64,000 bases of DNA. Source: Halomonas beimenensis. Lineage in GTDB: Bacteria; Pseudomonadota; Gammaproteobacteria; Pseudomonadales; Halomonadaceae. The stretch's first letter is position 1. The number at the start of each line of letters is the position of its first letter. Under the pieces are notes generated by a model, which saw only the letters and a list, made by a program, of their open reading frames with translations, was not told the DNA's origin and searched no databases. The position numbers and the translations under genes were made by a program. This document shows positions 1 through 64,000 of the stretch, piece by piece. The DNA is taken from assembly GCF_002549795.1 (NCBI RefSeq), contig NZ_CP021435.1, forward strand, positions 310,001-374,000, read 5' to 3'.

Positions 1-227
1 TCGGCCGGGAGCCGGTGGAGTGGATCCTGCTGGTGGGCAGCTGCCTGCTGGTGCTGATCGTCGAGCTGCTCAACAGCGCCATCGAGAGCGTGGTGGATCG
101 CATCGGGCCGGAACGCCACGAGCTGTCCGGCCGGGCCAAGGACATCGGCTCGGCGGCGGTGATGCTGTCGCTGTGCCTGGCCGGACTGACCTGGGGCCTG
201 CTGGCCTGGGCGCGCTTCCTGGCCTGA
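1..227 (+). CDS. dgkA: Diacylglycerol kinase, C-terminal part (partial)
   Basis: The 5' end lies outside the window; the reading frame is open from base 3. The last 75 or so residues match prokaryotic DgkA, the small inner-membrane enzyme that phosphorylates diacylglycerol to phosphatidate for phospholipid recycling. Visible features are a hydrophobic helix (WILLVGSCLLVLIVELL), the family's catalytic motif ELLNSAIE followed by VVDRIG, then HELSGRAKDIGSAAV and a final membrane helix ending in LAWARFLA. The ELLNSAIE/VVDRIG block is the DgkA signature, so the assignment is firm despite truncation. The gene ends only a few bases before an inverted-repeat element. Confidence 0.93.
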   Translation, partial: GREPVEWILLVGSCLLVLIVELLNSAIESVVDRIGPERHELSGRAKDIGSAAVMLSLCLAGLTWGLLAWARFLA

Positions 228-230
228 GGA

Positions 231-493
231 CGGGGCTATCGCAGTTTGCGTTGTCGCTCGGGGCTGATCCGTCGACAGGTCCCGGAGCGCCGGGCCGACG
301 AGGGGGCGCTGTGAACCCCTCCCTGGGCGCTACCGACGCCCTGCGGCGCTCTCGCCTCCTGCTCCACTTTGCAGGGCCGGTGCTGGCCATCCGTGGCCAG
401 CCCGTTCGGAGACATCCTCCTCACCCCTGGCGTAGGCCCCCCTCTCCGACCTGTCCCCGGCGCCCCTCGCCAGACCCGACTGCGATAGCCCTG
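231..493 (+). repeat. MITE-like inverted-repeat element, copy 1 (263 bp)
   Basis: This element fills most of the 339-bp gap between dgkA and glnE. It is bounded by a perfect 13-bp terminal inverted repeat, GGGCTATCGCAGT at 233-245 and its complement at 479-491. A full-length inverted copy lies at 17137-17399 and a shortened copy at 26138-26300. Inside is a hairpin, GCTGGCCA-TCCG-TGGCCAGC, at 382-401. It encodes no convincing protein: reading frames through it continue into unrelated flanks. The rest of the gap (494-566) holds a plausible -10 (TATGCT, 535-540) for glnE. The outer limits are judged from the CAGGGC/GCCCTG ends of the other copies. Confidence 0.85.
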
Positions 494-566
494 GGGGTAG
501 GCTCGGTCGCTAGTGCCCAGCGCCCCGGCTTGGGTATGCTGGAGGGCATGACCCACCGGATGCGAG

Positions 567-3557
567 ATGCCCATGGCCCTGCCCGATGACTTCCTGCCGC
601 TGGATGCCATTCCCGAACCGCTGGTGGCGCCGCTGCGACATGCCTGGGAGCGCCTCGTCACCTCCCTGGAGCAGGCCGACAACCTGGCGTCGCTGCAGGA
701 CCAGGAGAGCCCCGTCGAGAGCTGGGCGGCGCTCTCGGTGGAGCGCCGCGAGCAACTGGCGCGGGTACTGGCCGTCTCCGACTTCGCCGCCGAGACCCTG
801 ATCCGCCACCCCGACTGGCTGATCCACCTGGACGCCGCCGGCGAGCTGGATGCCGCGCCGGGCAAGGCGACCCTGGACGAGGCCCTCGCCGAGCGGCTCG
901 AGGCCGCCGAGGACGAGGCGGGCCTGCACGCCGCCCTCCGCCGCTTCCGCCGGGCACGCATGCTGGGCATCGTCTGGCGCGACCTGACCCGGCCGCCGGG
1001 CGTCGACATGTGGGCCACCGCCAGCGCCGTCAGCCACCTGGCCGAGAGCTGCCTGGAACTGGCCCTGGACTGGCTGGAGCGCCATCTCGAACCGCGGTGG
1101 GGCCGACCCGCGCCGCGCGCCGACGGCAGCGAGCAGCGCCTGGTGGTGCTCGGCATGGGCAAGCTGGGCGCCGGCGAGCTGAATCTCTCCTCGGACATCG
1201 ACCTGATCTTCGCCTTCCCCGAGAAGGGGGAGACGCAGGGCGGGCGCAAGGCCCTGGAGCACCAGGAATACTTCACCAAGCTCGGCCAGAAGCTGATCGC
1301 CGCCCTGGACGCGGTGACCGCCGACGGCTTCGCCTTCCGCGTCGACATGCGGCTGCGTCCGCTGGGCGACGGCGGCCCCCTGGTGGGCAGCTTCGCGTCG
1401 CTGGCCGGCTACTACCAGGACCAGGGCCGCGAGTGGGAGCGCTATGCCATGCTCAAGGCCCGCCCGGTGGCCGGCGACCTGGGGGCCGGCACCGAGCTCC
1501 TGGCGAGCATCCGGCCCTTCGTCTATCGCAAGTACCTGGATTTCGGGGCCATCGAGTCGCTGCGCGAGCTCAAGGCGATGATCAATCGCGAGGTGCGCCG
1601 TCGCGGCATGGAGGACAACATCAAGCTCGGGCCGGGGGGGATCCGCGAGGTGGAGTTCGTGGTCCAGGCCTTCCAGCTGATTCGCGGCGGGCGCGACACC
1701 GAACTGCAGGTCACCTCGCTGAAGACGGCCATGGAGCGCCTGCCGTCGCTGGGCCTGCTGCCGGACGAGGTGGTCGAGGAACTGCTGCCCGATTACGTCT
1801 TCCTGCGTGACATCGAGCATGCCCTCCAGGCCCTGGAGGACCGCCAGACCCAGACCCTGCCCGCCGAGGACCTCGATCGGGAGCGGGTCGCGCTGGCCCT
1901 CGACATTGAGGACTGGCCCGCGGTCATGGCGCGGCTCGACGAGGTGCGCGCCCGGGTGCGTCGCCACTTCGACGCGGTGATCGCCGACCCCGAGGAGGAG
2001 GCCGAGGACGAGGTCGCCGGCGCCCCGGGCGGCGGTGTCGAGCTCGAGGAGTGGCGGGCGCTGTGGCGCGACACCCTGGGGGAGGACGAGGCCCTGGCCC
2101 GGTTCGAGGAGGCCGGCTTCGCCGATCCCGCCGCCGCCTGGCGGCGCCTGCGGGCGCTGCGGGACTCCCGCCAGGTGCAGGCCATGCAGCGGATCGGCTA
2201 CGAGCGCCTGGAGGCGCTGATGCCGCTGCTGCTCGACGCCGCCGGGGGCAGCGAGGCCCCGGATCCGGCCCTGGAGCGGGTGCTGCCGCTGATCGAGGCC
2301 GTGTTGCGGCGCACCGCCTACCTGGCGCTGCTGCGCGAGAATCCCGAGGCCCTCGAACACCTGATGCGGCTGTGCAGCGCCAGCCCTTGGATCGCCGAGC
2401 AGCTGGCCCGTCACCCCATCCTGCTCGACGAGCTGCTGACCCCGGACACCCTCTATACCCCGGCCGACAAGGATCGCCTGGCCGACGAGCTGCGCCAGGC
2501 CCTGGGGCGTATCCCCGAGGAGGACGAGGAGGCCCAGCTCGAGGCCCTGCGGGTCTTCAAGCACGCCCAGGTGCTGCACGTGGCCGCCTCGGACATCGCC
2601 GGTACCCGCCACCTGATGAAGGTCAGCGACTATCTGACCCATATCGCCGAGGTGATCCTCGAGACGGTGCTGGCCATGGCCTGGAAGCACCTGACCCGCA
2701 AGCACGGGTTCCCCGAGCGCCGCGACGGCGAGCGCTGCGGCCAGGCGGCGGAGTTCCTGATCGTCGGCTACGGCAAGCTCGGCGGCATCGAGCTCGGCTA
2801 CGGCTCGGACCTGGACCTGGTGTTCCTGCACGACGGCGCGACCCAGGGCAGCACCGACGGCGAGCGGCCCATCGACAACGCCGTCTTCTTCACCCGGCTC
2901 GGCCAGCGCATCATCCACCTGCTCACCGCCGTGACCCCGGCGGGGAGCCTCTACGAGGTCGACATGCGGCTGCGGCCGTCCGGCAATGCCGGCCTGCTGG
3001 TGTCGAGCCTCGACGCCTTCGCCGACTACCAGCGCCGCGAGGCCTGGACCTGGGAGCACCAGGCCCTGGTGCGCGCCCGGGTGGTGGCCGGCCACGAGGC
3101 CCTGGCCGAGCGCTTCGAGGCCGTGCGCCGCGAGATCCTGGGACGCGAGCGCGATCCCGAGGCCCTGCGGGAGGAGGTGGTGGCCATGCGGCGCAAGATG
3201 CGCGACCACCTGGCCGGCCCCGAGGAGGGCGACGACTTCGACCTCAAGCAGGACCCGGGCGGCATGGTGGACATCGAGTTCCTGTGCCAGTACGCGGTGC
3301 TGGCCATGGGCCACGAGACGCCCGACCTGCTGACCTACAGCGACAACATGCGCATCCTCGAGACCCTGGAGAGCACCGGCCGGCTGCCCGCCGAGGACTG
3401 CCGGCGGCTGCGCGAGGCCTACCTGGCCTGCCGCACCGCGGCCCACCGGGCGGCCCTGACCCGCGAGGCCGGGCGAGGGCGCAACGCCGACTTCCAGGTC
3501 CACCGCCAGGCCGTCATCGACGTCTGGCGGCGACTGCTCGAGCCGGGTGGCGACTGA
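567..3557 (+). CDS. glnE: Bifunctional glutamine synthetase adenylyltransferase / adenylyl-removing enzyme
   Basis: At 996 residues this has the full length of GlnE, which attaches AMP to and removes AMP from glutamine synthetase in response to PII, tuning nitrogen assimilation. The two homologous nucleotidyltransferase domains are clear. The N-terminal (adenylyl-removing) domain has GMGKLGAGELN with the D-x-D pair near residues 210/212. The C-terminal (adenylyl transferase) domain has GYGKLGGIELG with D-x-D near 748/750. Helical linker regions fill the middle and C-terminus. The start at 567 is the first ATG; a second ATG two codons later is possible, and there is no strong Shine-Dalgarno sequence. 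It is monocistronic and followed by a strong hairpin. Confidence 0.96.
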   Translation: MPMALPDDFLPLDAIPEPLVAPLRHAWERLVTSLEQADNLASLQDQESPVESWAALSVERREQLARVLAVSDFAAETLIRHPDWLIHLDAAGELDAAPGKATLDEALAERLEAAEDEAGLHAALRRFRRARMLGIVWRDLTRPPGVDMWATASAVSHLAESCLELALDWLERHLEPRWGRPAPRADGSEQRLVVLGMGKLGAGELNLSSDIDLIFAFPEKGETQGGRKALEHQEYFTKLGQKLIAALDAVTADGFAFRVDMRLRPLGDGGPLVGSFASLAGYYQDQGREWERYAMLKARPVAGDLGAGTELLASIRPFVYRKYLDFGAIESLRELKAMINREVRRRGMEDNIKLGPGGIREVEFVVQAFQLIRGGRDTELQVTSLKTAMERLPSLGLLPDEVVEELLPDYVFLRDIEHALQALEDRQTQTLPAEDLDRERVALALDIEDWPAVMARLDEVRARVRRHFDAVIADPEEEAEDEVAGAPGGGVELEEWRALWRDTLGEDEALARFEEAGFADPAAAWRRLRALRDSRQVQAMQRIGYERLEALMPLLLDAAGGSEAPDPALERVLPLIEAVLRRTAYLALLRENPEALEHLMRLCSASPWIAEQLARHPILLDELLTPDTLYTPADKDRLADELRQALGRIPEEDEEAQLEALRVFKHAQVLHVAASDIAGTRHLMKVSDYLTHIAEVILETVLAMAWKHLTRKHGFPERRDGERCGQAAEFLIVGYGKLGGIELGYGSDLDLVFLHDGATQGSTDGERPIDNAVFFTRLGQRIIHLLTAVTPAGSLYEVDMRLRPSGNAGLLVSSLDAFADYQRREAWTWEHQALVRARVVAGHEALAERFEAVRREILGRERDPEALREEVVAMRRKMRDHLAGPEEGDDFDLKQDPGGMVDIEFLCQYAVLAMGHETPDLLTYSDNMRILETLESTGRLPAEDCRRLREAYLACRTAAHRAALTREAGRGRNADFQVHRQAVIDVWRRLLEPGGD

Positions 3558-3598
3558 GACAGCCCGGCATCCCGGCCACCCTCCTGCCCCGTTCACTC

Positions 3599-3631
3599 CG
3601 CGCCCCGCCTGTCGATGACAGCCGGGGCGCG
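3599..3631 (+). terminator. Hairpin terminator after glnE
   Basis: A long, almost perfect stem forms here: CGCGCCCCG pairs with CGGGGCGCG, and inside it CTGTC pairs with GACAG around a GAT loop with one C/C mismatch. It lies 42 bases after the glnE stop. Only a short T-run follows (CTTTC), so termination may be partly factor-dependent. Confidence 0.7.
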
Positions 3632-3744
3632 CTGCCTTTCGGTCACTGCCCGGCTCTCCAGGGAAAGGCCCCTTCGTGGCGAGGAGGCCGACAAGGGATC
3701 GAGGATGGCTACTGCCGTCGATTCCGGCGGCGGGAAGCAAAATA

Positions 3745-3806
3745 ACCAGATTGGTCATTTCTCTCTGATGGTCGCGTTGCCGCGGATCATGGGCCGCCCC
3801 TAAGCT
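3745..3806 (+). promoter_or_regulatory. Candidate promoter and operator of the ABC/hydroxyquinol operon
   Basis: The 319-bp gap 3558-3876 holds the glnE terminator and this region. ACCAGATTGGT (3745-3755) is an interrupted dyad (ACCA-GAT-TGGT). The ten bases ACCAGATTGG recur exactly at 17100-17109, upstream of the SDR gene of the same island. Downstream is a plausible sigma-70 promoter, TTGCCG (3777-3782), 18 bp, TAAGCT (3801-3806), which places the dyad just upstream of -35 where an activator would bind. The promoter is a pattern match only. The recurrence of the ten bases is directly seen. Confidence 0.5.
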
Positions 3807-3876
3807 GCGTGAAACCTGATGAGCTCTCCGGGGCGAATCGTTCCAAGCGACTACTACAACAAAGCAGGTGAGAGAA

Positions 3877-4815
3877 ATGATCTACAAGACAGCGCTAGCC
3901 ACCAGTGTGATGATGCTTTCCGCCGGCCTCGTCCAGGCCGAGGAGACCTACCGGATCGGCATCACCCAGAACAATGTCGGCGTCGACAGCTACCAGACCA
4001 CCTACGAAAGCGCCTTCGAGGCGGCTGCCGCCGGGATGGACAACGTCGAGGTCGTGGTGCTCGACGCCGGTGGCGATGTGGCCCGCCAGATCGGGCAGGT
4101 GCGCAACCTGGTTCAACAGCGGATGGATGCCATCATCATCTGGCCGACCAACGGCCAGGCGGTGATCCCGGCCATCCGCCAGGCCCACCAGTCGGGCATC
4201 CCCGTCGTGGTCACCAACTCCAAGATCGCCGAGGCCGGCCTCGATTACATCGCCGCCTTCTCCGGCCCCGACAACGTCCAGCAGGGCGCCTCCTCGGCCG
4301 AGATGATGTGCGAGGCCCTGAACGGGGAGGGGCAGATCGTCCAGATCGCCGGTCAACCCGGTTATACCACCGCCATGGAGCGCTCCCAGGGCTTCGAGGA
4401 CCGGCTGGCCGAGGCGTGTCCCGGCGTCGAGATCCTCGAGACCCAACCCGCGGACTGGAACCGCGAGAAGGCTCAGCGCGTCATGGAGAACTTCCTCACC
4501 AAGTACGACGACATCGACGGCGTCTACGCCGGCGACGACAACATGGGGGTCGGCGCCCTGAACGCGGCCAAGAGCGCCGGACGGGCGGACGAGATCGCCT
4601 TCATCGGGGCCACCAACTTCGCCGTGGGCTACGAGGCCATCGGCAACGGCGAATACTACGGCTCCATCTATCAGTCGCCGGTCGACGATGCCGAGGCGGC
4701 CCTGCAGACGGCCCTCGACATCCTGGCGGGCAAGGAGGTCCCGAAGATGAACTTCTTCGAGACGCCCAAGATCACCGCCGACAACCTGACCGAGTTCGAC
4801 AAGCCGGTGTTCTGA
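3877..4815 (+). CDS. Periplasmic substrate-binding protein, sugar-type (CUT2) ABC transporter
   Basis: This 312-residue protein has a Sec signal peptide (cleavage expected after VQA, about residue 21). It has the Peripla_BP_4 (RbsB-like) pattern: YRIGITQNN at the mature N-terminus, then DAGGD, a hinge-region repeat of IIIWPTNGQAVIPAI, and DGVYAGDDNMGVGAL. It would bind the imported solute in the periplasm and deliver it to the two downstream permeases. ATG 3877 is preferred over the in-frame GTG 3868 because AGGTGAG sits directly before it. The family carries pentoses, inositol and other polyols; nothing in the sequence fixes the ligand. The catabolic genes downstream argue for a cyclic or aromatic-precursor compound rather than ribose. 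Confidence 0.9.
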   Translation: MIYKTALATSVMMLSAGLVQAEETYRIGITQNNVGVDSYQTTYESAFEAAAAGMDNVEVVVLDAGGDVARQIGQVRNLVQQRMDAIIIWPTNGQAVIPAIRQAHQSGIPVVVTNSKIAEAGLDYIAAFSGPDNVQQGASSAEMMCEALNGEGQIVQIAGQPGYTTAMERSQGFEDRLAEACPGVEILETQPADWNREKAQRVMENFLTKYDDIDGVYAGDDNMGVGALNAAKSAGRADEIAFIGATNFAVGYEAIGNGEYYGSIYQSPVDDAEAALQTALDILAGKEVPKMNFFETPKITADNLTEFDKPVF

Positions 4816-4878
4816 CGACCCGCGCCCCGGGCGCAGGGTGTCGGACGACGCCATGCGCCTCGCCACTGACGATCCGTT

Positions 4879-4895
4879 GGCCATCGACGATGGCC
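4879..4895 (+). other. Intercistronic stem-loop between binding protein and permease genes
   Basis: GGCCATC-GAC-GATGGCC forms a 7-bp stem in the 180-bp spacer after the binding-protein gene; a GC-rich dyad (GCGCCC-C-GGGCGC) lies earlier in the same spacer. Hairpins at this place commonly stabilise the binding-protein mRNA or attenuate readthrough, so the binding protein outnumbers the membrane parts. The role here is inferred. Confidence 0.4.
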
Positions 4896-4995
4896 GCCAG
4901 GCCCCCCGGTCGCGTCCTTCGACGCGGCCGCGGCCCAGGCAGCGGACTCCTCGATGACCTTCGGAACAAGGTCGTTCCCCCTACAGGTGAGTGAC

Positions 4996-6006
4996 ATGGC
5001 TTCTGCAGAAGACGTCAAGCAAGGCTTCATGCTGAGCAAGAACCAGAGGGCCGGGCTCCTGAGCTTCCTCTCGGCCCAGGGTATCCTGGTGTTCTTCCTG
5101 ATCAGCATGCTGGCATTCTCGCTGTTCTCCGAACAGTTCCTCTCCCAGTCCAACATCATGACGGTGGTCCGTCAGGCCTCGATCATCGGCATCATCGCGG
5201 TCGGCGTGACCGTGGTGATCATCGGCGGCAACCTCGACCTGTCCGTGGGCTCGATGCTGTCCTTCTCCACGGTGCTGGTGGTCGACCTGCACGACAAGAT
5301 CGGGCCGACCAACGCCATCCTGGTGATGTTCGCCATGACCCTGCTGATCGGTGCCGTGAACGGTTTCCTGATCGGCTTCATGCGACTCAATTCCCTGATC
5401 GTCACCCTGGCCATGCTCTCGGCGATCCAGGGGCTGGTGCTGATCTACAGCGGCGGCCAGAACGTCGACATCGCCAACCAGGGGGATACCTGGTTCGCCT
5501 TCTTCGGCCGCGACTACGTCGCCGGGATCGCCGTGCCGGTACTGCTCTTCGGGCTGTTGGCGGTGATCGTCCAGGTGGTGATGTCCTTCACGGGCTACGG
5601 ACGGCGCATCTTCGCGATCGGCGGGAATCCCGTGGCGGCGGTCTACTCCGGCATCCGCAAGAACTGGTGCGTGTTCAGCACCTACCTGATCTCCGCCTTC
5701 TGCGTGGCCTGTGCCGCCCTGGTCCTGGGCTCCCGGGTGATGGGCTCCCAGAACAACGTGGGCCAAGGCTACGAGCTGCTGGTGCTGGCCGGCATCATCC
5801 TCGGCGGGACCAGCCTGCTGGGCGGGGCGGGCAGCATCTGGAAGACGGTGATCGGCGTGCTGATCCTGGGCTTCATCCAGAACGGCCTGCTGCTGATGGG
5901 CTACCCCTACTACGCCCAATGGCTGGTGACCTGGGTGATCATCATCCTGGCCGTCTGGCTGGACCTCGCCTACAAGCGCAAGCACCTGTTCACGACCCAT
6001 TCCTGA
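4996..6006 (+). CDS. ABC transporter permease, CUT2 (RbsC) family
   Basis: This 336-residue inner-membrane protein belongs to the BPD_transp_2 family. Many hydrophobic helices are visible. It carries the family's conserved block VVIIGGNLDLSVGS after the second to third helix, and a GAVNGFLIG loop. It forms the channel of the importer with the next gene. An upstream in-frame ATG exists at 4954, but ATG 4996 is chosen because AGGTGAG lies just before it and the extra 14 residues look like leader sequence. It is co-directional with its neighbours; the next gene begins about ten bases after its stop. Confidence 0.9.
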   Translation: MASAEDVKQGFMLSKNQRAGLLSFLSAQGILVFFLISMLAFSLFSEQFLSQSNIMTVVRQASIIGIIAVGVTVVIIGGNLDLSVGSMLSFSTVLVVDLHDKIGPTNAILVMFAMTLLIGAVNGFLIGFMRLNSLIVTLAMLSAIQGLVLIYSGGQNVDIANQGDTWFAFFGRDYVAGIAVPVLLFGLLAVIVQVVMSFTGYGRRIFAIGGNPVAAVYSGIRKNWCVFSTYLISAFCVACAALVLGSRVMGSQNNVGQGYELLVLAGIILGGTSLLGGAGSIWKTVIGVLILGFIQNGLLLMGYPYYAQWLVTWVIIILAVWLDLAYKRKHLFTTHS

Positions 6007-6016
6007 GGTGATCACC

Positions 6017-6976
6017 ATGACTACGCTCAAGAGTTTCCTGAGGGGCGGCGCCTTCATCCAGCCGATCTGGATCTTCGTGATCGCCCTGTTCGTCTTCTTC
6101 AGCCTGATGTCGGAGTACTTCCTGTCGCTGGGCAACATCAACAACATCCTGGTGCAGACCTCGACGATCGGTCTGCTCGCCCTGGGCATGACCTACGTGA
6201 TGATCAACGGCAACATCGATCTCTCGGTGGGCGCGACCCTGGGCCTGGCCGCCTCGCTGGCCGTCGGCCTTCAGCCGCTCGGCCTGACCGTGGCGGTGCT
6301 GGCCTCCCTGGCCGCCGGCATCGTGATCGGTGCCATCAATGGCCTGATCGTCTGGAAGACCGGAGTCAACGCCTTCATCGTCACCCTGGGCGCGATGATC
6401 GGGGTGCGCGGCTTGATCTTCGTCTACACCCAGGAGCAATCCTTCTACGCCAGCAACTTCGCCTTCGTGGATTTCGGCGCCAGCACCATCGGCCCCTTCC
6501 CGGTCCTGGCCATCATCTTCCTGGCCTGCACCCTGATCATGCACCTGGTGCTCAAGAAGACCGGCCACGGCCGCAACACCTTCGCCGTGGGCGGCAACCC
6601 CGAGGCGGCGATGGATGCGGGGATCCGCATCGGTCGCAACATGCTGATCAACTTCATCATCGTCGGCTTCTTCGCGGCCCTGGCCGGGGTCCTGCTGGCG
6701 ACCCAGATGGGCGCGTCAACGCCCAACCTGGGGCGCGACTACGAGCTCTGGACCATCACCGCGGTGGTGCTCGGCGGCACCAAGCTCACCGGGGGCCATG
6801 GCAGCATCTCCGGCACCCTGGGCGGCGTGCTGGCCATCGGCATCCTGCGCAACGGCATGAACATGATGCAGGTCCCTGCCTTCTACGTGCTGGTCATCCT
6901 CGGCGCCATCCTGATCACGGTGCTGATCATCGACCAGCGACTGAACGTTCCGACTGCCAAGGGGGTGCGCGCATGA
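6017..6976 (+). CDS. Second ABC transporter permease, CUT2 (RbsC) family
   Basis: This 319-residue polytopic membrane protein is paralogous to the gene before it. The family motif is MINGNIDLSVGATLG, followed by GAINGLIVWKTGVNAFIVTLG. Two different permeases in one CUT2 operon suggest a heterodimeric channel; classical RbsC is a homodimer. ATG 6017 is favoured over GTG 6008 because GAGGTGATC precedes it at the right distance. The stop overlaps the start of the ATPase gene (ATGA), suggesting translational coupling. Confidence 0.9.
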   Translation: MTTLKSFLRGGAFIQPIWIFVIALFVFFSLMSEYFLSLGNINNILVQTSTIGLLALGMTYVMINGNIDLSVGATLGLAASLAVGLQPLGLTVAVLASLAAGIVIGAINGLIVWKTGVNAFIVTLGAMIGVRGLIFVYTQEQSFYASNFAFVDFGASTIGPFPVLAIIFLACTLIMHLVLKKTGHGRNTFAVGGNPEAAMDAGIRIGRNMLINFIIVGFFAALAGVLLATQMGASTPNLGRDYELWTITAVVLGGTKLTGGHGSISGTLGGVLAIGILRNGMNMMQVPAFYVLVILGAILITVLIIDQRLNVPTAKGVRA

Positions 6977-8520
6977 CCGCCATGACGCAGAACGCCGAGG
7001 CCCGTCCCGTCCTCGAGCTGGTCGACATCACCAAGCGATTCCCCGGGGTCGTGGCCCTCAACAAGGTGAGCTTCGATGTCCGCCCGGGCGAAGTGCATGC
7101 CCTGCTGGGCGAGAACGGTGCCGGCAAGTCGACCCTGATGAAGGTGCTGGCCGGCAAGCACCGGCCCAACGGCGGCAAGATCATCCTCGAGGACGAGGAA
7201 CGGGTCTTCGACACGCCGAAAGAGGCCAAGCGCAGCGGCATCGTGCTGATCCACCAGGAGCAGTCCCTGGTCCCGGAAATGAGCGTGGCCGAGAACATCT
7301 TCCTCGGCAGCACGCCGCGCAAGTGGGGCAACCGGGTCGACTGGAAGCGGCTGCACGCCGACAGCACCGAGATCCTGGAACGGTTGAAGTGCGACTTCTC
7401 CTCCCGGGACCTGGTCTCCAGCCTGTCGATCGCCAAGAAGCAGATGGTGGAAATCGCCCGGGCCCTGGTGTTCACCCCCAAGATCGTGGTCTTCGACGAG
7501 CCGACCGCCTCGCTGACCGACCACGAGAAGCCGGTGCTCTACGACGTCATCCGCAACCTCCAGGCCCAGGGCGTGGGCATCGTCTACATCTCCCACCGCA
7601 TGGACGAGATCTTCCAGCTTTCCCAGCGCATCTCGGTGCTGCGTGACGGCGAGTACACCGGCACGGTGAATACCGCCGAGACCGACGAGGAGAGCGTCAC
7701 CCAGATGATGATCGGGCGCAGCCTCGAACTCGACCATGCCAGCAAGCCCAGCGAGTTCGGCGGCCCGATGCTCGAGGTGCGTGGGCTGACGGTCAAGGGA
7801 GTCTGCTCCGATGTCAGCTTCACGGTCCGCAAGGGCGAGATCGTCGGCATGTACGGCCTGGTGGGCGCCGGTCGCTCGGAGGTCGCCGAGACCATCTTCG
7901 GGTTGCGTCACTACACCGCCGGCGAGATCCGCCTGGACGGCCAGGTGGTCGACTTCCGCTCCACCCATGACGCCGTGACCAGCGGGATCGCCCTGGTGCC
8001 CGAGGACCGCAAGGACCAGGGGTTGGTGCTGGGGATGAACTGTCGCGACAACATGACCCTGGCCGGGCTCTCGACGGTCTCGTCATTCGGCTTCATGAAG
8101 TCCCGGGACGAACGCGCCGTCTATGACCGCTACCAGCAGGCCATGAAGATCAAGTCGCCGAGCTGGCGCCAGCGGGTGGGCAACCTCAGCGGCGGCAACC
8201 AGCAGAAGATCGTCATCGGCAAGTGGCTGCACACCCACCCCCGGCTGTTGATCCTCGACGAGCCGACCCGCGGCATCGATGTGGGCTCCAAGGCCGAGAT
8301 CCATGCCCTGATCAAGGAACTCGCCCGCTCCGGCTATGCCGTCCTGGTGATTTCCTCGGAGATGCCGGAAGTACTGGGCGTGAGCAATCGCATCATCGCC
8401 ATGTACGACGGCCGGGTGACGGCGGAGTTCGACGCCGACAACGTCGGCGAGGACCAGCTGGTGCAGGCGATCACCGGCATGACCGGCTCGACACCCCAGG
8501 CGGCCGGAGCGGTCGTCTAG
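6973..8520 (+). CDS. Sugar-type ABC transporter ATP-binding protein (double ATPase, RbsA/MglA type)
   Basis: At 515 residues this has the double-cassette size of CUT2 ATPases. The first cassette has Walker A GENGAGKST (about residues 46-54), a signature-like LSIAKKQMVEIARAL and Walker B FDEPTASLTDHE. The second cassette has a degenerate Walker A, GLVGAGRSEV, which is normal for this family, with signature LSGGNQQK and Walker B LDEPTRGIDVG. It energises import through the two permeases. Its start overlaps the previous stop by four bases. A hairpin follows before the catabolic genes. Confidence 0.95.
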   Translation: MTAMTQNAEARPVLELVDITKRFPGVVALNKVSFDVRPGEVHALLGENGAGKSTLMKVLAGKHRPNGGKIILEDEERVFDTPKEAKRSGIVLIHQEQSLVPEMSVAENIFLGSTPRKWGNRVDWKRLHADSTEILERLKCDFSSRDLVSSLSIAKKQMVEIARALVFTPKIVVFDEPTASLTDHEKPVLYDVIRNLQAQGVGIVYISHRMDEIFQLSQRISVLRDGEYTGTVNTAETDEESVTQMMIGRSLELDHASKPSEFGGPMLEVRGLTVKGVCSDVSFTVRKGEIVGMYGLVGAGRSEVAETIFGLRHYTAGEIRLDGQVVDFRSTHDAVTSGIALVPEDRKDQGLVLGMNCRDNMTLAGLSTVSSFGFMKSRDERAVYDRYQQAMKIKSPSWRQRVGNLSGGNQQKIVIGKWLHTHPRLLILDEPTRGIDVGSKAEIHALIKELARSGYAVLVISSEMPEVLGVSNRIIAMYDGRVTAEFDADNVGEDQLVQAITGMTGSTPQAAGAVV

Positions 8521-8528
8521 CCCATCGC

Positions 8529-8549
8529 GGCGCCCCGGTTCGGGGCGCC
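8529..8549 (+). terminator. Hairpin between transporter and catabolic genes
   Basis: GGCGCCCCG-GTT-CGGGGCGCC is a 9-bp perfect stem, 8 bases after the ATPase stop, with no T-run. It probably gives partial termination or mRNA processing between the transport and enzyme parts of one operon, since no separate promoter is obvious in the 59-bp spacer. Confidence 0.5.
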
Positions 8550-8579
8550 ACAGGCAACTGCCACGTCAGAGGAAACATC

Positions 8580-9656
8580 ATGCAACCCTTTGTCTATGAA
8601 GGCCTGCCATCTCGGGTGGTGTTCGGCCAGGGGACCCTTTCGCGCCTCGAGGAGGAACTCGAGCGACTCGGCTGCCGACGGGTGCTGGTGCTGTCCACGC
8701 CCCAGCAGCGCGCCCAGGCCGAGCAGGTGCTGGCCCAGGTGGGCGAACGCGGCGCCGGTCTCTTCGCCGAGGCGGCCATGCACACCCCGGTGGAGGTGAC
8801 CGAGCGCGCCCTGCGCCGCGTCGAGGCGCTCGGCGTCGACGCCACCGTCGCCATCGGCGGCGGCTCCACCATCGGGCTGGGCAAGGCCATCGCGCTGCGC
8901 ACCGACCTCCCCCAGGTCGCCATCCCCAGCACCTATGCCGGCTCGGAGATGACGCCGATCCTCGGCGAGACCCGGGACGGCATCAAGACCACCCAGCGCA
9001 CCCTGGCGGTGCTGCCCGAGACCGTGATCTACGACGTCGACCTGACCCTGACGCTGCCGGCCGGCCTCTCGGGGACCAGCGGCATCAACGCCATCGCCCA
9101 TGCCGTGGAGGCGCTCTACGCCCGGGATCGCAACCCCGTGATCTCGCTGATGGCCGAGGAGGGCATCGCGGCGCTGGCCAGGAGCCTGCCGGTGATCGCG
9201 GACACCCCGACCGATGCCGCGGCGCGCGCCGACGCCCTCTATGGCGCCTGGCTGTGCGGGGCCTGCCTGGGCTCGGTGGGCATGTCCCTGCACCACAAGC
9301 TCTGCCATACCCTGGGCGGCTCCTTCGACCTGCCTCACGCCGAGACCCACACCGTGGTGCTGCCCCATGCCACGGCCTACAACGCGCCCGCCGCCCCCGA
9401 GGCGATGTCACGCATCGCCAGGGCGCTGGGCGTGAAGGATGCCGCGGCCGGCCTGTTCGACCTCGCCGGCGCGGTGGGGGCACCCACCTCGCTGGGCACC
9501 CTGGGCTTCACCGCCGAGGACATCGACCGCGCCACCGAGATCGCCACCCGCAACCCCTACTGGAACCCGCGCGAGGTCGAGGCCGACGGCATTCGCCGCC
9601 TGCTGGCCGACGCCCAGGCCGGACGCCGTCCCGCCGGCGAGGAGGCCCCCTCATGA
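8580..9656 (+). CDS. Maleylacetate reductase (iron-alcohol-dehydrogenase superfamily)
   Basis: This 358-residue enzyme reduces maleylacetate to 3-oxoadipate with NAD(P)H, the step after ring cleavage of hydroxyquinol. Features typical of maleylacetate reductases are the N-terminal FVYEGLPSRVVFGQGT, the nucleotide-binding AIGGGSTIGLGKAIAL and the PSTYAGSEMTPILGE block, then SLHHKLCHTLGG. ATG 8580 is supported by AGAGGAAA upstream; the longer open frame upstream of it is antisense-like and overlaps the ATPase gene. The next gene starts four bases before this stop. The hydroxyquinol dioxygenase three genes downstream supports the assignment. Confidence 0.92.
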   Translation: MQPFVYEGLPSRVVFGQGTLSRLEEELERLGCRRVLVLSTPQQRAQAEQVLAQVGERGAGLFAEAAMHTPVEVTERALRRVEALGVDATVAIGGGSTIGLGKAIALRTDLPQVAIPSTYAGSEMTPILGETRDGIKTTQRTLAVLPETVIYDVDLTLTLPAGLSGTSGINAIAHAVEALYARDRNPVISLMAEEGIAALARSLPVIADTPTDAAARADALYGAWLCGACLGSVGMSLHHKLCHTLGGSFDLPHAETHTVVLPHATAYNAPAAPEAMSRIARALGVKDAAAGLFDLAGAVGAPTSLGTLGFTAEDIDRATEIATRNPYWNPREVEADGIRRLLADAQAGRRPAGEEAPS

Positions 9657-11020
9657 GCATCCTCTTCACGAACGCCACCGTCCTCACCCAGGATCCCGAC
9701 CTCGGCGACCTGACCGATGGCCAGGTGCTGGTCGAGGGCAGCCGGATCCTGGCCGTCGGCCACGATCTGGATGCCGAGGGGGCCGAGATCGTCGACTGCC
9801 GGGGCGGCATCCTGATCCCGGGACTGGTCAACGCCCACCTGCATACCTGGCAGACCGGGCTGCGCGGCGTGGCCGCCAACTGGACCCTGCTGGAGTACTT
9901 TCGGCACGTTCACCGTGGCCTGGCGACGCTGTTCGCCCCGGACGACATCCGCATCGCCACCCGCATGGGGGCCCTGAACCAGCTCGACTGCGGGACCACC
10001 ACCCTGGGTGACTGGTGTCACAACAACCCGACGCCGGCGCATACCGACGCGGCGGTGGAGGGGCTCCTTTCGTCGGGCATCCGTGCCGTCTTCCTGCACG
10101 GCTCGCCCAAGCCGGCGCCCAAGCCGGGTCAGCCGCACTTCAGCGAGATCCCGCATCCGCGCGGCGAGGTGGAGCGGCTGCTGGCCGGACCGCTGGGGGA
10201 GCCCGACGGCCGGGTGACCCTGGGCCTGGCCATCCTGGGGCCGCACTACTCGACCCTGGAGGTGACCCTCCACGACTTCGCCCTGGCCAAGGAATTCGGC
10301 CTGATCGCCTCCATGCACCAGGGCGGCGGCGAGCCGGTGACCCCCGGAGGCTGGGACGAGATCGAGGCCCGGGGGTTGCTGGGGCCAGACATCAACATCG
10401 TCCATGGCCATGGCCTCTCCGAGGACCAGCTGGCGCGCTTCTGCGCCCGGGGCGTGACCTTCTCGATCGCCCCCGAGAACGAGATGACCCAGGGCCATGG
10501 CTTTCCCGTCACCGGCCTGGTGCGACGCCATGGCGGCGTGATCTCGCTGGGCGTGGACCTGGAGTCGGTGCTCTCCGGCGACATGTTCTCGGTGGCGCGC
10601 ATGGCCCTCGGCATGCAGCGTGCCCTGGATAACGACGCCTCGCGCCGGGCCCAGGGACGGATTCCCGAGACCTCCACGATCACCACCCGGGAAGCCCTGG
10701 GCTGGATCACCCTGGACGGCGCCCGGGCGCTGGGCCTCGACGATCGGATCGGCAGCCTGACGCCGGGCAAGCAGGCCGACCTGGTCCTGCTGGATAGCGG
10801 TCGCCTGAACATGCAGCCGGTCAGCGACCCCGTCTCCACCGTGGTCATGCAGGCCAGCCTGGCCAACGTGGACAGCGTCATGGTGGCCGGCGAGTTCCGC
10901 AAGCGGGCAGGACGCCTGCTGGAGGCGACCGACGACGGCATCGCCGAGCTCGCCGCGTCCGGCCACCGCATCTATCGCGAGCTCAAGGCCCGTGAACAAC
11001 AAGAGGAGACCGCATCATGA
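9653..11020 (+). CDS. Amidohydrolase, TrzA/AtzA-like subgroup
   Basis: This 455-residue member of the metal-dependent amidohydrolase superfamily resembles the aminohydrolases that strip amino or chloro groups from heterocycles (TrzA, AtzA, cytosine/guanine deaminase types). Metal-ligand motifs are NAHLHTWQ (HxH at the end of strand 1), SMHQGGGE, IVHGHGLSED and the late Asp in SLGVDLESV. A C-terminal composite domain (GSLTPGKQADLVLLD) is typical. It would hydrolyse a C-N or similar bond of the imported compound or an intermediate. The substrate cannot be read from sequence. The start overlaps maleylacetate reductase by four bases, and its stop overlaps the next start. Confidence 0.88.
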   Translation: MSILFTNATVLTQDPDLGDLTDGQVLVEGSRILAVGHDLDAEGAEIVDCRGGILIPGLVNAHLHTWQTGLRGVAANWTLLEYFRHVHRGLATLFAPDDIRIATRMGALNQLDCGTTTLGDWCHNNPTPAHTDAAVEGLLSSGIRAVFLHGSPKPAPKPGQPHFSEIPHPRGEVERLLAGPLGEPDGRVTLGLAILGPHYSTLEVTLHDFALAKEFGLIASMHQGGGEPVTPGGWDEIEARGLLGPDINIVHGHGLSEDQLARFCARGVTFSIAPENEMTQGHGFPVTGLVRRHGGVISLGVDLESVLSGDMFSVARMALGMQRALDNDASRRAQGRIPETSTITTREALGWITLDGARALGLDDRIGSLTPGKQADLVLLDSGRLNMQPVSDPVSTVVMQASLANVDSVMVAGEFRKRAGRLLEATDDGIAELAASGHRIYRELKAREQQEETAS

Positions 11021-11934
11021 CGACTTCGACCCCCGTGGCCTGGGTCGGCCTCGGCAAGCTGGGGCTGCCCATGGCGAGGCGCATCGTGGCGGGTGGCCTG
11101 GCCGTCAGTGGCTTCGACCTGAGCGACGAGCGCCTGGCGCTGGCCCGGGAGGCCGGCATCGAGCCCCGCGCCGACCTGGGTGAGGCCGTCGAGGGCTGTC
11201 CGCTGGTCTTCGTCTCGATCCCCGATGATCGTGCCTTGACGGCCCTTTGCCTGACCGAGGGCGGACTGCTCGAGCGGATGGCCTCCGGCAGCGTGCTCAT
11301 CGAGACCAGCACCGTCAGCGTCGAGGTCTCGGCGCGGGTGGCCGAGGCGGCCGCCGAGCGCGGCATCGCCTACCTGCGCTGTCCGGTGTCGGGCAATCCC
11401 GTGGCCGCCGAGGCCGGCACCCTGTCGGCCATGGTCTCCGGCCCCCGGGAGGCCCTGGAGCGGGCCATGCCGGCCCTGCGCCACTTCACCAAGGCGCAGT
11501 ACTGGCTGGGCGAGGATGAGCAGGCGCGCTTCGCCAAGCTGGCCATCAACCTGATGATCGCGGTCAGTGCCGGGATGCTGGGCGAGGCCCTGACCCTGGC
11601 GCGCAAGGGCAACATCGGCTGGGACGCGATGCTCGAGCTGGTCGGCGATAGCGCCGTGGGCTCGCCCATGGTGCAGTACAAGGTGCCCCCGCTGCGGGAT
11701 CGCGACTTCACCTCGACCTTCTCCGCCGCCCAGATGGCCAAGGATCTCGACCTGATCCTCGGCTGCGCCCACGGCGCCGGAGTGCATGCCCCGCTCGCCG
11801 CGCAGATGCGCGAGGCCTATGGCGCCCTGATCGCCACCGGCCACGGCGAAGACGATTACATCGCCACCGTCCACCACACCGAGCGGCTCTCCGGGCTGCC
11901 CGATACCGTGCCGGTCGCCGGCACCGAGGGATGA
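11017..11934 (+). CDS. NAD(P)-dependent oxidoreductase, 3-hydroxyisobutyrate/6-phosphogluconate dehydrogenase superfamily
   Basis: This 305-residue beta-hydroxyacid dehydrogenase has an N-terminal Rossmann fold (WVGLGKLGLPMARR), the substrate-site segment CPVSGNPVAAEAGTL in place of the usual DAPVSGG, and the catalytic lysine region KLAINLMI near residue 174. The C-terminal helical domain is complete. It probably oxidises or reduces a beta-hydroxy acid or aldehyde made in the same pathway. It starts inside the previous stop (ATGA) and is four bases from the dioxygenase gene. The exact substrate is unknown. Confidence 0.85.
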   Translation: MTTSTPVAWVGLGKLGLPMARRIVAGGLAVSGFDLSDERLALAREAGIEPRADLGEAVEGCPLVFVSIPDDRALTALCLTEGGLLERMASGSVLIETSTVSVEVSARVAEAAAERGIAYLRCPVSGNPVAAEAGTLSAMVSGPREALERAMPALRHFTKAQYWLGEDEQARFAKLAINLMIAVSAGMLGEALTLARKGNIGWDAMLELVGDSAVGSPMVQYKVPPLRDRDFTSTFSAAQMAKDLDLILGCAHGAGVHAPLAAQMREAYGALIATGHGEDDYIATVHHTERLSGLPDTVPVAGTEG

Positions 11935-11938
11935 CACC

Positions 11939-12799
11939 ATGCGAAACCTGACCGCCGAGAACATCACCGACGCCGTGATCGAGCAGTTCGCCGGCTGTGA
12001 CGATGCCCGGCTGAAGACCCTGCTGAACAGCCTGGTCACCCACCTTCACGCCTTCCTCCGTGACGTGGAGCCGACGGAGGCGGAGTGGGGGCAGGCCATC
12101 GACTTCCTGACCCGCACCGGCCAGATGTGCGACGACCAGCGCCAGGAGTTCATCCTGCTCTCCGACACCCTGGGGGTGACCATGCTGGTGGATGCGATCA
12201 ACCATCGCGTCACGAGTCCCGAGGTCTCCGAGAGCACCGTCCTCGGCCCCTTCTACGTGCCCGATCCGCCCGCGGCGGAGCAGGGCCAGGCCATCGACGG
12301 AGACGTGGAGGGTGAGCCGCTGTTCGTCGAGGGCCGGGTGCACGATGAGCATGGCGAGCCGCTGGCCGGCGTGACCATCGATGTCTGGCAGTCCGACGGC
12401 GAGGGCTTCTACGACGTGCAGAAGGAGATCGAGGGCGCCTCGCTGCGGGCTCGTTTCACCACCGACGACCAGGGGCGCTATGCCTTCTGGACCGTGACCC
12501 CGTCGGCCTATCCGATCCCCTCCGATGGCCCGGTCGGCCAGATGCTGGAGGCCACCGGCCGCCATCCCTACCGGCCGGCGCACGTGCACTTCATGCTGAT
12601 GGCCGAGGGCTTCGAGACCCTGGTGACCCAGGTGTTCGCCGAGGGGGACGACTACCTGGATTCCGACGCGGTGTTCGGGGTCAAGGACTCCCTGGTCACC
12701 GAGTTCCGCCTCCAGGAGCCCGGCCGGGCCCCGGACGGCCGCGTCCTGGACATCCCCTACCGCCATCTTTGCTACGACTTCGGCCTCCAGCCTCGCTGA
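11939..12799 (+). CDS. Hydroxyquinol 1,2-dioxygenase (intradiol)
   Basis: This 286-residue non-haem Fe(III) dioxygenase cleaves 1,2,4-trihydroxybenzene between the ortho hydroxyls to give maleylacetate. The N-terminal helical cap (ITDAVIEQFAGC...DEAEW-like, first 90 residues) is the Dioxygenase_N domain of catechol/hydroxyquinol enzymes. Iron ligands expected are Tyr in LGPFYVPD, Tyr in PSAYPIPSDGPVG, and the two His in RPAHVHFM. Pairing with maleylacetate reductase in one operon favours hydroxyquinol over catechol as the substrate. A chlorinated or otherwise substituted hydroxyquinol is not excluded. Confidence 0.9.
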   Translation: MRNLTAENITDAVIEQFAGCDDARLKTLLNSLVTHLHAFLRDVEPTEAEWGQAIDFLTRTGQMCDDQRQEFILLSDTLGVTMLVDAINHRVTSPEVSESTVLGPFYVPDPPAAEQGQAIDGDVEGEPLFVEGRVHDEHGEPLAGVTIDVWQSDGEGFYDVQKEIEGASLRARFTTDDQGRYAFWTVTPSAYPIPSDGPVGQMLEATGRHPYRPAHVHFMLMAEGFETLVTQVFAEGDDYLDSDAVFGVKDSLVTEFRLQEPGRAPDGRVLDIPYRHLCYDFGLQPR

Positions 12800-12851
12800 G
12801 CCGGCCGACCAAGCGATCCCGACACTCCCGACCCGCTAGAGAGGTAACGAC

Positions 12852-13442
12852 ATGAACGCCATCGACCAGAACGCCATCCAGACCCTGTTCACCGAGGCGC
12901 GCACCCACAACGTCTGGCTGGACCGCGACGTCAGCGAGCAGACCCTGCGCGAGCTCTATCACCTGATGCACTTCGGCCCCACGTCGATGAACTGCCAGCC
13001 CCTTCGCGTGCTCTTCCTGAAGAGCCAGGAAGCCAAGGAGCGCCTCAAGCCGGCACTGCTTCCCGGTAACCAGGAGAAGACCATGCAGGCGCCGGTGGTG
13101 GCCGTGCTGGGCTACGACACCGAGTTCTACGAGCACCTCCCGCGCATGTTTTCCCACAACAAGGAGGCCAAGTCGCTGTTCGAGGGCAAGCCGGACTTCA
13201 TCAACGCCACGGCCTTTCGCAACAGCTCCATCCAGGGGGGGTATTTCATCCTGGCCGCTCGCGCTCTGGGACTGAGTGCCGGGCCGATGTCCGGCTTCAA
13301 CAACGCCGCCGTGGACGAGGCCTTCTTCCCCGATGGCAAGGTGAAGAGCAACTTCCTGTGCAACCTGGGCTATGGCGATGCCTCGGCGCTCTTCCCGCGC
13401 CAGGATCGGTTCGCCTTCGACGAGGTCTGTGACGTTCTCTGA
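12852..13442 (+). CDS. Nitroreductase-family flavoprotein, TcpB/HadB/RutE type (candidate hydroxybenzoquinone reductase)
   Basis: This 196-residue FMN protein has the HadB/RutE pattern: AIQTLFTEARTHNVW, GPTSMNCQPLRVLFL (FMN phosphate and ring contact region), QAPVVAVLGYD, NSSIQGGYFILAARALGL and the C-terminal FLCNLGYGD. RutE is called a malonic semialdehyde reductase in uracil breakdown. TcpB and HadB of chlorophenol operons sit, as here, beside hydroxyquinol dioxygenase and maleylacetate reductase and are thought to reduce quinones. Context therefore favours reduction of hydroxybenzoquinone to hydroxyquinol. Shine-Dalgarno GAGAGG lies upstream. A strong hairpin follows. Confidence 0.82.
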   Translation: MNAIDQNAIQTLFTEARTHNVWLDRDVSEQTLRELYHLMHFGPTSMNCQPLRVLFLKSQEAKERLKPALLPGNQEKTMQAPVVAVLGYDTEFYEHLPRMFSHNKEAKSLFEGKPDFINATAFRNSSIQGGYFILAARALGLSAGPMSGFNNAAVDEAFFPDGKVKSNFLCNLGYGDASALFPRQDRFAFDEVCDVL

Positions 13443-13457
13443 TCGTCGTCATCCATC

Positions 13458-13483
13458 GCGGGGCCGTGCACGCACGGCCCCGC
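13458..13483 (+). terminator. Strong hairpin after the TcpB/RutE-like gene
   Basis: GCGGGGCCGTGC and its complement GCACGGCCCCGC form a 12-bp stem around AC. No T-run follows, so it may act as a partial terminator or 3' stabiliser before the exporter gene 22 bases away. Confidence 0.6.
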
Positions 13484-13505
13484 TGTCGTCAGGGGGCGGT
13501 TGCGC

Positions 13506-14252
13506 ATGATCCTCGATCCTTCCTTGCTGGCCCTGCTGGTGGCGGGCGTGCTGCTCACCGGCATCTCCAAGTCGGGCTTAGCCGGCGGCGTGGGGGTGGT
13601 GGCGGTGCCGCTGATCTCCCTGCAGGCGAGCCCGGCCTTCGCGGTGGCCGTGATGCTGCCGTTGCTGATCGTGATGGACGCCTTCAGCCTGCGCGCCTGG
13701 TGGCGCCATCGCGTGGACGGCCTGCTGTGGCTGATGTTCCCGGCGGCGGTGCTCGGGGTCGGCGTCGGCTACCTGACCTATGGCCGCTGGGACGACGACC
13801 TCCTCAAGACCCTGCTGGGCGTCTTCTCCATCGTCTTCGCGCTGTGGGGGCTGCTCAAGCCGTTCCGTGGCTACCTCCTGCCGGGGTGGGTCGGGGCGCT
13901 GTGCGGTGGCATCGGCGGCTTCACCAGCTTCATCGCTCACGCCGGCGGGCCCCCGCTGAACTTCTACCTGCTGCAGGAACGGCTGACCAAGGAGCAGTTC
14001 CTGGGCACCGCGGTGGTCTTCCTCGCCGCCATCAACCTGGTCAAGCTGGTGCCCTACGGCCTGCTCGGCCTGCTGGTGGTCGACAACCTGATGGTGGCGC
14101 TGGCCCTGGTGCCGGTGGCCTGGCTGGGAGTGCGCCTGGGGCTGGTCATCCAGCGCCACCTCGACGGCGAGAAGTTCTTCCGGATCATCCTGCTGTTGCT
14201 GCTGGCGCTGGGGGGGCGGCTGACGCTGGACGGCAGCGGCTGGCTGACCTGA
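13506..14252 (+). CDS. TauE/SafE family membrane transporter
   Basis: This is a 248-residue hydrophobic protein with about eight predicted membrane helices in two similar halves, typical of the TauE/SafE (sulfite or small-anion exporter) family. The N-terminal LLTGISKSGLAGGVGVVAVPL and the second-half GGIGGFTSFIAHAGGPPLNFYLL are the family's repeated glycine-rich motifs. ATG 13506 is chosen over TTG 13500 because AGGGGGCGG precedes it. Position in the catabolic operon suggests it moves a product or by-product, possibly an organic or sulfur-containing anion. The cargo is unknown. Confidence 0.85.
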   Translation: MILDPSLLALLVAGVLLTGISKSGLAGGVGVVAVPLISLQASPAFAVAVMLPLLIVMDAFSLRAWWRHRVDGLLWLMFPAAVLGVGVGYLTYGRWDDDLLKTLLGVFSIVFALWGLLKPFRGYLLPGWVGALCGGIGGFTSFIAHAGGPPLNFYLLQERLTKEQFLGTAVVFLAAINLVKLVPYGLLGLLVVDNLMVALALVPVAWLGVRLGLVIQRHLDGEKFFRIILLLLLALGGRLTLDGSGWLT

Positions 14253-14322
14253 GCCCGGGTTTGCCGCCGCGATCACGGTGGCGCTATCTTGGAGCCGTGT
14301 CCGACCCCGAGGCGAGGCGAGC

Positions 14323-16092
14323 ATGACCGACCACTCCGACGAGAGCCATCCGGAGGGCCCTTACGATCGGCTGACCCAGACGCCGATGTCGAAACTGTCC
14401 AGCACGGAGTTCGCCCGCTTCCTCGACTTCGTCGAGCGCTTCGAGGACGAGACCGAGCAGAGCCTCTCCATGGCCAACGGCTATCGGGAGATGCGCATGA
14501 TGATCCACCTGATGCGCAATCACCTGGCCGGGCGCCTGACCACCCCCACGTCCCTGGCGGAGGCCTCGGGGCTGTCCTACGGCACCGCCAAGCGCGGCAT
14601 CGAGAGCATCCGGCGGCGCGGCCTGGTCATCGCCCGCCCTCGAACCCGCACCGGCAAGACGGTCTCGCTGCATCCCTCCTCCGAGATGATCGCCGAGTGG
14701 GAGGCCTACGCGAACCGCATCAAGGCCCTCCTGGGCCCGCTGTTCGGCGTGGATCCCGCCTCGGAGCTGGGCAGCCGGATCTTCCTCGGCGCCGAGGCGG
14801 GGCGGGTGATCTCGCCGCCCGCCGTGCTCTCGGCACGCCTCGAGATGAAGGGGGGGCTGCGGACGCTGATCCATGCCGACCCCACCTTCACGGCGATGCA
14901 CAACCTCAAGCGGCAGCTGGAGTCGATCTTCGGCCTCGAGATCCACAACACGGCGAAGTCGATCGACGGCCTGCTCGAGGAGATCCTCGACAACGCGCGC
15001 CGGGCGACCTCGCGCTACGACCTGGTGGCCTGCGACCTGCCGTGGTTCGGTGAGCTGGCCGCGAAGGGCGTCATCATGCCGCTCGATCCCCTGATCGAGC
15101 GCGACGGGCAGGACCTGTCCGACTTCCACCCGGTCGCCATCCGGAGTGCCCGCCATGCCGGGCGGCAGTACGGTATCCCGTTGCAGACGACGCCGGAGCT
15201 GCTCTGCTACCGGCGAGACCTGCTGGAGCAGGCCCGGCTCGATCCCCCGACCACCACCGATGGCCTGATCGAGGCCGCCCGGCGCCTCCACGATCCGGCG
15301 AAGGGGCGCTACGGGATCGCCTGGAACGCAGCCCGTGGCACGCCCCTGGGGCATACCTTCAGTTTCCTCATGGCCAAGTTCGGCCAGCCGATCGTCAACC
15401 TCAGCCCCACCGATGGCGGCTTCGACTTCGAGCAGGCGACCGGCGAGGCCCTGCGCCCGATGTTCCTGTCGGACGCGGCCTACCGCGCCTGCGAATACAT
15501 GCTGGATATCCTGAAATTCTCGCCGCCCAACATCCTCCACATGGCCTGGTACGAGCGGGCCAAGTCCTATGCCGCCGGCGAATCCTGCCTGGCCTACTGC
15601 TACACCCTGCTGGCGCCGCTGATCGAGTTCGACCGGAAATCGCCGGCCTGGGGCAACACCGGCTATCTGCCGCATCCCACCGGTCAGTACGGCCGCACCA
15701 TCACCCCGATCGGGGGCTATGCGCTGGCGATTCCGGCCAACCTGTCCGAGGAGCGGGTCGAGGCCGCCTGGACGGCCCTGCGCCACCTGACCTCGGCCAA
15801 CATGTCGAAGCTCTACATCATGAACGGCAGCCTGGTGACGCCGCGCTTCAGCGTCAGCCAGGATCCCGAGGTCGCGGCGCTGTCCCCCCTGATCGGGATC
15901 GTGGACGACATGGCTCGCCGGGACATCCTCCAGGCCTGGCCGCGTCCGCCCGTGCCGGGGATCGCCGAGCTGATCGATATCGCCGGGAACGAGATCTTCG
16001 AGGTGCTGGACGGGCGGCGATCCATCAAGAAGGCCCTGTCCCGAGCTCAGGACAGGGCCGACCAGGCCATGCGGGCGCGAGGGGCGTACTGA
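14323..16092 (+). CDS. Transcriptional regulator: N-terminal DNA-binding region fused to an extracellular-solute-binding-protein domain
   Basis: This 589-residue protein has no signal peptide. Residues 20-115 are helical and basic, with a winged-helix-like stretch (LTTPTSLAEASGLSYGTAKR...RRRGLVIARPRT). Residues about 150-550 have the order and motifs of a family 1/8 solute-binding protein: KRQLESIFGLEI, DLVACDLPWFGELAAKGVIMPLD, YGIPLQTTPELLCYRRDLLE, and ITPIGGYALAIPAN. A cytoplasmic solute-binding fold as sensor is known from SgrR, but with a different binding-protein family. It probably senses the imported compound or a metabolite and controls this island. ATG 14323 follows GAGGCGAG; an upstream in-frame ATG (14278) is less likely. 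Confidence 0.8.
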   Translation: MTDHSDESHPEGPYDRLTQTPMSKLSSTEFARFLDFVERFEDETEQSLSMANGYREMRMMIHLMRNHLAGRLTTPTSLAEASGLSYGTAKRGIESIRRRGLVIARPRTRTGKTVSLHPSSEMIAEWEAYANRIKALLGPLFGVDPASELGSRIFLGAEAGRVISPPAVLSARLEMKGGLRTLIHADPTFTAMHNLKRQLESIFGLEIHNTAKSIDGLLEEILDNARRATSRYDLVACDLPWFGELAAKGVIMPLDPLIERDGQDLSDFHPVAIRSARHAGRQYGIPLQTTPELLCYRRDLLEQARLDPPTTTDGLIEAARRLHDPAKGRYGIAWNAARGTPLGHTFSFLMAKFGQPIVNLSPTDGGFDFEQATGEALRPMFLSDAAYRACEYMLDILKFSPPNILHMAWYERAKSYAAGESCLAYCYTLLAPLIEFDRKSPAWGNTGYLPHPTGQYGRTITPIGGYALAIPANLSEERVEAAWTALRHLTSANMSKLYIMNGSLVTPRFSVSQDPEVAALSPLIGIVDDMARRDILQAWPRPPVPGIAELIDIAGNEIFEVLDGRRSIKKALSRAQDRADQAMRARGAY

Positions 16093-16107
16093 CCCCCCGT
16101 CCTCCCT

Positions 16108-16911
16108 TCACTGCATGACCATGCCACCGTCGATCATCAGCAGTTGACCGGTCATGTAATCCGATTCCTGGCTGGCCAGGAAGGCGGCGGTGCCGACCAC
16201 GTCATCCGGATAGGAGTAGCGCTTCATCAGGATCATGCTATCGGCCAGTTGATCCATCGACTGCCCCTGCTTGTCGAACTTGCCGATCTCGACCAGGTCC
16301 TTGTCGAGCTGCTCCCAGAGTTCGGTGCGCACCACGCCGGGGCCGTAGCCATTGACGGTGATGTTGTGATCGACCAGGGCCTTGGCACCGCCGTTGATCA
16401 TGGCGAGGATCGCGTGCTTGCTGCAGGCGTAGGGCACCACGTCGTCGAAGGCCTGGCGCGACAGGATCGAGCCGACGTTGATGATCTTGTAGGGGCCGTT
16501 CTCCTTGCCCTGGTCGATCATCTGCTTGGCCGCTTCCTGCATCCCGATCAGGCAGCCCAGGGCATTGACGTCCATGATCTGGTGCCAGTTCTCCTCGGTG
16601 ATGTCGAGGAACATCAGCGGCTTGTTGATGCCGGCATTGTTCAGCATCACGTTCAGGCTGCCGAAGGCATCCACGGTGGCCTGCACGGCGGCCTTCATCT
16701 GCTCGCGGTCGGTCACGTCCAGGCGACAGGCGATCGCCTCGCCGCCCTTCTCGCGGATGCGGGCCACGACCTCCTCGCAGCCTTCCAGGTTGAGGTCCGC
16801 GACGCAGACCTTGGCGCCCTGGGCGGCATAGTATTCGGCGACGGCGGCGCCCATGCCGCGGGCGGCCCCGGTGATCAAGCAATGTTTTCCAGCCAGACGA
16901 GTCTTGTCCAT
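16108..16911 (-). CDS. Short-chain dehydrogenase/reductase, 2,3-butanediol/sorbitol dehydrogenase-like
   Basis: This 267-residue classical SDR has the cofactor motif ITGAARGMGAA, NNAG, the catalytic Ser region NVGSILS, YACSK (YxxxK) and the C-terminal SDYMTGQLLMIDGGM. The segment NITVNGYGPGVVRTELWEQLD closely follows meso-2,3-butanediol/acetoin and polyol dehydrogenases, so a vicinal diol or polyol substrate is likely. The start at 16911 has AGGTGACAC before it; a longer frame running upstream enters the repeat element and is rejected. It converges on the regulator gene with 15 bases between, and its upstream region shares a 10-bp motif with the ABC operon promoter, linking it to this island. 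Confidence 0.88.
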   Translation of the reverse strand: MDKTRLAGKHCLITGAARGMGAAVAEYYAAQGAKVCVADLNLEGCEEVVARIREKGGEAIACRLDVTDREQMKAAVQATVDAFGSLNVMLNNAGINKPLMFLDITEENWHQIMDVNALGCLIGMQEAAKQMIDQGKENGPYKIINVGSILSRQAFDDVVPYACSKHAILAMINGGAKALVDHNITVNGYGPGVVRTELWEQLDKDLVEIGKFDKQGQSMDQLADSMILMKRYSYPDDVVGTAAFLASQESDYMTGQLLMIDGGMVMQ

Positions 16912-17099
16912 CGTGTCACCTCTTGGACTTGTTGATGGCAGTGGCACGACGATCTGCCATGCCGATGCGGAACCCTGGGGAGACGCCATGGGGCGCTTCC
17001 CCGAATGTGAAGCGAGGCAGGTGGGCTCACGCCGCCTTGCACAAGCGCATTGTCGGCAGGTCCATGCGATCAGGGGTAACGGCCAGCGGTGGCATTCTG

Positions 17100-17109
17100 A
17101 CCAGATTGG
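17100..17109 (-). promoter_or_regulatory. Second copy of the ACCAGATTGG motif, upstream of the SDR gene
   Basis: The ten bases are identical to 3745-3754 in front of the ABC operon. They lie about 190 bp upstream of the SDR start in a region otherwise without a gene (16912-17136). The site may be a binding site of the solute-binding-protein-fused regulator. This rests on recurrence of ten bases only. Confidence 0.35.
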
Positions 17110-17136
17110 ATGTTTTTCGCGGGAGAGCTCCGATCT

Positions 17137-17399
17137 CAGGGCTTTCGCAGTTGGATCTGGCGAGGAGTGCCGGGGACAGGTCGAAGAGGGGGGCCTACGC
17201 CAGGGGTGAGGAGGATTCCTCCGAACGGGCTGGCCACGGATGGCCAGCACCGGTCCTGCAAAGTGGAGCAGGATGCGAGAGCGCCGCAGGGCGTCGGTAG
17301 CGCCCAGGGAGGGGGTCACAGCGCCCCCTCGTCGGTCCGGCGCTCCGGGACCTGTCGACGGATCAGCCCCGAGCTATAACGCTAACTGCGATATCCCTG
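17137..17399 (-). repeat. MITE-like inverted-repeat element, copy 2 (263 bp, inverted)
   Basis: This is the reverse complement of the 231-493 element at nearly every position and has the same length. Its ends are GGGCTTTCGCAGT (17139-17151) and ACTGCGATATCCC (17385-17397), so its terminal repeats carry mismatches. The internal hairpin of copy 1 is kept (CTGGCCA...TGGCCAG). It sits between the divergent SDR and aroQ genes. The remaining parts of this 599-bp gap (16912-17136 and 17400-17510) hold the shared 10-bp motif and the aroQ leader. Confidence 0.85.
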
Positions 17400-17458
17400 G
17401 CCCTGTTCCCCCTCGGCTCGACGCCGGCACAGGGGTCTGGGAACATGAGGCGTCAACC

Positions 17459-17481
17459 GACAGGGGCGGGATGCCCCTGTC
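17459..17481 (+). other. Stem-loop in the aroQ leader
   Basis: GACAGGGGC-GGGAT-GCCCCTGTC is a perfect 9-bp stem, 29 bases upstream of the aroQ start. No leader peptide or T-run is evident, so its role (mRNA stability, attenuation, or a terminator for transcription leaving the repeat) is open. Confidence 0.45.
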
Positions 17482-17510
17482 TCACGGCGGTCCTCTCCGG
17501 AGATAGCACG

Positions 17511-17948
17511 ATGAGTCAAGCCAAGGTCCTGGTCCTGCACGGCCCCAACCTCAACCTGCTGGGCACTCGCCAGCCCGCGGTCTACGGTCACGAGACCCTG
17601 GAGGACATCGACGACGCCCTGCGCGAACGGGCCGCCCGCGGCGGCTGGGAGATCCTCTGTCGGCAGAGCAACCACGAGGGCGAGCTGATCGACGCCATCC
17701 ATGCCGCGAGACTCGACGGCACCGCGGCGATCATCATCAACCCCGCCGCCTACACCCATACCTCGGTGGCCATCCTCGATGCCCTCAATGCCTTCGACGG
17801 CCGGGTCATCGAGGTGCATCTCTCCAACGTCCACAAGCGCGAGGCCTTCCGTCATCACTCCTATGTCTCGCTGCGCGCCGACGGGGTGATCGCCGGCCTC
17901 GGCAGCCAGGGCTACCTGGCCGCCCTGGACGCGGTGATGGCCGGCTGA
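17511..17948 (+). CDS. aroQ: Type II 3-dehydroquinate dehydratase
   Basis: This 145-residue cytosolic enzyme is the usual length of the dodecameric type II dehydroquinase that makes 3-dehydroshikimate in the shikimate pathway. Diagnostic motifs are the N-terminal [16 protein letters not shown] (catalytic Tyr in the flexible loop), [23 protein letters not shown] and [16 protein letters not shown] with the catalytic His. The start ATG 17511 follows GGAGATAG. In many proteobacteria aroQ precedes accBC; here it stands alone, after a repeat element. Confidence 0.96.
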
Positions 17949-18087
17949 GGCCTCTGCCCGTCGGGGAGTTCGCGATCGGGGACGCGGTGACGGCTCCCGT
18001 GCAGGGGGCCACGCCTGGCCCACGTCATGATCCCGAGTCAACGCCTCATCCCACCTCGAGCGAGGCCGGCGGGGGGCATGGAGGCAT

Positions 18088-18222
18088 TCAATACCACCAG
18101 AGATCATGGTATCCGCTGGACGGCTGAGTGCCCTGCTGGGCATGCTCCCGGCCCATCTGATTAGCGCAGCCGACCGTCAACAGGCCTACCAGCAACAACG
18201 TGATCAGGATCTTGATGCTCAT
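18088..18222 (-). CDS. Small lipoprotein (44 residues), function unknown
   Basis: This short gene is preceded by GAGGTG at a proper distance. It encodes MSIKILITLLLVGLLTVGC followed by ANQMGREH and a tail ending in DLWWY. The basic start, hydrophobic core and lipobox LTVGC are those of a lipoprotein signal, so the mature peptide would be only about 26 residues anchored by its N-terminal Cys. It resembles entericidin-sized lipoproteins in scale but no family is recognised. It lies alone in the 460-bp gap between aroQ and the M48 protease gene; nothing else coding was seen in that gap. Confidence 0.7.
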   Translation of the reverse strand: MSIKILITLLLVGLLTVGCANQMGREHAQQGTQPSSGYHDLWWY

Positions 18223-18408
18223 GTCGCACCTCGCTTACCCATGCAGCGGTGATCATCGCGGCCGGCGTGACGAAATTGGCGTCCAGGACGCCGACCCGTC
18301 CGCCGGAGGGGCCCGTTCGGGGGCATGGTGTTTGGTCGAGAGCTCGGCGACTGAACTTACGGCCTGGAGCCGTTATGCTGACAACCTGTTCGCCAGGGGG
18401 AGACTGTG

Positions 18409-19224
18409 ATGCGTTGGGTGCTTGGGGTGGCGATGGTCCTGCTGCTGGCCGGCTGCGAGGAGACGCCCACCGGCCGGTCGCAGCTGGCGCTGGTGCCCGA
18501 CGGCCTGATGGCCGAGCTGGGCGAGCGGACCTTCGCGCAATTGCGCGAGCGCGAGCCCCCGGCCCGGGATCCGGCACTGAACCGGCAGGTGCAGTGCGTC
18601 GCCCGGGCGGTGGTGGAGGCCGCCCGGCGCCACTATCCCGAGACGGCGATGCCCGAGGCCTGGGAGGTGGTGGTGTTCGATGATCCCTCGCCCAACGCCT
18701 TCGCCCTGCCCGGCGGGCGGATCGGCGTCCACGCCGGCCTGCTGCGGGTCGCGCAGACGCCGTCTCAGCTGGCGGCGGTGATCGGCCACGAGGTCGCCCA
18801 TGTGCTGGCCGATCACGGCAACGAGCGGCTCACCCAGCAGTTGGGCATCAAGGCCGCCCTGCTGTTGGTGGGGCTGCTCGGCGAAGGCGAGCTCGCCCAG
18901 GAGCCGTTGATGCGGGCCCTGGGTATCGGCGCCCGACTGGGCCTCACCCTGCCGTTCAGCCGCACCCACGAGGAGGAGGCCGACCTGATGGGCCTCGAGA
19001 TCATGGCCGAGGCCGGCTTCGATCCGGCCCAGAGCGTGGCCCTGTGGCGCAACATGGCCGCCGCGGGCGGCGACCAGCCGCCGGAGTTCCTGTCGACCCA
19101 CCCCGCCCACGGCTCGCGTATCGAGGCGCTCCAGGCTCACCTGGACCAGGCCCGGCGCCTGGGACGGCAGGCCTCGCCGCCGGCCTGCCGCGTCGGGCGC
19201 GACAAGCGCGCGGCAGGGGGGTAA
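18409..19224 (+). CDS. M48-family metalloprotease, outer-membrane lipoprotein
   Basis: This 271-residue protein has a lipoprotein signal (VLLLAGC) and a peptidase M48 domain. The zinc site is HEVAH near residues 127-131, and EEEADLMGLEIM supplies the third ligand glutamate. It resembles LoiP/BepA-type periplasmic quality-control proteases that degrade or assist misassembled outer-membrane proteins. ATG 18409 directly follows the in-frame GTG 18406 and is better spaced from AGGGGGAGA. No TPR region is present, so it is nearer the short LoiP form. A basic, Arg-rich tail ends the protein. Confidence 0.88.
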   Translation: MRWVLGVAMVLLLAGCEETPTGRSQLALVPDGLMAELGERTFAQLREREPPARDPALNRQVQCVARAVVEAARRHYPETAMPEAWEVVVFDDPSPNAFALPGGRIGVHAGLLRVAQTPSQLAAVIGHEVAHVLADHGNERLTQQLGIKAALLLVGLLGEGELAQEPLMRALGIGARLGLTLPFSRTHEEEADLMGLEIMAEAGFDPAQSVALWRNMAAAGGDQPPEFLSTHPAHGSRIEALQAHLDQARRLGRQASPPACRVGRDKRAAGG

Positions 19225-19260
19225 GGTGCGGGCCGTGACCCCCGAGCCGATCTCCTTGCC

Positions 19261-20061
19261 ATGAACGAACGCCTCACCCCCTTCCAGCTGCTGATCCTGG
19301 TGCTGTCCTTCTACGTCCTCGGAGCCCTGGCCGTGGACGTGCTGTTCGCGCTGCCCGCCGAGCTGTCGCGGCTGCTGCACTACCTCGACCTGGTGGTCTG
19401 CCTGTTCTTCTTCGCCGACTTCTGCATCCGCTTCCGGGCCGCGCCGGACAAGTGGCGCTTCATGCGCTGGGGCTGGATCGACCTGCTGGCGAGCATCCCG
19501 GCCGGGCTGCTGTTCGCCGGCCGCCTGGTGCGGGTGGTGCAGGTCATCCGCCTGCTGCGGGCCATCAAGTCGCTGCACATGATCTGGCGGCTGCTGTTCC
19601 GCAATCGCGCCGAGGGGATCTTCGCCTCGGCGGCCACGGCGACCCTGCTGCTGGTGGCCTTCGGCTCGATGACCATCCTGCTGGTGGAGGGCCCGAACCC
19701 CGACAGTGCCATCGACACCGCCGAGGAGGCGCTGTGGTGGGCCTTCGTCACCGTGACCACGGTGGGCTACGGAGACTTCTTCCCGGTGACCACCCTGGGT
19801 CGGGTGGTGGCGGTGGCGTTGATGGTCGCCGGCGTGGGGCTGTTCGGCAGCTTCGCCGCCTACGTGGGCTCGCTGTTCGTCGACGGCCAGGAGGACGAGC
19901 AGGCCCGGCTGCACCGGGCCAATCGCGACCTGATCCGCGAGCTGCACGGCGAGGTGCGGGCGCTGCGCGAGGAGGTGGGGGCGCTGAGGGGCGAGCTCGC
20001 CAGGGGCGGGGAGGCGGCCGACCGGCGCGAGGTCGGCGCCAGTCGTCGTCCTGCTCCTTGA
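19261..20061 (+). CDS. Voltage-gated-type potassium channel
   Basis: This 266-residue six-helix ion channel has an S4-like helix with regularly spaced arginines (GRLVRVVQVIRLLRAIKSL) and a pore loop with the K+ selectivity filter TVGYGDFFP. The pore helix is FVTVTT, and S6 is GRVVAVALMVAGVGLFGSFAAYV. The C-terminus forms a short coiled coil (LIRELHGEVRALREEVGALRGEL). The last 15 or so residues lie in DNA that is antisense to the oppositely oriented membrane-protein gene, so the native end may have been extended. It would set membrane potential or K+ balance, fitting a salt-adapted cell. Confidence 0.92.
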   Translation: MNERLTPFQLLILVLSFYVLGALAVDVLFALPAELSRLLHYLDLVVCLFFFADFCIRFRAAPDKWRFMRWGWIDLLASIPAGLLFAGRLVRVVQVIRLLRAIKSLHMIWRLLFRNRAEGIFASAATATLLLVAFGSMTILLVEGPNPDSAIDTAEEALWWAFVTVTTVGYGDFFPVTTLGRVVAVALMVAGVGLFGSFAAYVGSLFVDGQEDEQARLHRANRDLIRELHGEVRALREEVGALRGELARGGEAADRREVGASRRPAP

Positions 20062-20422
20062 CCTCGTAGTCCCCCTCCAGGACCTGCTGATCCCGGGTCC
20101 GGCCGTCGCGGGACCGCGTCTCGCGGTAGGTGGTCTCCCGGTAGTGGGTCTCGCCGCCCACGTCCTGGGCCTGCTCGGCGCGCATGCGCTCCAGGCGCTT
20201 CTTCATGCGATGGCGGAGGAAGGGCAGCATGGCCCAGCCGACCAGCAGGAAGACGAGCCCCAGTACCAGGGCGACAACCATCATCACCCCGAAGGCCAGC
20301 CAGGTGAGCAGCAGCTTCAGGCCGCCGAGATGCCCGCCTGGCCGGGCCTGACGAGCGCGCTGCTGCCACTGCTGGGCCGCCCGCCAGGCGGCGTTGTGGC
20401 GCGGGTCCTTGGGATCGGGCAT
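19748..20422 (-). CDS. Small membrane protein with an anomalous C-terminal extension
   Basis: The first 125-130 of 224 residues look genuine: a basic amphipathic N-terminus (MPDPKDPRHNAAWRAAQQW), one long hydrophobic segment (LLLTWLAFGVMMVVALVLGLVFLLVGWAMLPFL), a basic cytoplasmic helix and a Tyr/Arg/Glu-rich tail ending near YEVKEQDDDW. The remaining 95 residues are Pro/Arg/Ala-rich and are encoded by the strand opposite the K+ channel C-terminus. The family is not recognised. Start 20422 has GGGAG upstream. A lost stop codon near 20040 is the simplest explanation for the tail. Confidence 0.6.
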   Translation of the reverse strand: MPDPKDPRHNAAWRAAQQWQQRARQARPGGHLGGLKLLLTWLAFGVMMVVALVLGLVFLLVGWAMLPFLRHRMKKRLERMRAEQAQDVGGETHYRETTYRETRSRDGRTRDQQVLEGDYEVKEQDDDWRRPRAGRPPPRPWRARPSAPPPPRAAPAPRRAARGSGRDWPGAAGPARPPGRRRTASPRRRRSCRTAPRRRPSTPPPPPDPGWSPGRSLRSPPWSR

Positions 20423-20542
20423 GGGGAACTCCCTCGACGAGACGGGCGGCGGACCGCCGTGAATGGCTGCCCGTTGGAAAGCGGCGGGCGGCAAACGTTC
20501 CTCCGGCGTCCGGCAAGCACGCCGGGGGAGGGGCCATTGACC

Positions 20543-21544
20543 TCACGCCGTCCCCTGGTGGAGATCGGCCAGGATGGCATAGCTGCGCAGGCGATCCTCC
20601 AGGGCGAAGACGTCGGTGTGGACCATCAGCTCGTCGGCGCCGGTCGAGGCGAGGAACGCCTCCAGGCCCTGGCGCACGGTCTGTGGCCCGCCGATCACCG
20701 CCGCGCCCAGGAACTGCTCGACCTGGGCCTGCTCCCGCGGCGTCCAGTCCATCTCCTCCACCGGGGGCAGGGCCTTGGTGCGACGACCGCGGATCATGCC
20801 GAGGAACTTCTGGCGCGAGGTGGTGGCCAGGTACTCGGCCTGGGTGTCACTGTCGGCGGCGATCACCGGCAGGCCGACCATGGCGTAGGGCACCTCGAGC
20901 ACCGCCGAGGGCTGGAAGTGGTCGCGATAGACGGCCAGGGCCTCGTGGAGCATGGCCGGGGCGAACTGGGCGGCGAAGGCGAAGGGCAGGCCTTCCCGCG
21001 CGGCCAGGCGGGCGCTGTAGTCGCTGGAACCGAGCAGCCAGATCGGCACCCGGGTGCCCTGGCCGGGCACGGCGCGAACCCGCTGGTCCGGCCGGGCCTC
21101 CTCCAGGACCGCGCGCAGCTCCGCCAGCCGCTGGGGGAAGTCGTCCACCCCGGCGCGTGGATCCCGGCGCAGCGCCGCCATGGTGGCGGCGTCGGCGCCC
21201 GGGGCACGTCCCAGGCCCAGGTCGATGCGGCCCGGGTAGAGCGTCTCCAGGGTGCCGAACTGCTCGGCCACCACCAGCGGGGGATGGTTGGGCAGCATGA
21301 TGCCGCCGCTGCCCACCCGGATGCGCGAGGTCTGGCCGGCGATATGGCCGATCAACACCGCCGTGGCGGCGCTGGCGATGCCTTCCAGGCCATGGTGCTC
21401 GGCCAGCCAGAAGCGCTTGAAGCCGCGTCGCTCGGCCAGCCGGGCCAGGGCGACGCTGTCACGGAAGCTGTCGGCGGCGCTGCCCCCCTGGCGGATCGGT
21501 GCCAGGTCCAGCACCGAGAGGGGAATCTCCTTGAAGCGTGGCAT
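20543..21544 (-). CDS. LLM-class (luciferase-like) flavin-dependent oxidoreductase
   Basis: This 333-residue protein has the single-subunit luciferase-like monooxygenase fold of the YhbW/MsnO8 group. It begins with the group motif [10 protein letters not shown], then [15 protein letters not shown], the flavin-contact segment [26 protein letters not shown] and [14 protein letters not shown]. It uses a reduced flavin cofactor and oxygen; the substrate is unknown. It is monocistronic, and divergent from a small membrane-protein gene. Confidence 0.9.
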
Positions 21545-21660
21545 GACGGGCTCCGTTCGTCGGCTGACACCTCGACAAGATGGGGGCGCAGGCGTCGCAA
21601 CGCAATGGCTGGCCGCTGGTCCTTGCAGCCCCTAAGCTCAGGATATCAGGTGAGAAACGG

Positions 21661-21846
21661 ATGTCGGCCATGATCCTCATGCGCAGCGGTCCCCGGCCCC
21701 GCCGGCGAGGGGCCACCCGTCGTCGCGGGAGGCGACGCTTCGACTGGGCGCGCTTCGACCGCTGGCTCGATCGGTTGGTGACCTTCGCCGTGGTCACCGC
21801 CCTGGTGGTGGGCGGCGCCGCCCTGGTGGTCAGCCTGGTGCTGTGA
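21661..21846 (+). CDS. Small Arg-rich single-helix membrane protein (61 residues)
   Basis: This is a short frame with AGGTGAGAAA upstream. The protein has an extremely basic first half (RRRGATRRRGRRRF), a short amphipathic part (DWARFDRWLDRLV) and a C-terminal hydrophobic helix (TFAVVTALVVGGAALVVSLVL). This layout is that of a tail-anchored or single-span inner-membrane peptide. No family is recognised. A perfect hairpin follows immediately. The evidence is coding layout and context only. Confidence 0.5.
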   Translation: MSAMILMRSGPRPRRRGATRRRGRRRFDWARFDRWLDRLVTFAVVTALVVGGAALVVSLVL

Positions 21847-21855
21847 GACGGGAAG

Positions 21856-21877
21856 GCCACCGCCCGGAGGCGGTGGC
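21856..21877. terminator. Bidirectional hairpin between convergent genes
   Basis: GCCACCGCC-CGGA-GGCGGTGGC is a 9-bp perfect stem with a tetraloop. It lies between the small membrane-protein gene and the end of the agmatine deiminase gene on the other strand. Confidence 0.65.
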
Positions 21878-21889
21878 GGACGGTCGGGA

Positions 21890-23011
21890 TCAGGGGCGGG
21901 GCTGCTGCTGGGTGATGCAGTGGATGTTGCCGCCGCCGAGCAGGATCTCCCGGGCCGGCACGCCGACCACCCGACGGGTCGGGAAGAGTCCCTGCAGCAT
22001 CGCCCGGGCCTGGTCGTCCCGGGCCGGGTCGAGCAGCGGCATCACCACCACCTCGTTGCCGATGTAGAAGTTGACGTAGGAGCCGGCCATGCGGTCGCCG
22101 GGCTGGCGGGGGTGCGAGTGGCTCAGGCGGTCGATGCCGCTGGCCTCGTCCTCGGCGATGTGCAGCGGCCCCGGTTGGGGCAGCTTGTGGACCTTCAGCG
22201 TGCGGCCGCGGGCATCCCGGGCGGTCTCCAGCACGGCGAGCGCCTCCCGGGAGATGGCGTACTGGGGATCGGCCGGGTCGTCGCACCAGGTCAGCGCCAC
22301 CTCGCCGGGGGCCACGAAGCAGGCCAGGTTGTCGACGTGGCCGTCGGTCTCGTCCCGGTAGCAGCCCCGCGGGATCCAGATGATGGTCTCCACGCCCAGG
22401 CTGTCGCGCAGTACCCTTTCCATGTCGGCCCTGGTCAGGTCGGGGTTGCGGTTGGGGTTGAGCAGGCACTCTTCGGTGGTGATCAGGGTGCCTTCGCCGT
22501 CCACGTGGATGGCCCCGCCCTCGAGCATCACCGGTACCGTGAAGCGCTCCACGCCGAGCATCTCGGCGATCTTGGTGCGGATGCGCCGATCCTTGTCCCA
22601 GGGGAAGTAGAGGCCGCCGTCCAGGCCGCCCCAGGCGTTGAACTCCCAGTCCACCATGGCCAGGCGACCGTCCGGGTGGGTGAGGAAGGTGGGGCCGACG
22701 TCGCGCATCCAGGCGTCGTTGCTCGACAGCTCCACCACGCGGATGTGGTCGGGCAGCTGGACGCGAGCGTTCTCGTACTGGTCGTCGTTGACCCCGACGA
22801 ACACCGTCTCGCTCTCGGCGATGACCGTCGCCACCTCGACGAAGGCCTTCTGGGCCGGCTTGGCGCCGTAGCGCCAGTTGTCGGGACGCTGCGGCCACAG
22901 CATCCAGCAGGCATCGTGGGGGGCGAACTCCGCGGGCATGGCGAAGCCCTGGGCCGCCGGGGTGTCGTGGGGGGCGCCCGCCGGGGCGCCCGCTTGGTTG
23001 CGTGTCGTCAT
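21890..23011 (-). CDS. aguA: Agmatine deiminase
   Basis: This 373-residue guanidine-group-modifying enzyme hydrolyses agmatine to N-carbamoylputrescine and ammonia. Family motifs are all present: PAEFAPHDACWMLWP, SSNDAWMRDVGPTF, WEFNAWGG, DETDGHVDNLACF (catalytic His/Asp) and the C-terminal GGGNIHCITQQ whose Cys (about residue 365) is the nucleophile. ATG 23011 is chosen; a GTG four codons upstream is possible. It lies 8 bases downstream of the antiporter gene, likely in one operon. No nitrilase-type N-carbamoylputrescine amidase (AguB) is present beside it, which is unusual. Confidence 0.95.
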   Translation of the reverse strand: MTTRNQAGAPAGAPHDTPAAQGFAMPAEFAPHDACWMLWPQRPDNWRYGAKPAQKAFVEVATVIAESETVFVGVNDDQYENARVQLPDHIRVVELSSNDAWMRDVGPTFLTHPDGRLAMVDWEFNAWGGLDGGLYFPWDKDRRIRTKIAEMLGVERFTVPVMLEGGAIHVDGEGTLITTEECLLNPNRNPDLTRADMERVLRDSLGVETIIWIPRGCYRDETDGHVDNLACFVAPGEVALTWCDDPADPQYAISREALAVLETARDARGRTLKVHKLPQPGPLHIAEDEASGIDRLSHSHPRQPGDRMAGSYVNFYIGNEVVVMPLLDPARDDQARAMLQGLFPTRRVVGVPAREILLGGGNIHCITQQQPRP

Positions 23012-23019
23012 GGCAGGTC

Positions 23020-24492
23020 TCACAGGTGGCCGACCATCAGGAATACACCGGTGGCGATGGTCGCGGCAATCAGCACGTAGGGCAGCTGGGTCAGGGCATG
23101 GGCCATGGGCGTGCAGCCGCTGCCCTGGGCGGAGAGCACGGTGGAATCGCCGTAGAAGCAGGCGTGGCTGCCGAAGGCGCTGGCCGAGATGAGCGCGCCC
23201 ACCACCAGCGGCATGCTGGCGTCGACGCTGGCCGCCAGCGGCAGCACGATGGGCATGGCCACGGCGAAGAGCCCCCAGAAGGAGCCGGTGGCGAAGGCCA
23301 GGAAGGCCATGGTGACGAAGACCACCGCCGGGAGCATGCCCGCGGTCATCAGCGGCTGCACGGTGGCGATCACGAAGTCGGTCAGGCCGAGGACGTCGTT
23401 GACCTCCTTGAGGGTGAAGCCGGCCACCAGGGTGCCCAGCGGCATGATCATGGCCTTGAAGCCCTCCAGCGCCGTGTCGAAGGTGTCATGGAAGCTCAGC
23501 AGACGCTGGGCGCCGATCAGCACCAGCGTCACGGCCAGCGCCACGATGACGCCGCGCAGGATGTCGATCTCGAAGTACCAGGTGAAGAAGATCAGGGTGG
23601 CGATCGGCAGCAGGAAGTTCATCAGGTGCGGGCGCGGCTTGCTCTCGTCCACCTCCAGGGCGGCGTCGTCGACGCCCTCGGGCATCGGCTGGCCGCCGGC
23701 GGCCCGGGCCTCGGCCGCCTTCATCGGGCCGATGTCGGGCATCCAGCCCAGCGCCACCAGCGGCACGATGGCCGCGGCCACCCAGGCATAGAACATGTAG
23801 GGGATGGCCTCGATGTACAGCCCCATGCCGTTGCCGGTCACGTCATTCTCCTCCAGCAGGCCGGCGAAGAACACCGCCCAGGTGGAGAAGGGCACCAGGA
23901 TGCACACCGGCGCCGCCGTGGAATCGACGATGTAGGCGAGCTTCTCCCGGGAGATGTTGAAGCGGTCGGTGATCTTCTTCATCGAGGCGCTGATGGTCAG
24001 GGCGTTCAGGTAGTCGTCGACGAAGATGATCAGCCCCAGGAACCAGGTGGTGAGCAGGCTCTGATGCTTGGTGTGGATGCGGCGGGTCACGGTGTCGCCG
24101 AAACTGAGCACGCCGCCGGTCTTGACCAGCAGGGCGATCAGGCTGCCGAACAGGCCACAGACCAGGATGATCCAGGTGACGGTGTCGTTGCCCAGCACCC
24201 CGAGCAGGATGCCCGAGCCCTGGGTGACCACGGAGGTCGGGTCGACCATCACCAGGCCGACCAGGGTGCCGGCCAGCAGCGATTCGATGGTGCGTCGGGT
24301 GAGGATGGCCATGCCCAGCACCACGGCGGTGGGGACCAGGCTGTAGAGGCCATAGTCGTCGCCGTCGACGAGGGCGAAGTTGCTGAGGCTTGCCATCAGC
24401 ACGACGACGAGAAATATCAGGCCACCCTTAGTCGCGCTGCCGAAGCCTATGGGGTGGGCCTTCGAGCCCGAAGGAGAGTGTGACATGGTCAT
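23020..24492 (-). CDS. NhaC-family Na+/H+ antiporter-type transporter
   Basis: This polytopic membrane protein of 490 residues has a dozen or so hydrophobic segments and the NhaC family motifs: FVDDYLNALTISASMKKITDRF, REKLAYIVDSTAAPVCILVPFSTW and AFGSHACFYGDSTVLSAQGSGC. Transporters of this family next to agmatine or putrescine genes may exchange amines or amino acids instead of, or as well as, Na+/H+; that is inference from context. ATG 24492 and ATG 24486 are both possible, with AGGG upstream; the second gives better spacing. It is followed closely by aguA and preceded by the aminotransferase gene on the same strand. Confidence 0.88.
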   Translation of the reverse strand: MTMSHSPSGSKAHPIGFGSATKGGLIFLVVVLMASLSNFALVDGDDYGLYSLVPTAVVLGMAILTRRTIESLLAGTLVGLVMVDPTSVVTQGSGILLGVLGNDTVTWIILVCGLFGSLIALLVKTGGVLSFGDTVTRRIHTKHQSLLTTWFLGLIIFVDDYLNALTISASMKKITDRFNISREKLAYIVDSTAAPVCILVPFSTWAVFFAGLLEENDVTGNGMGLYIEAIPYMFYAWVAAAIVPLVALGWMPDIGPMKAAEARAAGGQPMPEGVDDAALEVDESKPRPHLMNFLLPIATLIFFTWYFEIDILRGVIVALAVTLVLIGAQRLLSFHDTFDTALEGFKAMIMPLGTLVAGFTLKEVNDVLGLTDFVIATVQPLMTAGMLPAVVFVTMAFLAFATGSFWGLFAVAMPIVLPLAASVDASMPLVVGALISASAFGSHACFYGDSTVLSAQGSGCTPMAHALTQLPYVLIAATIATGVFLMVGHL

Positions 24493-24586
24493 TAACCCTA
24501 GTTGTTGAATTGTTGTGGTTGATCATTGCGCCGTGGCTCGCCCCGTCGGGAGATGCCGAGTGATACACGCGGCGGTTGCCGGCGGG

Positions 24587-26005
24587 TTACAGGTAACCGT
24601 CCTCCTTCAGGGACTCCGTGGCCGCGCCCAGGGCCTCGTCGAGGATGGCGACCACCCGGTCCACGGTGTCCCGGGACCAGACCAGGGGCGGCGAGACGAT
24701 GTTCAAGTGGCCCACCGGGCGGATGATCAGGCCGCGCTTCTGGGCCTCGAAGGCGACCCGGTCGCCGACCCGCGCCTCCACCGGCAGCAGCGCCTTGGTC
24801 GCCTTGTCGGCCACGTTCTCGAGACACATCATGAAATGGCTGCCGCGCACGTCGCCCACGGTGGCGTGGTGGGAGAGCGTCTTGAGCCGCTCCTCCAGGT
24901 AGGGGCCCACCTCGCGGACGTTCTCGCAGATGCGCTCCCGCTCGATGATCTCGATGTTCTTGAGCGCCGCGGCACAGCTCACCGGATGTCCGGAGTAGGT
25001 GAAGCCGGTGCTCAGCACGCCGCCCTTGCGCTGTGGCGTGCCCAGGACCTCGTAGAGCTCGTCGGAGATCAGGGTCGCGCCCAGCGGGGCGTAGCCCGAG
25101 GACAGCCCCTTGGCGCAGTTGATGATGTCCGGACGGGTGTCGAACACCGCCTCGGAGGCGAAGAAGTGGCCCAGGCGGCCGAAGCCGGTGACCACCTCGT
25201 CGGCGATGAAGAGGATGTCGTTGGCGCGACACACTGCCTGCATGCGCTGGTGGTAGCCCTCCGGTGCGACCAGCACGCCGCCGGCCCCCATGATCGGCTC
25301 GGCGATGAAGGCGGCGATGTTGTCGGCGCCGATCTCGGCGATGGTCTCCTCGAACTCCTTCACCAGGTGATCGCAGTACTCGGCCTCGCTCATGCCCTCG
25401 GGACGCCGGTAGCAGTTGGCCTCGCTGAGGTGGGTGACCAGGTGGTCGAGGGTGTCGAAGTCCCAGTTGTTGCTCTCGATGCCGGTCAGGCTGGCGGCCA
25501 GGTAGGTGGTGCCGTGATAGGCGTTGTTGCGCGAGAGGATGCGCTTCTTCTCCGGCTTGCCCAGGCGGTTGAAGTAGTAGTGCACCAGGCGGATGGTGGC
25601 GTCGTTGGCCGCCGAGCCGCCGCAGCTGTAGAAGACGTGGTTGAGGTGGGCGGGCGCGAGCTCGGCGAGCTTGGCCGCGAGCTCGGCCGCCGGGGCGTTG
25701 GACAGGTTGTTGAAGGTCGAGAAGTAGGCCATGCGGGTGGCCTGGTCGGCCATGGCCTGTCCGATCTCGGCGCGGCCGTGACCGACGTTGACGCACCACA
25801 GCCCGGCGATGCCGTCGATGAAACGGTTGCCCTTGGCATCCTGGACGTGGATGCCCTCGCTGTCGGTGATCAGGTCGCAGCCTTCCTGGTGGAAGACGCT
25901 GAAGTCGGTGAAGGGGTGGATGAAGTGGTCCTTGTCCTTCTGCCACAGGGCCTTGGCATCGAGGACGGGATGGTCGGTCGTCGGGCGGGTGGTTGTTGTG
26001 GTCAT
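24587..26005 (-). CDS. Class III (omega-amino) aminotransferase, putrescine/carbamoylputrescine-type candidate
   Basis: This 472-residue PLP enzyme has a start region like the SpuC/omega-amino acid:pyruvate group: HFIHPFTDF, IDGIAGLWCVNVGHG, then GSAANDATIRLVHYY, AYHGTTYLAASLTG, FIADEVVTGFGRLG and the Schiff-base lysine in NCAKGLSSGYAPLGA. It transfers a terminal amino group of a diamine or omega-amino compound to pyruvate. Neighbours (agmatine deiminase, aldehyde dehydrogenase, carbamoylase-type hydrolase) point to putrescine or N-carbamoylputrescine. A Shine-Dalgarno AGGAGG lies before ATG 26005. The substrate is inferred from context. Confidence 0.88.
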   Translation of the reverse strand: MTTTTTRPTTDHPVLDAKALWQKDKDHFIHPFTDFSVFHQEGCDLITDSEGIHVQDAKGNRFIDGIAGLWCVNVGHGRAEIGQAMADQATRMAYFSTFNNLSNAPAAELAAKLAELAPAHLNHVFYSCGGSAANDATIRLVHYYFNRLGKPEKKRILSRNNAYHGTTYLAASLTGIESNNWDFDTLDHLVTHLSEANCYRRPEGMSEAEYCDHLVKEFEETIAEIGADNIAAFIAEPIMGAGGVLVAPEGYHQRMQAVCRANDILFIADEVVTGFGRLGHFFASEAVFDTRPDIINCAKGLSSGYAPLGATLISDELYEVLGTPQRKGGVLSTGFTYSGHPVSCAAALKNIEIIERERICENVREVGPYLEERLKTLSHHATVGDVRGSHFMMCLENVADKATKALLPVEARVGDRVAFEAQKRGLIIRPVGHLNIVSPPLVWSRDTVDRVVAILDEALGAATESLKEDGYL

Positions 26006-26137
26006 GGCGTTACCTCCTGTCGAGTGGAGGTCAGCCTAGCCAGCCCCGGCAAGCGCGCGACATATCCTGATTGGGGTATATCGGGGCGTTGCGCCGCCCT
26101 CGTAAGGTGATCTCACGGCAAACAACGCCCCTGAGAT

Positions 26138-26300
26138 CAGGGCTGCCGTTGGCATTGTCGCTCGGGGCTGTTCCGTCGACGGGCCTGCGAGGAGGCGCTG
26201 TGAACCCTTCCATGGGCGCTACCGACGCCGTCCATGGCGTAGGACCTCCTCTTCGCCCCGTCCCCGGCGCCCCTCGACACCTCCAACGGTGGTCGCCCTG
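26138..26300 (+). repeat. MITE-like inverted-repeat element, copy 3 (shortened, 163 bp)
   Basis: This copy matches both ends of the 231-493 element but lacks about 100 bp of the centre, including the internal hairpin. Its terminal repeats are CAGGGC...CCGTTGG on the left and CCAACGG...GCCCTG on the right. They differ from copy 1's GGGCTATCGCAGT but still pair with each other. It occupies half of the 322-bp gap between the divergent aminotransferase and M20 hydrolase genes and ends 27 bp before the hydrolase start. The other half (26006-26137) presumably holds the aminotransferase promoter; no clear motif was seen. Confidence 0.75.
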
Positions 26301-26327
26301 CCCGAACAACGACCCAAGAGGCGCTTC

Positions 26328-27566
26328 ATGACGACTTCCATCGACGGCCAGCGGCTGTGGGACACGCTGATGGCCATGGCCGAGATCGGCCCCACCGCGA
26401 ACGGCGGCAGCTGCCGCCTGGCCCTGACCCCCGAGGACGCCGCCGGCCGGCGGCAGCTGCTCGACTGGTGCGAGGCGATCGGCTGCACCTGGCGGGTCGA
26501 CCGGGTCGGCAACCTCTTTATCCGCCGTCCGGGGCGGCGTGATGACCTGGCGCCGGTGGGTACCGGCAGCCACCTGGACACCCAGCCCAAGGGCGGCCGC
26601 TTCGACGGCATCCTCGGCGTGCTGGCCGGGCTCGAGGTGTTCCGCACCCTGCACGACCAGGGCATCGTCACCGACCGCCCCCTCGAGCTGGTGGTCTGGA
26701 CCAACGAGGAGGGCAGCCGCTTCGCCCCGGCCATGGTCGCCTCCGGCGCCTATGCCGGCGAGTTCTCCGTCGACTACACCCTGAGCCGCCGCGATGCCGA
26801 CGGCGTGACCCTCGGCGAGGCCCTGGAGATCAGCGGCTACGCCGGCGACCTGCCGGTGGGCGAGCCGCGGCTGGACGGCTTCTTCGAACTGCACATCGAG
26901 CAGGGGCCGGTGCTCGAGGCGGCGGGCGAGTCCATCGGCGTGGTCACCGGCGTGCAGGGCATGCGCTGGTTCGACGTCACCTTCACCGGCCAGCCGGCCC
27001 ATGCCGGCCCCACGCCCATGCGGCTGCGCCACGATGCCCTGGCCGCGGCGGCACGGCTTATCGACCGCCTGCAGGCCCATGCCCTGGCCGATGCCAGCGG
27101 CGACACCAAGGTGACCTGCGGCTGCCTGGACATCGAGGCCGCCTCGCGCAACGTCATCCCCGGCGAGGTGCGCCTCACCGTCGACCTGCGCCACGTGGTG
27201 GAGGCCGAGCTGGACGCCCTCCAGGCGTTGTTCGAGCGCGAGCTCACCGCCGCCGGCGAGGCCTTCGGCGTGGGCGTGTCCCGGGAGCGCATCTGGGCCT
27301 CGCCGGTGGTGGCGTTCGCCCCCGAGTGCATCGCGGCCGTCGAGCAGGCGACCCTGGCCCAGGACGTGCCCTATCGGCGCATGATGAGCGGCGCCGGCCA
27401 CGACGCCGTCTACGTCTCGCGGGTGGCCCCCACCGCGATGATCTTCATCCCCTGCCGTGACGGCATCAGCCACAACGAGGCCGAGTACGCCACCCCGGAG
27501 CACTGCGCCCTGGGCGCCCAGGTGCTCTGCGACGCCATGCTGGCCCGCGCCGACCGTCCGGCCTGA
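26328..27566 (+). CDS. M20-family N-carbamoyl/ureido hydrolase (hydantoinase/carbamoylase type)
   Basis: This 412-residue binuclear zinc amidohydrolase is of the N-carbamoyl-L-amino acid hydrolase / allantoate amidohydrolase / beta-ureidopropionase group. Metal ligands are visible in GSHLDTQPKGGRFDGILG (His and bridging Asp), WTNEEGSRF, ELHIEQGP and SGAGHDA; a dimerisation insert carries GQPAHAGPTPM. These enzymes release CO2 and NH3 from a carbamoyl-amine. In an agmatine deiminase cluster that lacks AguB, it is a good candidate to process N-carbamoylputrescine or its oxidation product 4-ureidobutyrate. ATG 26328 has AAGAGGCG upstream; ALDH follows 16 bases after the stop. Confidence 0.88.
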   Translation: MTTSIDGQRLWDTLMAMAEIGPTANGGSCRLALTPEDAAGRRQLLDWCEAIGCTWRVDRVGNLFIRRPGRRDDLAPVGTGSHLDTQPKGGRFDGILGVLAGLEVFRTLHDQGIVTDRPLELVVWTNEEGSRFAPAMVASGAYAGEFSVDYTLSRRDADGVTLGEALEISGYAGDLPVGEPRLDGFFELHIEQGPVLEAAGESIGVVTGVQGMRWFDVTFTGQPAHAGPTPMRLRHDALAAAARLIDRLQAHALADASGDTKVTCGCLDIEAASRNVIPGEVRLTVDLRHVVEAELDALQALFERELTAAGEAFGVGVSRERIWASPVVAFAPECIAAVEQATLAQDVPYRRMMSGAGHDAVYVSRVAPTAMIFIPCRDGISHNEAEYATPEHCALGAQVLCDAMLARADRPA

Positions 27567-27582
27567 TCGAGGGAGTTTCGTC

Positions 27583-29097
27583 ATGACCGCCATGAGCCAA
27601 GCCTCACCCCGGACCCGCGCCGACTGGCAGGCGCTGGCCGCCTCGCTGACCTTCGAGACCCGCGCCTACCTCGACGATGCCTTCGTCGATGCCCAGGGCG
27701 GGGCCACCCTGACCACGATCAACCCGGCCACCGGGGAGACGCTCGCCGAGGTGGCGAGCTGCGATGACGCCGACGCCGAGCGCGCGGTGGCGGTGGCCCG
27801 GGCCGCCTTCGACGGCGGCGACTGGTCGCGGCTGGCCCCGGGCCGGCGCAAGCGCGTCTTGCTCAGGCTGGCCGACCTGATGGAAGCGCACAAGCACGAG
27901 CTGGCGCTGCTCGACACCCTGGACATGGGCAAGCCCATCGCGAGCTCGCTGGGCGACATGGCCGGGGCCATCGCCTGCCTGCGCCACCACGCCGAGTCCA
28001 TCGACAAGCTCTACGGCGAGGTGGCGCCCACCGGCGAGGACGCCCTGGGCCTGGTGCTGCGCGAGCCGCTGGGCGTGGTGGCCTCCATCGTGCCCTGGAA
28101 CTTCCCGCTGATGATGACCGCCTGGAAGATCGCCCCGGCCCTGGCCGCCGGCAACAGCGTCATCCTCAAGCCCTCCGAGAAGTCGCCGCTGTCGGCGCTG
28201 CGCCTGGCGAGCCTGGCCCGGGAGGCCGGCCTGCCCCGCGGCGTCTTCCAGGTGCTGCCGGGCTACGGGCACACCGTGGGCCGCGCCCTGGCGCTGTCCA
28301 TGGACGTCGACTGCCTGGCCTTCACCGGCTCCACCGGCGTGGGCAAGCAGCTGATGCAGTACGCCGGCCAGTCGAACCTCAAGCGGGTCTACCTGGAGTG
28401 CGGGGGCAAGAGCCCCAACCTGGTGTTCGCCGACTGCAAGGACCTGGACAAGGTGGCCGAGCATGCCGCCGCGGCGATCTTCCACAACCAGGGCGAGGTG
28501 TGCATCGCCGGCTCGCGGCTGCTGGTGGAGGACGCCATCCGCGAGGCCTTCGTCGAGAAGGTGCTGGCGGCCGCCGAGCGCATGCAGCCCGGCGACCCGC
28601 TGGACCCCGAGAGTTTCATGGGCGCCATGGTCGACCGGGCCCAGTACGAGCGGGTGCTGGCCTATATCCGCCAGGGCGTGGAGGAGGGCGCGGTCCTGCG
28701 CGCCGGCGGCGAGGCCACCGAGGTCGATGGCAAGGGGCTGTTCATCCCGCCGACGGTGTTCGACGGCGTCACCGAGGCCATGGCCATCGGCCGCGAGGAG
28801 ATCTTCGGCCCGGTGCTGGCGGTGTTCGGCTTCGACACCGAGGAGGAGGCGATCCGTCTCGCCAACGACAGTGACTACGGCCTGGCGGCCGGGCTGTGGA
28901 GCCAGGACATCGACCGCGTCATGCGGGTGAGCCGGCGGCTGCAGTCGGGGCAGGTGTTCGTCAACAACTGGGCGGCCATGGACCAGACGGTGCCCTTCGG
29001 CGGCGTCAAGCAGTCGGGCAACGGCCGCGACAAGTCCCACCACTCGCTGGAGGAGTACTCCGAGCTCAAGAGCGTGTGGATGTCGCTCGCGCCCTGA
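27583..29097 (+). CDS. NAD(P)-dependent aldehyde dehydrogenase, gamma-aminobutyraldehyde type (PuuC/KauB-like)
   Basis: This 504-residue ALDH-superfamily enzyme has PWNFPLMMTAWKIAPALAAG, the nucleotide-site segment FTGSTGVGKQLM, the general-base Glu in LECGGKSPN, the catalytic Cys in NQGEVCIAGSR and EIFGPVLAVF. The N-terminal RAYLDDAFVDA and the sequence around HAESIDKLYGEVAPTG match the PuuC/KauB group that oxidises omega-amino or guanidino aldehydes. It would convert the aldehyde made by the aminotransferase to a 4-aminobutyrate-type acid. The start has GAGGGAG upstream; the gene ends at a strong terminator. Confidence 0.92.
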   Translation: MTAMSQASPRTRADWQALAASLTFETRAYLDDAFVDAQGGATLTTINPATGETLAEVASCDDADAERAVAVARAAFDGGDWSRLAPGRRKRVLLRLADLMEAHKHELALLDTLDMGKPIASSLGDMAGAIACLRHHAESIDKLYGEVAPTGEDALGLVLREPLGVVASIVPWNFPLMMTAWKIAPALAAGNSVILKPSEKSPLSALRLASLAREAGLPRGVFQVLPGYGHTVGRALALSMDVDCLAFTGSTGVGKQLMQYAGQSNLKRVYLECGGKSPNLVFADCKDLDKVAEHAAAAIFHNQGEVCIAGSRLLVEDAIREAFVEKVLAAAERMQPGDPLDPESFMGAMVDRAQYERVLAYIRQGVEEGAVLRAGGEATEVDGKGLFIPPTVFDGVTEAMAIGREEIFGPVLAVFGFDTEEEAIRLANDSDYGLAAGLWSQDIDRVMRVSRRLQSGQVFVNNWAAMDQTVPFGGVKQSGNGRDKSHHSLEEYSELKSVWMSLAP

Positions 29098-29142
29098 GGC
29101 CGGACGCCTCGATCATGCACTGATGGGGATTCCCCATCCCTT

Positions 29143-29174
29143 GGCCGGCCGCGGCGACGCGGCCGGCCCTTTTT
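29143..29174 (+). terminator. Rho-independent terminator after the aldehyde dehydrogenase
   Basis: GGCCGGCCGCG-GCGA-CGCGGCCGGCC (11-bp stem, tetraloop) is followed by CTTTTT. This is the clearest intrinsic terminator in the window. It ends the M20 hydrolase/ALDH operon and separates it from the convergent msrA. Confidence 0.92.
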
Positions 29175-29179
29175 CGTTC

Positions 29180-29896
29180 TCAGGGCGTCGTGTCGAGCAC
29201 GGGGGTGTCCCGGTAGTCCCCGGGGAACAGGCGCTCGAGGTTCGCCACCTTGGGCAGGTCGTGGAACACGATGTAGGGCTGGTTCGGGTGGTGGTAGGCG
29301 TAGTCCTGGTGGTAGGCCTCGGCCGGATAGAAGGCGTCCAGGGGATCGAGACGGGTGACGATCGGCCGGTCGAAGACGCCGGCGGCGTCGAGCTGGCCGA
29401 TATAGGCCTCGGCCACCCGACGCTGCGCCTCGTCGACATAGAAGATGGCCGAGCGATATTGCCGGCCCCAGTCCGGGCCCTGGCGGTCGAGCTGGGTCGG
29501 GTCATGGGCCACCGAGAAGAACACCTGCAACAGCCGGCCATAGGACACCCGCCGGGGATCATAGGCGATGCGCACGGCCTCGGCGTGATCGGTGCGACCG
29601 GTGCTGACGCTGTCGTAGTCGGCGGTCGCGGCCTCGCCGCCGCTGTAGCCGGAGACCACCTCGGTCACGCCGTCGAGGTGCTGGAACACGGCCTCGATGC
29701 CCCAGAAGCAACCGCCCGCGAGTACCGCATGCCGCATGCCGTCGGCTTCGGCGATGGGTGTCGTCATGGCCGGGGGCGGCAGGGCGGTCGGAGTGGCATC
29801 GGCCCGGACGGGCGAGGGGGCGGCGATCAGGGCAAGCCAGAGGGGCAGGGCCGCCAGGCCGAGGGCATCGAGGCGAGACGAGCGAGACAGGGACAT
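29180..29896 (-). CDS. msrA: Periplasmic peptide-methionine (S)-S-oxide reductase
   Basis: This 238-residue protein has a Sec-type signal peptide (about 32 residues, ending near VRADA) followed by an MsrA domain. The catalytic Cys is residue 63 in GGCFWGIEAVF; other MsrA motifs are SGYSGG, HAEAVRIAYDP and AYHQDY. It repairs S-methionine sulfoxide in exported proteins. No second cysteine occurs in the whole protein, so the usual intramolecular disulfide cannot form and reduction must occur directly on Cys63. Start 29896 follows AAGGAG. An IS481-type element begins 40 bp upstream, replacing its native upstream region. Confidence 0.94.
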   Translation of the reverse strand: MSLSRSSRLDALGLAALPLWLALIAAPSPVRADATPTALPPPAMTTPIAEADGMRHAVLAGGCFWGIEAVFQHLDGVTEVVSGYSGGEAATADYDSVSTGRTDHAEAVRIAYDPRRVSYGRLLQVFFSVAHDPTQLDRQGPDWGRQYRSAIFYVDEAQRRVAEAYIGQLDAAGVFDRPIVTRLDPLDAFYPAEAYHQDYAYHHPNQPYIVFHDLPKVANLERLFPGDYRDTPVLDTTP

Positions 29897-29929
29897 GGCG
29901 AGGCTCCTTCGTGGGGGCTTGCGTCTCAC

Positions 29930-30969
29930 CCTAGATGTGTAAACCCACCAGGTTGTTCACGGAAAGTCCCAGCCGACTAATCGGAGGCTGATAATTCAGA
30001 CTGGCATGTGGCCGATGCCAGTTGTACTGGTGGAGCCAGGCGGGCAGATGCTCGCCTCGTTGCTCTGAGCTCTGATAAGACCAGGCATAGGCCCATTCGC
30101 GCAGGGCGGTTTGAATGAACCGCTCTGCCTTGCCATTGGTACGGGGCGTAAAGGGGCGAGTGCGCTTGCGTTTCAGCCCTAATCGGCGGCACAGGCGGCG
30201 GAATGGCTTGGACTTGTAGCATCCGCCATTGTCGGTCAGTACCCGGCTAAAGTGGACCCCCAGACGCCTGTAGTACCGCACGGCCTGCAGCAGCGCACGG
30301 CAAGCGCTCCACTTGGTCTCATCCGGCAGGATGGTGCTGAAGGCCACTCGCGAGTGGTCGTCGATGGCCACATGGACGTACTCCCAGCCAGCGCCTCGTG
30401 TGTTCTGCTGGCGATTGCCGGTGACACGATGCCCTGGGCGCTCGAAGCGGCCGAGCTTCTTGATGTCCAGGTGCAGGAGCTCTCCCGGGGCGTCATGCTC
30501 GTAGCGGTTCTCGAGAGGAGCGGGCGCCAAGACCGAGAGACGATTCAGCCCCTCGCGCTCAAGGAGTCGCGCGACCGTACTGTGTCCGATGCCCACCTGT
30601 TCGGCAATCTGGCGGTAGGTCTGGCGCTGCCGGCGGCGTGCGATGACCTGCGCGCGGATCGCGTCTGGGGTCTCATGAGGACAACGGCATGGGCGAGAAG
30701 AACGGTCCAGGAGACCGGCCTCGCCCTCGTCCCTGTAACGGCGTACCCACTTGTAGACCGTCCGCACACTGACGCCTTGCGCCTGGGCCACCTCCGCTGG
30801 CCGAAGCCCTTCCCTGATGACTCGGCGGACCAGCAGGGCTCGACCATGCACTGTGAGACGGGCATTCTTATGGGTGTTCATCCGGGCCTCCTGGAGGTTG
30901 GTTTGGGTCGCACCTCCAATTGTCCGGGTAGGTTCCGGATGAACAACCTACCGAGAGATCACACCTAGA
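29930..30969 (-). mobile_element. IS481-family insertion sequence with 6-bp target duplication
   Basis: The element itself is 29936-30963 (1028 bp), flanked on both sides by CCTAGA (29930-29935 and 30964-30969). The core fits the NCTAGN target known for Bordetella IS481. The ends are imperfect inverted repeats: read inward, TGTGTAAACCCACC-AGGTTGTTCA at one end and TGTGATCTCTCGGT-AGGTTGTTCA at the other, sharing TGTG and the ten bases AGGTTGTTCA. One transposase gene fills it. The intact ends, duplication and reading frame suggest a recent, possibly active insertion, between msrA and the LysR gene. Confidence 0.95.
29931..30881 (-). CDS. IS481-family transposase
   Basis: This 316-residue DDE transposase has an N-terminal helix-turn-helix (LRPAEVAQAQGVSVRTVYKWVRRY), a second HTH (TYRQIAEQVGIGHSTVARLL) and an rve integrase core. 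The catalytic triad is probably the Asp in LLHLDIKKLGRF, the Asp in VLTDNGGCY and the Glu in NGKAERFIQ. ATG 30881 follows AGGAGG. The stop codon TAG lies completely inside the target-site duplication (29931-29933); the preceding Ile codon spans the element end, so termination depends on the CTAG target. Confidence 0.95.
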   Translation of the reverse strand: MNTHKNARLTVHGRALLVRRVIREGLRPAEVAQAQGVSVRTVYKWVRRYRDEGEAGLLDRSSRPCRCPHETPDAIRAQVIARRRQRQTYRQIAEQVGIGHSTVARLLEREGLNRLSVLAPAPLENRYEHDAPGELLHLDIKKLGRFERPGHRVTGNRQQNTRGAGWEYVHVAIDDHSRVAFSTILPDETKWSACRALLQAVRYYRRLGVHFSRVLTDNGGCYKSKPFRRLCRRLGLKRKRTRPFTPRTNGKAERFIQTALREWAYAWSYQSSEQRGEHLPAWLHQYNWHRPHASLNYQPPISRLGLSVNNLVGLHI

Positions 30970-31020
30970 TGCCCGGAGAGGCATGAATCATCACGATTCC
31001 GTCACGGCGCTCCCATGCCT

Positions 31021-31959
31021 TCATGCCAAGGCGGAGGAGGTGTCGAAGTCGTGGGCGAAATCCAGCAGCTGCTGGCGCAGCCACTCCAGGGGCCGTTCCT
31101 TGGCGTAGAGCGGATGTTGGATCAGCTGCATGTCCAGGCGCGGCATGCCAGGGGGCGGTTCGACGGGACGTACCGGCAGCATCTTCGCGAACATCCGCGC
31201 CATCTGGCGAGGCAACACCATGATGGCGTCGCTCGAGGCGACCACTCGGGCAGCCGCCATGTAGTTGAGGTTGCGCGAGATCACGCGGCGCTGGCAATGC
31301 TGGCTGGCCAGCCAGGCATCGACCTTGCTGTGTTGCAGGCCGCTGATGTCGGACAGGGCCACCTGAGGATGATCGATGAACTGAGCCAGGCTCAGCCGTT
31401 CCTCGATACCGGCATTGCCGCGAGCGGCCAGGCACACCAGGTCCTCGCTCATCCAGGTTTCCCGCACCAGGCCTCGAGGCATCCCCGTCACGGCTTCCGG
31501 GCCCACCACCAGATCGACCTGGCGTCGCTCGAGGCCTGCTTGCAGCACCTCGTCGGTGATCAGGGCGATCTCGAAGGTGACGTTCGGGGCTTGCGGCCGG
31601 AGTCGCGCCAGGAAAGGCGGATAGAGCACTTCCTCGAAGAAGTCCGTCGTGGCGATCACGAAATGGTGGCGGCTGGTGGCCGGGTCGAAAGGGGCCGGAG
31701 GCTCGAGGCTCTCCTGCACCAGGGCCAGCGCCTGCTGGACGCTCGGCAGCAGCTCCAGGGCGCGAGGCGTGGGTTGCATACCGTTCTCGGTGCGAAGCAG
31801 CAGGGGGTCGTCCAGGGCTTCGCGCAGGCGCTTCAGGGCATGGCTCAGCGCCGGCTGACTCAGGTGGAGCCTCTCGGCGGCACGGGTCACATGGCGTTCG
31901 ACGATCAGGGTCTCGAACACGCGCAGCAGGTTGAGATCGAAGTTGCGCAGCGATGACAT
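31021..31959 (-). CDS. LysR-family transcriptional regulator
   Basis: This 312-residue regulator has an N-terminal winged HTH (NFDLNLLRVFETLIVERHVTRAAERLHLSQPALSHALKRLR) and a LysR substrate-binding domain. It is divergent from the agmatinase gene with 135 bp between, the classic LysR arrangement, so it probably controls agmatinase and permease expression in response to agmatine or a product. ATG 31959 is used; an upstream in-frame ATG would add an unlikely 21-residue leader. The IS element lies downstream of its stop and does not interrupt it. Confidence 0.9.
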   Translation of the reverse strand: MSSLRNFDLNLLRVFETLIVERHVTRAAERLHLSQPALSHALKRLREALDDPLLLRTENGMQPTPRALELLPSVQQALALVQESLEPPAPFDPATSRHHFVIATTDFFEEVLYPPFLARLRPQAPNVTFEIALITDEVLQAGLERRQVDLVVGPEAVTGMPRGLVRETWMSEDLVCLAARGNAGIEERLSLAQFIDHPQVALSDISGLQHSKVDAWLASQHCQRRVISRNLNYMAAARVVASSDAIMVLPRQMARMFAKMLPVRPVEPPPGMPRLDMQLIQHPLYAKERPLEWLRQQLLDFAHDFDTSSALA

Positions 31960-32012
31960 GACAGGGCTCTCAGGTGTTGGTTTTGCATGAATTATTCTTG
32001 TCATGGATGAAG

Positions 32013-32027
32013 GCATTATCACAATGC
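32013..32027. promoter_or_regulatory. Candidate LysR operator between regulator and agmatinase genes
   Basis: GCATT-ATCAC-AATGC is an interrupted palindrome in the AT-rich 135-bp divergent spacer (31960-32094), which contrasts with the GC-rich surroundings. Size and position fit a LysR recognition site. Confidence 0.5.
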
Positions 32028-32094
32028 ATTTTATTTATTATCTGACGCTGCCTATCGTCGATGCCACACACCTCACTCGGCAAGGAGATCGACG

Positions 32095-33012
32095 ATGTCT
32101 CAACAACAAGACGCCCCCAGCATCTATGCCACCCTCGCCTCCACCTTCATGCAGTTCCCCGCCACCGACGATCCGGTGAGCAGCGACGCCGAGGTCGTGG
32201 TCACCGGAGTGCCCTTCGACCTGGCCTGCTCGGGGCGCTCCGGCACGCGCCTGGGGCCCAACGCCATCCGCCTGGCCTCGGCCAACCTGGCCTGGGAGGG
32301 GGAGCGCTGGCCCTGGGGCTTCGCCCTGGACGAGGCGCTCAAGGTGGCCGACTGCGGCAACCTGGGCTTCCGCTACGGTGAGCCCCAGAGCCTGGTCGAT
32401 AACCTGGAGACCCATGTGGAGCGGCTGCTCGGTGCCGGCAAGCGGCTGCTCAACCTGGGGGGCGACCATTTCATCACCCTGCCGTCGCTGCGAGCCCATG
32501 CCCGTCACTTCGGTCCCCTGGCGCTGATCCACGTGGATGCCCATACCGATACCTACTCGGGCGGTACCCGTTACGATCACGGCTCGATGTTCCATCACGC
32601 GGTGCAAGAGGGCCTGGTAGACACGGATCGCTCCATCCAGGTCGGCATCCGCACCACCTACGATCGCGACGACCATCCCTTCGAGGTGCTGGATGCCGCC
32701 TGGGTCAACGAGCATGGTCCGGCGGCGGTGGTCGAGCGCATCCGTGCCCGGGTCGGGGAGGCGCCCGCCTATCTCAGCTTCGACATCGACGGCCTCGATC
32801 CGGCCTATGCCCCGGGCACCGGCACGCCGGTGAGCGGGGGGCTGACCAGCGACTGCGCCCTCAAGCTGATCCGCGGCCTCCAGGGCCTCGATCCGGTGGC
32901 CATGGACCTGGTGGAGGTCAGCCCCGCCTATGACCATGCCGAGGTCACTTCCCTGACGGCCGCCACCCTGGCCCTGGAGTACCTCTACGTGCTGGCCGCC
33001 AACAAGCGTTGA
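32095..33012 (+). CDS. speB: Agmatinase (ureohydrolase)
   Basis: This 305-residue Mn-dependent ureohydrolase shows the three metal motifs [14 protein letters not shown] and [10 protein letters not shown]. Extended similarity to the E. coli SpeB type is visible in [29 protein letters not shown] and [14 protein letters not shown]. It hydrolyses agmatine to putrescine and urea. The related guanidinobutyrase function cannot be fully excluded from sequence. AAGGAG lies before ATG 32095. A permease gene follows closely, and a LysR gene is divergent. The cell thus has both agmatinase and agmatine deiminase. Confidence 0.9.
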
Positions 33013-33063
33013 GGGACGCCCTCGATGCGACGCTCATACGACAACAACGACGAGAGCTTCCCG

Positions 33064-34511
33064 ATGAACCCGACGACTGTTCCCACCAAGACCCTGTCCG
33101 GGGTGGATGTGACCCTCTATGCCGTCTCGGCCATCTTCCTGGTCGACCAGATCGCCCTGTCGGCGGCGGTCGGCGAGTCGGCGATCTTCTGGTGGCTGGT
33201 GGTGATCCTGTGCTTCATGCTGCCCAATACGCTGGTCACCGCCGAGCTGGGGACACGCTATCCGGAGCAGGGCGGTATCTATGCCTGGGTGCGCAACGCC
33301 TTCGGTGCGCGCTGGGGGGCGAGGATCACCTGGCTGTACTGGATCAACATCGCCCTCTGGATGCCGGCGATCTTCCTGATGTTCGCCGGCATCGTCGGCG
33401 CCCTCTATCTTCCCGGCCTGACCCTGTGGGGCCAGATCATGCTGGGCGTGGCGCTGTGCTGGCTGACCGCCGCGATCAACTGCCTGCCGCTCGCCGCGAG
33501 CAAGTGGATCCCGAACCTGGGGACGCCGCTGAAGTTCGCCGTGGTGCTTGCACTGGGGGCCGGCGGCCTGTGGCATGGCCTGGAACACGGCTTCGCCAAT
33601 GACATTCGTCTGCTCTCGGCGCTGGAGGATCCGCTGGCAGGGCTGGGCTACATTCCGGTGATCGTCTACGGTTGCCTGGGCATCGAGCTGGTGAGCGCCG
33701 AGAGTGAACGCATCCATCGGGCGTCGCGTAACGTGCCGCGCGCCATGCTGATGGCGGCGCTGGTGACGGCGCTGTTCTACCTCTTCGGTACCCTGGGCGT
33801 GCTGGCGGCAGTACCGAGCGAGGAGATCGACATGGTGACGATCATCGCGGTCAGCCTGCAGCGCTTGTTTGGCGAGGCGACGTCGGGGCAGTGGCTGGCG
33901 ATGGTGGTCGGTGGCGCGGCGCTGTTCACCTTCTTCTCGACCATGGTGACCTGGACGCTGGGCGGCAATCGCTCGATGGCGGAGGCGGCGCAGGCGGGCG
34001 AGATGCCGGCTTGCTGGCCTGGCAGCATCGCGTGCACCGGGCTCCGATCGGTGCGTCGCTGGCGACCAGCACCATCGCCTCGATGATCCTGCTGGTCTAT
34101 GGGGTGATGGCGACCGGCGCCGAAGCGCTGTTCTGGACCATCTTCGCCTTCGGCGCCATCCTGTTCCTGATGCCCTATATCGCCATGCACCTGGCCTTCC
34201 TGCGCCTGCGCGGGCGCGATCCCGGTCACGAGGGGGTCTTTCGCCTGCCCGGTGGACGCTGGGTCAGCTATCCCCTGTCTGCGCTCTGCATCGGCATCCT
34301 GGGGGCGGCGATCGTGCTGTTCTTCTGGGTGCCCGGCGAACCCATCGACCTGGTGTTCATGGCTCAGGTGGGCGGTGGCGTCGTGATCACCCTGACGATC
34401 GGCGAGATCCTGGTGTATCGCGGCGAGCGGCGACGTGCCGCCGAGGTCGAGGATGCGTCGCGGTGGCGCGCTCCTGCCGCGCCGACCGTCGAACGTGTCA
34501 GCGCGGATTGA
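33064..34511 (+). pseudogene. APC-superfamily amino acid/amine permease, frameshifted
   Basis: The first frame (33064-34086) encodes MNPTTVPTKTLSGVDVTLYAVSAI and about nine membrane helices up to GGNRSMAEAAQAGEMPA, then runs out of homology. The missing remainder (LLAWQHRVHRAPIGASLATSTIASMILL to the stop at 34511) continues in another frame. Joining the two requires one added base at about 34010/34011 (GCC or similar reduced to GC). The repaired product would be about 483 residues, the normal size for an APC permease, with about 12 helices. It would import agmatine, putrescine or an amino acid. It is either a real inactivation or a sequencing error. Start at 33025 is an alternative. Confidence 0.85.
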
Positions 34512-34551
34512 ACCTAGCACGCCCTCCACATTCGGCGCCCTTGCGAAGCAC

Positions 34552-34588
34552 CACCCCGGCCCTCGGCACGTCGCCGGCGGCCGGGGTG
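34552..34588. terminator. Bidirectional hairpin between permease and LuxR genes
   Basis: CACCCCGGCC pairs perfectly with GGCCGGGGTG across a 17-base loop. It lies between two convergent genes, ending 7 bases before the LuxR stop. Confidence 0.6.
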
Positions 34589-34595
34589 CAGGTCT

Positions 34596-35447
34596 TCACT
34601 GGCCCTGCTGTCGAGAGACCAGCGCCACATGGTCGAGGAACAGTCGGAACAGCTGCGACTGGCTGGAGATATCCAGCCGCTGGTAGATGTGCTTGCGATG
34701 GACCTTGACGGTGCCGTCGCTGATGTCGAGCTCCCGGGCCGCCGACTTGGTGGAGTGGCCCGCCAGCAGCAGCCGCACGATCTCCCGTTCGCGCTGGGTC
34801 AGCGCCTCCTGGCCGAAGCTGTCGAAGGCGGCCTCCACCGGCTCGCGCTCGGCCAGGCGCGCCTGGAAGCGGTGACCCTGCCATTTCCAGTACTCGCCCA
34901 GCAGGGCGTCGATGACCGGCGCGATATGGCGCAGCGCCAGCATGAGGCGTCGCGTCACCCGGGGGCCGTCGCCGCGGAAGCCCAGGGAGACCACCATCAC
35001 CACGTCGGCGTCGACCCGGGCGAACAGGCCGACCTCGTCGGACAGGCCCAGGGCACGGTAGTAATGGTGGAAGTAGTCGCTACCCTCGAAGCGATCCGGG
35101 GCCAGCTCGCGGAGCCGATGGGCGCCGCGATCGAGGCCGTCATGGACGGCCTTGAAGAAGGGGTCCAGCAGGTAGGCCTCGCTCAGGTAGCGCTCGACGC
35201 CCTGCTCCCGTCGCTCCGGCGGGTAGTTGTCGTGGATCAGCAGCGGCCGGTGCTGGCCCTGGTAGGTGTTGATCAGGATGGTGTCGAAGCCGACCAGCTC
35301 GTGGAGCGCCTGTTCCAGCAGGGCCGGGAAACCGCCGCCGCCGGCATTGCGGATCAGTTGGCCCAGACGTTGGTGCCAGGCCTGGCTGGCGGCGGTGGCG
35401 AGCGGGTCGGGAGCGATCACGGTGAGGCGGTCCTGAAGGCGTGTCAT
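34596..35447 (-). CDS. LuxR-type HTH transcriptional regulator
   Basis: This 283-residue protein has a C-terminal GerE/LuxR helix-turn-helix (EALTQREREIVRLLLAGHSTKSAARELDISDGTVKVHRKHIYQRL). The long N-terminal sensor region begins WHQRLGQLIRNAGG and shows no clear autoinducer-binding or receiver-domain motif. The start at 35447 follows CCGAGGAA. Convergent with the permease gene and beside agmatine genes, it may regulate amine use; that is inference from position only. Confidence 0.85.
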   Translation of the reverse strand: MTRLQDRLTVIAPDPLATAASQAWHQRLGQLIRNAGGGGFPALLEQALHELVGFDTILINTYQGQHRPLLIHDNYPPERREQGVERYLSEAYLLDPFFKAVHDGLDRGAHRLRELAPDRFEGSDYFHHYYRALGLSDEVGLFARVDADVVMVVSLGFRGDGPRVTRRLMLALRHIAPVIDALLGEYWKWQGHRFQARLAEREPVEAAFDSFGQEALTQREREIVRLLLAGHSTKSAARELDISDGTVKVHRKHIYQRLDISSQSQLFRLFLDHVALVSRQQGQ

Positions 35448-35581
35448 GTTCCTCGGAGGATCGAGCATACCATGATCGTCGCTCGCTGCCCCCGGCCGCG
35501 GGGTGGCGGGATGGCCGCGCTGGCCTCATCATGGGCCTATCCGCCATCGCTGTCGGCCATGGAGAGAGGAACGACGACGCC

Positions 35582-36517
35582 ATGCTGGGATTCCTGCAGG
35601 GAGCGGCCTATGGCCTGTTCCTGACCTGCCTGCCCTGGTGCCTGATCGGCCTGGCCAGCCCTCGCCTGGCCCTGCCCACCGAGCACCCCACCCGCTGGCA
35701 GGTGGTGGTGCGCTATGCCTTCCTGGCGCCCTTCCTCAGCCTGTCGATGTGGCTGACCTCGCTGTGGGGCGGCTTCGACCCCAGCCTCGCCGGCTGGCTG
35801 GCCGGCCTGGCCGGCATCGCCGTGGTGATCCCCCTGGAGCGTCGCTGGCGACGCTTCCGGGCGCGGCGCCACAAGCGCCGCCTGGAGGAGATGCTCCAGG
35901 CCGAGGCGGCCCGCCGCAAGGCCGAGGCGGCGCGGGAAGCCGGCGTCCATGAGCTCGATCCCTCGCATCCGCCGGCGGACGCCGACGAGGTCGTGCAGGC
36001 CCTGTGTCGCGTCAAGCAGGCGCTGCTCGAGGCCGGACGCGAGGATCATGCCGCCCAGGTCGATCGCCTCTACAGCCGCTACGAGCACGTGCTGGGCGTG
36101 ATGGCCGAGCGTTTCGACACCGGCGAGCTGGCCTACGAGCGGGCCCGTTCCCTGGTGGTCGAGGTCTGCATGGGGGCGGTGGACAACTTCGCCGCCATGG
36201 CCTCCCAGGCCCAGGGCGTGCGGGGCATGGACGTGGCGTTCATCCGGCGCCGGCTGGGGGAGGAGGCCGAGCGGCTGTCCGCCAACGAGACCAGTGCCCT
36301 GCGCCGTCGGCTGGCGCTGATCGAGGACACCGAGCGCTCGCTGCGCCGCCTCGCCGCCCGCAACGAGGCGGCGCTCACCGCACTGGACGACACCAGCGTG
36401 ACCCTGTCGCGGATCGTCACCGGCCGGCCGCGGGCCAGGGTCGGCGCCGACCAGGCCTGCGAGGAACTGCGCCGTTTCATCGCCGGGGCCGAGCGCTATG
36501 GTCGGTCGTCGCGATAG
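35582..36517 (+). CDS. XpaC-like membrane/coiled-coil protein, partner of TelA
   Basis: This 311-residue protein has two N-terminal hydrophobic segments (first 85 residues), a very basic stretch (RRWRRFRARRHKRRLEEML) and long helical, coiled-coil-rich remainder. It sits 34 bases before a telA gene. The combination is that of the XpaC (5-bromo-4-chloroindolyl phosphate hydrolysis) family, commonly paired with TelA. The biochemical role of XpaC is not established. ATG 35582 follows GAGAGGAA by ten bases; an in-frame ATG at 35531 is possible. Confidence 0.72.
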   Translation: MLGFLQGAAYGLFLTCLPWCLIGLASPRLALPTEHPTRWQVVVRYAFLAPFLSLSMWLTSLWGGFDPSLAGWLAGLAGIAVVIPLERRWRRFRARRHKRRLEEMLQAEAARRKAEAAREAGVHELDPSHPPADADEVVQALCRVKQALLEAGREDHAAQVDRLYSRYEHVLGVMAERFDTGELAYERARSLVVEVCMGAVDNFAAMASQAQGVRGMDVAFIRRRLGEEAERLSANETSALRRRLALIEDTERSLRRLAARNEAALTALDDTSVTLSRIVTGRPRARVGADQACEELRRFIAGAERYGRSSR

Positions 36518-36551
36518 ACTGCAAGCAAGCCGCGAAAAGGAGAGCCATGCC

Positions 36552-37727
36552 ATGAGTGACGCGCGCAAGGGCGGCGGTGGACCGCTGTCGCTGCCCCCGG
36601 TGGAACGCATCGCCGATGAACTCGAGCGGCCGGGGGCGGACGAGGCCGAGCGAGTCGAGGAGGATGCCGAGCTCGCGGCCATGGCCGATGCCTTCGTCGC
36701 CGAGACCCTCGACGCCGAGGGCGAGGGCGCGGCGGATCGGCAGCGCCGGGCGGTGGACGAGATGGGCCTCGAGCTCCAGCAGCAGGCAGCGCGCCAGAGC
36801 GAGATGCTCAAGACGCCGCTGCGCAAGCTCGCCCGGCACGGCGAGGACGGCGGGCCGGTCGCCAAGGCCCTGGTCGAGCTGCGTGGCCGCATGGACGACC
36901 TGGATCCCCGCCATCATCGCCTGACGCCGGGACGCCTCGACCGGGTGCTGCAGCGCCTGCCCGGCGTCGGTAGCCGGCTGCAGCGCTACTTTCACCGCTT
37001 CGAGACCGCCCAGCAGGCCCTGGAGGCGATCATCGCCGATCTCCAGGGCGGTCGGGACATGCTGGAGCGCGACAACCTGACCCTCTCCGATGACCAGGAC
37101 GCCCTGCGCCGGACCCTGGCCCAGCTGGAGCGCCAGGTGGCCCTGGGGCGATCGATCGACCGCCGCCTCGAGCGGGCCCTGGAGGGGATCGCCGACGCGT
37201 CCCGCCGCGCCTTCGTCGAGGAGGAACTGCTGTTCCCGTTGCGCCAGCGCATCCTCGATCTCCAGCAGCAGCAGGCGGTGTGTCAGCAGGGCGTGCTGGC
37301 CCTGGAAGTCATCATCCGCAACAACCGCGAGCTGATGCGCGGGGTGGATCGCGCCATCAACGTCACCGTCTCGGCGCTCAGCGTGGCCGCCACCGTGGCC
37401 CTGGCCCTGGCCAACCAGCGCCTGGTGCTGGATCGCGTCGAGTCGCTCAACGCCGCCACCACCGAGACCATCGCCGGCACCGCCCGGGCGCTGCGCCAGC
37501 AGGGCGTGGACATCCAGACCCGGGCGGCCTCGGCGAACCTCGACCTCAAGACCCTCGAGGGCGCCTTCGCCGACGTCATGGCGGCGATCGACGACCTCGC
37601 CACCTATCGCCGCGATGCCCTGCCGCGCCTGGCCGAGCAGATCGATCGCCTGGACGCGCTCTCCCGGGAGGGGCGCACGGCGATCGATCGACTGGAGCCG
37701 GGCGCCGAGGCGTCCGACCCTCCCTGA
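36552..37727 (+). CDS. telA: TelA-family toxic anion resistance protein
   Basis: This 391-residue, almost entirely helical protein has the TelA core: YFHRFETAQQALEAIIADLQGGRDMLERDN, EEELLFPLRQRILDLQQQQAV, and the diagnostic LALEVIIRNNRELMRGVDRAINVTVSALSVAA with VLDRVESLNAATTETI. TelA proteins are linked to tellurite and to envelope-active antibiotic tolerance, but their mechanism is unknown. It probably forms one operon with the XpaC-like gene upstream. ATG 36552 is selected because the family similarity begins soon after it. Confidence 0.92.
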   Translation: MSDARKGGGGPLSLPPVERIADELERPGADEAERVEEDAELAAMADAFVAETLDAEGEGAADRQRRAVDEMGLELQQQAARQSEMLKTPLRKLARHGEDGGPVAKALVELRGRMDDLDPRHHRLTPGRLDRVLQRLPGVGSRLQRYFHRFETAQQALEAIIADLQGGRDMLERDNLTLSDDQDALRRTLAQLERQVALGRSIDRRLERALEGIADASRRAFVEEELLFPLRQRILDLQQQQAVCQQGVLALEVIIRNNRELMRGVDRAINVTVSALSVAATVALALANQRLVLDRVESLNAATTETIAGTARALRQQGVDIQTRAASANLDLKTLEGAFADVMAAIDDLATYRRDALPRLAEQIDRLDALSREGRTAIDRLEPGAEASDPP

Positions 37728-37830
37728 GTCGACGCCGGCTCAGGCTCCCGCCTCCCGCCGGACGAGGCGCCGTCTCGTCGTCATGCCCCGGCCCCGTTCG
37801 GTCATCGCGTGAGGCGTTGATGCTTCCCCC

Positions 37831-37857
37831 TAAAGTCAATTCCCCTTCGGCCGACCA
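37831..37857 (+). promoter_or_regulatory. Sigma-28 (FliA)-type promoter of the chemoreceptor gene
   Basis: TAAAGTCA, 11 bp, GCCGACCA closely follows the flagellar sigma-28 consensus TAAAGTTT-N11-GCCGATAA, with exact spacing. It lies about 95 bp upstream of a methyl-accepting protein gene, the usual target class of FliA. Confidence 0.72.
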
Positions 37858-37952
37858 AGGATACTGTGGCCGTGTCGCCACCCTGTCCGGACGGACGGGA
37901 GCAGCACGGCGCCGGGATGGCGCCGAGCGATAACGACAAGGGGGAAGGAACC

Positions 37953-39431
37953 ATGCAACTGCTGAAGAGCCGGAAATGGCGCAAGGCCGACGCCTTGCCC
38001 GACGCGACCAAGGGGCACGCTGCGCAGGAAGGCGGTGGATTGGCCGAGGCGGTGCTCGAGGAGGCCGTGGACGGCCTGGTGGTCGTCGATGCCGACGACC
38101 GGGTGGTGCGCTTCAACGCCGCCGCCGAGCGACTCTGGGGACTGCCGCGGGCGTCGGTGATCGGTCAGCCGGTGGACCGTCTGGTGCCCGAGCTGCTGCG
38201 CGACGAGCATCGCGACCATATCGATGCCAACCGCGCCTCCGGTCATGATGTCCAGGTGGGGACCCATCGGGAGGTGCAGCTGGAGCGCGCCGACGGGGGA
38301 CGGTGCTGGGTCAGCATCGCCCTTTCCCGGGTGACCCTGGAGGAGGGCCAGGGCTATGCCGCCGTGGTCCGCGACATCACCGCCAGTCGCGAAGCCGCCC
38401 TGGGGCCCCGTCAGGCGCTGGAACAGTGCCTCGACGCGGTGGTCAGCATCGACGAGCACAACCGGGTGACCTTCTTCAACGCCGCCGCGGAGCGGCTCTG
38501 GGGTTGCCGGCGCGAGGACGTGCTGGGGCAGAACGTCAACCGCCTGGTGCCGGCGTCGATTCGCGACCAGCACGACGGCTTCGTCGACCGTCACCGGCGC
38601 AGCGGTGACGACCGCATCGTCGGTACCAGCCGCGACGTCCAGCTGGTGCGCTTCGACGGCGAGACGCGCTGGGTCAACCTGGCGCTGTCCCGCTTCGTGG
38701 TCGAGGGGCGCCAGGGCTACACCGCCTTCGTCCGGGACATCACCGAGCAGCGCAAGCTCCGGGCGCTGATGGAGAGCACCCTGGAGCAGGCCATCAACGC
38801 CGTGGTCACCATCGACGAGCACAATCGGGTGACCTTCTTCAACGCCGCGGCGGAGCGGCTCTGGGGCTATGTCCGCGACGAGGTGCTGGGCGAGAACGTC
38901 AAGATGCTGGTGCCCCATGCCATCCGCGACCATCACGACGACTACGTGCAGCGCAACCGCGACACCGGCGAGGACCGCCTGGTCGGCAAGACCCGGGAGG
39001 TCGAGGTGGTACGCAAGGACGGCACCTCGACCTGGGCGAGCCTGTCGCTGGCTCGCATCCGGCTCGACGACACCATCGTCTACACCGCCTTCCTGCGCGA
39101 TGCCGCGGACGACGTGGCCCACCGCGACAACATGGTCAAGCGCACCGAGGAGTTCGCCGAGGCCAACCAGCGGGTCACCCGGTTCGCCGCCGACATCGAG
39201 GAGATCGCCATGCGCACCAACCTGCTGTCCCTCAATGCCTCCATCGAGGCGGCCCGGGCCGGCGAGGCGGGGCGCAGCTTCTCGGTGGTGGCCGGCGAGG
39301 TGCGGGCCCTGGCCGAGCGTGCCTCGGCGTCGGCCAAGGACATCGGCGAGGTGGTCCAGCATACCCAGTCGCTGTTCCAGGAACTCCAGGACGCCCTCCA
39401 GGCGATCGAGGACACCGCCCGCGGGAACTGA
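37953..39431 (+). CDS. Soluble methyl-accepting chemotaxis-type protein with three tandem PAS domains
   Basis: This 492-residue protein has no membrane helix. Three PAS domains repeat with an exact 121-residue period: the block [13 protein letters not shown] occurs near residues 52, 173 and 294, each followed by VxxLVPxxxRDxH and, about 70 residues on, by FVRDITE-type endings. The C-terminal 85 residues carry the receptor hairpin tip ([42 protein letters not shown]). It is much shorter than a normal signalling domain. It likely reports a cytoplasmic redox or energy signal to CheA/CheW. ATG 37953 has AAGGAA before it, with a sigma-28-type promoter upstream. Confidence 0.9.
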
Positions 39432-39437
39432 GCCCCA

Positions 39438-39465
39438 CAGGCGGCGAGGCGTCCCTCGCCGCCTG
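39438..39465 (+). terminator. Hairpin terminator after the PAS chemoreceptor gene
   Basis: CAGGCGGCGAGG-CGTC-CCTCGCCGCCTG is a perfect 12-bp stem with a tetraloop, 7 bases after the stop codon, followed by CCTTCC. Confidence 0.75.
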
Positions 39466-39575
39466 CCTTCCCCGCTGGACTATGCTGCGAAGAAGGCGAC
39501 GGCGTCGCCAGGGAGAGGATCCGGGACGGGCCCGCGACGCTCCCGATCCAGCGCGGTCATCCGCAAGGGGCGATC

Positions 39576-40883
39576 ATGAGTACCGGGGTGCGCAATGTCT
39601 TCGTGGTGGGGCTCAACGACTTCAACCGGGAGCGACTCGAGACCCTGAGGGGCGCCGGGGCGTATCGCTTTCACGGCATCATCGCGCCGGAGGCGGTCTA
39701 CGACACCGAGGTCTTCGACATCGCGGCCATGCTGGAGGAGGCCACCCGGGCCCTGGAAGCCTTCGACGGCGGCGTGGACGCCATCGTTGGCTACATGGAC
39801 TTCCCGGTCTCCACCATGCTACCGATCCTCTGCGAGCGCTTCGGCACCCGCTCGACCTCCCTGGAGAGCCTGCTCAAGTGCGAGCACAAGTACTGGAGCC
39901 GCAAGGTGCAGAAGGAGGTGATCCCCGATCACATCCCCGCCTTCACGGCGTTCGATCCCTTCGACGACGACGCCCTGACCCGCATCGGCGAGGCCGGCCT
40001 CTACTTTCCCTTCTTCGTCAAGCCGATCAAGTCCTCCGGCTCGCGGCTGGGCTTCCGCATCGACACCCCCGAGGACTTCTATCACGCCATCGAGCGCCTC
40101 CGGGAGGACATCGGCCTGATCGCCGATCCCTTCAACACCGTGCTCGAGCACGCCCGGCTGCCGGACGAGATCGCCGCCGTCGACGGCCATTTCTGCATGG
40201 CCGAGGAGATCATCGGCGGCTGGCAGTGCACCGTGGAAGGCTATGTCTTCGAGGGCGACGTGGTCAGCTACGGGATCGTCGACTCGCTGCGCTACCCCCA
40301 GGTGCTGAGCTTCTTCCACTATCGCTATCCCTCGGGACTGCCCGATACCATCCAGGACAAGATGCGCGAGCTCACCGACAGGGTGATGCGCCACATCGGG
40401 TTCGACGACTCGGCCTTCAACATCGAGTACTTCTGGGACGAGGTGCAGGACCGCATCTGGCTGCTGGAGATCAACACGCGGATCTCCCAGTCCCACTGCG
40501 ACCTCTTCGAGAAGGTCGACGGCGTCAGCAACCAGCAGGTCACCATCGACCTGGCGCTGGGTCAGCGGCCCGACATGCCCCATCGGCAGGGCGACTACGC
40601 GGTGGCGGCCAAGTTCTTCCATCGGGTGTTCTTCGTCGACGCCGTGGTCACCCGCGTGCCCAGTGACGAGGAAGTGGCCGCCCTGGAAGCGGACTTCCCG
40701 GGGACCGTGATCGCGCTGCAGGTGACGCCCGGGCAGCGCCTGTCGACGCTGCCCGAGCAGGACAGCTACAGCTACGCCCTGGCCTACATCTGGATGGGCG
40801 CCGAGTCCCCGGAACGGCTGCTCGAGAACTATGACCGCCTGATCGCGCGTCTCGTCTTCGAGTTCGACGAGATCGAGGGCTGA
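39576..40883 (+). CDS. ATP-grasp ligase, substrate unknown
   Basis: This 435-residue protein has an N-terminal Rossmann-like part (VFVVGLNDFNRERLETL) and an ATP-grasp core: FFVKPIKSSGSRLGFRI (Lys contacts ATP phosphates), MAEEIIGGWQCTVEGYVFEGDVVS and the Mg-binding LLEINTRISQSHCDLFEKV. Such enzymes join a carboxylate to an amine or thiol through an acyl-phosphate. No carrier-protein or biosynthetic neighbour fixes the substrates. It heads a tight unit: a CocE/NonD hydrolase starts 15 bases after its stop. AAGGGG precedes ATG 39576. Confidence 0.82.
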   Translation: MSTGVRNVFVVGLNDFNRERLETLRGAGAYRFHGIIAPEAVYDTEVFDIAAMLEEATRALEAFDGGVDAIVGYMDFPVSTMLPILCERFGTRSTSLESLLKCEHKYWSRKVQKEVIPDHIPAFTAFDPFDDDALTRIGEAGLYFPFFVKPIKSSGSRLGFRIDTPEDFYHAIERLREDIGLIADPFNTVLEHARLPDEIAAVDGHFCMAEEIIGGWQCTVEGYVFEGDVVSYGIVDSLRYPQVLSFFHYRYPSGLPDTIQDKMRELTDRVMRHIGFDDSAFNIEYFWDEVQDRIWLLEINTRISQSHCDLFEKVDGVSNQQVTIDLALGQRPDMPHRQGDYAVAAKFFHRVFFVDAVVTRVPSDEEVAALEADFPGTVIALQVTPGQRLSTLPEQDSYSYALAYIWMGAESPERLLENYDRLIARLVFEFDEIEG

Positions 40884-40898
40884 ACGAGGAGGACGAGG

Positions 40899-42926
40899 AT
40901 GCGTATCGTCGAGACGTTTCCCTGCCGGGTCATGGAGGAGGAGACCTGGATCCCGATGGCCGACGGCACCCGCCTGGCGGCGCGGATCTGGCGCCCGGTG
41001 GATGCCGACCAGCATCCGGTGCCGGCGATCCTGGAATACCTGCCCTACCGCAAGCGGGACCTGACCGCCGCCCGCGACGTGCAGAGCCACCCCTACTGGG
41101 CCGGGCACGGCTATGCCGGGGTGCGGGTCGACATCCGCGGCACCGGGGAGTCCGACGGCGTGCTCACCGACGAGTACCTGCCCGAGGAACTGGCCGACGG
41201 GGTGGCGATCATCGAGTGGCTGGCCGAACAGCCCTGGTGCAGCGGCGAGGTGGGCATGGTGGGGATCTCCTGGGGCGGCTTCAACGGCCTGCAGATCGCC
41301 GCCCTGGCCCCGCCGGCGCTCAAGGCGGTGATCACCCTGTGTTCCACCGACGATCGCTACGCCGACGACATCCACCACATGGGCGGCTGCCTGCTGGGGG
41401 ACAACCTGTCCTGGGCCTCGACCATGTTCGACGGCAACGCCTGCCCGCCGGATCCCGAGCTGGTCGGGGAACGCTGGCGGGAGATGTGGCTCGAGCGTCT
41501 CGACGGCAGCGGCCTGTGGCTGTCCCAATGGCTCGAGCACCAGCGCCGGGACGAGTACTGGAAGCATGGCTCGGTCTGCGAGGACTTCGACGCCATCCGC
41601 TGCCCGGTCTATGCCATCAGCGGCTGGGCCGACGGCTACTGCAACGCCGTCTTCCGCCTGCTGGCCGGCCTCAAGGTGCCGCGCAAGGGGCTGGTCGGCC
41701 CCTGGGCCCACAAGTACCCGCACCTGGGCGTGCCCGGGCCGGCCGTCGGCTTCCTGCAGGACTCGCTGCGCTGGTGGGATCACTGGCTCAAGGGCCAGGA
41801 CACCGGGATCATGGACGAGCCCATGCTGCGGGTGTGGATGCAGGAATCGGTGCCGCCCTCGGCCCGCTACGACGTGCGCCCGGGCCGCTGGGTGGCCGAG
41901 CCGAGCTGGCCGTCGCCGAATATCCAGCCGTCGTCCTTCCGTCTCACCGTGGGGCACGACCTGCTGCCCGAGGCCGAGGGTGTCGACGACGAGGCGGTGC
42001 TGACCGTGCGCTCGCCGCTGTCGGTGGGGCTCTTCGCCGGCAAGTGGTGCTCCTACAACGCCCCGCCCGACCTGCCCCATGACCAGCGCGACGAGGACGG
42101 CGGGGCGCTGATCTTCCAGACGCCGCGCCTCGATCAGGCCCTGGAGATCTGCGGCCAGCCGATGGCCGAGCTGGAACTCGAGGCCGACCAGGCGGTGGCC
42201 ATGGTGGCCCTGCGGCTGATCGATGTCGCCGAGGACGACAAGTCCACACGGGTCTCCTATGGCCTGCTGAACCTCACCCACCGCGACAGCGACGAGCACC
42301 CCGAGCCCCTGGAACCGGGCAGGCGCTACCGCGTCCGGGTGTCGCTGAAGCATATCGCCCAGCAGTTTCCCCCCGGGCATGCCATCCGCCTGGCGATCTC
42401 CACCAGCTACTGGCCGCTGGCCTGGCCGGCGCCCCGGCCGGTCAAGCTGACCCTCTGTCCCGGCAGGAGCCGGCTGGTCCTGCCCATGCGGGCGCCGCGC
42501 CCCGAGGAGGAGGCGGCCCTGCCGGCCTTCGCCGAGCCCGAGGGCGCGCCGCCGATCGCCAAGACCCTGATCCAGCCGACCCAGGAGAGCTGGCGGGTGA
42601 TCCGCGACCTGGCCAACGACAAGACGACCCTGGAGGTGATCAACGACGAGGGGCGCTATCGCCTGGACGACATCGGCATGGAGATCGCGGCCCGGGTCAC
42701 CGAGCGCTACAGCTATTCCTACGGCAGCTACGACAGCCTCAGCGGCTGGACCGAGTGGGAGCGCAGCTTCCGCCGAGGGGACTGGGAGGTGCGCACCCTG
42801 ACCCGCACCCTGATGACCTGCGACGCCGAGAGCTTCCGGCTGCGGGCCACCCTGGACGCCTGGGAAGGCGAGACGCGCATCTATGCCCGGACCTGGGACG
42901 AGGCCATTCCCCGGGACCTGGTCTGA
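40899..42926 (+). CDS. CocE/NonD-family serine hydrolase (S15 peptidase-like)
   Basis: This 675-residue alpha/beta hydrolase has the X-Pro dipeptidyl-peptidase (S15) catalytic domain and a C-terminal jelly-roll domain (PepX_C). The N-terminal region is WIPMADGTRLAARIWRP; the nucleophile Ser is in GMVGISWGGFNG; the acid is probably the Asp in SGWADGY and the His is in GPWAHKYPHLG. Members hydrolyse esters or amides of acyl or aminoacyl groups (cocaine esterase, glutaryl acylase). There is no signal peptide, so it is cytosolic. It is closely spaced between the ATP-grasp and VOC genes with Shine-Dalgarno GAGGAGG. Confidence 0.88.
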   Translation: MRIVETFPCRVMEEETWIPMADGTRLAARIWRPVDADQHPVPAILEYLPYRKRDLTAARDVQSHPYWAGHGYAGVRVDIRGTGESDGVLTDEYLPEELADGVAIIEWLAEQPWCSGEVGMVGISWGGFNGLQIAALAPPALKAVITLCSTDDRYADDIHHMGGCLLGDNLSWASTMFDGNACPPDPELVGERWREMWLERLDGSGLWLSQWLEHQRRDEYWKHGSVCEDFDAIRCPVYAISGWADGYCNAVFRLLAGLKVPRKGLVGPWAHKYPHLGVPGPAVGFLQDSLRWWDHWLKGQDTGIMDEPMLRVWMQESVPPSARYDVRPGRWVAEPSWPSPNIQPSSFRLTVGHDLLPEAEGVDDEAVLTVRSPLSVGLFAGKWCSYNAPPDLPHDQRDEDGGALIFQTPRLDQALEICGQPMAELELEADQAVAMVALRLIDVAEDDKSTRVSYGLLNLTHRDSDEHPEPLEPGRRYRVRVSLKHIAQQFPPGHAIRLAISTSYWPLAWPAPRPVKLTLCPGRSRLVLPMRAPRPEEEAALPAFAEPEGAPPIAKTLIQPTQESWRVIRDLANDKTTLEVINDEGRYRLDDIGMEIAARVTERYSYSYGSYDSLSGWTEWERSFRRGDWEVRTLTRTLMTCDAESFRLRATLDAWEGETRIYARTWDEAIPRDLV

Positions 42927-42935
42927 AGGCGCGCC

Positions 42936-43364
42936 ATGCCGACCGTCCTGGGGATCGACCACCTGGTGCTGAGGGTCACCGACCTGGCCGCCATGCTGGA
43001 CTTCTACGTCGAGGGGCTGGGCTGTGCCGTGGAGCGCCACGACGAGGCGCTGGGGCTGGTGCAGCTGCGCGCCGGCGATGCCCTGATCGACCTGGTGCCC
43101 GTCGACGGCGAGCTGGGTCGACGGGGCGGCGCCGCACCGGGGGCCGAGGGCCATAACCTGGACCATTTCTGCCTGCGCCTCGCGCACTTCGACGCCGATC
43201 GGTTGCGGGCCGAGCTCGCCACCCACGGCATCGTGCTGGGAGAGGTGAAGCGTCGTCGCGGTGCCGAGGGCGCCGGGCCCTCGGCCTACGTCGAGGATCC
43301 CATGGGCAATCGCGTGGAGCTCAAGGGGCCGCCGGAGGGTGCCGGCCGCGCCGCCGGCTGCTAG
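42936..43364 (+). CDS. VOC-family (glyoxalase/dioxygenase fold) protein
   Basis: This 142-residue single-domain VOC protein has metal-ligand positions His in GIDHLVLRV, His in NLDHFCLRL and Glu in GNRVELKG, the pattern of virulence-protein/glyoxalase-like VOC proteins. Enzymes of this fold act on lactoylglutathione-like adducts, aromatic diols or antibiotics. The substrate is unknown. It starts 9 bases after the CocE/NonD gene, so it is probably cotranscribed. Confidence 0.85.
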   Translation: MPTVLGIDHLVLRVTDLAAMLDFYVEGLGCAVERHDEALGLVQLRAGDALIDLVPVDGELGRRGGAAPGAEGHNLDHFCLRLAHFDADRLRAELATHGIVLGEVKRRRGAEGAGPSAYVEDPMGNRVELKGPPEGAGRAAGC

Positions 43365-43394
43365 GCTGGCGGCTCCACTCCACAGGGATGCCCC

Positions 43395-44753
43395 ATGAGC
43401 GTGATGACCGCCGACGCGCCGGCGAGGCCCTGGGCCTCGCGCAAGGAGATCCTGGGCTGGGCGATGTTCGATTTCGCCAACCAGGCCTATACCCTGCTGA
43501 TCATCACGGTGGTGTTCGGCGAGCTGTTCACCACCGTGATCGTCGGCGATCGCGGCGACGACTACCGGCTCGCCAACTTCCTCTGGAGCCTGGCCCTGGC
43601 GGTGAGCTACCTGCTGGTGGTGGTGACCGGGCCGCTGTGCGGGGCGGTGATGGACTACCGCGCGGCCAAGAAGGTCTTCCTCTTCGTCAGCTACCTGGCC
43701 ACCGTGGCCGCCACGGCGCTGCTCTACTTCGTCGCCCCCGGCTTTGTCTGGCTGGGCCTCGTGTTGATCGTGGTCTCCAACTACGCCTACTCCATGGGCG
43801 AGTCCTTCATCGCCGCCTTCCTGCCCGACCTGGGCCCGCCCGAGGCGCTGGGACGGATCTCGGGGTTCGGTTGGGCGCTGGGCTACCTGGGCGGGCTGGT
43901 CGCCGCCGGTTTCACCCTGGTGGTGCTGGGGGAGGCCAGCACCGAGAACTTCGACCGCATCCGCTGGGTGGGCCCCTTCGCCGCCGGCTTCTTCCTGGTC
44001 ACCGCCATTCCCACCTTCCTGTGGGTGCGCGAGCGCGGCACCCCCCAGCCTCCGGGACGGTCCTACCGGGAGATCGCCTGGCGGCGCGTCTCGACGACGC
44101 TCCACGAGCTCAAGCGCTTCCGGGACCTGGCGACCTTCTTGGTCTCGTTGCTGTTCTCCATGGCCGGGGTCTACATCATCATCGCCTTCGCCTTCATCTA
44201 TGGCGCCCAGGTGATCGGCTGGGACGCCACGGTGCGCAACCTCATGTTCATCATCGTCCAGATCACCGCCGCCGCCGGGGCGCTGGGCTTCGGCGCGATC
44301 CAGGACCGCATCGGCACCAAGGTCACCTACCTGATCACCCTGACCCTGTGGGTGGCCGCCATCCTGGCCATCTGGGCCACGCCCTCGCTCACCGCCGGGC
44401 TCAACGCGACGTTCGGGCTCGACTGGCAGGCCCAGCACCTGTTCCTGGTGGTGGGCTGCCTGGCGGGGCTCAGCCTGGGGTCGAGCCAGTCCGCCAGCCG
44501 CGCCCTGGTGGGGCTCTTCTCGCCGACCCGCAAGGCCGCCGAGTTCTTCGGCTTCTGGGGGCTGGCCAACAAGCTCGCCGGCGTGGTGGGCATCGTCGGC
44601 CTGGGGCTGCTGCAGTCCGTGGTGGGCCTGCAGGCCTCGATCCTGCTGTGCGCTGGCCTGTTCCTGGTCGCCATCCTGATCTGCCTGGGCGTCAGCCAGG
44701 GGCGGGGGATGCAGGCGGCGAGGGAGTGGGAAGCCCGAAACGGCCAGGCCTGA
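43395..44753 (+). CDS. MFS transporter, UMF1/Atg22-like
   Basis: This 452-residue membrane protein has about 12 hydrophobic helices and the UMF1 (vacuole effluxer Atg22-like) start GWAMFDFANQAYTLLIITVVFGELF, then NYAYSMGESFIAAFLPDLG and GRISGFGWALGYLGG. Yeast Atg22 exports amino acids from vacuoles; bacterial UMF1 substrates are largely unknown. As the last gene of the ATP-grasp unit it may export or import the ligase product or a precursor. It converges on a degraded flavin-reductase remnant. Confidence 0.88.
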   Translation: MSVMTADAPARPWASRKEILGWAMFDFANQAYTLLIITVVFGELFTTVIVGDRGDDYRLANFLWSLALAVSYLLVVVTGPLCGAVMDYRAAKKVFLFVSYLATVAATALLYFVAPGFVWLGLVLIVVSNYAYSMGESFIAAFLPDLGPPEALGRISGFGWALGYLGGLVAAGFTLVVLGEASTENFDRIRWVGPFAAGFFLVTAIPTFLWVRERGTPQPPGRSYREIAWRRVSTTLHELKRFRDLATFLVSLLFSMAGVYIIIAFAFIYGAQVIGWDATVRNLMFIIVQITAAAGALGFGAIQDRIGTKVTYLITLTLWVAAILAIWATPSLTAGLNATFGLDWQAQHLFLVVGCLAGLSLGSSQSASRALVGLFSPTRKAAEFFGFWGLANKLAGVVGIVGLGLLQSVVGLQASILLCAGLFLVAILICLGVSQGRGMQAAREWEARNGQA

Positions 44754-44756
44754 GCC

Positions 44757-44909
44757 TCAGGCGGGCCGCTCGAGGGCAAAGCGATCGGTGCCGCGCGCGT
44801 AGTCGGTGCCGGCTATCCGGCCGACCGGGCGCGGGGCGATGCTCCCGGAGAACAGGCGATAGAGGGTGCCGGTATCCAGCGCGTCGGCGGGAAGGAGGGC
44901 ATCGTCCAT
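44757..44909 (-). pseudogene. Internally deleted flavin-reductase-like remnant (50 residues)
   Basis: This short open frame reads like two ends of a flavin reductase (FMN-binding split barrel) joined together. The first 30 residues, ending LYRLFSGSIAPRPVG, match the typical N-terminus, where APRP(V/I)-aromatic precedes the barrel. The last 22 (VGRIAGTDYARGTDRFALERPA) look like the typical C-terminal end of the same family (RPVGRLGG-YAR-type). About 150 residues between them would be missing, apparently through a join at a shared RPVG codon block. No good Shine-Dalgarno sequence is present. The family assignment is by pattern memory and moderate. Confidence 0.45.
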
Positions 44910-45007
44910 GGGGGGACCCCCGACGGTGAGGGCTGCTCACCCCAGCATGGGCAGGGGAGCGCGTCCAGTGTCATGATATCCACAGGGCGATGACGAAGGG
45001 GCGGTGA

Positions 45008-45535
45008 ATGGCGGAGGAACGCGGCGGGGCGAGGCGCGCCGGCCTGGGCATGATGCTGGCCTTCTGGGTGCTGTTCATCGGGCTCGGCACCTGGTGGTTC
45101 CAGGGCGTGCTCGAGGAGCGGACGAACCCCAATGCCCACCTGGTGCATGCCGTGGCGGGTGACGAGATCACCCTGAAGCGCAACGCCGCCGGCCACTTCG
45201 TCGCCACCGGCCGGCTCAACGGCGAGCCGGTGCCCATGCTGCTGGACACCGGCGCCACCTATGTGGCCGTGCCCGCCGACCTGGCACGCCGGCTGGCGCT
45301 GCCCCGCCTGGGCGAGGCCTGGTTCTCCACCGCCAACGGCCGGGTACGGGGCCGGCTCACCCGCCTCGACGAGGTCAGCCTCGGCGGCTTCACCGCCCGT
45401 GACGTGCGGGGCTCCATCGGCCCTGGCCTCCACGACGACGTGGTGCTGCTGGGCATGAGTTTCCTGGGGCGCTTCGACATCCGGATCCGCGGCGAGACGA
45501 TGACCCTGCGCCTGCCCGAGGGCGAAGAGGGCTGA
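45008..45535 (+). CDS. Membrane-anchored retropepsin-like aspartic protease (clan AA)
   Basis: This 175-residue protein has one N-terminal membrane helix (LGMMLAFWVLFIGLGTWWF) and a periplasmic retropepsin-type domain. The active site is LLDTGATYVAVP, with the flap and second-half hydrophobic glycine motif VVLLGMSFLGRFDIRI. Length and layout match the TIGR02281-type clan AA proteases. It probably works as a homodimer; its substrates are unknown. Confidence 0.88.
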   Translation: MAEERGGARRAGLGMMLAFWVLFIGLGTWWFQGVLEERTNPNAHLVHAVAGDEITLKRNAAGHFVATGRLNGEPVPMLLDTGATYVAVPADLARRLALPRLGEAWFSTANGRVRGRLTRLDEVSLGGFTARDVRGSIGPGLHDDVVLLGMSFLGRFDIRIRGETMTLRLPEGEEG

Positions 45536-45552
45536 GGGCTCGCGACGAGCCC
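45536..45552 (+). terminator. Short hairpin after the aspartic protease gene
   Basis: GGGCTCG-CGA-CGAGCCC starts one base after the stop codon. The stem is 7 bp and there is no T-run. Confidence 0.4.
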
Positions 45553-45593
45553 CCGGCTCTGACGCCCCGGCGGCGGGCTGATATCATGGCGGC

Positions 45594-47273
45594 ATGAACA
45601 GCGCCACGTCCGCCGCCTCGCTGACGGCCTCCCTGGACGACCCCTTCTACTACCTGGCCAACTTCCAGTGCGTGCTGGACTGGGTGGCCGCGCGTCACGA
45701 CGACCTGCTCATCGAGCCCGAACGCGCCTTCCTCGCCGATTTCCCGGCCCTGCCGCGGGCCTCCCGGGCGCTGCTGGTGCGCATGGTGATGCGCAAGGGA
45801 GAGCACTTCCGCACCTCCCGGCTGGCCTACGACGAGATCGGCGACATCGAGGAAGCCCTGAGCCCCCTGGTGGCGGCCGGCTGGGTGGAGGATGCCCCGG
45901 CACTGCCCGTCGACGAACTCTGCCGCCAGCTTCGCCTGCCGGAACTGCGACATGCCCTGGCCGGGGACAGCGCCGCGGCGGGCCTGTCCACGAGCGCCGC
46001 CAAGGGCGCGCTGCGGGAGGCGCTGGCGGCCCGGGAGCTCGCGCCCCGGCGGCTGAGCGAGTGGTGGCCCGAGGCACCGGACCGGGTGGTGCGGCTGACG
46101 TGCATGGACCTCTGCGATCGCCTGCGTTTGATGTTCTTCGGCAACCTGCGCCAGGACTGGGCCGAGTTCGTGCTCGCCGAGCTCGGCCTGCAACGCTTCG
46201 AGACGGTGCCCTTCGCGGCGAACTCCCGGGCCTTCCAGCACCGCGCCGAGGTCGACGCCTACCTGGGCCTGCACCGGCTGCGCGAGCGTCTCGACGACGG
46301 CGACTGCCCCTCGGCATTGGCCCGGGAGGTGCCGGCCCCGCCGGACAATGCCTGGCTGGCCGCCCGCCGGGCCCGGTTGCTGCTGGCCCTGGGCCGCGAG
46401 GCCGAGCGCCGGGGCGAGGCCGATACGGCACTGGCCTGCTATGCGGACGCCGGGCTCGGCGAGGCCCGAGTCCGCCGGCTGCGCCTGCTCGAGCGTCTCG
46501 GCGAGCACGACCTTGCCCTGCGCGAGCTCGAGGCCGTCGACCCGGTGGACGAGGCCGAGCGCCAGGCCCTGTCGCGGCTGCGCCCCAGGCTGTGTCGCAA
46601 GCTGGGCCTGTCGATCCCCCCCCGAGCGCCGGAACCGGCGCCCGAGCGGCTGGATCTGGTCCTGCCCCCCGGCCCGGGCGGGGTGGAACGGGCCGTGGCG
46701 GCGCACCTGGGGACGGCGGAGGCCCCGGTCCACTACGTCGAGAACACCCTGATCGGCGGGCTCTTCGGGCTGCTGTGCTGGGACGCCGTCTTCGCGCCGC
46801 TGCCCGGAGCCTTCTTCCATCCTTTCCACAGCGGGCCGGCGGACCTCGGCCGCGAGGACTTCGTGGCCCGGCGCCGGAGGCTGTTCGAGGCCTGCCTGGC
46901 CGAGCTCGACGACGGCCGCTATCGGGAGAGCATCCGTGCGCGCTGGCGGACCAAGCAGGGGCTGGCCTCGCCCTTCGTGCACTGGGGCGCGCTGGACGAG
47001 CCCCTCCTGGAGCGGGCCCTGGCCACCATCCCGCCCGCCCACCTGCGGGCCTGCTTCGAGCGGTTCCTCGAGGATCCTCGCGTCAATCGTGCGGGCCTGC
47101 CCGACCTGATTCAGTTCCTTCCCGCGTCCGGCGCCGGCGAGCCCGCCTATCGGCTGATCGAGGTCAAGGGGCCGGGAGACCGGCTGCAGGACAACCAGCG
47201 CCGCTGGCTGGCTCGCTTCCAGGCCCACGGGATTCCCGTGGCGGTCTGTCACGTGCGCTGGGAGGCGGGGTGA
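45594..47273 (+). CDS. FAN1-type VRR-NUC nuclease
   Basis: This 559-residue protein begins with the bacterial FAN1 N-terminal motif DDPFYYLANFQCVLDWVAARH and has a SAP-like/helical region with TPR-like helices in the middle. The C-terminal VRR-NUC domain has NRAGLPDLIQF near residue 500 and the E-x-K pair in LIEVKGPGDRLQDNQRRW near 523. FAN1 is a structure-specific 5' flap endo/exonuclease for DNA interstrand-crosslink repair. The stop codon overlaps the GTG start of the helicase gene (GTGA), so the two are probably translated together. Confidence 0.9.
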   Translation: MNSATSAASLTASLDDPFYYLANFQCVLDWVAARHDDLLIEPERAFLADFPALPRASRALLVRMVMRKGEHFRTSRLAYDEIGDIEEALSPLVAAGWVEDAPALPVDELCRQLRLPELRHALAGDSAAAGLSTSAAKGALREALAARELAPRRLSEWWPEAPDRVVRLTCMDLCDRLRLMFFGNLRQDWAEFVLAELGLQRFETVPFAANSRAFQHRAEVDAYLGLHRLRERLDDGDCPSALAREVPAPPDNAWLAARRARLLLALGREAERRGEADTALACYADAGLGEARVRRLRLLERLGEHDLALRELEAVDPVDEAERQALSRLRPRLCRKLGLSIPPRAPEPAPERLDLVLPPGPGGVERAVAAHLGTAEAPVHYVENTLIGGLFGLLCWDAVFAPLPGAFFHPFHSGPADLGREDFVARRRRLFEACLAELDDGRYRESIRARWRTKQGLASPFVHWGALDEPLLERALATIPPAHLRACFERFLEDPRVNRAGLPDLIQFLPASGAGEPAYRLIEVKGPGDRLQDNQRRWLARFQAHGIPVAVCHVRWEAG

Positions 47274-49546
47274 GCGAGACGGCGGGCTATCGGATCGCCG
47301 TGCGGGCGCTGTGCGAGTTCACCGCCCGGCGCGGCGACCTGGATCACCGCTTCACCCCCGCGCCCAGCGCCCGGGAGGGGATCGAGGGCCATGCCCGGGT
47401 ACGCGAGCGGCGAGGCGAGGGCTACGAGGCCGAACTGCCGCTGTCCGGGGAGTTCCGGAGCCTGACGGTCGCCGGCCGCGCCGACGGTTATGATCCGGCC
47501 GCCAACCGCCTGGAGGAGATCAAGACCCACCGCGGCAGCCTGGAGCGCATGACGGCCAACCAGCGCGCCCTGCACTGGGCCCAGGCGGAGGTCTACGGCG
47601 CCCTGCTGTGCGCCGAACGCGGGCTCGAGTCCCTGACCCTGGCGCTGGTCTACCTGGATGTCGCCACCGGTCGCGAGACGCGGCTGACCCGGGAAGCCAG
47701 GGCCGACGACCTCCAGGCCGGCTTCGAGGCCCATTGCCGGGCCTTCCTGGCCTGGGCCGAGCAGGAGGCGGCGCATCGGGCGGCCCGGGACGCGGCCCTG
47801 TCGCGGCTCGCCTTCCCCCACGACGACTTCCGTCCCGGCCAGCGCGCCCTGGCGGAGGACGCCTACCGGGCCGCGGCGACCGGCCGCTGCCTGCTGGCGC
47901 AGGCGCCCACCGGCATCGGCAAGACCCTGGGGACCCTCTTCCCGCTGCTCGCCGCCATGCCCCGCCAGGCCCTCGACCGGCTGGCCTTCCTGACCATGAA
48001 GACCCCGGGGCGGCGCCTGGCCCTGGACGCCCTGGCGGACCTGGGCGCCGCCGACGGCGAGCCTCGCCTGCCGCTGCGGGTGCTGGAGCTGGTGGCCCGG
48101 GACAAGGCCTGCGAGCATCCCGACCGCGCCTGCCACGGCGAGGCCTGCCCGCTGGCGGAGGGCTTCTTCGATCGCCTGCCGGCGGCGCGCCGGGACGCCG
48201 TGGCTCGCGGTTGGTGGGATCGCGGCGCGCTGCGCGAGGTGGCGCTCGATCACGGCGTCTGTCCCTACTACCTGGGCCAGGAGCTGGCCCGCTGGGCCGA
48301 CGTGCTGGTCGGCGACGTCAACCATTACTTCGACGATGGCGCCCTGATCCATGGCCTGGTGCAGGTCGACGGCACCCGGCTCGGCCTGCTGGTGGACGAG
48401 GCCCACAACCTGGTCGACCGGGCCCGGGGCATGTACAGCGCCGAGCTGGACCAGCGCCGGCTGAACCGGTTGCGCAGGTCGGCGCCCCCGGCCCTGTCGA
48501 GGCCGCTGGGACGCCTGGCCCGGCGCTGGCAGGCGCTGCTGCGCGAGGTCGACGAGTGTGACTGGCAGGCCCTGGACGAGCTGCCCCGGGGGCTGGTCGG
48601 CGCCCTCCAGCAGGCGGTGGCGGCGATCACCGACTACCTGGGCGAGCATCCGAGCGGGGCCGATCCGGCCCTGCAGGAGTTCCTCTTCGAGGCCCTGGCC
48701 TTTGCCCGGCTGGCGGAACGCTTCGGCGGGCACTCCCTGTGCGAGCTGCGCCGTCCCGGGCGAGGGCGGGCCCGGCTGGCGATCCGCAACCTGATCCCGG
48801 CGGACTTCCTGGCGCCGCGCTTCGAGGCCGCCCGGTGCGCGGTGCTGTTCTCGGCGACCCTCAGCCCGGCGGCCTATCACCGTGACCTGCTGGGGCTGCC
48901 CGACGACGCCGTGAGCCGTCGGGTGGCCGCCCCCTTCGCCGCCGAGCAGCTCGAGGTGCGATGCCGCACCGACGTCTCCACCCGGCTGGTCGACCGCGAG
49001 GCCTCGCTTGCGCCCATCGTCGCCGAGCTGGCCGGCCAGTACCGGCGCCGCCCGGGGCACTACCTGGCCTTCTTCAGCAGCTTCGCCTACCTGGAGGCGG
49101 CGCTTGCGCGCCTGCGCGAGGCCTGCCCGGCGATCCCGGTGCGCGCCCAGCATCGCGGCATGGACGAGGCCGAGCGCGAGGCCTTCCTGGCCGGCTTCGT
49201 CCCCGGGGAGGCGGGCATCGCCTTCGCCGTGCTCGGCGGGGCCTTCGCCGAGGGCATCGACCTCCCCGGCGAGCGGTTGATCGGGGCCTTCGTCGCCATC
49301 CTGGGCCTGCCGCCCTTCGATCCCTTCCACGAGGTGCTCAAGGCGCGGCTCGAGGCGCGCTTCGGCCGCGGCCACGACTACGCCTACCGGATCCCCGGCA
49401 TGATCAAGGTGGTGCAGGCCGCCGGGCGAGTCATCCGCGGCCCCGAGGACCGCGGCGTGGTGGTGCTGATGGATGACCGCTTCGCCCGGGCCGAGAACCG
49501 GGCGCTGCTGCCCGACTGGTGGCGGCTCGGTTCAGGATCGGCCTGA
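47270..49546 (+). CDS. PD-(D/E)XK nuclease-XPD/DinG-type helicase fusion
   Basis: This 758-residue protein has, in order, an N-terminal nuclease-like domain (GRADGYD with D and EEIKTHRG with E-x-K, about residues 68-86), helicase Walker A APTGIGKTLGT (about 212-222), four cysteines for a 4Fe-4S cluster (C-EHPDRA-C-HGEA-C near 280-292 and C in GVCPYY near 330), DEAH box LLVDEAHNL, SATL, and the C-terminal motif VVQAAGRVIRG. Such XPD-like helicases unwind 5' to 3'. The nuclease half is inferred from motif pattern. GTG 47270 is the start, overlapping the FAN1 stop. It convergently overlaps the Kef-type gene by 15 bp. Confidence 0.88.
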   Translation: MSETAGYRIAVRALCEFTARRGDLDHRFTPAPSAREGIEGHARVRERRGEGYEAELPLSGEFRSLTVAGRADGYDPAANRLEEIKTHRGSLERMTANQRALHWAQAEVYGALLCAERGLESLTLALVYLDVATGRETRLTREARADDLQAGFEAHCRAFLAWAEQEAAHRAARDAALSRLAFPHDDFRPGQRALAEDAYRAAATGRCLLAQAPTGIGKTLGTLFPLLAAMPRQALDRLAFLTMKTPGRRLALDALADLGAADGEPRLPLRVLELVARDKACEHPDRACHGEACPLAEGFFDRLPAARRDAVARGWWDRGALREVALDHGVCPYYLGQELARWADVLVGDVNHYFDDGALIHGLVQVDGTRLGLLVDEAHNLVDRARGMYSAELDQRRLNRLRRSAPPALSRPLGRLARRWQALLREVDECDWQALDELPRGLVGALQQAVAAITDYLGEHPSGADPALQEFLFEALAFARLAERFGGHSLCELRRPGRGRARLAIRNLIPADFLAPRFEAARCAVLFSATLSPAAYHRDLLGLPDDAVSRRVAAPFAAEQLEVRCRTDVSTRLVDREASLAPIVAELAGQYRRRPGHYLAFFSSFAYLEAALARLREACPAIPVRAQHRGMDEAEREAFLAGFVPGEAGIAFAVLGGAFAEGIDLPGERLIGAFVAILGLPPFDPFHEVLKARLEARFGRGHDYAYRIPGMIKVVQAAGRVIRGPEDRGVVVLMDDRFARAENRALLPDWWRLGSGSA

Positions 49547-51349
49547 GGGGCGATCGGGCGCGGTCGTGGCGATGTCCTCGTCGGCCTCGTAGAGCTCCTC
49601 CAGCTCCCGGGCCGCCGCCTGGATGGTCTGCATCTGCCGCTGCTCGTTGCCGAAGGCCTCGAGCTGGCGTCGCAGGGCCTGCTCGTCGTGGGGCCGGAAG
49701 GTATCGATGGTGTGCTGGGCCTGGTCCCGGGGAATGCCCAGCCCCACCAGCACCTCCCGGGTCAGCTCCAGGCTCGCCGGCAGCAGTTCGCGGATGATGT
49801 CGGTGACGCCGGCGCGCATCAGCAGCTGGGCGTGGTAGCGGTCGCGGGCCCGGGCATAGAGGCGCAGGTGCGGGAAGCGGCGCCGGACCCGGTGGACGAT
49901 GCGCATCGAGGCCTCGATGTCGCCCACCGCCACCACCAGCACCCGGGCCCGGTCGGCCCCGGCGGCTTCCAGCAGGTCGAGCCGGGAGGCGTCCCCGAAG
50001 TAGACCTCGTTGCCGTAGCGGCGCACGAACTCGACGTGGTCGGCGTTGATGTCGAGCACCGTGTAGGGAATCTTCAGCCCCTGCAGGGCGCGGCCCATGA
50101 TCTGCCCGAAGCGCCCGAAGCCGGCGATGATGATCTGGGGGCCATGCTGCGGGGGACGGTCGAAGTCCCGCCGGCGCCTCCTGGCCTTGAACAGCGGCCG
50201 CACCAGGCTGGCATGGGCCTGGAAGAGCACCGGCGTGGCGGCCATGGACAGCGACACCACCAGCACCAGCAGGCCGACCAGGGCGGGGTCGACCAGGGCG
50301 GCGGCGCCGGCGGCGGTGAGCAGCACGAAGCCGAATTCCCCGCCCTGGGACAGCAGCGCGCCCAGGTTCAGGGAGGCGCGCCAGCCCGTGCCGTAGGCCT
50401 TGGCGGTGATCACCAGGCTCAGCCACTTGGCGGCCAGCAGGGCGGCGGCGAGCCCCAGCACCAGGCCGGGACGCTCGCCCAGCAGGCCGATCTGGGCGGT
50501 CATGCCCACCGCCATGAAGAACAGCCCCAGGAGCAGGCCGCGGAAGGGTTCGATGTCGGCCTCGATGCTGTGGCGGTATTCCGAGTCGGCCAGCAGGACG
50601 CCGGCGATGAAGGCCCCCAGGGCCATGGACAGCCCGGCCAGCTCCATCACCAGGGCGGCGCCGATCACCACCAGCAGGGCGGTGCCGGCGAAGACCTCGC
50701 GGCTGCGGGTCGCGGCGGCGTAGCGGAACAGCGGGCGCAGCAGGTAGCGGCCGCCGACGATCAGCCCGGCGAAGGCGGCGACCGCGACCAGGACTTCCCC
50801 CGCCAGGGCGGGCCAGCCGCCGGCCAGGGGCGTCTCCCCGGCCAGCAGGGGCAGGGCGGCCAGCACCGGGATCGCCGCCAGGTCCTGGAAGAGCAGCAGG
50901 GCGAACGCATAGCGACCGTGGCGACTCCCCAGCTCGCCGCGCTCCCCGAGCAGCTGCAGCACCAGCGGGGTCGAGCAGAGCCCCAGGCTGAAGCCCACCA
51001 CCAGGGCCGCGGTGGGGGAAAGGCCCGCCGCCAGGCCCAGGCCGGTGAGCAGCGCCGTGGTGACGGCCACCTGGAGGCTGCCGAAGCCGAACACCGCCTT
51101 GCGCATCAGCCTGAGACGGCTGGGCTTGAGCTCCAGGCCGATGACGAACAGCAGGAAGACGATGCCCACCTGGGAGAACTGCAGCACCGCGTCGGCATCC
51201 GGGACCAGGCCCAGCACCGAGGGGCCGATCATCACCCCGGCGAGCAGGTAGCCCAGCACCTCGCCGAGTCCCAGGCGCTTGATCAGGGGCACGATCAGCA
51301 CGGCGGCACCGAGGAAGATCAGGACGTTGTAGAGCAGGTCGATGGCCAA
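49532..51349 (-). CDS. Kef-type cation/proton antiporter (CPA2) with RCK domain
   Basis: This 605-residue protein has an N-terminal Na+/H+-exchanger-like membrane domain of about 12 helices (VLGYLLAGVMIGPSVLGL; LLLFQDLAAIPVLAALPLL with the conserved ion-site Asp). The cytoplasmic TrkA-N (RCK) domain starts IIIAGFGRFGQIMGRAL near residue 400 and continues with LYARARDRYHAQLLMRAGV. The C-terminal helical tail is acidic. It is the general shape of KefB/KefC glutathione-gated K+ efflux, but no KefF/KefG partner gene is adjacent, so gating is open. Confidence 0.9.
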   Translation of the reverse strand: MAIDLLYNVLIFLGAAVLIVPLIKRLGLGEVLGYLLAGVMIGPSVLGLVPDADAVLQFSQVGIVFLLFVIGLELKPSRLRLMRKAVFGFGSLQVAVTTALLTGLGLAAGLSPTAALVVGFSLGLCSTPLVLQLLGERGELGSRHGRYAFALLLFQDLAAIPVLAALPLLAGETPLAGGWPALAGEVLVAVAAFAGLIVGGRYLLRPLFRYAAATRSREVFAGTALLVVIGAALVMELAGLSMALGAFIAGVLLADSEYRHSIEADIEPFRGLLLGLFFMAVGMTAQIGLLGERPGLVLGLAAALLAAKWLSLVITAKAYGTGWRASLNLGALLSQGGEFGFVLLTAAGAAALVDPALVGLLVLVVSLSMAATPVLFQAHASLVRPLFKARRRRRDFDRPPQHGPQIIIAGFGRFGQIMGRALQGLKIPYTVLDINADHVEFVRRYGNEVYFGDASRLDLLEAAGADRARVLVVAVGDIEASMRIVHRVRRRFPHLRLYARARDRYHAQLLMRAGVTDIIRELLPASLELTREVLVGLGIPRDQAQHTIDTFRPHDEQALRRQLEAFGNEQRQMQTIQAAARELEELYEADEDIATTAPDRPSGRS

Positions 51350-51555
51350 GACGGGATCCTTCTGGGTCGAGTCGGCGGTGAGGGCTCGGGGACCAGCTTA
51401 CCGCAGGCGGCGCCTCCATCGCTCAAGCAAGCATCGGGCCAACTCGCCGGGCGACACGACCCCGGTGGGTGGCGCCGGGCCGCCCGGGCGTCCTGCCGGC
51501 AGGCGCGCGCTCGCCTGGTGCATCGTACCCGCCGTGGCGACGCCGGCGCCCGGGA

Positions 51556-52116
51556 TCAGGGCGAGACCCGGGTCGCCTCGCCGAGCCGGCGCTCCAGGCG
51601 CAGTAGCTCTTGCTGGCGCAGCCGGTAGTCCCGGTAGAGTCGGCGCAGCTCCCGGTGCAGGCGCCGGCGCTGCTCGGCGTCGGTGTCCTCGTCGAACAGC
51701 CGGCGCTCCGCCCGCTCGATCTCGCGTTCCGTCCCCGCCAGGGCGGCCTCGGCCTCGTGCAGGGCCCGGCCCTGGCGGTAGCGTTCGAGGAAGTCGGGCT
51801 CGAGCAGGGCCGGGCAGACGCCCTGGTAGCGCGCCCCGCGGCGGCCCTGACGGAAGCCGTTGGCCGGGGTGCAGTAGTCGAACAGGCCGCGCTGGCGACC
51901 CGTGAAGTAGGCCTCGGCATCGGGCGCGATGCCATACTCGGCGCAGGCCTTCCGGTGCTCGAAGAGCCGGGCCCGGGGCTGGCCCTGAGCGCCGTCCTGA
52001 CGGCCAAGCTGGCGCCAGTCGGCGGTGCGGCACTCCCCCTCGGACAGGGTGGCGCAGCCCGACAGGCCGAGCAGGGCGAGGAGGGCGACAAGCAAGAGGG
52101 CCGGCGGACGGGGCAT
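51556..52116 (-). CDS. DUF2799 lipoprotein
   Basis: This 186-residue protein has a lipoprotein signal (LLALLGLSGC, Cys about residue 20) and the DUF2799 pattern CRTADWRQLGRQDGAQG, HRKACAEYGI, Y.TGRQRGLFDYCTPANGFRQGRRG. The last 75 residues form an extended charged coiled coil. The function of the family is unknown; an outer-membrane lipoprotein with a periplasmic coiled coil is likely. GGAG precedes ATG 52116. The upstream extension of the frame is rejected because it enters the divergent promoter. 51350-51555 holds nothing recognisable. Confidence 0.85.
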   Translation of the reverse strand: MPRPPALLLVALLALLGLSGCATLSEGECRTADWRQLGRQDGAQGQPRARLFEHRKACAEYGIAPDAEAYFTGRQRGLFDYCTPANGFRQGRRGARYQGVCPALLEPDFLERYRQGRALHEAEAALAGTEREIERAERRLFDEDTDAEQRRRLHRELRRLYRDYRLRQQELLRLERRLGEATRVSP

Positions 52117-52282
52117 GGCTTCACTCCGTTGAGGCAGGAATCGCGCGTCCCCATCTTCGCACTCCCTTCCCGGGCCGCCCAGTCCCGGCGGCCCACGCCG
52201 GCCGTCGACCTGGGGTGACCCCGTCCGGCCCCTGGGCGACAATGCCGATCATCATCCACGGCTCGATGCCCCAGGAGGCCCG

Positions 52283-52948
52283 ATGCGACTCAATGCCGAC
52301 TTCCAGGCCCGCGTGGCGCTCACGCCGGATCAGTATCGCTGGGTGGCCTCGCCCACCCCCGGGGTCGAGCGCATGATGCTCGACCGCATCGGCGAGGAGG
52401 TCGCCCGGGCCACCTCCCTGGTGCGCTATGCGCCGAACAGCGATTTCCCCCCGCATGAGCACGGCGGGGGCGAGGAGATCCTGGTGCTGGAGGGCGAGTT
52501 CGCCGACGAGCACGGCGCCTACCCGGCGGGCTGCTACCTGCGCAATCCCATCGGCACCGCCCATGCCCCGCGAGTGGGCGAGCAGGGGGCGGTCATCTTC
52601 GTCAAGCTGCACCAGTTCGAGGCGGCCGACACCACCCGGACGGTCATCGACACCCGGGGCGGCCCCTGGGCGGATGGCCCGGTGGCGGGGATCGAGACGC
52701 TGCCCCTGCACGCCTTCGGCGACGAGCGGGTGCGGCTCGAGCGCTGGGCGCCGAACACCCGGGGCGGCGAGCGCGACCTGCCCGGCGGGGCGGAGTACCT
52801 GGTGCTCGAGGGCGTCCTGGAGGACACGGAGGGGACCTATCCGGCCGGCACCTGGCTGCGCCTGCCCCCGGGCCGTCGCCATGCGCCCTTCACCGGCTCG
52901 GCGGGCGCCCGGGTCTACGTCAAGACCGGTCACCTGCCGCCGGCCTGA
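52283..52948 (+). CDS. Double-cupin, ChrR-like protein
   Basis: This 221-residue protein has two cupin units. The first has FPPHEHGGGEEILVLEGEFADEHGAYPAG with a His/His/Glu metal set, and the second has ERDLPGGAEYLVLEGVLEDTEGTYPAGTWLRLPPGRRHAPF. The ChrR cupin-like (anti-ECF-sigma factor C-terminal) family has this form. No N-terminal anti-sigma zinc domain or adjacent ECF sigma gene is present, so it is a stand-alone cupin, perhaps an enzyme or a stress-related sensor. Confidence 0.85.
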   Translation: MRLNADFQARVALTPDQYRWVASPTPGVERMMLDRIGEEVARATSLVRYAPNSDFPPHEHGGGEEILVLEGEFADEHGAYPAGCYLRNPIGTAHAPRVGEQGAVIFVKLHQFEAADTTRTVIDTRGGPWADGPVAGIETLPLHAFGDERVRLERWAPNTRGGERDLPGGAEYLVLEGVLEDTEGTYPAGTWLRLPPGRRHAPFTGSAGARVYVKTGHLPPA

Positions 52949-52955
52949 GGCCGGC
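52939..52955. terminator. Short bidirectional hairpin between cupin and LigD-polymerase genes
   Basis: GCCGGCC-TGA-GGCCGGC; the loop is the cupin stop codon. It ends one base before the convergent polymerase-domain gene. Confidence 0.5.
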
Positions 52956-53885
52956 TCAGGCTTCCTCCTCGGCGGGCGGCTCGCGCGCCAGCAGGCGGTC
53001 GAGGGCCTCACGATGGGCGGAGAGCGCGACGGCGTGGCGAGCCATCTCGGCCCAGGGGTCCGCCTTCTGGGCCAGGCGACGGCGGAGGTTGCCCAGGGTC
53101 CAGCCCCGGGGGGTGGCCCCGCGTTCCAGCTCCGGCCAGGACAGCTGCGTGGCGACGGGCGCGCCCGCCAGGGCGCGCACGGCATAGGGCGCCACCGCGG
53201 TGGCGCCGTAGGCGTTGCGCATGACGTCCAGGAAGATCCGTCCCCGCCGCTGGCGCTTGCGCTGGGCCAGGGTGTAGCGATCGGGGTGGCGGCGGACCAG
53301 TACCCGAGCGGTGTCCCGGGCGAAGGCGCGACTGGCGTCGAAGTCGGCGCCGGCGTCGAGCGGCACCACCACATGGAAGCCCCTGGAACCGGTGGTCTGC
53401 ACCCAGGCGCTCAGCGACAGTTCGTCCAGCAGGCCGCGCAGGTCCAGGGCGGCACGCCGCACCGACGCGACGTCCCGGCCGCCCTCGGGCGGGTCCAGGT
53501 CGAAGATCAGCCGGTCGGGGCGCTCGAGGTCGTCGGCCCGGGCCAGGTAGGGGTGCGGAGTGATCATCGCCTGGTCCGCCAGGTAGACCAGGGCCGCGCG
53601 ACTGTCGATGACCGGCGCCATGAAGTGGCCGCCCTCGCGCTTGGGGAAGCGCACCCGCGTCAGCCAGTCGGGAAAGTGGGCCGAGGCGTCCTTCTGGTAG
53701 AAGCCCTCGCCGTCGAGGCCGTCGGGGAAGCGCTGCAGGCTGACCGGGTGGCCGTCGAGGTGCACCAGCATGGTGTCGCCGAGGTCGGCGTAGTAGTCGA
53801 CCAGGTCGCCCTTGGTGAGTCCCGCCTCGGGGAAGAACGGCTTGTCGCGGTTCGAGGTCTCGATGTGCCGCCCATCGATCTGCAT
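52956..53885 (-). CDS. LigD polymerase/primase domain protein (stand-alone)
   Basis: This 309-residue protein corresponds to the POL domain of bacterial NHEJ LigD. It carries the family pattern TKGDLVDYYADLGDTMLVHLDGHPVSLQRFPDG, FYQKD, RLIFDLDPPEGG (D-x-D metal site) and GSRGFHVVVPLD. It adds ribo- or deoxyribonucleotides and fills gaps at broken ends. In LigD proteins this domain is normally fused to the ligase; here it is its own gene, third in a row after the phosphoesterase and ligase genes, with a separate start (53885) and Shine-Dalgarno AGGGAGA. Confidence 0.92.
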   Translation of the reverse strand: MQIDGRHIETSNRDKPFFPEAGLTKGDLVDYYADLGDTMLVHLDGHPVSLQRFPDGLDGEGFYQKDASAHFPDWLTRVRFPKREGGHFMAPVIDSRAALVYLADQAMITPHPYLARADDLERPDRLIFDLDPPEGGRDVASVRRAALDLRGLLDELSLSAWVQTTGSRGFHVVVPLDAGADFDASRAFARDTARVLVRRHPDRYTLAQRKRQRRGRIFLDVMRNAYGATAVAPYAVRALAGAPVATQLSWPELERGATPRGWTLGNLRRRLAQKADPWAEMARHAVALSAHREALDRLLAREPPAEEEA

Positions 53886-53911
53886 GGCGTCTCCCTGGCC
53901 GTGGCCGGCCG

Positions 53912-54916
53912 TCAGTCCTCGCGATGCACGTCCCGGGGCGCCTTGTCGCGGCGAAGCCCCTGGAAGCTTGGGTGGCGCAGGCGGCCGTCGCGGGTCCATT
54001 CGGTGAAGGCGACCTCACAGACCAGGCGGGGCGAGACGAAGCGAACGCCCTCGCGGGGCGGGTCGCCTCGCTGAAAGGGCGATGTCTCGCGCGCCAGCGG
54101 CGAGAGCCGATCCTTCAGGGTCGCCAGCATGGCGGCATCGAAACCGGTGCCGACCTTGCCCGCATAGACCAGCTCGTCCTCCTGATAGACCCCCAGCAGC
54201 AGGGCGCCCAGTCCCTCCCGTTCGCCGTGCGGCTCGGTATGGCCGCCGATGACGAATTCCTGCTGATGCCGACACTTCCATTTGCGCCACTCTCGTGAGC
54301 GTCCCGCGACATAGGCCGAGTCGGCGCGCTTGGCGATCAGCCCCTCCCAGCCCCTGTCACAGGCCTGGCGGTGATAGCCGGGCCCATCCTGGATCCGGTG
54401 GGGCGTCCAGCGCAGCGGCGCCCGCCAGTCGATCAGGGTGCGGAGCAGTTTCTTGCGGCTGCGCAGCGTGCACCCGGTGAGGTCGTGGCCACAGGCATAG
54501 AGACAATCGAACAGGTAGTAATAGACCCGCACCCCACTCCGCCGGGCCTCCTCCCGATCGGCGGCCTGCATGCGTGGCTGGAGGCGCTGGAAGTCGCTGC
54601 GGTGGCGGGCGTCGAAGGCGACGACCTCGCCGTCCAGCAGACAGCCCCGGGGGGCCTGGCGAGCCAGGGCGGCCTCGATATCGGGATAGCTGGCGTCCAG
54701 ACGCCGATGGTTGCGAGAGTACAACTGGACCTCGCCCCCGGGGCGAATCCGGGCGATGACCCGCTCGCCGTCCAGCTTGCGTTCGAAGCACCAGCCATCG
54801 TCGTCGATGTCCGCGTGGCTGAGAGTCGCCAGCATGGGGGCATGCCAGCGGGGCATCGCGGTCCGGCGTGCCGGCTCTCGCTCCGCCGCTTCGAGGGGGG
54901 ACAGAGGGTCAGTCAT
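53912..54916 (-). CDS. ATP-dependent DNA ligase, LigD ligase-domain protein (stand-alone)
   Basis: This 334-residue protein has an adenylation domain with nucleophile lysine in FERKLDGERV, then LLDGEVVAFD, EGLIAKRADSAY and KWKCRHQQEFVIGG, followed by an OB-fold domain (GALLLGVYQEDELVYAGKVGTGFD). It seals nicks and double-strand ends in NHEJ. It lacks the phosphoesterase and polymerase parts of LigD, which are encoded next door. The start 54916 overlaps the end of the phosphoesterase gene, suggesting translational coupling. Confidence 0.92.
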   Translation of the reverse strand: MTDPLSPLEAAEREPARRTAMPRWHAPMLATLSHADIDDDGWCFERKLDGERVIARIRPGGEVQLYSRNHRRLDASYPDIEAALARQAPRGCLLDGEVVAFDARHRSDFQRLQPRMQAADREEARRSGVRVYYYLFDCLYACGHDLTGCTLRSRKKLLRTLIDWRAPLRWTPHRIQDGPGYHRQACDRGWEGLIAKRADSAYVAGRSREWRKWKCRHQQEFVIGGHTEPHGEREGLGALLLGVYQEDELVYAGKVGTGFDAAMLATLKDRLSPLARETSPFQRGDPPREGVRFVSPRLVCEVAFTEWTRDGRLRHPSFQGLRRDKAPRDVHRED

Positions 54917-55517
54917 CGCCACTGGCCTCCTCGGCGGCGATCTCCTCCAGGGTACGGCCCGTGGCGACGGACCCGGGTTCGGTGGAGACGGGGTTGCGCC
55001 GGGCATCCGCCGCCTCGTCGTCCATCTTCACCAGCAGCCAGTCCTTGCCCTTCTCCAGGCGGGTGTGGATCAACGCATAGCCGCCGCGCAGCTTCTCGCC
55101 TTCCAGCCAGAAGGTGGCGTGGCCGTCGGCGAGCTGTTCGGCGATCGGGGCGTCGTCGTCCCCGAGGGGGCGATGGTGCCCCCGGTCCCAGACCAGCACC
55201 GTGCCCGCGCCGTACTGGCCCTCGGGGATGACGCCCTCGAAGTCGGCATAGGCCAGGGGGTGATCCTCGGTGGGAATGGCCAGGCGCTTGACGCGAGGGT
55301 CGGTGGAAGGGCCCTTGGGCACCGCCCAGGACTTGAGGACGCCGTCGACCTCGAGGCGGAAGTCGTAGTGGAGGGTGGAGGCGTCGTGCTGCTGGACGAC
55401 GAAGATCGGTCGGTCGTCGTCCCCGCCGCGCCGTGGCTCGTCGCCCATGGGCTCGCGGGTACGCCGTGCATCGCGCTTCCGGCGATAGCGGGAGAGCTTG
55501 TCATCGGACGAGGCCAT
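54909..55517 (-). CDS. LigD 3'-phosphoesterase domain protein (stand-alone)
   Basis: This 202-residue protein matches the N-terminal PE domain of LigD. Catalytic and metal residues are in FVVQQHDASTLHYDFRLEVDG (His, His, Asp, Arg), with LKSWAVPKGPS, DHPLAYADFEG and GQYGAGTVLVWDRG. It trims 3' ends by removing ribonucleosides and 3' phosphates. It is the first gene of the three-gene split-LigD unit; ku was not found in the window. The C-terminus (about 30 residues) is a hydrophilic tail without homology. Confidence 0.92.
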   Translation of the reverse strand: MASSDDKLSRYRRKRDARRTREPMGDEPRRGGDDDRPIFVVQQHDASTLHYDFRLEVDGVLKSWAVPKGPSTDPRVKRLAIPTEDHPLAYADFEGVIPEGQYGAGTVLVWDRGHHRPLGDDDAPIAEQLADGHATFWLEGEKLRGGYALIHTRLEKGKDWLLVKMDDEAADARRNPVSTEPGSVATGRTLEEIAAEEASGDD

Positions 55518-55560
55518 GGGGGGCGGCTCCTGCTGGATCTGTTCCCTCAGTCTAGGCGGC

Positions 55561-55767
55561 TCACGGGTTGTCCCGCGGCTCGCCGCGCTCGCACTTCACG
55601 CAGTCCAGCGCCAGGCCGAGCCGCGAGCGCCGGCCCGCCTCGGTGGTCACCCAGGGGCGCTCCACCCAGGGCGGCTGGTGGCGGACGTGCTGGTTGTGGC
55701 CGCAGGCCAGCTCGGCCACCCAGTGGCCCTCCGCGTCACGGTGATAGCCGACGATGGGCTGGCGCAT
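55561..55767 (-). CDS. DUF3565 small zinc-ribbon-like protein
   Basis: This 68-residue protein carries the whole DUF3565 pattern: MRQPIVGYHRDAEGHWVAELACGHNQHVRH, PPWVERPWVTT.AGR and LDCVKCERG. Cys-Gly-His and Cys-x-x-Cys look like a metal site. The function is unknown. GAGGAG precedes ATG 55767. It follows the TetR gene by about ten bases on the same strand and may be cotranscribed with the efflux operon. Confidence 0.85.
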   Translation of the reverse strand: MRQPIVGYHRDAEGHWVAELACGHNQHVRHQPPWVERPWVTTEAGRRSRLGLALDCVKCERGEPRDNP

Positions 55768-55777
55768 GGCGAGCTCC

Positions 55778-56422
55778 TCAATCCTCCGGGGCGGCATAGA
55801 GCCGCAGGTGGGCGTCGACCACCGCCTCGATGTCGGCCAGGGTCGCCGCATCGAAGGCCCCGAGGCCCAGGCGGCGCAGCAGGGGCTCGCGGCCGATCAG
55901 GAAGAACACCACCTGGCCGACCAGGGTGTGGGTCTCGAGGATCACCCGCCGGTCATCGGGGTCACGGCCGATGAGCCGGCCGATCAGGCCGCTCAGGGTC
56001 GCCTGGACGACGCTGAAGGCCTGGGCCTGGAGGATCTCGAAGGCCTCGCTGGGGTTGACCTGCTCGCGCATCACCAGCAGCAGCCACTGGCGACAGTCGT
56101 CGTCCTCGGCGAAGGTGCGCACCATGCGCCGCATCACGCCGCGCAGCTCGGCGAGGGCGGCGTCGCGATCCGCGGGGGGCGGCACCGCCTCCTCCAGCGC
56201 CAGCCGGCCGCGCAGCTGGTCGGCGATATAGCCGGCCGCCGCCAGGTAGAGGCCATGCTTGTTGCCGAAATGGTAGGCGATGGAGCCGATGTTGGCCCCG
56301 GCGGCATCGGCCAGCATGCGGGTGGTGGTGGCCTTGTAGCCGTGCTCGCCGAACAGCCGGATGGCCGCGTGGATCAGCCGCTCGCGGGTGTCGCCGGGTT
56401 CGGGAGTGGGATATCGGGCCAT
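55778..56422 (-). CDS. TetR/AcrR-family regulator of the RND efflux operon
   Basis: This 214-residue protein has an N-terminal TetR HTH (RERLIHAAIRLFGEHGYKATTTRMLADAAGANIGSIAYHFGNKHGLY). The C-terminal ligand domain resembles the CerR/YbiH (DUF1956) group (REQVNPSEAFEI). It is four bases after the RND pump gene, in the same operon, so it probably represses its own operon through the palindrome at 60713-60728. Confidence 0.9.
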   Translation of the reverse strand: MARYPTPEPGDTRERLIHAAIRLFGEHGYKATTTRMLADAAGANIGSIAYHFGNKHGLYLAAAGYIADQLRGRLALEEAVPPPADRDAALAELRGVMRRMVRTFAEDDDCRQWLLLVMREQVNPSEAFEILQAQAFSVVQATLSGLIGRLIGRDPDDRRVILETHTLVGQVVFFLIGREPLLRRLGLGAFDAATLADIEAVVDAHLRLYAAPED

Positions 56423-56426
56423 GGCG

Positions 56427-59400
56427 TCAGCCTCCTCGGGCCGGTTCGCGGGTGTCGATGCCGAAGAAGAGGGTATAGAGCACGGGCACCACCCCCAGGC
56501 TCATGATGGTACCCACGCCGAGCCCGAAGGCCATGGCGCCGGCCATGCCGAAGAACAGCGGGTCGCGGCCGATGATCAGCGGCAGGAAGCCGAGGATGGT
56601 GGTGATCGCCGACATCAGGATCGGCCGCAGTCGCCGGGCCGAGGCCTTGACCACCGCGTCCCGCCCCGTCAGCCGCGGGTCTGCCCGCTCGATGTCGATG
56701 CGGTCGATCAGCACGATGGCGTTGTTGATGATGATGCCGGCCAGGCTGTAGATGCCGAGCAGCACCATGAAGCCGAAGTTGGCCCGGGTGGCCAGCAGGC
56801 CCAGGGCCACCCCGACGATCACCAGGGGGATGGTGGCGACGATCACCAGGGGCCGCTTGAAGGAGTTGAACTGGGCCACCAGCAGCACGAAGATCAGCCC
56901 GAGGCACAGCGGCAGGTTGGCCTGCAGCGCCGCCTGGCCTTCCCTGGACTCCACCACCACGCCGTCGAACTCGATCCAGTGACCCGGCGGCAGGGACGCC
57001 TCGAGCTCGCGCAGCGCCGGCTCGACCCGAGGCACCATGTCCTCGGCGGTGAGGCGCCGGTTTCGCCCCTCCACGGTGATGGTGCGCACCAGGTTCTCGC
57101 GATCGATGCGGTAGTAGCCGTTGTCGAGCCCGATGTCCGCCACCTGGTTGAGCGGCACGCCGGGCCCGGGGGTGCCCAGGGGGTAGACGGTGAGCGACTT
57201 GAGCCGGGCGAGGCTCTGGCGCTGCTCCTCGGCATAGCGCATGACCACCGGGATGATGTCGTCCCCCTCGCGGTACTGGCTCAGCCGGTAGCCGTCGAGG
57301 GCCCCCGAGAGCGACCGGGCGATGTCCTCGGAGGTGATGCCGGCGCTGCGGGCCCGAGCCTGGTCGACCTCGATGGTCAGCGACGGGATCCGTGCCTCCC
57401 AGCTCTGGCGCACGTCCCGGGCGCCGTCCAGCTCGCGCAGGATGCCCTCCACCCGCTCGGCGGCGGCGAACAGCACCTCCCGGTCCGGGCCCTTCACCTG
57501 GACCTGCAGCAGGGTGCTGTCCGAGGGGCCGAGGAACATCCGCGTGACCTGGGGCGAGAGATCGGGGTGGCGGGTGGCCAGGTAGTCCCGGGTGGCGTGG
57601 ATCACGCCCTCGACCCGGTCGCGGCCGCTCACGTTGAGCACCAGGAAGCCCTTGTTGGGGGCGGGGTCGATGGGCGTCAGGGACAGCACGAAGCGCGGCC
57701 CGCCGAAGCCGGCATAGGCCGCCACGCCGGTGACGTCGGGGGCCAGGCCGGGCGCCTCGCGCAGCTCCCGGCTCAGCGCCTGGATCCGCCGGTCGGTGGC
57801 GTTCTCGGCGATGTCCGAGGGGAAGTCGAGGGTCACCAGCACCTGGTTGCGGTCCGAGTCCGGGAAGAACTTCTGGGGCACCAGCTGCATCATCGCCACC
57901 CCGGCCACCAGGGTCAGGGCCATGGCCGCGAGGAACAGGGCCCGGTGATGAAGCAGCCGGGCCAGCAGCCGGCCGTAGCGCCGCGACACCCAGCCGAAGG
58001 CGCGATCGGAGAGGTTGGGGCCGCCGTCCTCGGGCTCCCCGGGGGCCGCAGCCCCCCGCGGGGCCTGGAGGAAGCGATGGCACAGCGCCGGGGTCACCGT
58101 CAGCGACAGGAACCAGGAGCTCAGCAGGGTGATGGCGATGACGATGGAGATCGAGCGGGTGTACTCGCCGGCGGCGTGCTCGGCGAGCATCAGCGGCAGG
58201 AACACCAGGATGGTGGTCAGGCTGGACGACAGCAGCGGCAGGGCCAGTTCGCCGCCGGTCTCCTTGAGCGCCTGGTCGCGGCTGCTGCCCGCCTCCAGGC
58301 GGGTCTTGAAGTCCTCGGCGACGACGATGGCGTTGTCCACCAGCAGGCCCAGGGCGATGACCAGGGTGGCCAGGCTGGCCCGCTGCAGGGTGATCTCCGC
58401 GAGGCCCATCACGGCGAGCGTGGCCAGCATCACCGTGGGGATGATCGAGCCGACGATCAGCCCGGTGCGCACCCCGAGGAAGAGGATCACCACGCCCAGC
58501 ACGATGGCCAGCGTCTGCAGCACGCTGCGGGTCACCCCGTAGACGGCGTTGGCCACCTGGTCGGGCTGGAAGGTCATGACGTCCAGGCGGTAGCCCGCCG
58601 GCAGGCTGGCCCGCAACTCGTCCAGGCGCGCCTGGATCGCCTGGCCGAAGTCCAGCACGCTGCGTCCCTCAAGCATCGAGACGGCGAAGACGATGGCCGG
58701 CTCGCCGTTGAAGTAGGCCGGCTTGTCCACCGGGTCCTGGTAGCCGCGACGGATCTCGCCGAGGTCGCGCAGGCGCAGGGTGCCGCCGTCGGGCAGCCGC
58801 AGCTCGGCGTCGCCCAGGGCCTCGAGGCTCTCGAACTCGCCGCTCACCTCGAGCGCCAGGCGCTGCTCGCCGGCCTCCAGCACGCCCCCCGGGGGGAAGA
58901 TGTTGCGTCGCTGGATCTGGGCGGCCAGGTCGCCGGGCGTGAGGCCGAGCTCGGCGAGGCGCGCCTCGGCGATGTCGACGAACACGCGCTGCGCCTGGAG
59001 GCCCAGCAGCTCCACCTTCTTGGTGCCCGGCACGCCGTAGAGGACGGTGCGAACGTGCTCGGCGATCTCCTGCTGCTCGGCCTGGGGGAAGTCCTCGGCG
59101 GTGAGCGCCGCGGTCACCACCGCCACGTCGCCGAAGTCGTCGTTGAACACCGGATCCCGGGTGCCGGCGGGCAGGTCGGGGCGCGCCGCCTCGATCTTCT
59201 GGCGCACCTCGTCCCAGATCTGCTCCAGGTCGAAGTAGCGATCCTGGATCTCCACGTGGAGGATCGAGCGCCCGCGCATGGAGGTCGAGCGAATCTCCTC
59301 CACCTCGCCGACGGTACGGATGCGCTCCTCCAGGGGCTTGGTGATGTTCTCCTCCACCTGGGCCGCCGGCAGGCCGGGGAAGGCGGTGGTGACCACGGCC

Positions 59401-59531
59401 TCGCGCACGGTGATCGCCGGGTCCTCCCGGGCCGGCAGGGTGAAGTAGCTGTACAGGCCGAACAGCATGGCCAGCACGGTGGCCAGGTAGAAGACGGGAC
59501 GGCGGCGGTGGGCGATCTGGCTCAGGTTCAT
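56427..59531 (-). CDS. RND-family efflux permease (AcrB/HAE1 superfamily)
   Basis: This 1034-residue inner-membrane pump has the full RND plan: N-terminal helix HRRPVFYLATVLAMLFGLYSYF, two periplasmic porter regions, TM4 with the proton-relay Asp in LGLLVDNAIVVAEDF, and the second half ending with LAGIIINNAIVLIDRIDIE. The early PAREDPAITVREAVVTTAFPG is characteristic of the AcrB-like group paired with a lipoprotein adaptor. It exports a hydrophobic drug or metabolite across both membranes with the adaptor and an outer-membrane channel encoded elsewhere. Confidence 0.93.
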   Translation of the reverse strand: MNLSQIAHRRRPVFYLATVLAMLFGLYSYFTLPAREDPAITVREAVVTTAFPGLPAAQVEENITKPLEERIRTVGEVEEIRSTSMRGRSILHVEIQDRYFDLEQIWDEVRQKIEAARPDLPAGTRDPVFNDDFGDVAVVTAALTAEDFPQAEQQEIAEHVRTVLYGVPGTKKVELLGLQAQRVFVDIAEARLAELGLTPGDLAAQIQRRNIFPPGGVLEAGEQRLALEVSGEFESLEALGDAELRLPDGGTLRLRDLGEIRRGYQDPVDKPAYFNGEPAIVFAVSMLEGRSVLDFGQAIQARLDELRASLPAGYRLDVMTFQPDQVANAVYGVTRSVLQTLAIVLGVVILFLGVRTGLIVGSIIPTVMLATLAVMGLAEITLQRASLATLVIALGLLVDNAIVVAEDFKTRLEAGSSRDQALKETGGELALPLLSSSLTTILVFLPLMLAEHAAGEYTRSISIVIAITLLSSWFLSLTVTPALCHRFLQAPRGAAAPGEPEDGGPNLSDRAFGWVSRRYGRLLARLLHHRALFLAAMALTLVAGVAMMQLVPQKFFPDSDRNQVLVTLDFPSDIAENATDRRIQALSRELREAPGLAPDVTGVAAYAGFGGPRFVLSLTPIDPAPNKGFLVLNVSGRDRVEGVIHATRDYLATRHPDLSPQVTRMFLGPSDSTLLQVQVKGPDREVLFAAAERVEGILRELDGARDVRQSWEARIPSLTIEVDQARARSAGITSEDIARSLSGALDGYRLSQYREGDDIIPVVMRYAEEQRQSLARLKSLTVYPLGTPGPGVPLNQVADIGLDNGYYRIDRENLVRTITVEGRNRRLTAEDMVPRVEPALRELEASLPPGHWIEFDGVVVESREGQAALQANLPLCLGLIFVLLVAQFNSFKRPLVIVATIPLVIVGVALGLLATRANFGFMVLLGIYSLAGIIINNAIVLIDRIDIERADPRLTGRDAVVKASARRLRPILMSAITTILGFLPLIIGRDPLFFGMAGAMAFGLGVGTIMSLGVVPVLYTLFFGIDTREPARGG

Positions 59532-59538
59532 CTCGGCC

Positions 59539-60651
59539 TCAGTTGTAGCGTTCCGGCCCCTCGCCGAGCAGGTTCACTTCCTGCCCGGGGCCGACGAACT
59601 CGGCCCCGCGGGCCACGATGCGCTCGCCGACGGCCAGCTCGCCGCGGACCAGGGCCCGGCCGTCGTCGATCGCCACCACCTCGACCGCGACCCGCTCCAG
59701 GCGCCTGGCCTCGGTGATGCGCAGCACATGAGCCCGCTCCTCGCCCGTGTAGACCAGGGCGGTGAGCGGCACCGGGAGGGTCGCGTCGGCGTCCGGCTCG
59801 CCCAGCGACAGCGCCACCTGGGCGGTCATGCCGGAGCGCAGGCCGGCGGGAGGGGCGTCCACGGCCAGGATCACCGGGTAGTCGTTGGAGGAGCGCGGCT
59901 GGGTGCCCAGGTGGCGCAGGGTGGCGGGGCTGGCGGCGCCGCCGAGCGCCGGGAAGATGACCTCGTGACGGGAGCCCTCGGCCAGGGCGCCGACCAGGGT
60001 CTCGGGCACGCTGGTCTCCACCTCGAAGCCTTCCCGGTCGGAGATCACCTCGAGGATCGGCTGGCCGGCGCCGACCCGCTCGGCGGGCTCGGCATGGCGC
60101 CGGCTCACCGACCCGTCGAAGGGGGCCGCCAGGGTCGTCAGCGTCAGGTCTCGCTCCGCCAGGTCCCGGGCCGCCTCGGCCGAGGCGTGCCGCGATTCGG
60201 CGGTGCCCAGGGCGGCTCGGGCGGCGTCCAGACGGGTCCGGCTGACGTAGCCCTGCTCGGCGAGCCGCGCGTGGCGCCGGTAGTCCTGGCGCTTCTCGCG
60301 CAGCACGGCCTCGGCCTCGCCGAGCTCGGCCTCCCGCTGACGGGCCACCAGCCGATAGCGTTCGTCGTCCAGTGTCGCCAGGACCTCCCCGGCGGCGAAG
60401 CGCTCGCCCACGTCCGCGGTCAGGCGGCGGATCTCGCCGGGGATCTCGAAGCTCAGCGAGGTGCGTTCGGCGGCCTTGACCCGGCCCGAGAGGCGGGTGA
60501 CGGCGGCCCCGTTGCCGGCCTGGATGACGTGACTGTCCACCACGGTGGGCGGCGCCTCGGGCGGCGCGGCCTCCGGCGAGCAACCGGCGAGCAGCAGCGA
60601 CAGGCCGGCCAGCAGCAGGGCGAGGGACTGCGCGCGGTGAAGGCATGACAT
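59539..60651 (-). CDS. RND periplasmic adaptor (membrane-fusion) lipoprotein
   Basis: This 370-residue protein has a lipoprotein signal (LLAGLSLLLAGC), then the adaptor pattern: TRLSGRVKAAERTSLSFEIPGEI, a barrel-sandwich (lipoyl) part, an alpha-hairpin coiled coil (REAELGEAEAVLREKRQDYRRHARLAEQGYVSRTRLD) and the matching return strand LAAPFDGSVSRRHAEPAERV. It links the RND pump to the outer membrane. ATG 60651 follows GAGGAACG; the longer frame upstream runs over the operator and is rejected. It is first gene of the efflux operon. Confidence 0.92.
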   Translation of the reverse strand: MSCLHRAQSLALLLAGLSLLLAGCSPEAAPPEAPPTVVDSHVIQAGNGAAVTRLSGRVKAAERTSLSFEIPGEIRRLTADVGERFAAGEVLATLDDERYRLVARQREAELGEAEAVLREKRQDYRRHARLAEQGYVSRTRLDAARAALGTAESRHASAEAARDLAERDLTLTTLAAPFDGSVSRRHAEPAERVGAGQPILEVISDREGFEVETSVPETLVGALAEGSRHEVIFPALGGAASPATLRHLGTQPRSSNDYPVILAVDAPPAGLRSGMTAQVALSLGEPDADATLPVPLTALVYTGEERAHVLRITEARRLERVAVEVVAIDDGRALVRGELAVGERIVARGAEFVGPGQEVNLLGEGPERYN

Positions 60652-60712
60652 GGAGGCGTTCCTCGGTGGCCGGTGGAGGCACCCGGAGGCCCGGGAGATG
60701 ACGAGCAGTGTA

Positions 60713-60728
60713 TTAATCAATTGATTAA
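60713..60728. promoter_or_regulatory. 16-bp perfect palindrome, candidate TetR operator
   Basis: TTAATCAATTGATTAA is a perfect AT-rich palindrome, 62 bp upstream of the adaptor gene start, in an otherwise GC-rich window. It overlaps the best candidate promoter region of the RND operon, and the operon encodes its own TetR protein. Confidence 0.7.
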
Positions 60729-60795
60729 ATCGCAACGTCGCCTCGCTCGGCAAGGGCGAGACGCACCGGGCGGCGCCCCTGGCCGGGGGAATCTC

Positions 60796-61662
60796 TCAGG
60801 CGCCCTCGGGGGAGAGATGCTCGCGAATCAGCTCGTACAGCCGGGCGGCCGGCGCGGTGGGCCGGCGAGGTGCCCGGTGCAGCGCCAGCTCGATGGCGGG
60901 CAGCGGGGGCAGGCCGCTGGTCTCGTCCAGCGCCCGCAGCTCGCCGGTCAGCATGTTGCGGGTGACCACGACCACCGCCAGCCCGGCGGTGACGATGGGG
61001 GCCAGGCCGGTCATCGACTGGCTGGCATAGGCCAGCCGCCAGTCGCGTCCCGCGGCCTGCAGGGCATGCTCGGCCATTTCCCGGAAGACGTCCGCGCCGG
61101 GGGAGTACAGCGCCAGGGGCAGCGGATCCTGGAGCGACGGTTGCCGGTGCAGGCCCACCGCCCACACCAGGGGCTCGCGGCGGATCACCTCGCCCCCCGG
61201 GGAGTCCCGCTGACGGGTCACCAGGGCCAGGTCGAGCTCGCCGGCGCGGACCTGCTGGATCAGGGAGACGCTGGTGCCGCAGTGCACCTGGAGCCGCACC
61301 GCCGGGTAGAGCTGGTGGAAGTAGGAGAACACCGAGGGCAGCAGCGAGGCGTAGTCCTCGGGGATGCCCAGGCTCAGGTCCCCGGAGACCGTGCCCTTCT
61401 GCATGTCGCTCCAGGCCTCGTCGTTGAGGGCCAGCAGGCGGCGGGCATGGCCCAGCAGACGCTCGCCCTCCGGCGTGAAGCGCAGGCGGCGCCCCTCCCG
61501 CTCATGCAGGTCCACCCCCAGGGCGGTCTCCAGCCGGTGCAGCTGCATGCTCACCGTGGACTGGGTGTAGGCGAGGCGCTGGGCCGCGCCGGTGACGGTG
61601 CCGGTATCGGCGATCGTCACCAGGGTCCGCAGCAGGTTGAGGTCGAAGGTTCTCGGACGCAT
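60796..61662 (-). CDS. LysR-family transcriptional regulator
   Basis: This 288-residue protein has an N-terminal HTH (TFDLNLLRTLVTIADTGTVTGAAQRLAYTQSTVSMQLHRLETALG) and a LysR co-inducer domain. It is divergent from a DMT-family exporter gene with 102 bp between, so it probably controls that transporter. It is likely unrelated to the RND operon that follows on the same strand. Confidence 0.9.
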   Translation of the reverse strand: MRPRTFDLNLLRTLVTIADTGTVTGAAQRLAYTQSTVSMQLHRLETALGVDLHEREGRRLRFTPEGERLLGHARRLLALNDEAWSDMQKGTVSGDLSLGIPEDYASLLPSVFSYFHQLYPAVRLQVHCGTSVSLIQQVRAGELDLALVTRQRDSPGGEVIRREPLVWAVGLHRQPSLQDPLPLALYSPGADVFREMAEHALQAAGRDWRLAYASQSMTGLAPIVTAGLAVVVVTRNMLTGELRALDETSGLPPLPAIELALHRAPRRPTAPAARLYELIREHLSPEGA

Positions 61663-61677
61663 ACATCACCAGCCTTG

Positions 61678-61691
61678 ATGATTCATATCAT
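61678..61691. promoter_or_regulatory. Candidate LysR binding site in the divergent spacer
   Basis: ATGAT-TCAT-ATCAT is an interrupted palindrome. A second interrupted pair, AGAATC...GATTCT, lies at 61694-61716. Both are in the 102-bp AT-rich region between the LysR and DMT-transporter genes. Confidence 0.5.
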
Positions 61692-61764
61692 GAAGAATCG
61701 TTTTTGTGATGATTCTGACGCGGATAGCCTGCCCCTGTCATTCATCGGACAGGGAGGAGGCGAC

Positions 61765-62649
61765 ATGCGGTTACCCAGTTCAGGATCCGGACAGGTCATG
61801 GTCGCCGGCGTCATGCCGGCCTTGCTGGCGGTGGTGCTATGGAGCCTCGCTCCGCTATTGGTTGACATGGCGAGAAGCATTCCGCCGCTGCGCCTCACGG
61901 CCCTGGCCCTGCTCGCCGGCGCCCTGGGCGCCCTGCCGATGAGCGGTCGTGCCGGCGGGGCCCGGCCACCGCTGTCCTGGCGCTGGCGGGCGGTCGTCTT
62001 CGCGGGGCTTCCCCTGCTGGTACTGGGCGCCGTGGGCTCCTATCTCGCCGGCCTCGGCCTGGCCCCCACCGCCGAGGCGGCCCTGGTCACCTATACCTGG
62101 CCGGTGATGTTCGTGGTGCTCAGCCAGTGGACCCTGCACGGGCGGGTGCCCGGGACGGTCATCGGCGGGGCGCTGGTGGCCTTCTCCGGGGCGGCGCTGC
62201 TGCTGGCGCCCCAGCTAGGGTCGGGCGGGATCGCCGAGCATCTGCCGGGCTACCTGTTGGCGCTGCTGTCCGGTTGCTGTTGGGCGCTCTACTCCTGGCT
62301 CTGCCAGCGGGCGCCGGTCTCGCTGGCGGCGGTGATGCCGCGGTTGTTCCTGCTGGCCAGCGTCATCGCCGCGGCGGCCAGCCTCGGGATCGAGGGGCGT
62401 GCGGTGATGCCCGATCTCGGCGCCCTGGTCGCCGCCCTGGCCCTGGGGCTGGGGCCCTACGGCCTGGCCATGGTGTCCTGGGATCGGGCGCTGCGCCTCG
62501 GTCGCAGTGGCCTGGTCGGCAGCCTGGCCTACGGGGTGCCGGTCCTGGCGGCGTGCTTCCTGGTGATCGGGGGCGCGGCCACGCCGGACTGGCGCCTGCC
62601 CGCCGCGGCGGCGCTGGTGGTGGCCGGTTGTGCCCGGGCCAGCCGGTGA
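61765..62649 (+). CDS. EamA/DMT-family transporter
   Basis: This 294-residue protein has ten hydrophobic segments in two EamA halves. The first half has VVLWSLAPLLVDMARSIPPLRLTALALLAG and GSYLAGLGLAPTAEAALVTYTWPVMFVVL; the second has SGCCWALYSWLCQR. The layout resembles aromatic amino acid exporters such as YddG. The substrate is not known. GGAGGAGG precedes ATG 61765. The divergent LysR gene is its probable regulator. Confidence 0.87.
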   Translation: MRLPSSGSGQVMVAGVMPALLAVVLWSLAPLLVDMARSIPPLRLTALALLAGALGALPMSGRAGGARPPLSWRWRAVVFAGLPLLVLGAVGSYLAGLGLAPTAEAALVTYTWPVMFVVLSQWTLHGRVPGTVIGGALVAFSGAALLLAPQLGSGGIAEHLPGYLLALLSGCCWALYSWLCQRAPVSLAAVMPRLFLLASVIAAAASLGIEGRAVMPDLGALVAALALGLGPYGLAMVSWDRALRLGRSGLVGSLAYGVPVLAACFLVIGGAATPDWRLPAAAALVVAGCARASR

Positions 62650-62785
62650 GGCCGGGGGCTCGCTGACGCCTGCGGGCCGGTGGCCGCGGTCACCGCCCCG
62701 TCGCCTGCCGACGCACGCAGCGTTTGCGCGAAGCCATGCCTGCCGTCCACCTTGAGAGGAGCCGACGACCGGGAGGGCGAAGAGG

Positions 62786-63445
62786 ATGGCGCATGATGCC
62801 GAGCGTCTCGAGGTGGGCCGACCGCAGGGCATGTCCGTGATCAGCCTGCTGTTGCTGGCCAACGGCCTGACCTTCCTGGTCGAGCTGATCCTGCCTCGGC
62901 CGATGTTCCAGTACTTCGCGCTCTGGCCCCTGGGCGAGGCCCCGGCGACCCTGCCCTTGCCCATCGACATGCCGGTGGGCGAGTTCCACCTCTGGCAGCT
63001 GCTGAGCTATGCCTTCCTCCACGGCAGCCTCTTTCACCTCTTCATCAACATGTTCGTGCTGTGGATGTTCGGCAGCCCCCTGGAGCGCGACTGGGGCAGC
63101 CAGCGCTTCGCCGTCTACTACTTCCTGTGCGTGCTGGGAGCGGGGGCGGTGCAGCTGCTGGTCGTCTCGACGGGGGACTTCGCGCCCACCGTGGGGGCCT
63201 CCGGCGGCGTCTATGCGCTGCTGCTGGCCTTCGGCATGCGCTATCCCAACCAGTACATCCTGCTGCTGATCCCGCCGATTCCCATGAAGGCCAAGTACTT
63301 CGTCATCGTCATCGGCGTGGTCGAGCTGTGGTCCGGCATCGCCGGCACCCGGGAGGGCGTGGCGCACTTCGCCCACCTGGCGGGGATGGTGGTGGGGCTC
63401 TTCCTGCTGCTGAGCTGGCGCCAGCGGCCGCCGTCGCGGTGGTAG
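62786..63445 (+). CDS. Rhomboid-family intramembrane serine protease
   Basis: This 219-residue membrane protein has six predicted helices. The active Ser is in GASGGVYALLLAFGM near residue 136, and the His of the catalytic dyad is in AHFAHLAGM near residue 196. Typical rhomboid elements are HLWQLLSYAFLHGSLFHLFINMFVLWMFG. It cleaves transmembrane helices of unknown substrate proteins within the membrane. 62650-62785 before it shows no gene. Confidence 0.92.
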   Translation: MAHDAERLEVGRPQGMSVISLLLLANGLTFLVELILPRPMFQYFALWPLGEAPATLPLPIDMPVGEFHLWQLLSYAFLHGSLFHLFINMFVLWMFGSPLERDWGSQRFAVYYFLCVLGAGAVQLLVVSTGDFAPTVGASGGVYALLLAFGMRYPNQYILLLIPPIPMKAKYFVIVIGVVELWSGIAGTREGVAHFAHLAGMVVGLFLLLSWRQRPPSRW

Positions 63446-63532
63446 CGCCGGTTTCTTGCCCCGGCCAGTGGCGAAGCCTGATCCAGGAGTGGAAGCGGGC
63501 GGTGCGCCTGACGGTGTGGTGTCATCATGAAA

Positions 63533-63560
63533 ATGGCCGATGCCCCTGGGCATCGGCCAT
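63533..63560 (-). terminator. Intrinsic terminator of nrdB
   Basis: ATGGCCGATGCCC and GGGCATCGGCCAT form a perfect 13-bp stem around a two-base loop. On the minus strand it is followed by TTTTCATG, giving a U-tract after the nrdB stop 32 bases upstream. It may also stop transcription from the convergent rhomboid gene. Confidence 0.8.
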
Positions 63561-63592
63561 AGTTCCGGCTTCTCGGAATGCGTGCCCGTCGA

Positions 63593-64000
63593 TCAATCCC
63601 AGCTCAGCGCGCCGCCCACCTGGTACTCGGTGACGCGGGTCTCGAAGAAGTTCTTCTCCTTGCGCAGGTCGATGATCTCGCTCATCCACGGGAAGGGGTT
63701 CTCGGCGCCCGGGAACTGCTCCTTCAGGCCGATCTGCGCCAGGCGGCGGTTGCAGATGAAGTGCAGGTACTCCTCCATGATCGCCGCGTTCATGCCCAGC
63801 ACGCCGCGGGGCATGGTGTCGCGGGCGTAGGCGATCTCCAGCTCGGTGCCCTCGAGGATCATCTGGGTGACCTCGTCCTGGAACTCCGGGGTCCACAGGT
63901 GCGGGTTCTCGATCTTGATCTGGTTGATCATGTCCACGCCGAAGTTCAGGTGCATGGACTCGTCGCGCAGGATGTACTGGAACTGCTCGGCGACGCCGGT
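63593..64000 (-). CDS. nrdB: Ribonucleoside-diphosphate reductase beta subunit, class Ia (3' part)
   Basis: The last 135 residues of the radical-generating subunit are present; the start lies beyond the window. The segment has [15 protein letters not shown] (Fe-ligand Glu and His), a [23 protein letters not shown] helix and the C-terminal tail [15 protein letters not shown] used to bind the alpha subunit. It reduces ribonucleotides to deoxyribonucleotides with NrdA. An intrinsic terminator follows. Confidence 0.95.

Follow-up and report, generated by a model that had tools for sequence, protein, structure and literature searches.

A hydroxyquinol gene cluster with its own sugar-type importer in Halomonas beimenensis and its possible link to the aromatisation of cyclitols

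Described Pathways and Organization of the Cluster

Hydroxyquinol pathways are normally taken to serve the degradation of phenols, nitrophenols and chlorophenols. The chlorophenol and nitrophenol operons of the tcp/had/pnp type (as an example, the one on plasmid 2 of Variovorax RA8) resemble the cluster described here in their hydroxyquinol 1,2-dioxygenase (HQD), maleylacetate reductase (MAR) and RutE/TcpB-type reductase; however, they carry an HpaB/TcpA-type hydroxylase together with a flavin reductase, whereas our cluster has no hydroxylase and contains, in addition, a CUT2 importer, a short-chain dehydrogenase (SDR), a HIBADH-like gene and an amidohydrolase. HQD and MAR are also common to the gamma-resorcylate/resorcinol clusters, such as that of Rhizobium anhuiense, which differs in that it encodes a flavin reductase, a gamma-resorcylate decarboxylase and a member of the acyl-CoA dehydrogenase family, the last being interpreted as the hydroxylase. 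Quinate and shikimate are aromatised by quinate dehydrogenase, dehydroquinase and dehydroshikimate dehydratase, that is, by a logic like the one proposed below, in which a ring alcohol is oxidised, water is eliminated and the ring becomes aromatic without O2; here, in contrast, the product would be hydroxyquinol, and no dehydroquinase belongs to the cluster. The Thermotoga inositol pathway (IolG/IolM/IolN) shares with our proposal the serial dehydrogenation of a cyclitol and a sugar-type importer, but its ring is opened hydrolytically and no HQD is known to be involved. The sequence-only reading of this DNA had named no described pathway with the same set of genes, and nothing in the open-access literature searched contradicts it.

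The cluster consists of 12 genes spanning positions 3868-16911 of the window (the whole stretch of 64,000 nucleotides analysed), each corresponding to an open reading frame (ORF) and lying on the plus strand, except for the last. The first four encode a CUT2 importer, i.e., a periplasmic substrate-binding protein (SBP; 3868-4815; Peripla_BP_4, 195.7 bits; closest solved chain 4rsm, 132.5 bits), two permeases (4996-6006, AraH/RbsC-like; 6008-6976, AraH-like, 208 bits against a cut-off of 378) and a double ATPase (6973-8520; AraG/RbsA-like, 555 bits against cut-offs of 689/745). No NCBIfam equivalog cut-off is reached by the SBP, and all those for the first permease are likewise missed. Judging from the sequence, the start codon of the SBP may be ATG 3877 rather than the GTG 3868 of the ORF list, and that of the first permease ATG 4996 rather than the listed 4954.

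The importer genes are followed by those encoding MAR (8580-9656), an amidohydrolase of the AtzA/TrzA fold lacking the canonical Glu and assigned to the PRK08204 subfamily (9653-11020; 564.9 bits, cut-off 391), an oxidoreductase of the beta-hydroxyacid dehydrogenase family (HIBADH/GarR-like; 11017-11934; NAD_binding_2 and NAD_binding_11 domains, K174-x3-N178) falling under every equivalog cut-off, HQD (11939-12799), a RutE-type flavoprotein (12852-13442; PRK05365, 294 bits, cut-off 152; IstO 7vqk, 130.6 bits), formally named malonic semialdehyde reductase, and a TauE/SafE-family exporter (13500-14252; PF01925, 99 bits). A regulator-like gene overlooked in the earlier reading (ATG 14323, end 16092) is conserved with the rest of the block; its product is a putative one-component regulator in which a weak MarR-like winged helix-turn-helix is fused to an SBP_bac_1 domain (79.7 bits; 5iai, 116.5 bits). 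MarR_2 is sub-threshold both in this protein (E 0.08) and in its Skermanella ortholog (E 0.00033). The last gene (16108-16911) encodes an SDR, a probable alcohol dehydrogenase (3wye, 179.5 bits; 4e6p sorbitol dehydrogenase, 154.1 bits; Y161-x3-K165), which did not reach the cut-off of any of the 25 best NCBIfam models listed and which lies on the minus strand, a correction to the earlier reading. The four-base overlaps reported before do exist, between the second permease and the ATPase, between MAR and the amidohydrolase, and between the latter and the HIBADH-like gene. A scan for signals returned four terminator-like sites, against 3.9 expected, and zero promoter-like sites, the level of shuffled sequence; Rfam and tRNA scans across the window gave no matches.

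The assignments of HQD and MAR are secure at the sequence level. The best PDB relatives of HQD are 6-chlorohydroxyquinol 1,2-dioxygenase (8r2x, 283.7 bits), hydroxyquinol 1,2-dioxygenase (1tmx, 280.4 bits) and PnpC (3n9t, 261.4 bits), the best catechol 1,2-dioxygenase scoring 141.4 bits, and the protein possesses the two Tyr and two His expected, in the motifs GFYD (156), YPIP (191) and H-x-H (215-217), which we take to be the ligands of a non-haem Fe(III). MAR is closest to characterised maleylacetate reductases (3hl0, 440.8 bits; 3w5s, 434.9 bits).

Conservation in the Genus and Recurrence Outside It

The hydroxyquinol gene set is real, as first noticed, and goes beyond a chance order of genes. 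In the genus sample (90 genomes, our own included), 22 other genomes harbor an HQD at 77-83%; 20 of these loci were taken, the two left out being on contigs only 3.6 and 9.7 kb long. The same gene order is found in 20/20 loci and the whole set in 18 of them, the remaining two being cut by a contig boundary (L032 inside the SBP at its start, L046 inside RutE at its end). The block, with which the SDR is conserved, sits at the glnE-aroQ junction and, at this single site, is either found entire or missing altogether; in 45 of the 67 genus genomes without it the junction is closed, with aroQ within 200 bases of glnE.

Since dehydroquinases occur in other HQD clusters, the adjoining aroQ (17445), encoding a type II dehydroquinase, was considered as the dehydratase of the pathway and ruled out: it is the sole copy in its genome, is found in 90/90 genus genomes and adjoins glnE in those 45 of the 67 cluster-free genomes, and it is therefore a housekeeping gene. 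Within the cluster itself, neither a catabolic dehydroquinase nor a dehydroshikimate-dehydratase-like gene was found. A dehydroquinase query matched 12/20 genus loci at 48-51%, at the place of aroQ, and a TIM-barrel query from Sinorhizobium meliloti Rm41 matched 0/20; among the loci compared outside the genus, neither of them matched one that bears the amidohydrolase.

The amidohydrolase is accompanied by HQD in 66 of 80 relatives outside the genus. Among these 66 loci, the HIBADH-like gene is present in 63, MAR in 60 and the CUT2 ATPase in 60. These partner genes are found together again, differently ordered, in lineages far from this one; as an example, a Skermanella plasmid cluster contains 11 of the 12 families (TauE is missing) and a 3-oxoadipate:acetyl-CoA acetyltransferase over its cut-off. 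On an HQD tree of 33 hand-picked rows, the association with the amidohydrolase takes five changes, at least four of them forced by supported branches, the clustering of the labels being weak (47/500 shuffles as low). An alcohol-capable oxidoreductase recurs as well, although its family varies: an SDR in the window and in Skermanella, a GlcD-like flavoprotein in 60/66 relatives, a MocA type in 3/66, and a GMC version in Paraburkholderia D15 and C. necator pBB2. In a phylum sample, the amidohydrolase was detected at E<=1e-120 in 8/398 genomes, our own included, the other seven belonging to one family.

Other HQD clusters without a recognised hydroxylase encode alcohol oxidoreductases and, in some cases, also dehydratase-family proteins. 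The gene tables of the plasmids used in these comparisons are incomplete. Two of the clusters are devoid of the amidohydrolase. The S. meliloti Rm41 cluster encodes a type II dehydroquinase (passing the subfamily cut-offs and narrowly missing the equivalog one), a protein of the enolase superfamily that comes closest to talarate/galactarate dehydratase, below the cut-off, a PRK12843 flavoprotein that passes its cut-off and has 3-ketosteroid and ChcC dehydrogenases among its relatives, and a TIM-barrel protein for which the PDB search yielded two weak matches, neither with a named function. That of P. largidicola contains CUT2 genes, a HIBADH-like gene and an IolM-like dehydrogenase, whose match is far under the cut-off (201 against 450 bits). 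The HQD contexts of Microvirga, Skermanella mucosa, C. basilensis and Novosphingobium gave no pointer to the substrate. A Mesorhizobium cluster is adjoined by malonate genes, which may hint at a C3 product.

A Possible Route from a Cyclitol to Hydroxyquinol

The reading we favour, with a probability of roughly 0.45, is that an alicyclic polyol (a cyclitol) is imported, aromatised to hydroxyquinol by oxidation and dehydration, and then degraded. A polyhydroxylated alicyclic compound (such as a deoxyinositol, a cyclohexanetetrol or an inositol isomer) would enter via the CUT2 transporter; the SDR would oxidise a ring alcohol to a ketone, so that the adjacent hydroxyls become prone to elimination; the Glu-less amidohydrolase-fold metalloenzyme would take off the leaving group (water, possibly an amine), and the HIBADH-like enzyme would carry out a second redox step. 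The product would tautomerise to hydroxyquinol, held reduced by the RutE-type flavoprotein, and HQD and MAR would convert it into maleylacetate and then 3-oxoadipate. The last two steps are well supported by sequence and the roles of the importer, the SDR and the HIBADH-like enzyme are supported at the family level, the importer and SDR families being too broad to pin down the substrate. We infer the substrate class, the order of the steps and the lyase-type role of the amidohydrolase; any cyclitol substrate of an enzyme in this cluster is putative. The flavoprotein would act as a hydroxybenzoquinone reductase by context, presumably in analogy with TcpB; since RutE occurs in just 2/66 relatives, such a step is not general.

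The formulas agree with this route, in that inositol minus three H2O, quercitol minus 2H and two H2O, and cyclohexanetetrol minus 4H and one H2O all give C6H6O3. The other HQD clusters without a recognised hydroxylase indirectly support the cyclitol-like dehydrogenation and aromatisation suggested earlier. Against the cyclitol route, the window cluster contains no classical dehydratase, and in structure the amidohydrolase comes nearest to AtzA, TrzN and isocytosine deaminase, which are dechlorinases or deaminases. A wider proposal, which we consider doubtful, is that bacteria aromatise cyclitols to hydroxyquinol without any hydroxylase, the Glu-less AtzA-fold enzyme having come to act on a cyclic ketone as a metal-dependent lyase (dehydratase), and that an algal osmolyte, for example cyclohexanetetrol, could serve as the substrate in this genus. 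In Isochrysis galbana, NMR has led to a putative identification of the phytoplankton cyclitol 1,4/2,5-cyclohexanetetrol (PMC7998644), whose formula would make it a candidate substrate (two oxidations and one dehydration). If the ring were made from a cyclitol, genomes supposed to degrade aromatics or xenobiotics would be consuming natural polyols, and the amidohydrolase superfamily would gain a new reaction; the recurring partnership (20/20 genus loci examined, 66/80 loci outside the genus) provides a concrete, testable gene set.

Hydroxylases, Deamination and Other Explanations

The main rival to the cyclitol route, possible albeit unlikely, is that an aromatic substrate or a derived phenol is trimmed of its side chain by the amidohydrolase, SDR and HIBADH-like enzyme and converted into hydroxyquinol by a monooxygenase encoded elsewhere. 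A FAD_binding_3 hydroxylase (PRK06126-type) lies within about 10 kb in at least 14 of the 66 amidohydrolase-HQD loci, a lower bound because in 9 of them it extends to the limit of the DNA examined; in L117 it is part of the same operon, and in 13 Bradyrhizobium loci it is encoded on the opposite strand. Two such hydroxylases lie beside the Bosea vaviloviae cluster, and one directly precedes distant relatives of the amidohydrolase in Burkholderia anthina and Shinella. Our genome, too, encodes one, about 240 kb from the cluster and nearest to 3-hydroxybenzoate 6-monooxygenase (260.9 bits against a cut-off of 459, which is no fair test because the score covers just the Pfam match of 343 aa). On the other hand, seven hydroxylase queries, HpaB among them, matched 0/20 genus loci, the L117-type enzyme was found in 0/90 genus genomes at E<=1e-40 in a search without a positive control, and HpaB_N (PF11794) exceeded its cut-off in 0/90, with a sub-threshold match in five genomes and none in our own; furthermore, sugar-type importers are unusual for phenols. 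The cluster is hence no TcpA/HadA-type chlorophenol operon with an HpaB-type hydroxylase, and the earlier picture holds for this lineage, in that the hydroxyquinol pathway comes with a dedicated importer and without a hydroxylase in the cluster, while a strict absence of hydroxylases does not extend to the relatives.

A more improbable explanation is that an aminated ring (an aminocyclitol, or an aminophenol via its quinone imine) is stripped of ammonia by the amidohydrolase, giving hydroxybenzoquinone, which a RutE-type reduction would turn into hydroxyquinol. The AtzA/TrzA fold, with the metal ligands H62/H64/H222/H251/D302 (HxH, H, H, D) retained, agrees with it, and a RutE-type or FMN-reductase-type protein stands beside several clusters. 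However, residue 225 is Gly, as in 15/15 aligned relatives, where the H-x-x-E deaminases (COG0402-type) have Glu, a position assigned from the sequence motif without structure superposition, the motif being taken to have its Glu at position +3 from the third metal His. The hydrolytic deamination of the sequence-only reading is therefore weakened, albeit by indirect evidence, and finds no support; moreover, RutE and FMN reductase occur in only two and four of the 66 relatives, respectively, and no transaminase is present among the twelve conserved genes. Least probable of all is that a hydroxyquinol operon and an unrelated polyol operon merely lie side by side. Gaps of 59, 52, 57 and 70 bases inside the block and the divergent SDR would allow several transcripts, but MAR, the amidohydrolase and the HIBADH-like gene overlap by four bases, the partners recur in other orders in distant lineages with at least four changes forced on the HQD tree, and the block comes and goes whole at one junction.

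Two other substrates were considered and set aside. A mycosporine-like amino acid was dropped on chemical grounds, in that it would need a hydroxylase to yield the 1,2,4 oxygen pattern; a sulfonated compound, hinted at by TauE, was rejected, as TauE matched neither the Skermanella cluster nor, at the threshold used, any of the 66 relatives. TauE-family genes were seen outside the genus in L117, by Pfam, and in S. americanum, at 31%.

Organization of the cluster and its place in the genus

In the genome of H. beimenensis (4.05 Mb, a single contig), twelve genes lie between the glnE (567-3557) and aroQ (17445-17948) ORFs of the window, in the order CUT2 binding protein, two permeases, ATPase, maleylacetate reductase (MAR), amidohydrolase, HIBADH-like oxidoreductase (beta-hydroxyacid dehydrogenase family), hydroxyquinol 1,2-dioxygenase (HQD), RutE-type flavoprotein, TauE/SafE-family exporter, winged-helix/solute-binding fusion and a divergent SDR. 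The four-base overlaps noticed in the sequence-only reading are present between the second permease and the ATPase, MAR and the amidohydrolase, and the amidohydrolase and the HIBADH-like gene; with the starts of the ORF list, the remaining intergenic gaps span 1-138 bases. The GC content of the cluster is 67.4%, versus 70.5% for the remainder of the window. The assignments of HQD and MAR can be considered firm, since both match solved enzymes of the same activity far better than neighbouring families. The RutE-type protein, whose formal name is malonic semialdehyde reductase, might act as a quinone reductase, judging from its context and by analogy with TcpB. The fusion gene (14323-16092, + strand) would encode a putative one-component regulator, joining a weak MarR-like winged helix to a periplasmic-type SBP_bac_1 domain whose closest solved chain, 5iai, is a sugar ABC transporter protein; it is linked to the cluster in 19/20 genus loci (the remaining one is cut), and also in Skermanella. 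Elsewhere in the genome, three more proteins carry Dioxygenase_N (PF04444), at 595699, 1581686 and 1588384.

A search of the 89 other genus genomes detected HQD, with 77-83% identity, in 22. The gene-order survey proposed in the earlier reading revealed an identical order in all 20 genus loci examined out of these 22, and the cluster is a real, coherent and conserved unit; 18 of the 20 are complete, contig ends cutting L032 in the binding protein gene and L046 in the RutE-type gene. Of the 67 genus genomes that lack this HQD, 45 have glnE and aroQ no more than 200 bases apart. The two genes share a contig in 19 of the 23 HQD-bearing genomes (H. beimenensis included); among these 19, HQD is located between them in 14, lies to one side at a distance of up to 14 kb in 3 and is carried by a different contig in 2. 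The cluster thus has a single chromosomal place in the genus, and the twelve genes are gained or lost as a unit to which aroQ is external. Membership of aroQ was also rejected on the basis of its single copy in H. beimenensis and its presence in 90/90 genus genomes. In a separate family sample, the amidohydrolase occurs in 28/201 genomes and 4/24 genera, and all 15 genus members among those 28 (H. beimenensis included) are also in the genus HQD list.

The glnE-aroQ junction (3558-17444) is an insertion hotspot, and in 11 of the 67 genus genomes that lack this HQD the two genes share a contig and are 3.9 to 13.3 kb apart. A 266-nt repeat, present at 228-493 (-) and 17137-17402 (+) in 93% complementary copies, is inverted and lies on either side of glnE and the cluster. 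It is a member of a dispersed family that gave 52 match rows in the genome, many of them partial.

Relatives outside the genus

The closest relative outside the genus is a plasmid cluster of Skermanella rosea, harboring the fusion regulator, binding protein, SDR, both permeases, ATPase, a ThuA protein, amidohydrolase, HIBADH-like, HQD, RutE-type, MAR and 3-oxoadipate:acetyl-CoA acetyltransferase genes. The last enzyme scores above its cut-off, and it points independently to 3-oxoadipate as the probable pathway product.

Further relatives were taken as the best 80 of 572 matches in a scan of genome contigs; most are Bradyrhizobium, and the counts are not independent. Among these 80, the amidohydrolase directly adjoins the HIBADH-like gene in 68 and occurs together with HQD in 66, which also contain HIBADH-like (63), YciI (61), MAR (60), CUT2 ATPase (60), GlcD-like flavoprotein (60), Dabb (53), SDR (5), FMN reductase (4), MocA-type (3) and RutE (2) genes. 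The other 14 of the best 80 lack HQD in the stretch covered, which in 6 of them extends less than 5 kb on one side; the eight covered for 10 kb on both sides (L061, L088, L107, L111, L121, L126, L127 and L128) are true exceptions at that range. The amidohydrolase-HIBADH pair is kept in 6 of the 14, as in L111, L121 and L128; homogentisate dioxygenase and molybdenum-cofactor genes are close to the pair in L121. Cupriavidus necator pBB2 harbors an amidohydrolase of 42% identity with MAR, HIBADH-like, GMC oxidoreductase and HQD genes; in Variovorax VAI-C the amidohydrolase adjoins a GMC gene, with no HQD within the stretch. A Mesorhizobium/Kaistia-type version (L109, L119, L122 and L072; no HQD in the stretch covered for L122) has no MAR match. 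Next to malonyl-CoA synthetase/decarboxylase genes it contains, with families called on L109 only, YciI, a MocA-type dehydrogenase and an FAA-hydrolase-family protein. Relatives of the amidohydrolase with 63-66% identity also occur at acidobacterial loci (L058, L061 and L066); since the surrounding genes at L061 encode a glycosyltransferase, a methyltransferase, an asparagine synthase and a carbamoyltransferase, this family may also serve another purpose, perhaps a biosynthetic one.

In a tree of 33 hand-picked HQD sequences, some with long branches, the window HQD groups with Skermanella (support 100/100). The amidohydrolase-linked HQDs are scattered, with five label changes, of which supported branches force at least four; as few changes arose in 47 of 500 label shuffles. 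In this small sample, functional coupling would explain the scattered association better than one inherited neighbourhood.

Amidohydrolase and the origin of hydroxyquinol

The amidohydrolase belongs to PRK08204 (564.9 bits versus a cut-off of 391), and its AlphaFold model, built from 15 sequences (pLDDT 88, pTM 0.90), best matches AtzA, TrzN and isocytosine deaminase (query TM about 0.8). It keeps H62, H64, H222, H251 and D302; however, the residue three positions after H222 is Gly in all 15 aligned sequences, where deaminases of the AtzA/TrzA fold have Glu. For this reason we read the sequence as indirect evidence against simple amidine deamination, hence against the hydrolytic deamination previously suggested, and as leaving room for lyase chemistry. 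Two further amidohydrolase matches in the genome share 29 and 31% identity, the latter being partial.

On the favoured reading, aromatisation of an alicyclic polyol or cyclitol, the imported substrate would have a ring alcohol oxidised by the SDR, followed by elimination by the amidohydrolase-fold enzyme, a second redox step by the HIBADH-like enzyme and tautomerisation to hydroxyquinol; the RutE-type enzyme would reduce the autoxidised quinone, and HQD and then MAR would yield 3-oxoadipate. The lower pathway (HQD, MAR) is already known; for the upper part, the literature searched contained no described pathway, as the sequence-only reading had supposed. By formula arithmetic, cyclohexanetetrol requires two oxidations and one dehydration, quercitol one oxidation and two dehydrations, and inositol three dehydrations with zero net oxidation; as the cluster has two dehydrogenases and one lyase-like enzyme, cyclohexanetetrol would be the simplest fit. 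A candidate substrate is 1,4/2,5-cyclohexanetetrol, for which NMR gave a putative identification in the microalga Isochrysis galbana (PMC7998644).

The strongest rival remains a hydroxylase encoded in trans that makes hydroxyquinol. The claim that a ring hydroxylase is absent holds at the genus loci, none of the 20 being matched at E<=1e-20 by seven queries (five FAD_binding_3, one HpaB-type, one acyl-CoA-dehydrogenase-type), but not at all loci outside the genus: among the 66 amidohydrolase-HQD loci within the best 80 of 572 matches, an HpaB-type hydroxylase is near none and an FAD_binding_3 hydroxylase near 14, a lower bound, as 9 of the 14 sit at the very edge of the stretch covered. Across the 90 genus genomes, PF11794 is above cut-off in none, and the FAD_binding_3 hydroxylase of L117, a relative outside the genus, was found in none by a search run without positive control. 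H. beimenensis itself has three long FAD_binding_3 matches, a UbiH-like one adjoining a UbiH/UbiF-family one, and one at 75906 nearest to 3-hydroxybenzoate 6-monooxygenase; they were scored on matched stretches, for which full-length equivalog cut-offs are no fair yardstick.

Hydroxyquinol clusters of other designs

The window cluster differs from the classical ones of Variovorax RA8, with an HpaB-type hydroxylase, and R. anhuiense, with gamma-resorcylate decarboxylase. Other plasmid clusters have no hydroxylase, in the sense that none is annotated (PLSDB gene tables being incomplete) and the seven queries gave no match. S. meliloti Rm41 combines HQD and MAR with a type II dehydroquinase (above three subfamily cut-offs; equivalog model 167.4 versus 169.85), an enolase-superfamily protein nearest to talarate/galactarate dehydratase (122.9 bits versus 500), a TIM-barrel protein and a PRK12843 flavoprotein (795 bits versus 758), next related to 3-ketosteroid and 4-oxocyclohexene-carboxylate dehydrogenases. 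The TIM-barrel protein is shared with S. americanum and Caballeronia NK8, where GMC or SDR/AKR oxidoreductases accompany it. The stretch of Paraburkholderia largidicola yielded no amidohydrolase match; it carries a CUT2 importer, an IolM-like dehydrogenase (201 bits versus 450), HIBADH-like, YciI, HQD and MAR genes, a dehydroquinase about 8 kb off and, at its edge, a truncated FAD-dependent oxidoreductase. Into the designs without a recognised hydroxylase we read a possible common thread, i.e., the formation of a ring ketone followed by elimination of water. In the Sinorhizobium and Caballeronia plasmid loci L136, L139 and L135, HQD is accompanied by a TIM-barrel sugar-phosphate-isomerase-like protein, and two Sinorhizobium clusters among them also carry type II dehydroquinase and enolase-superfamily genes.
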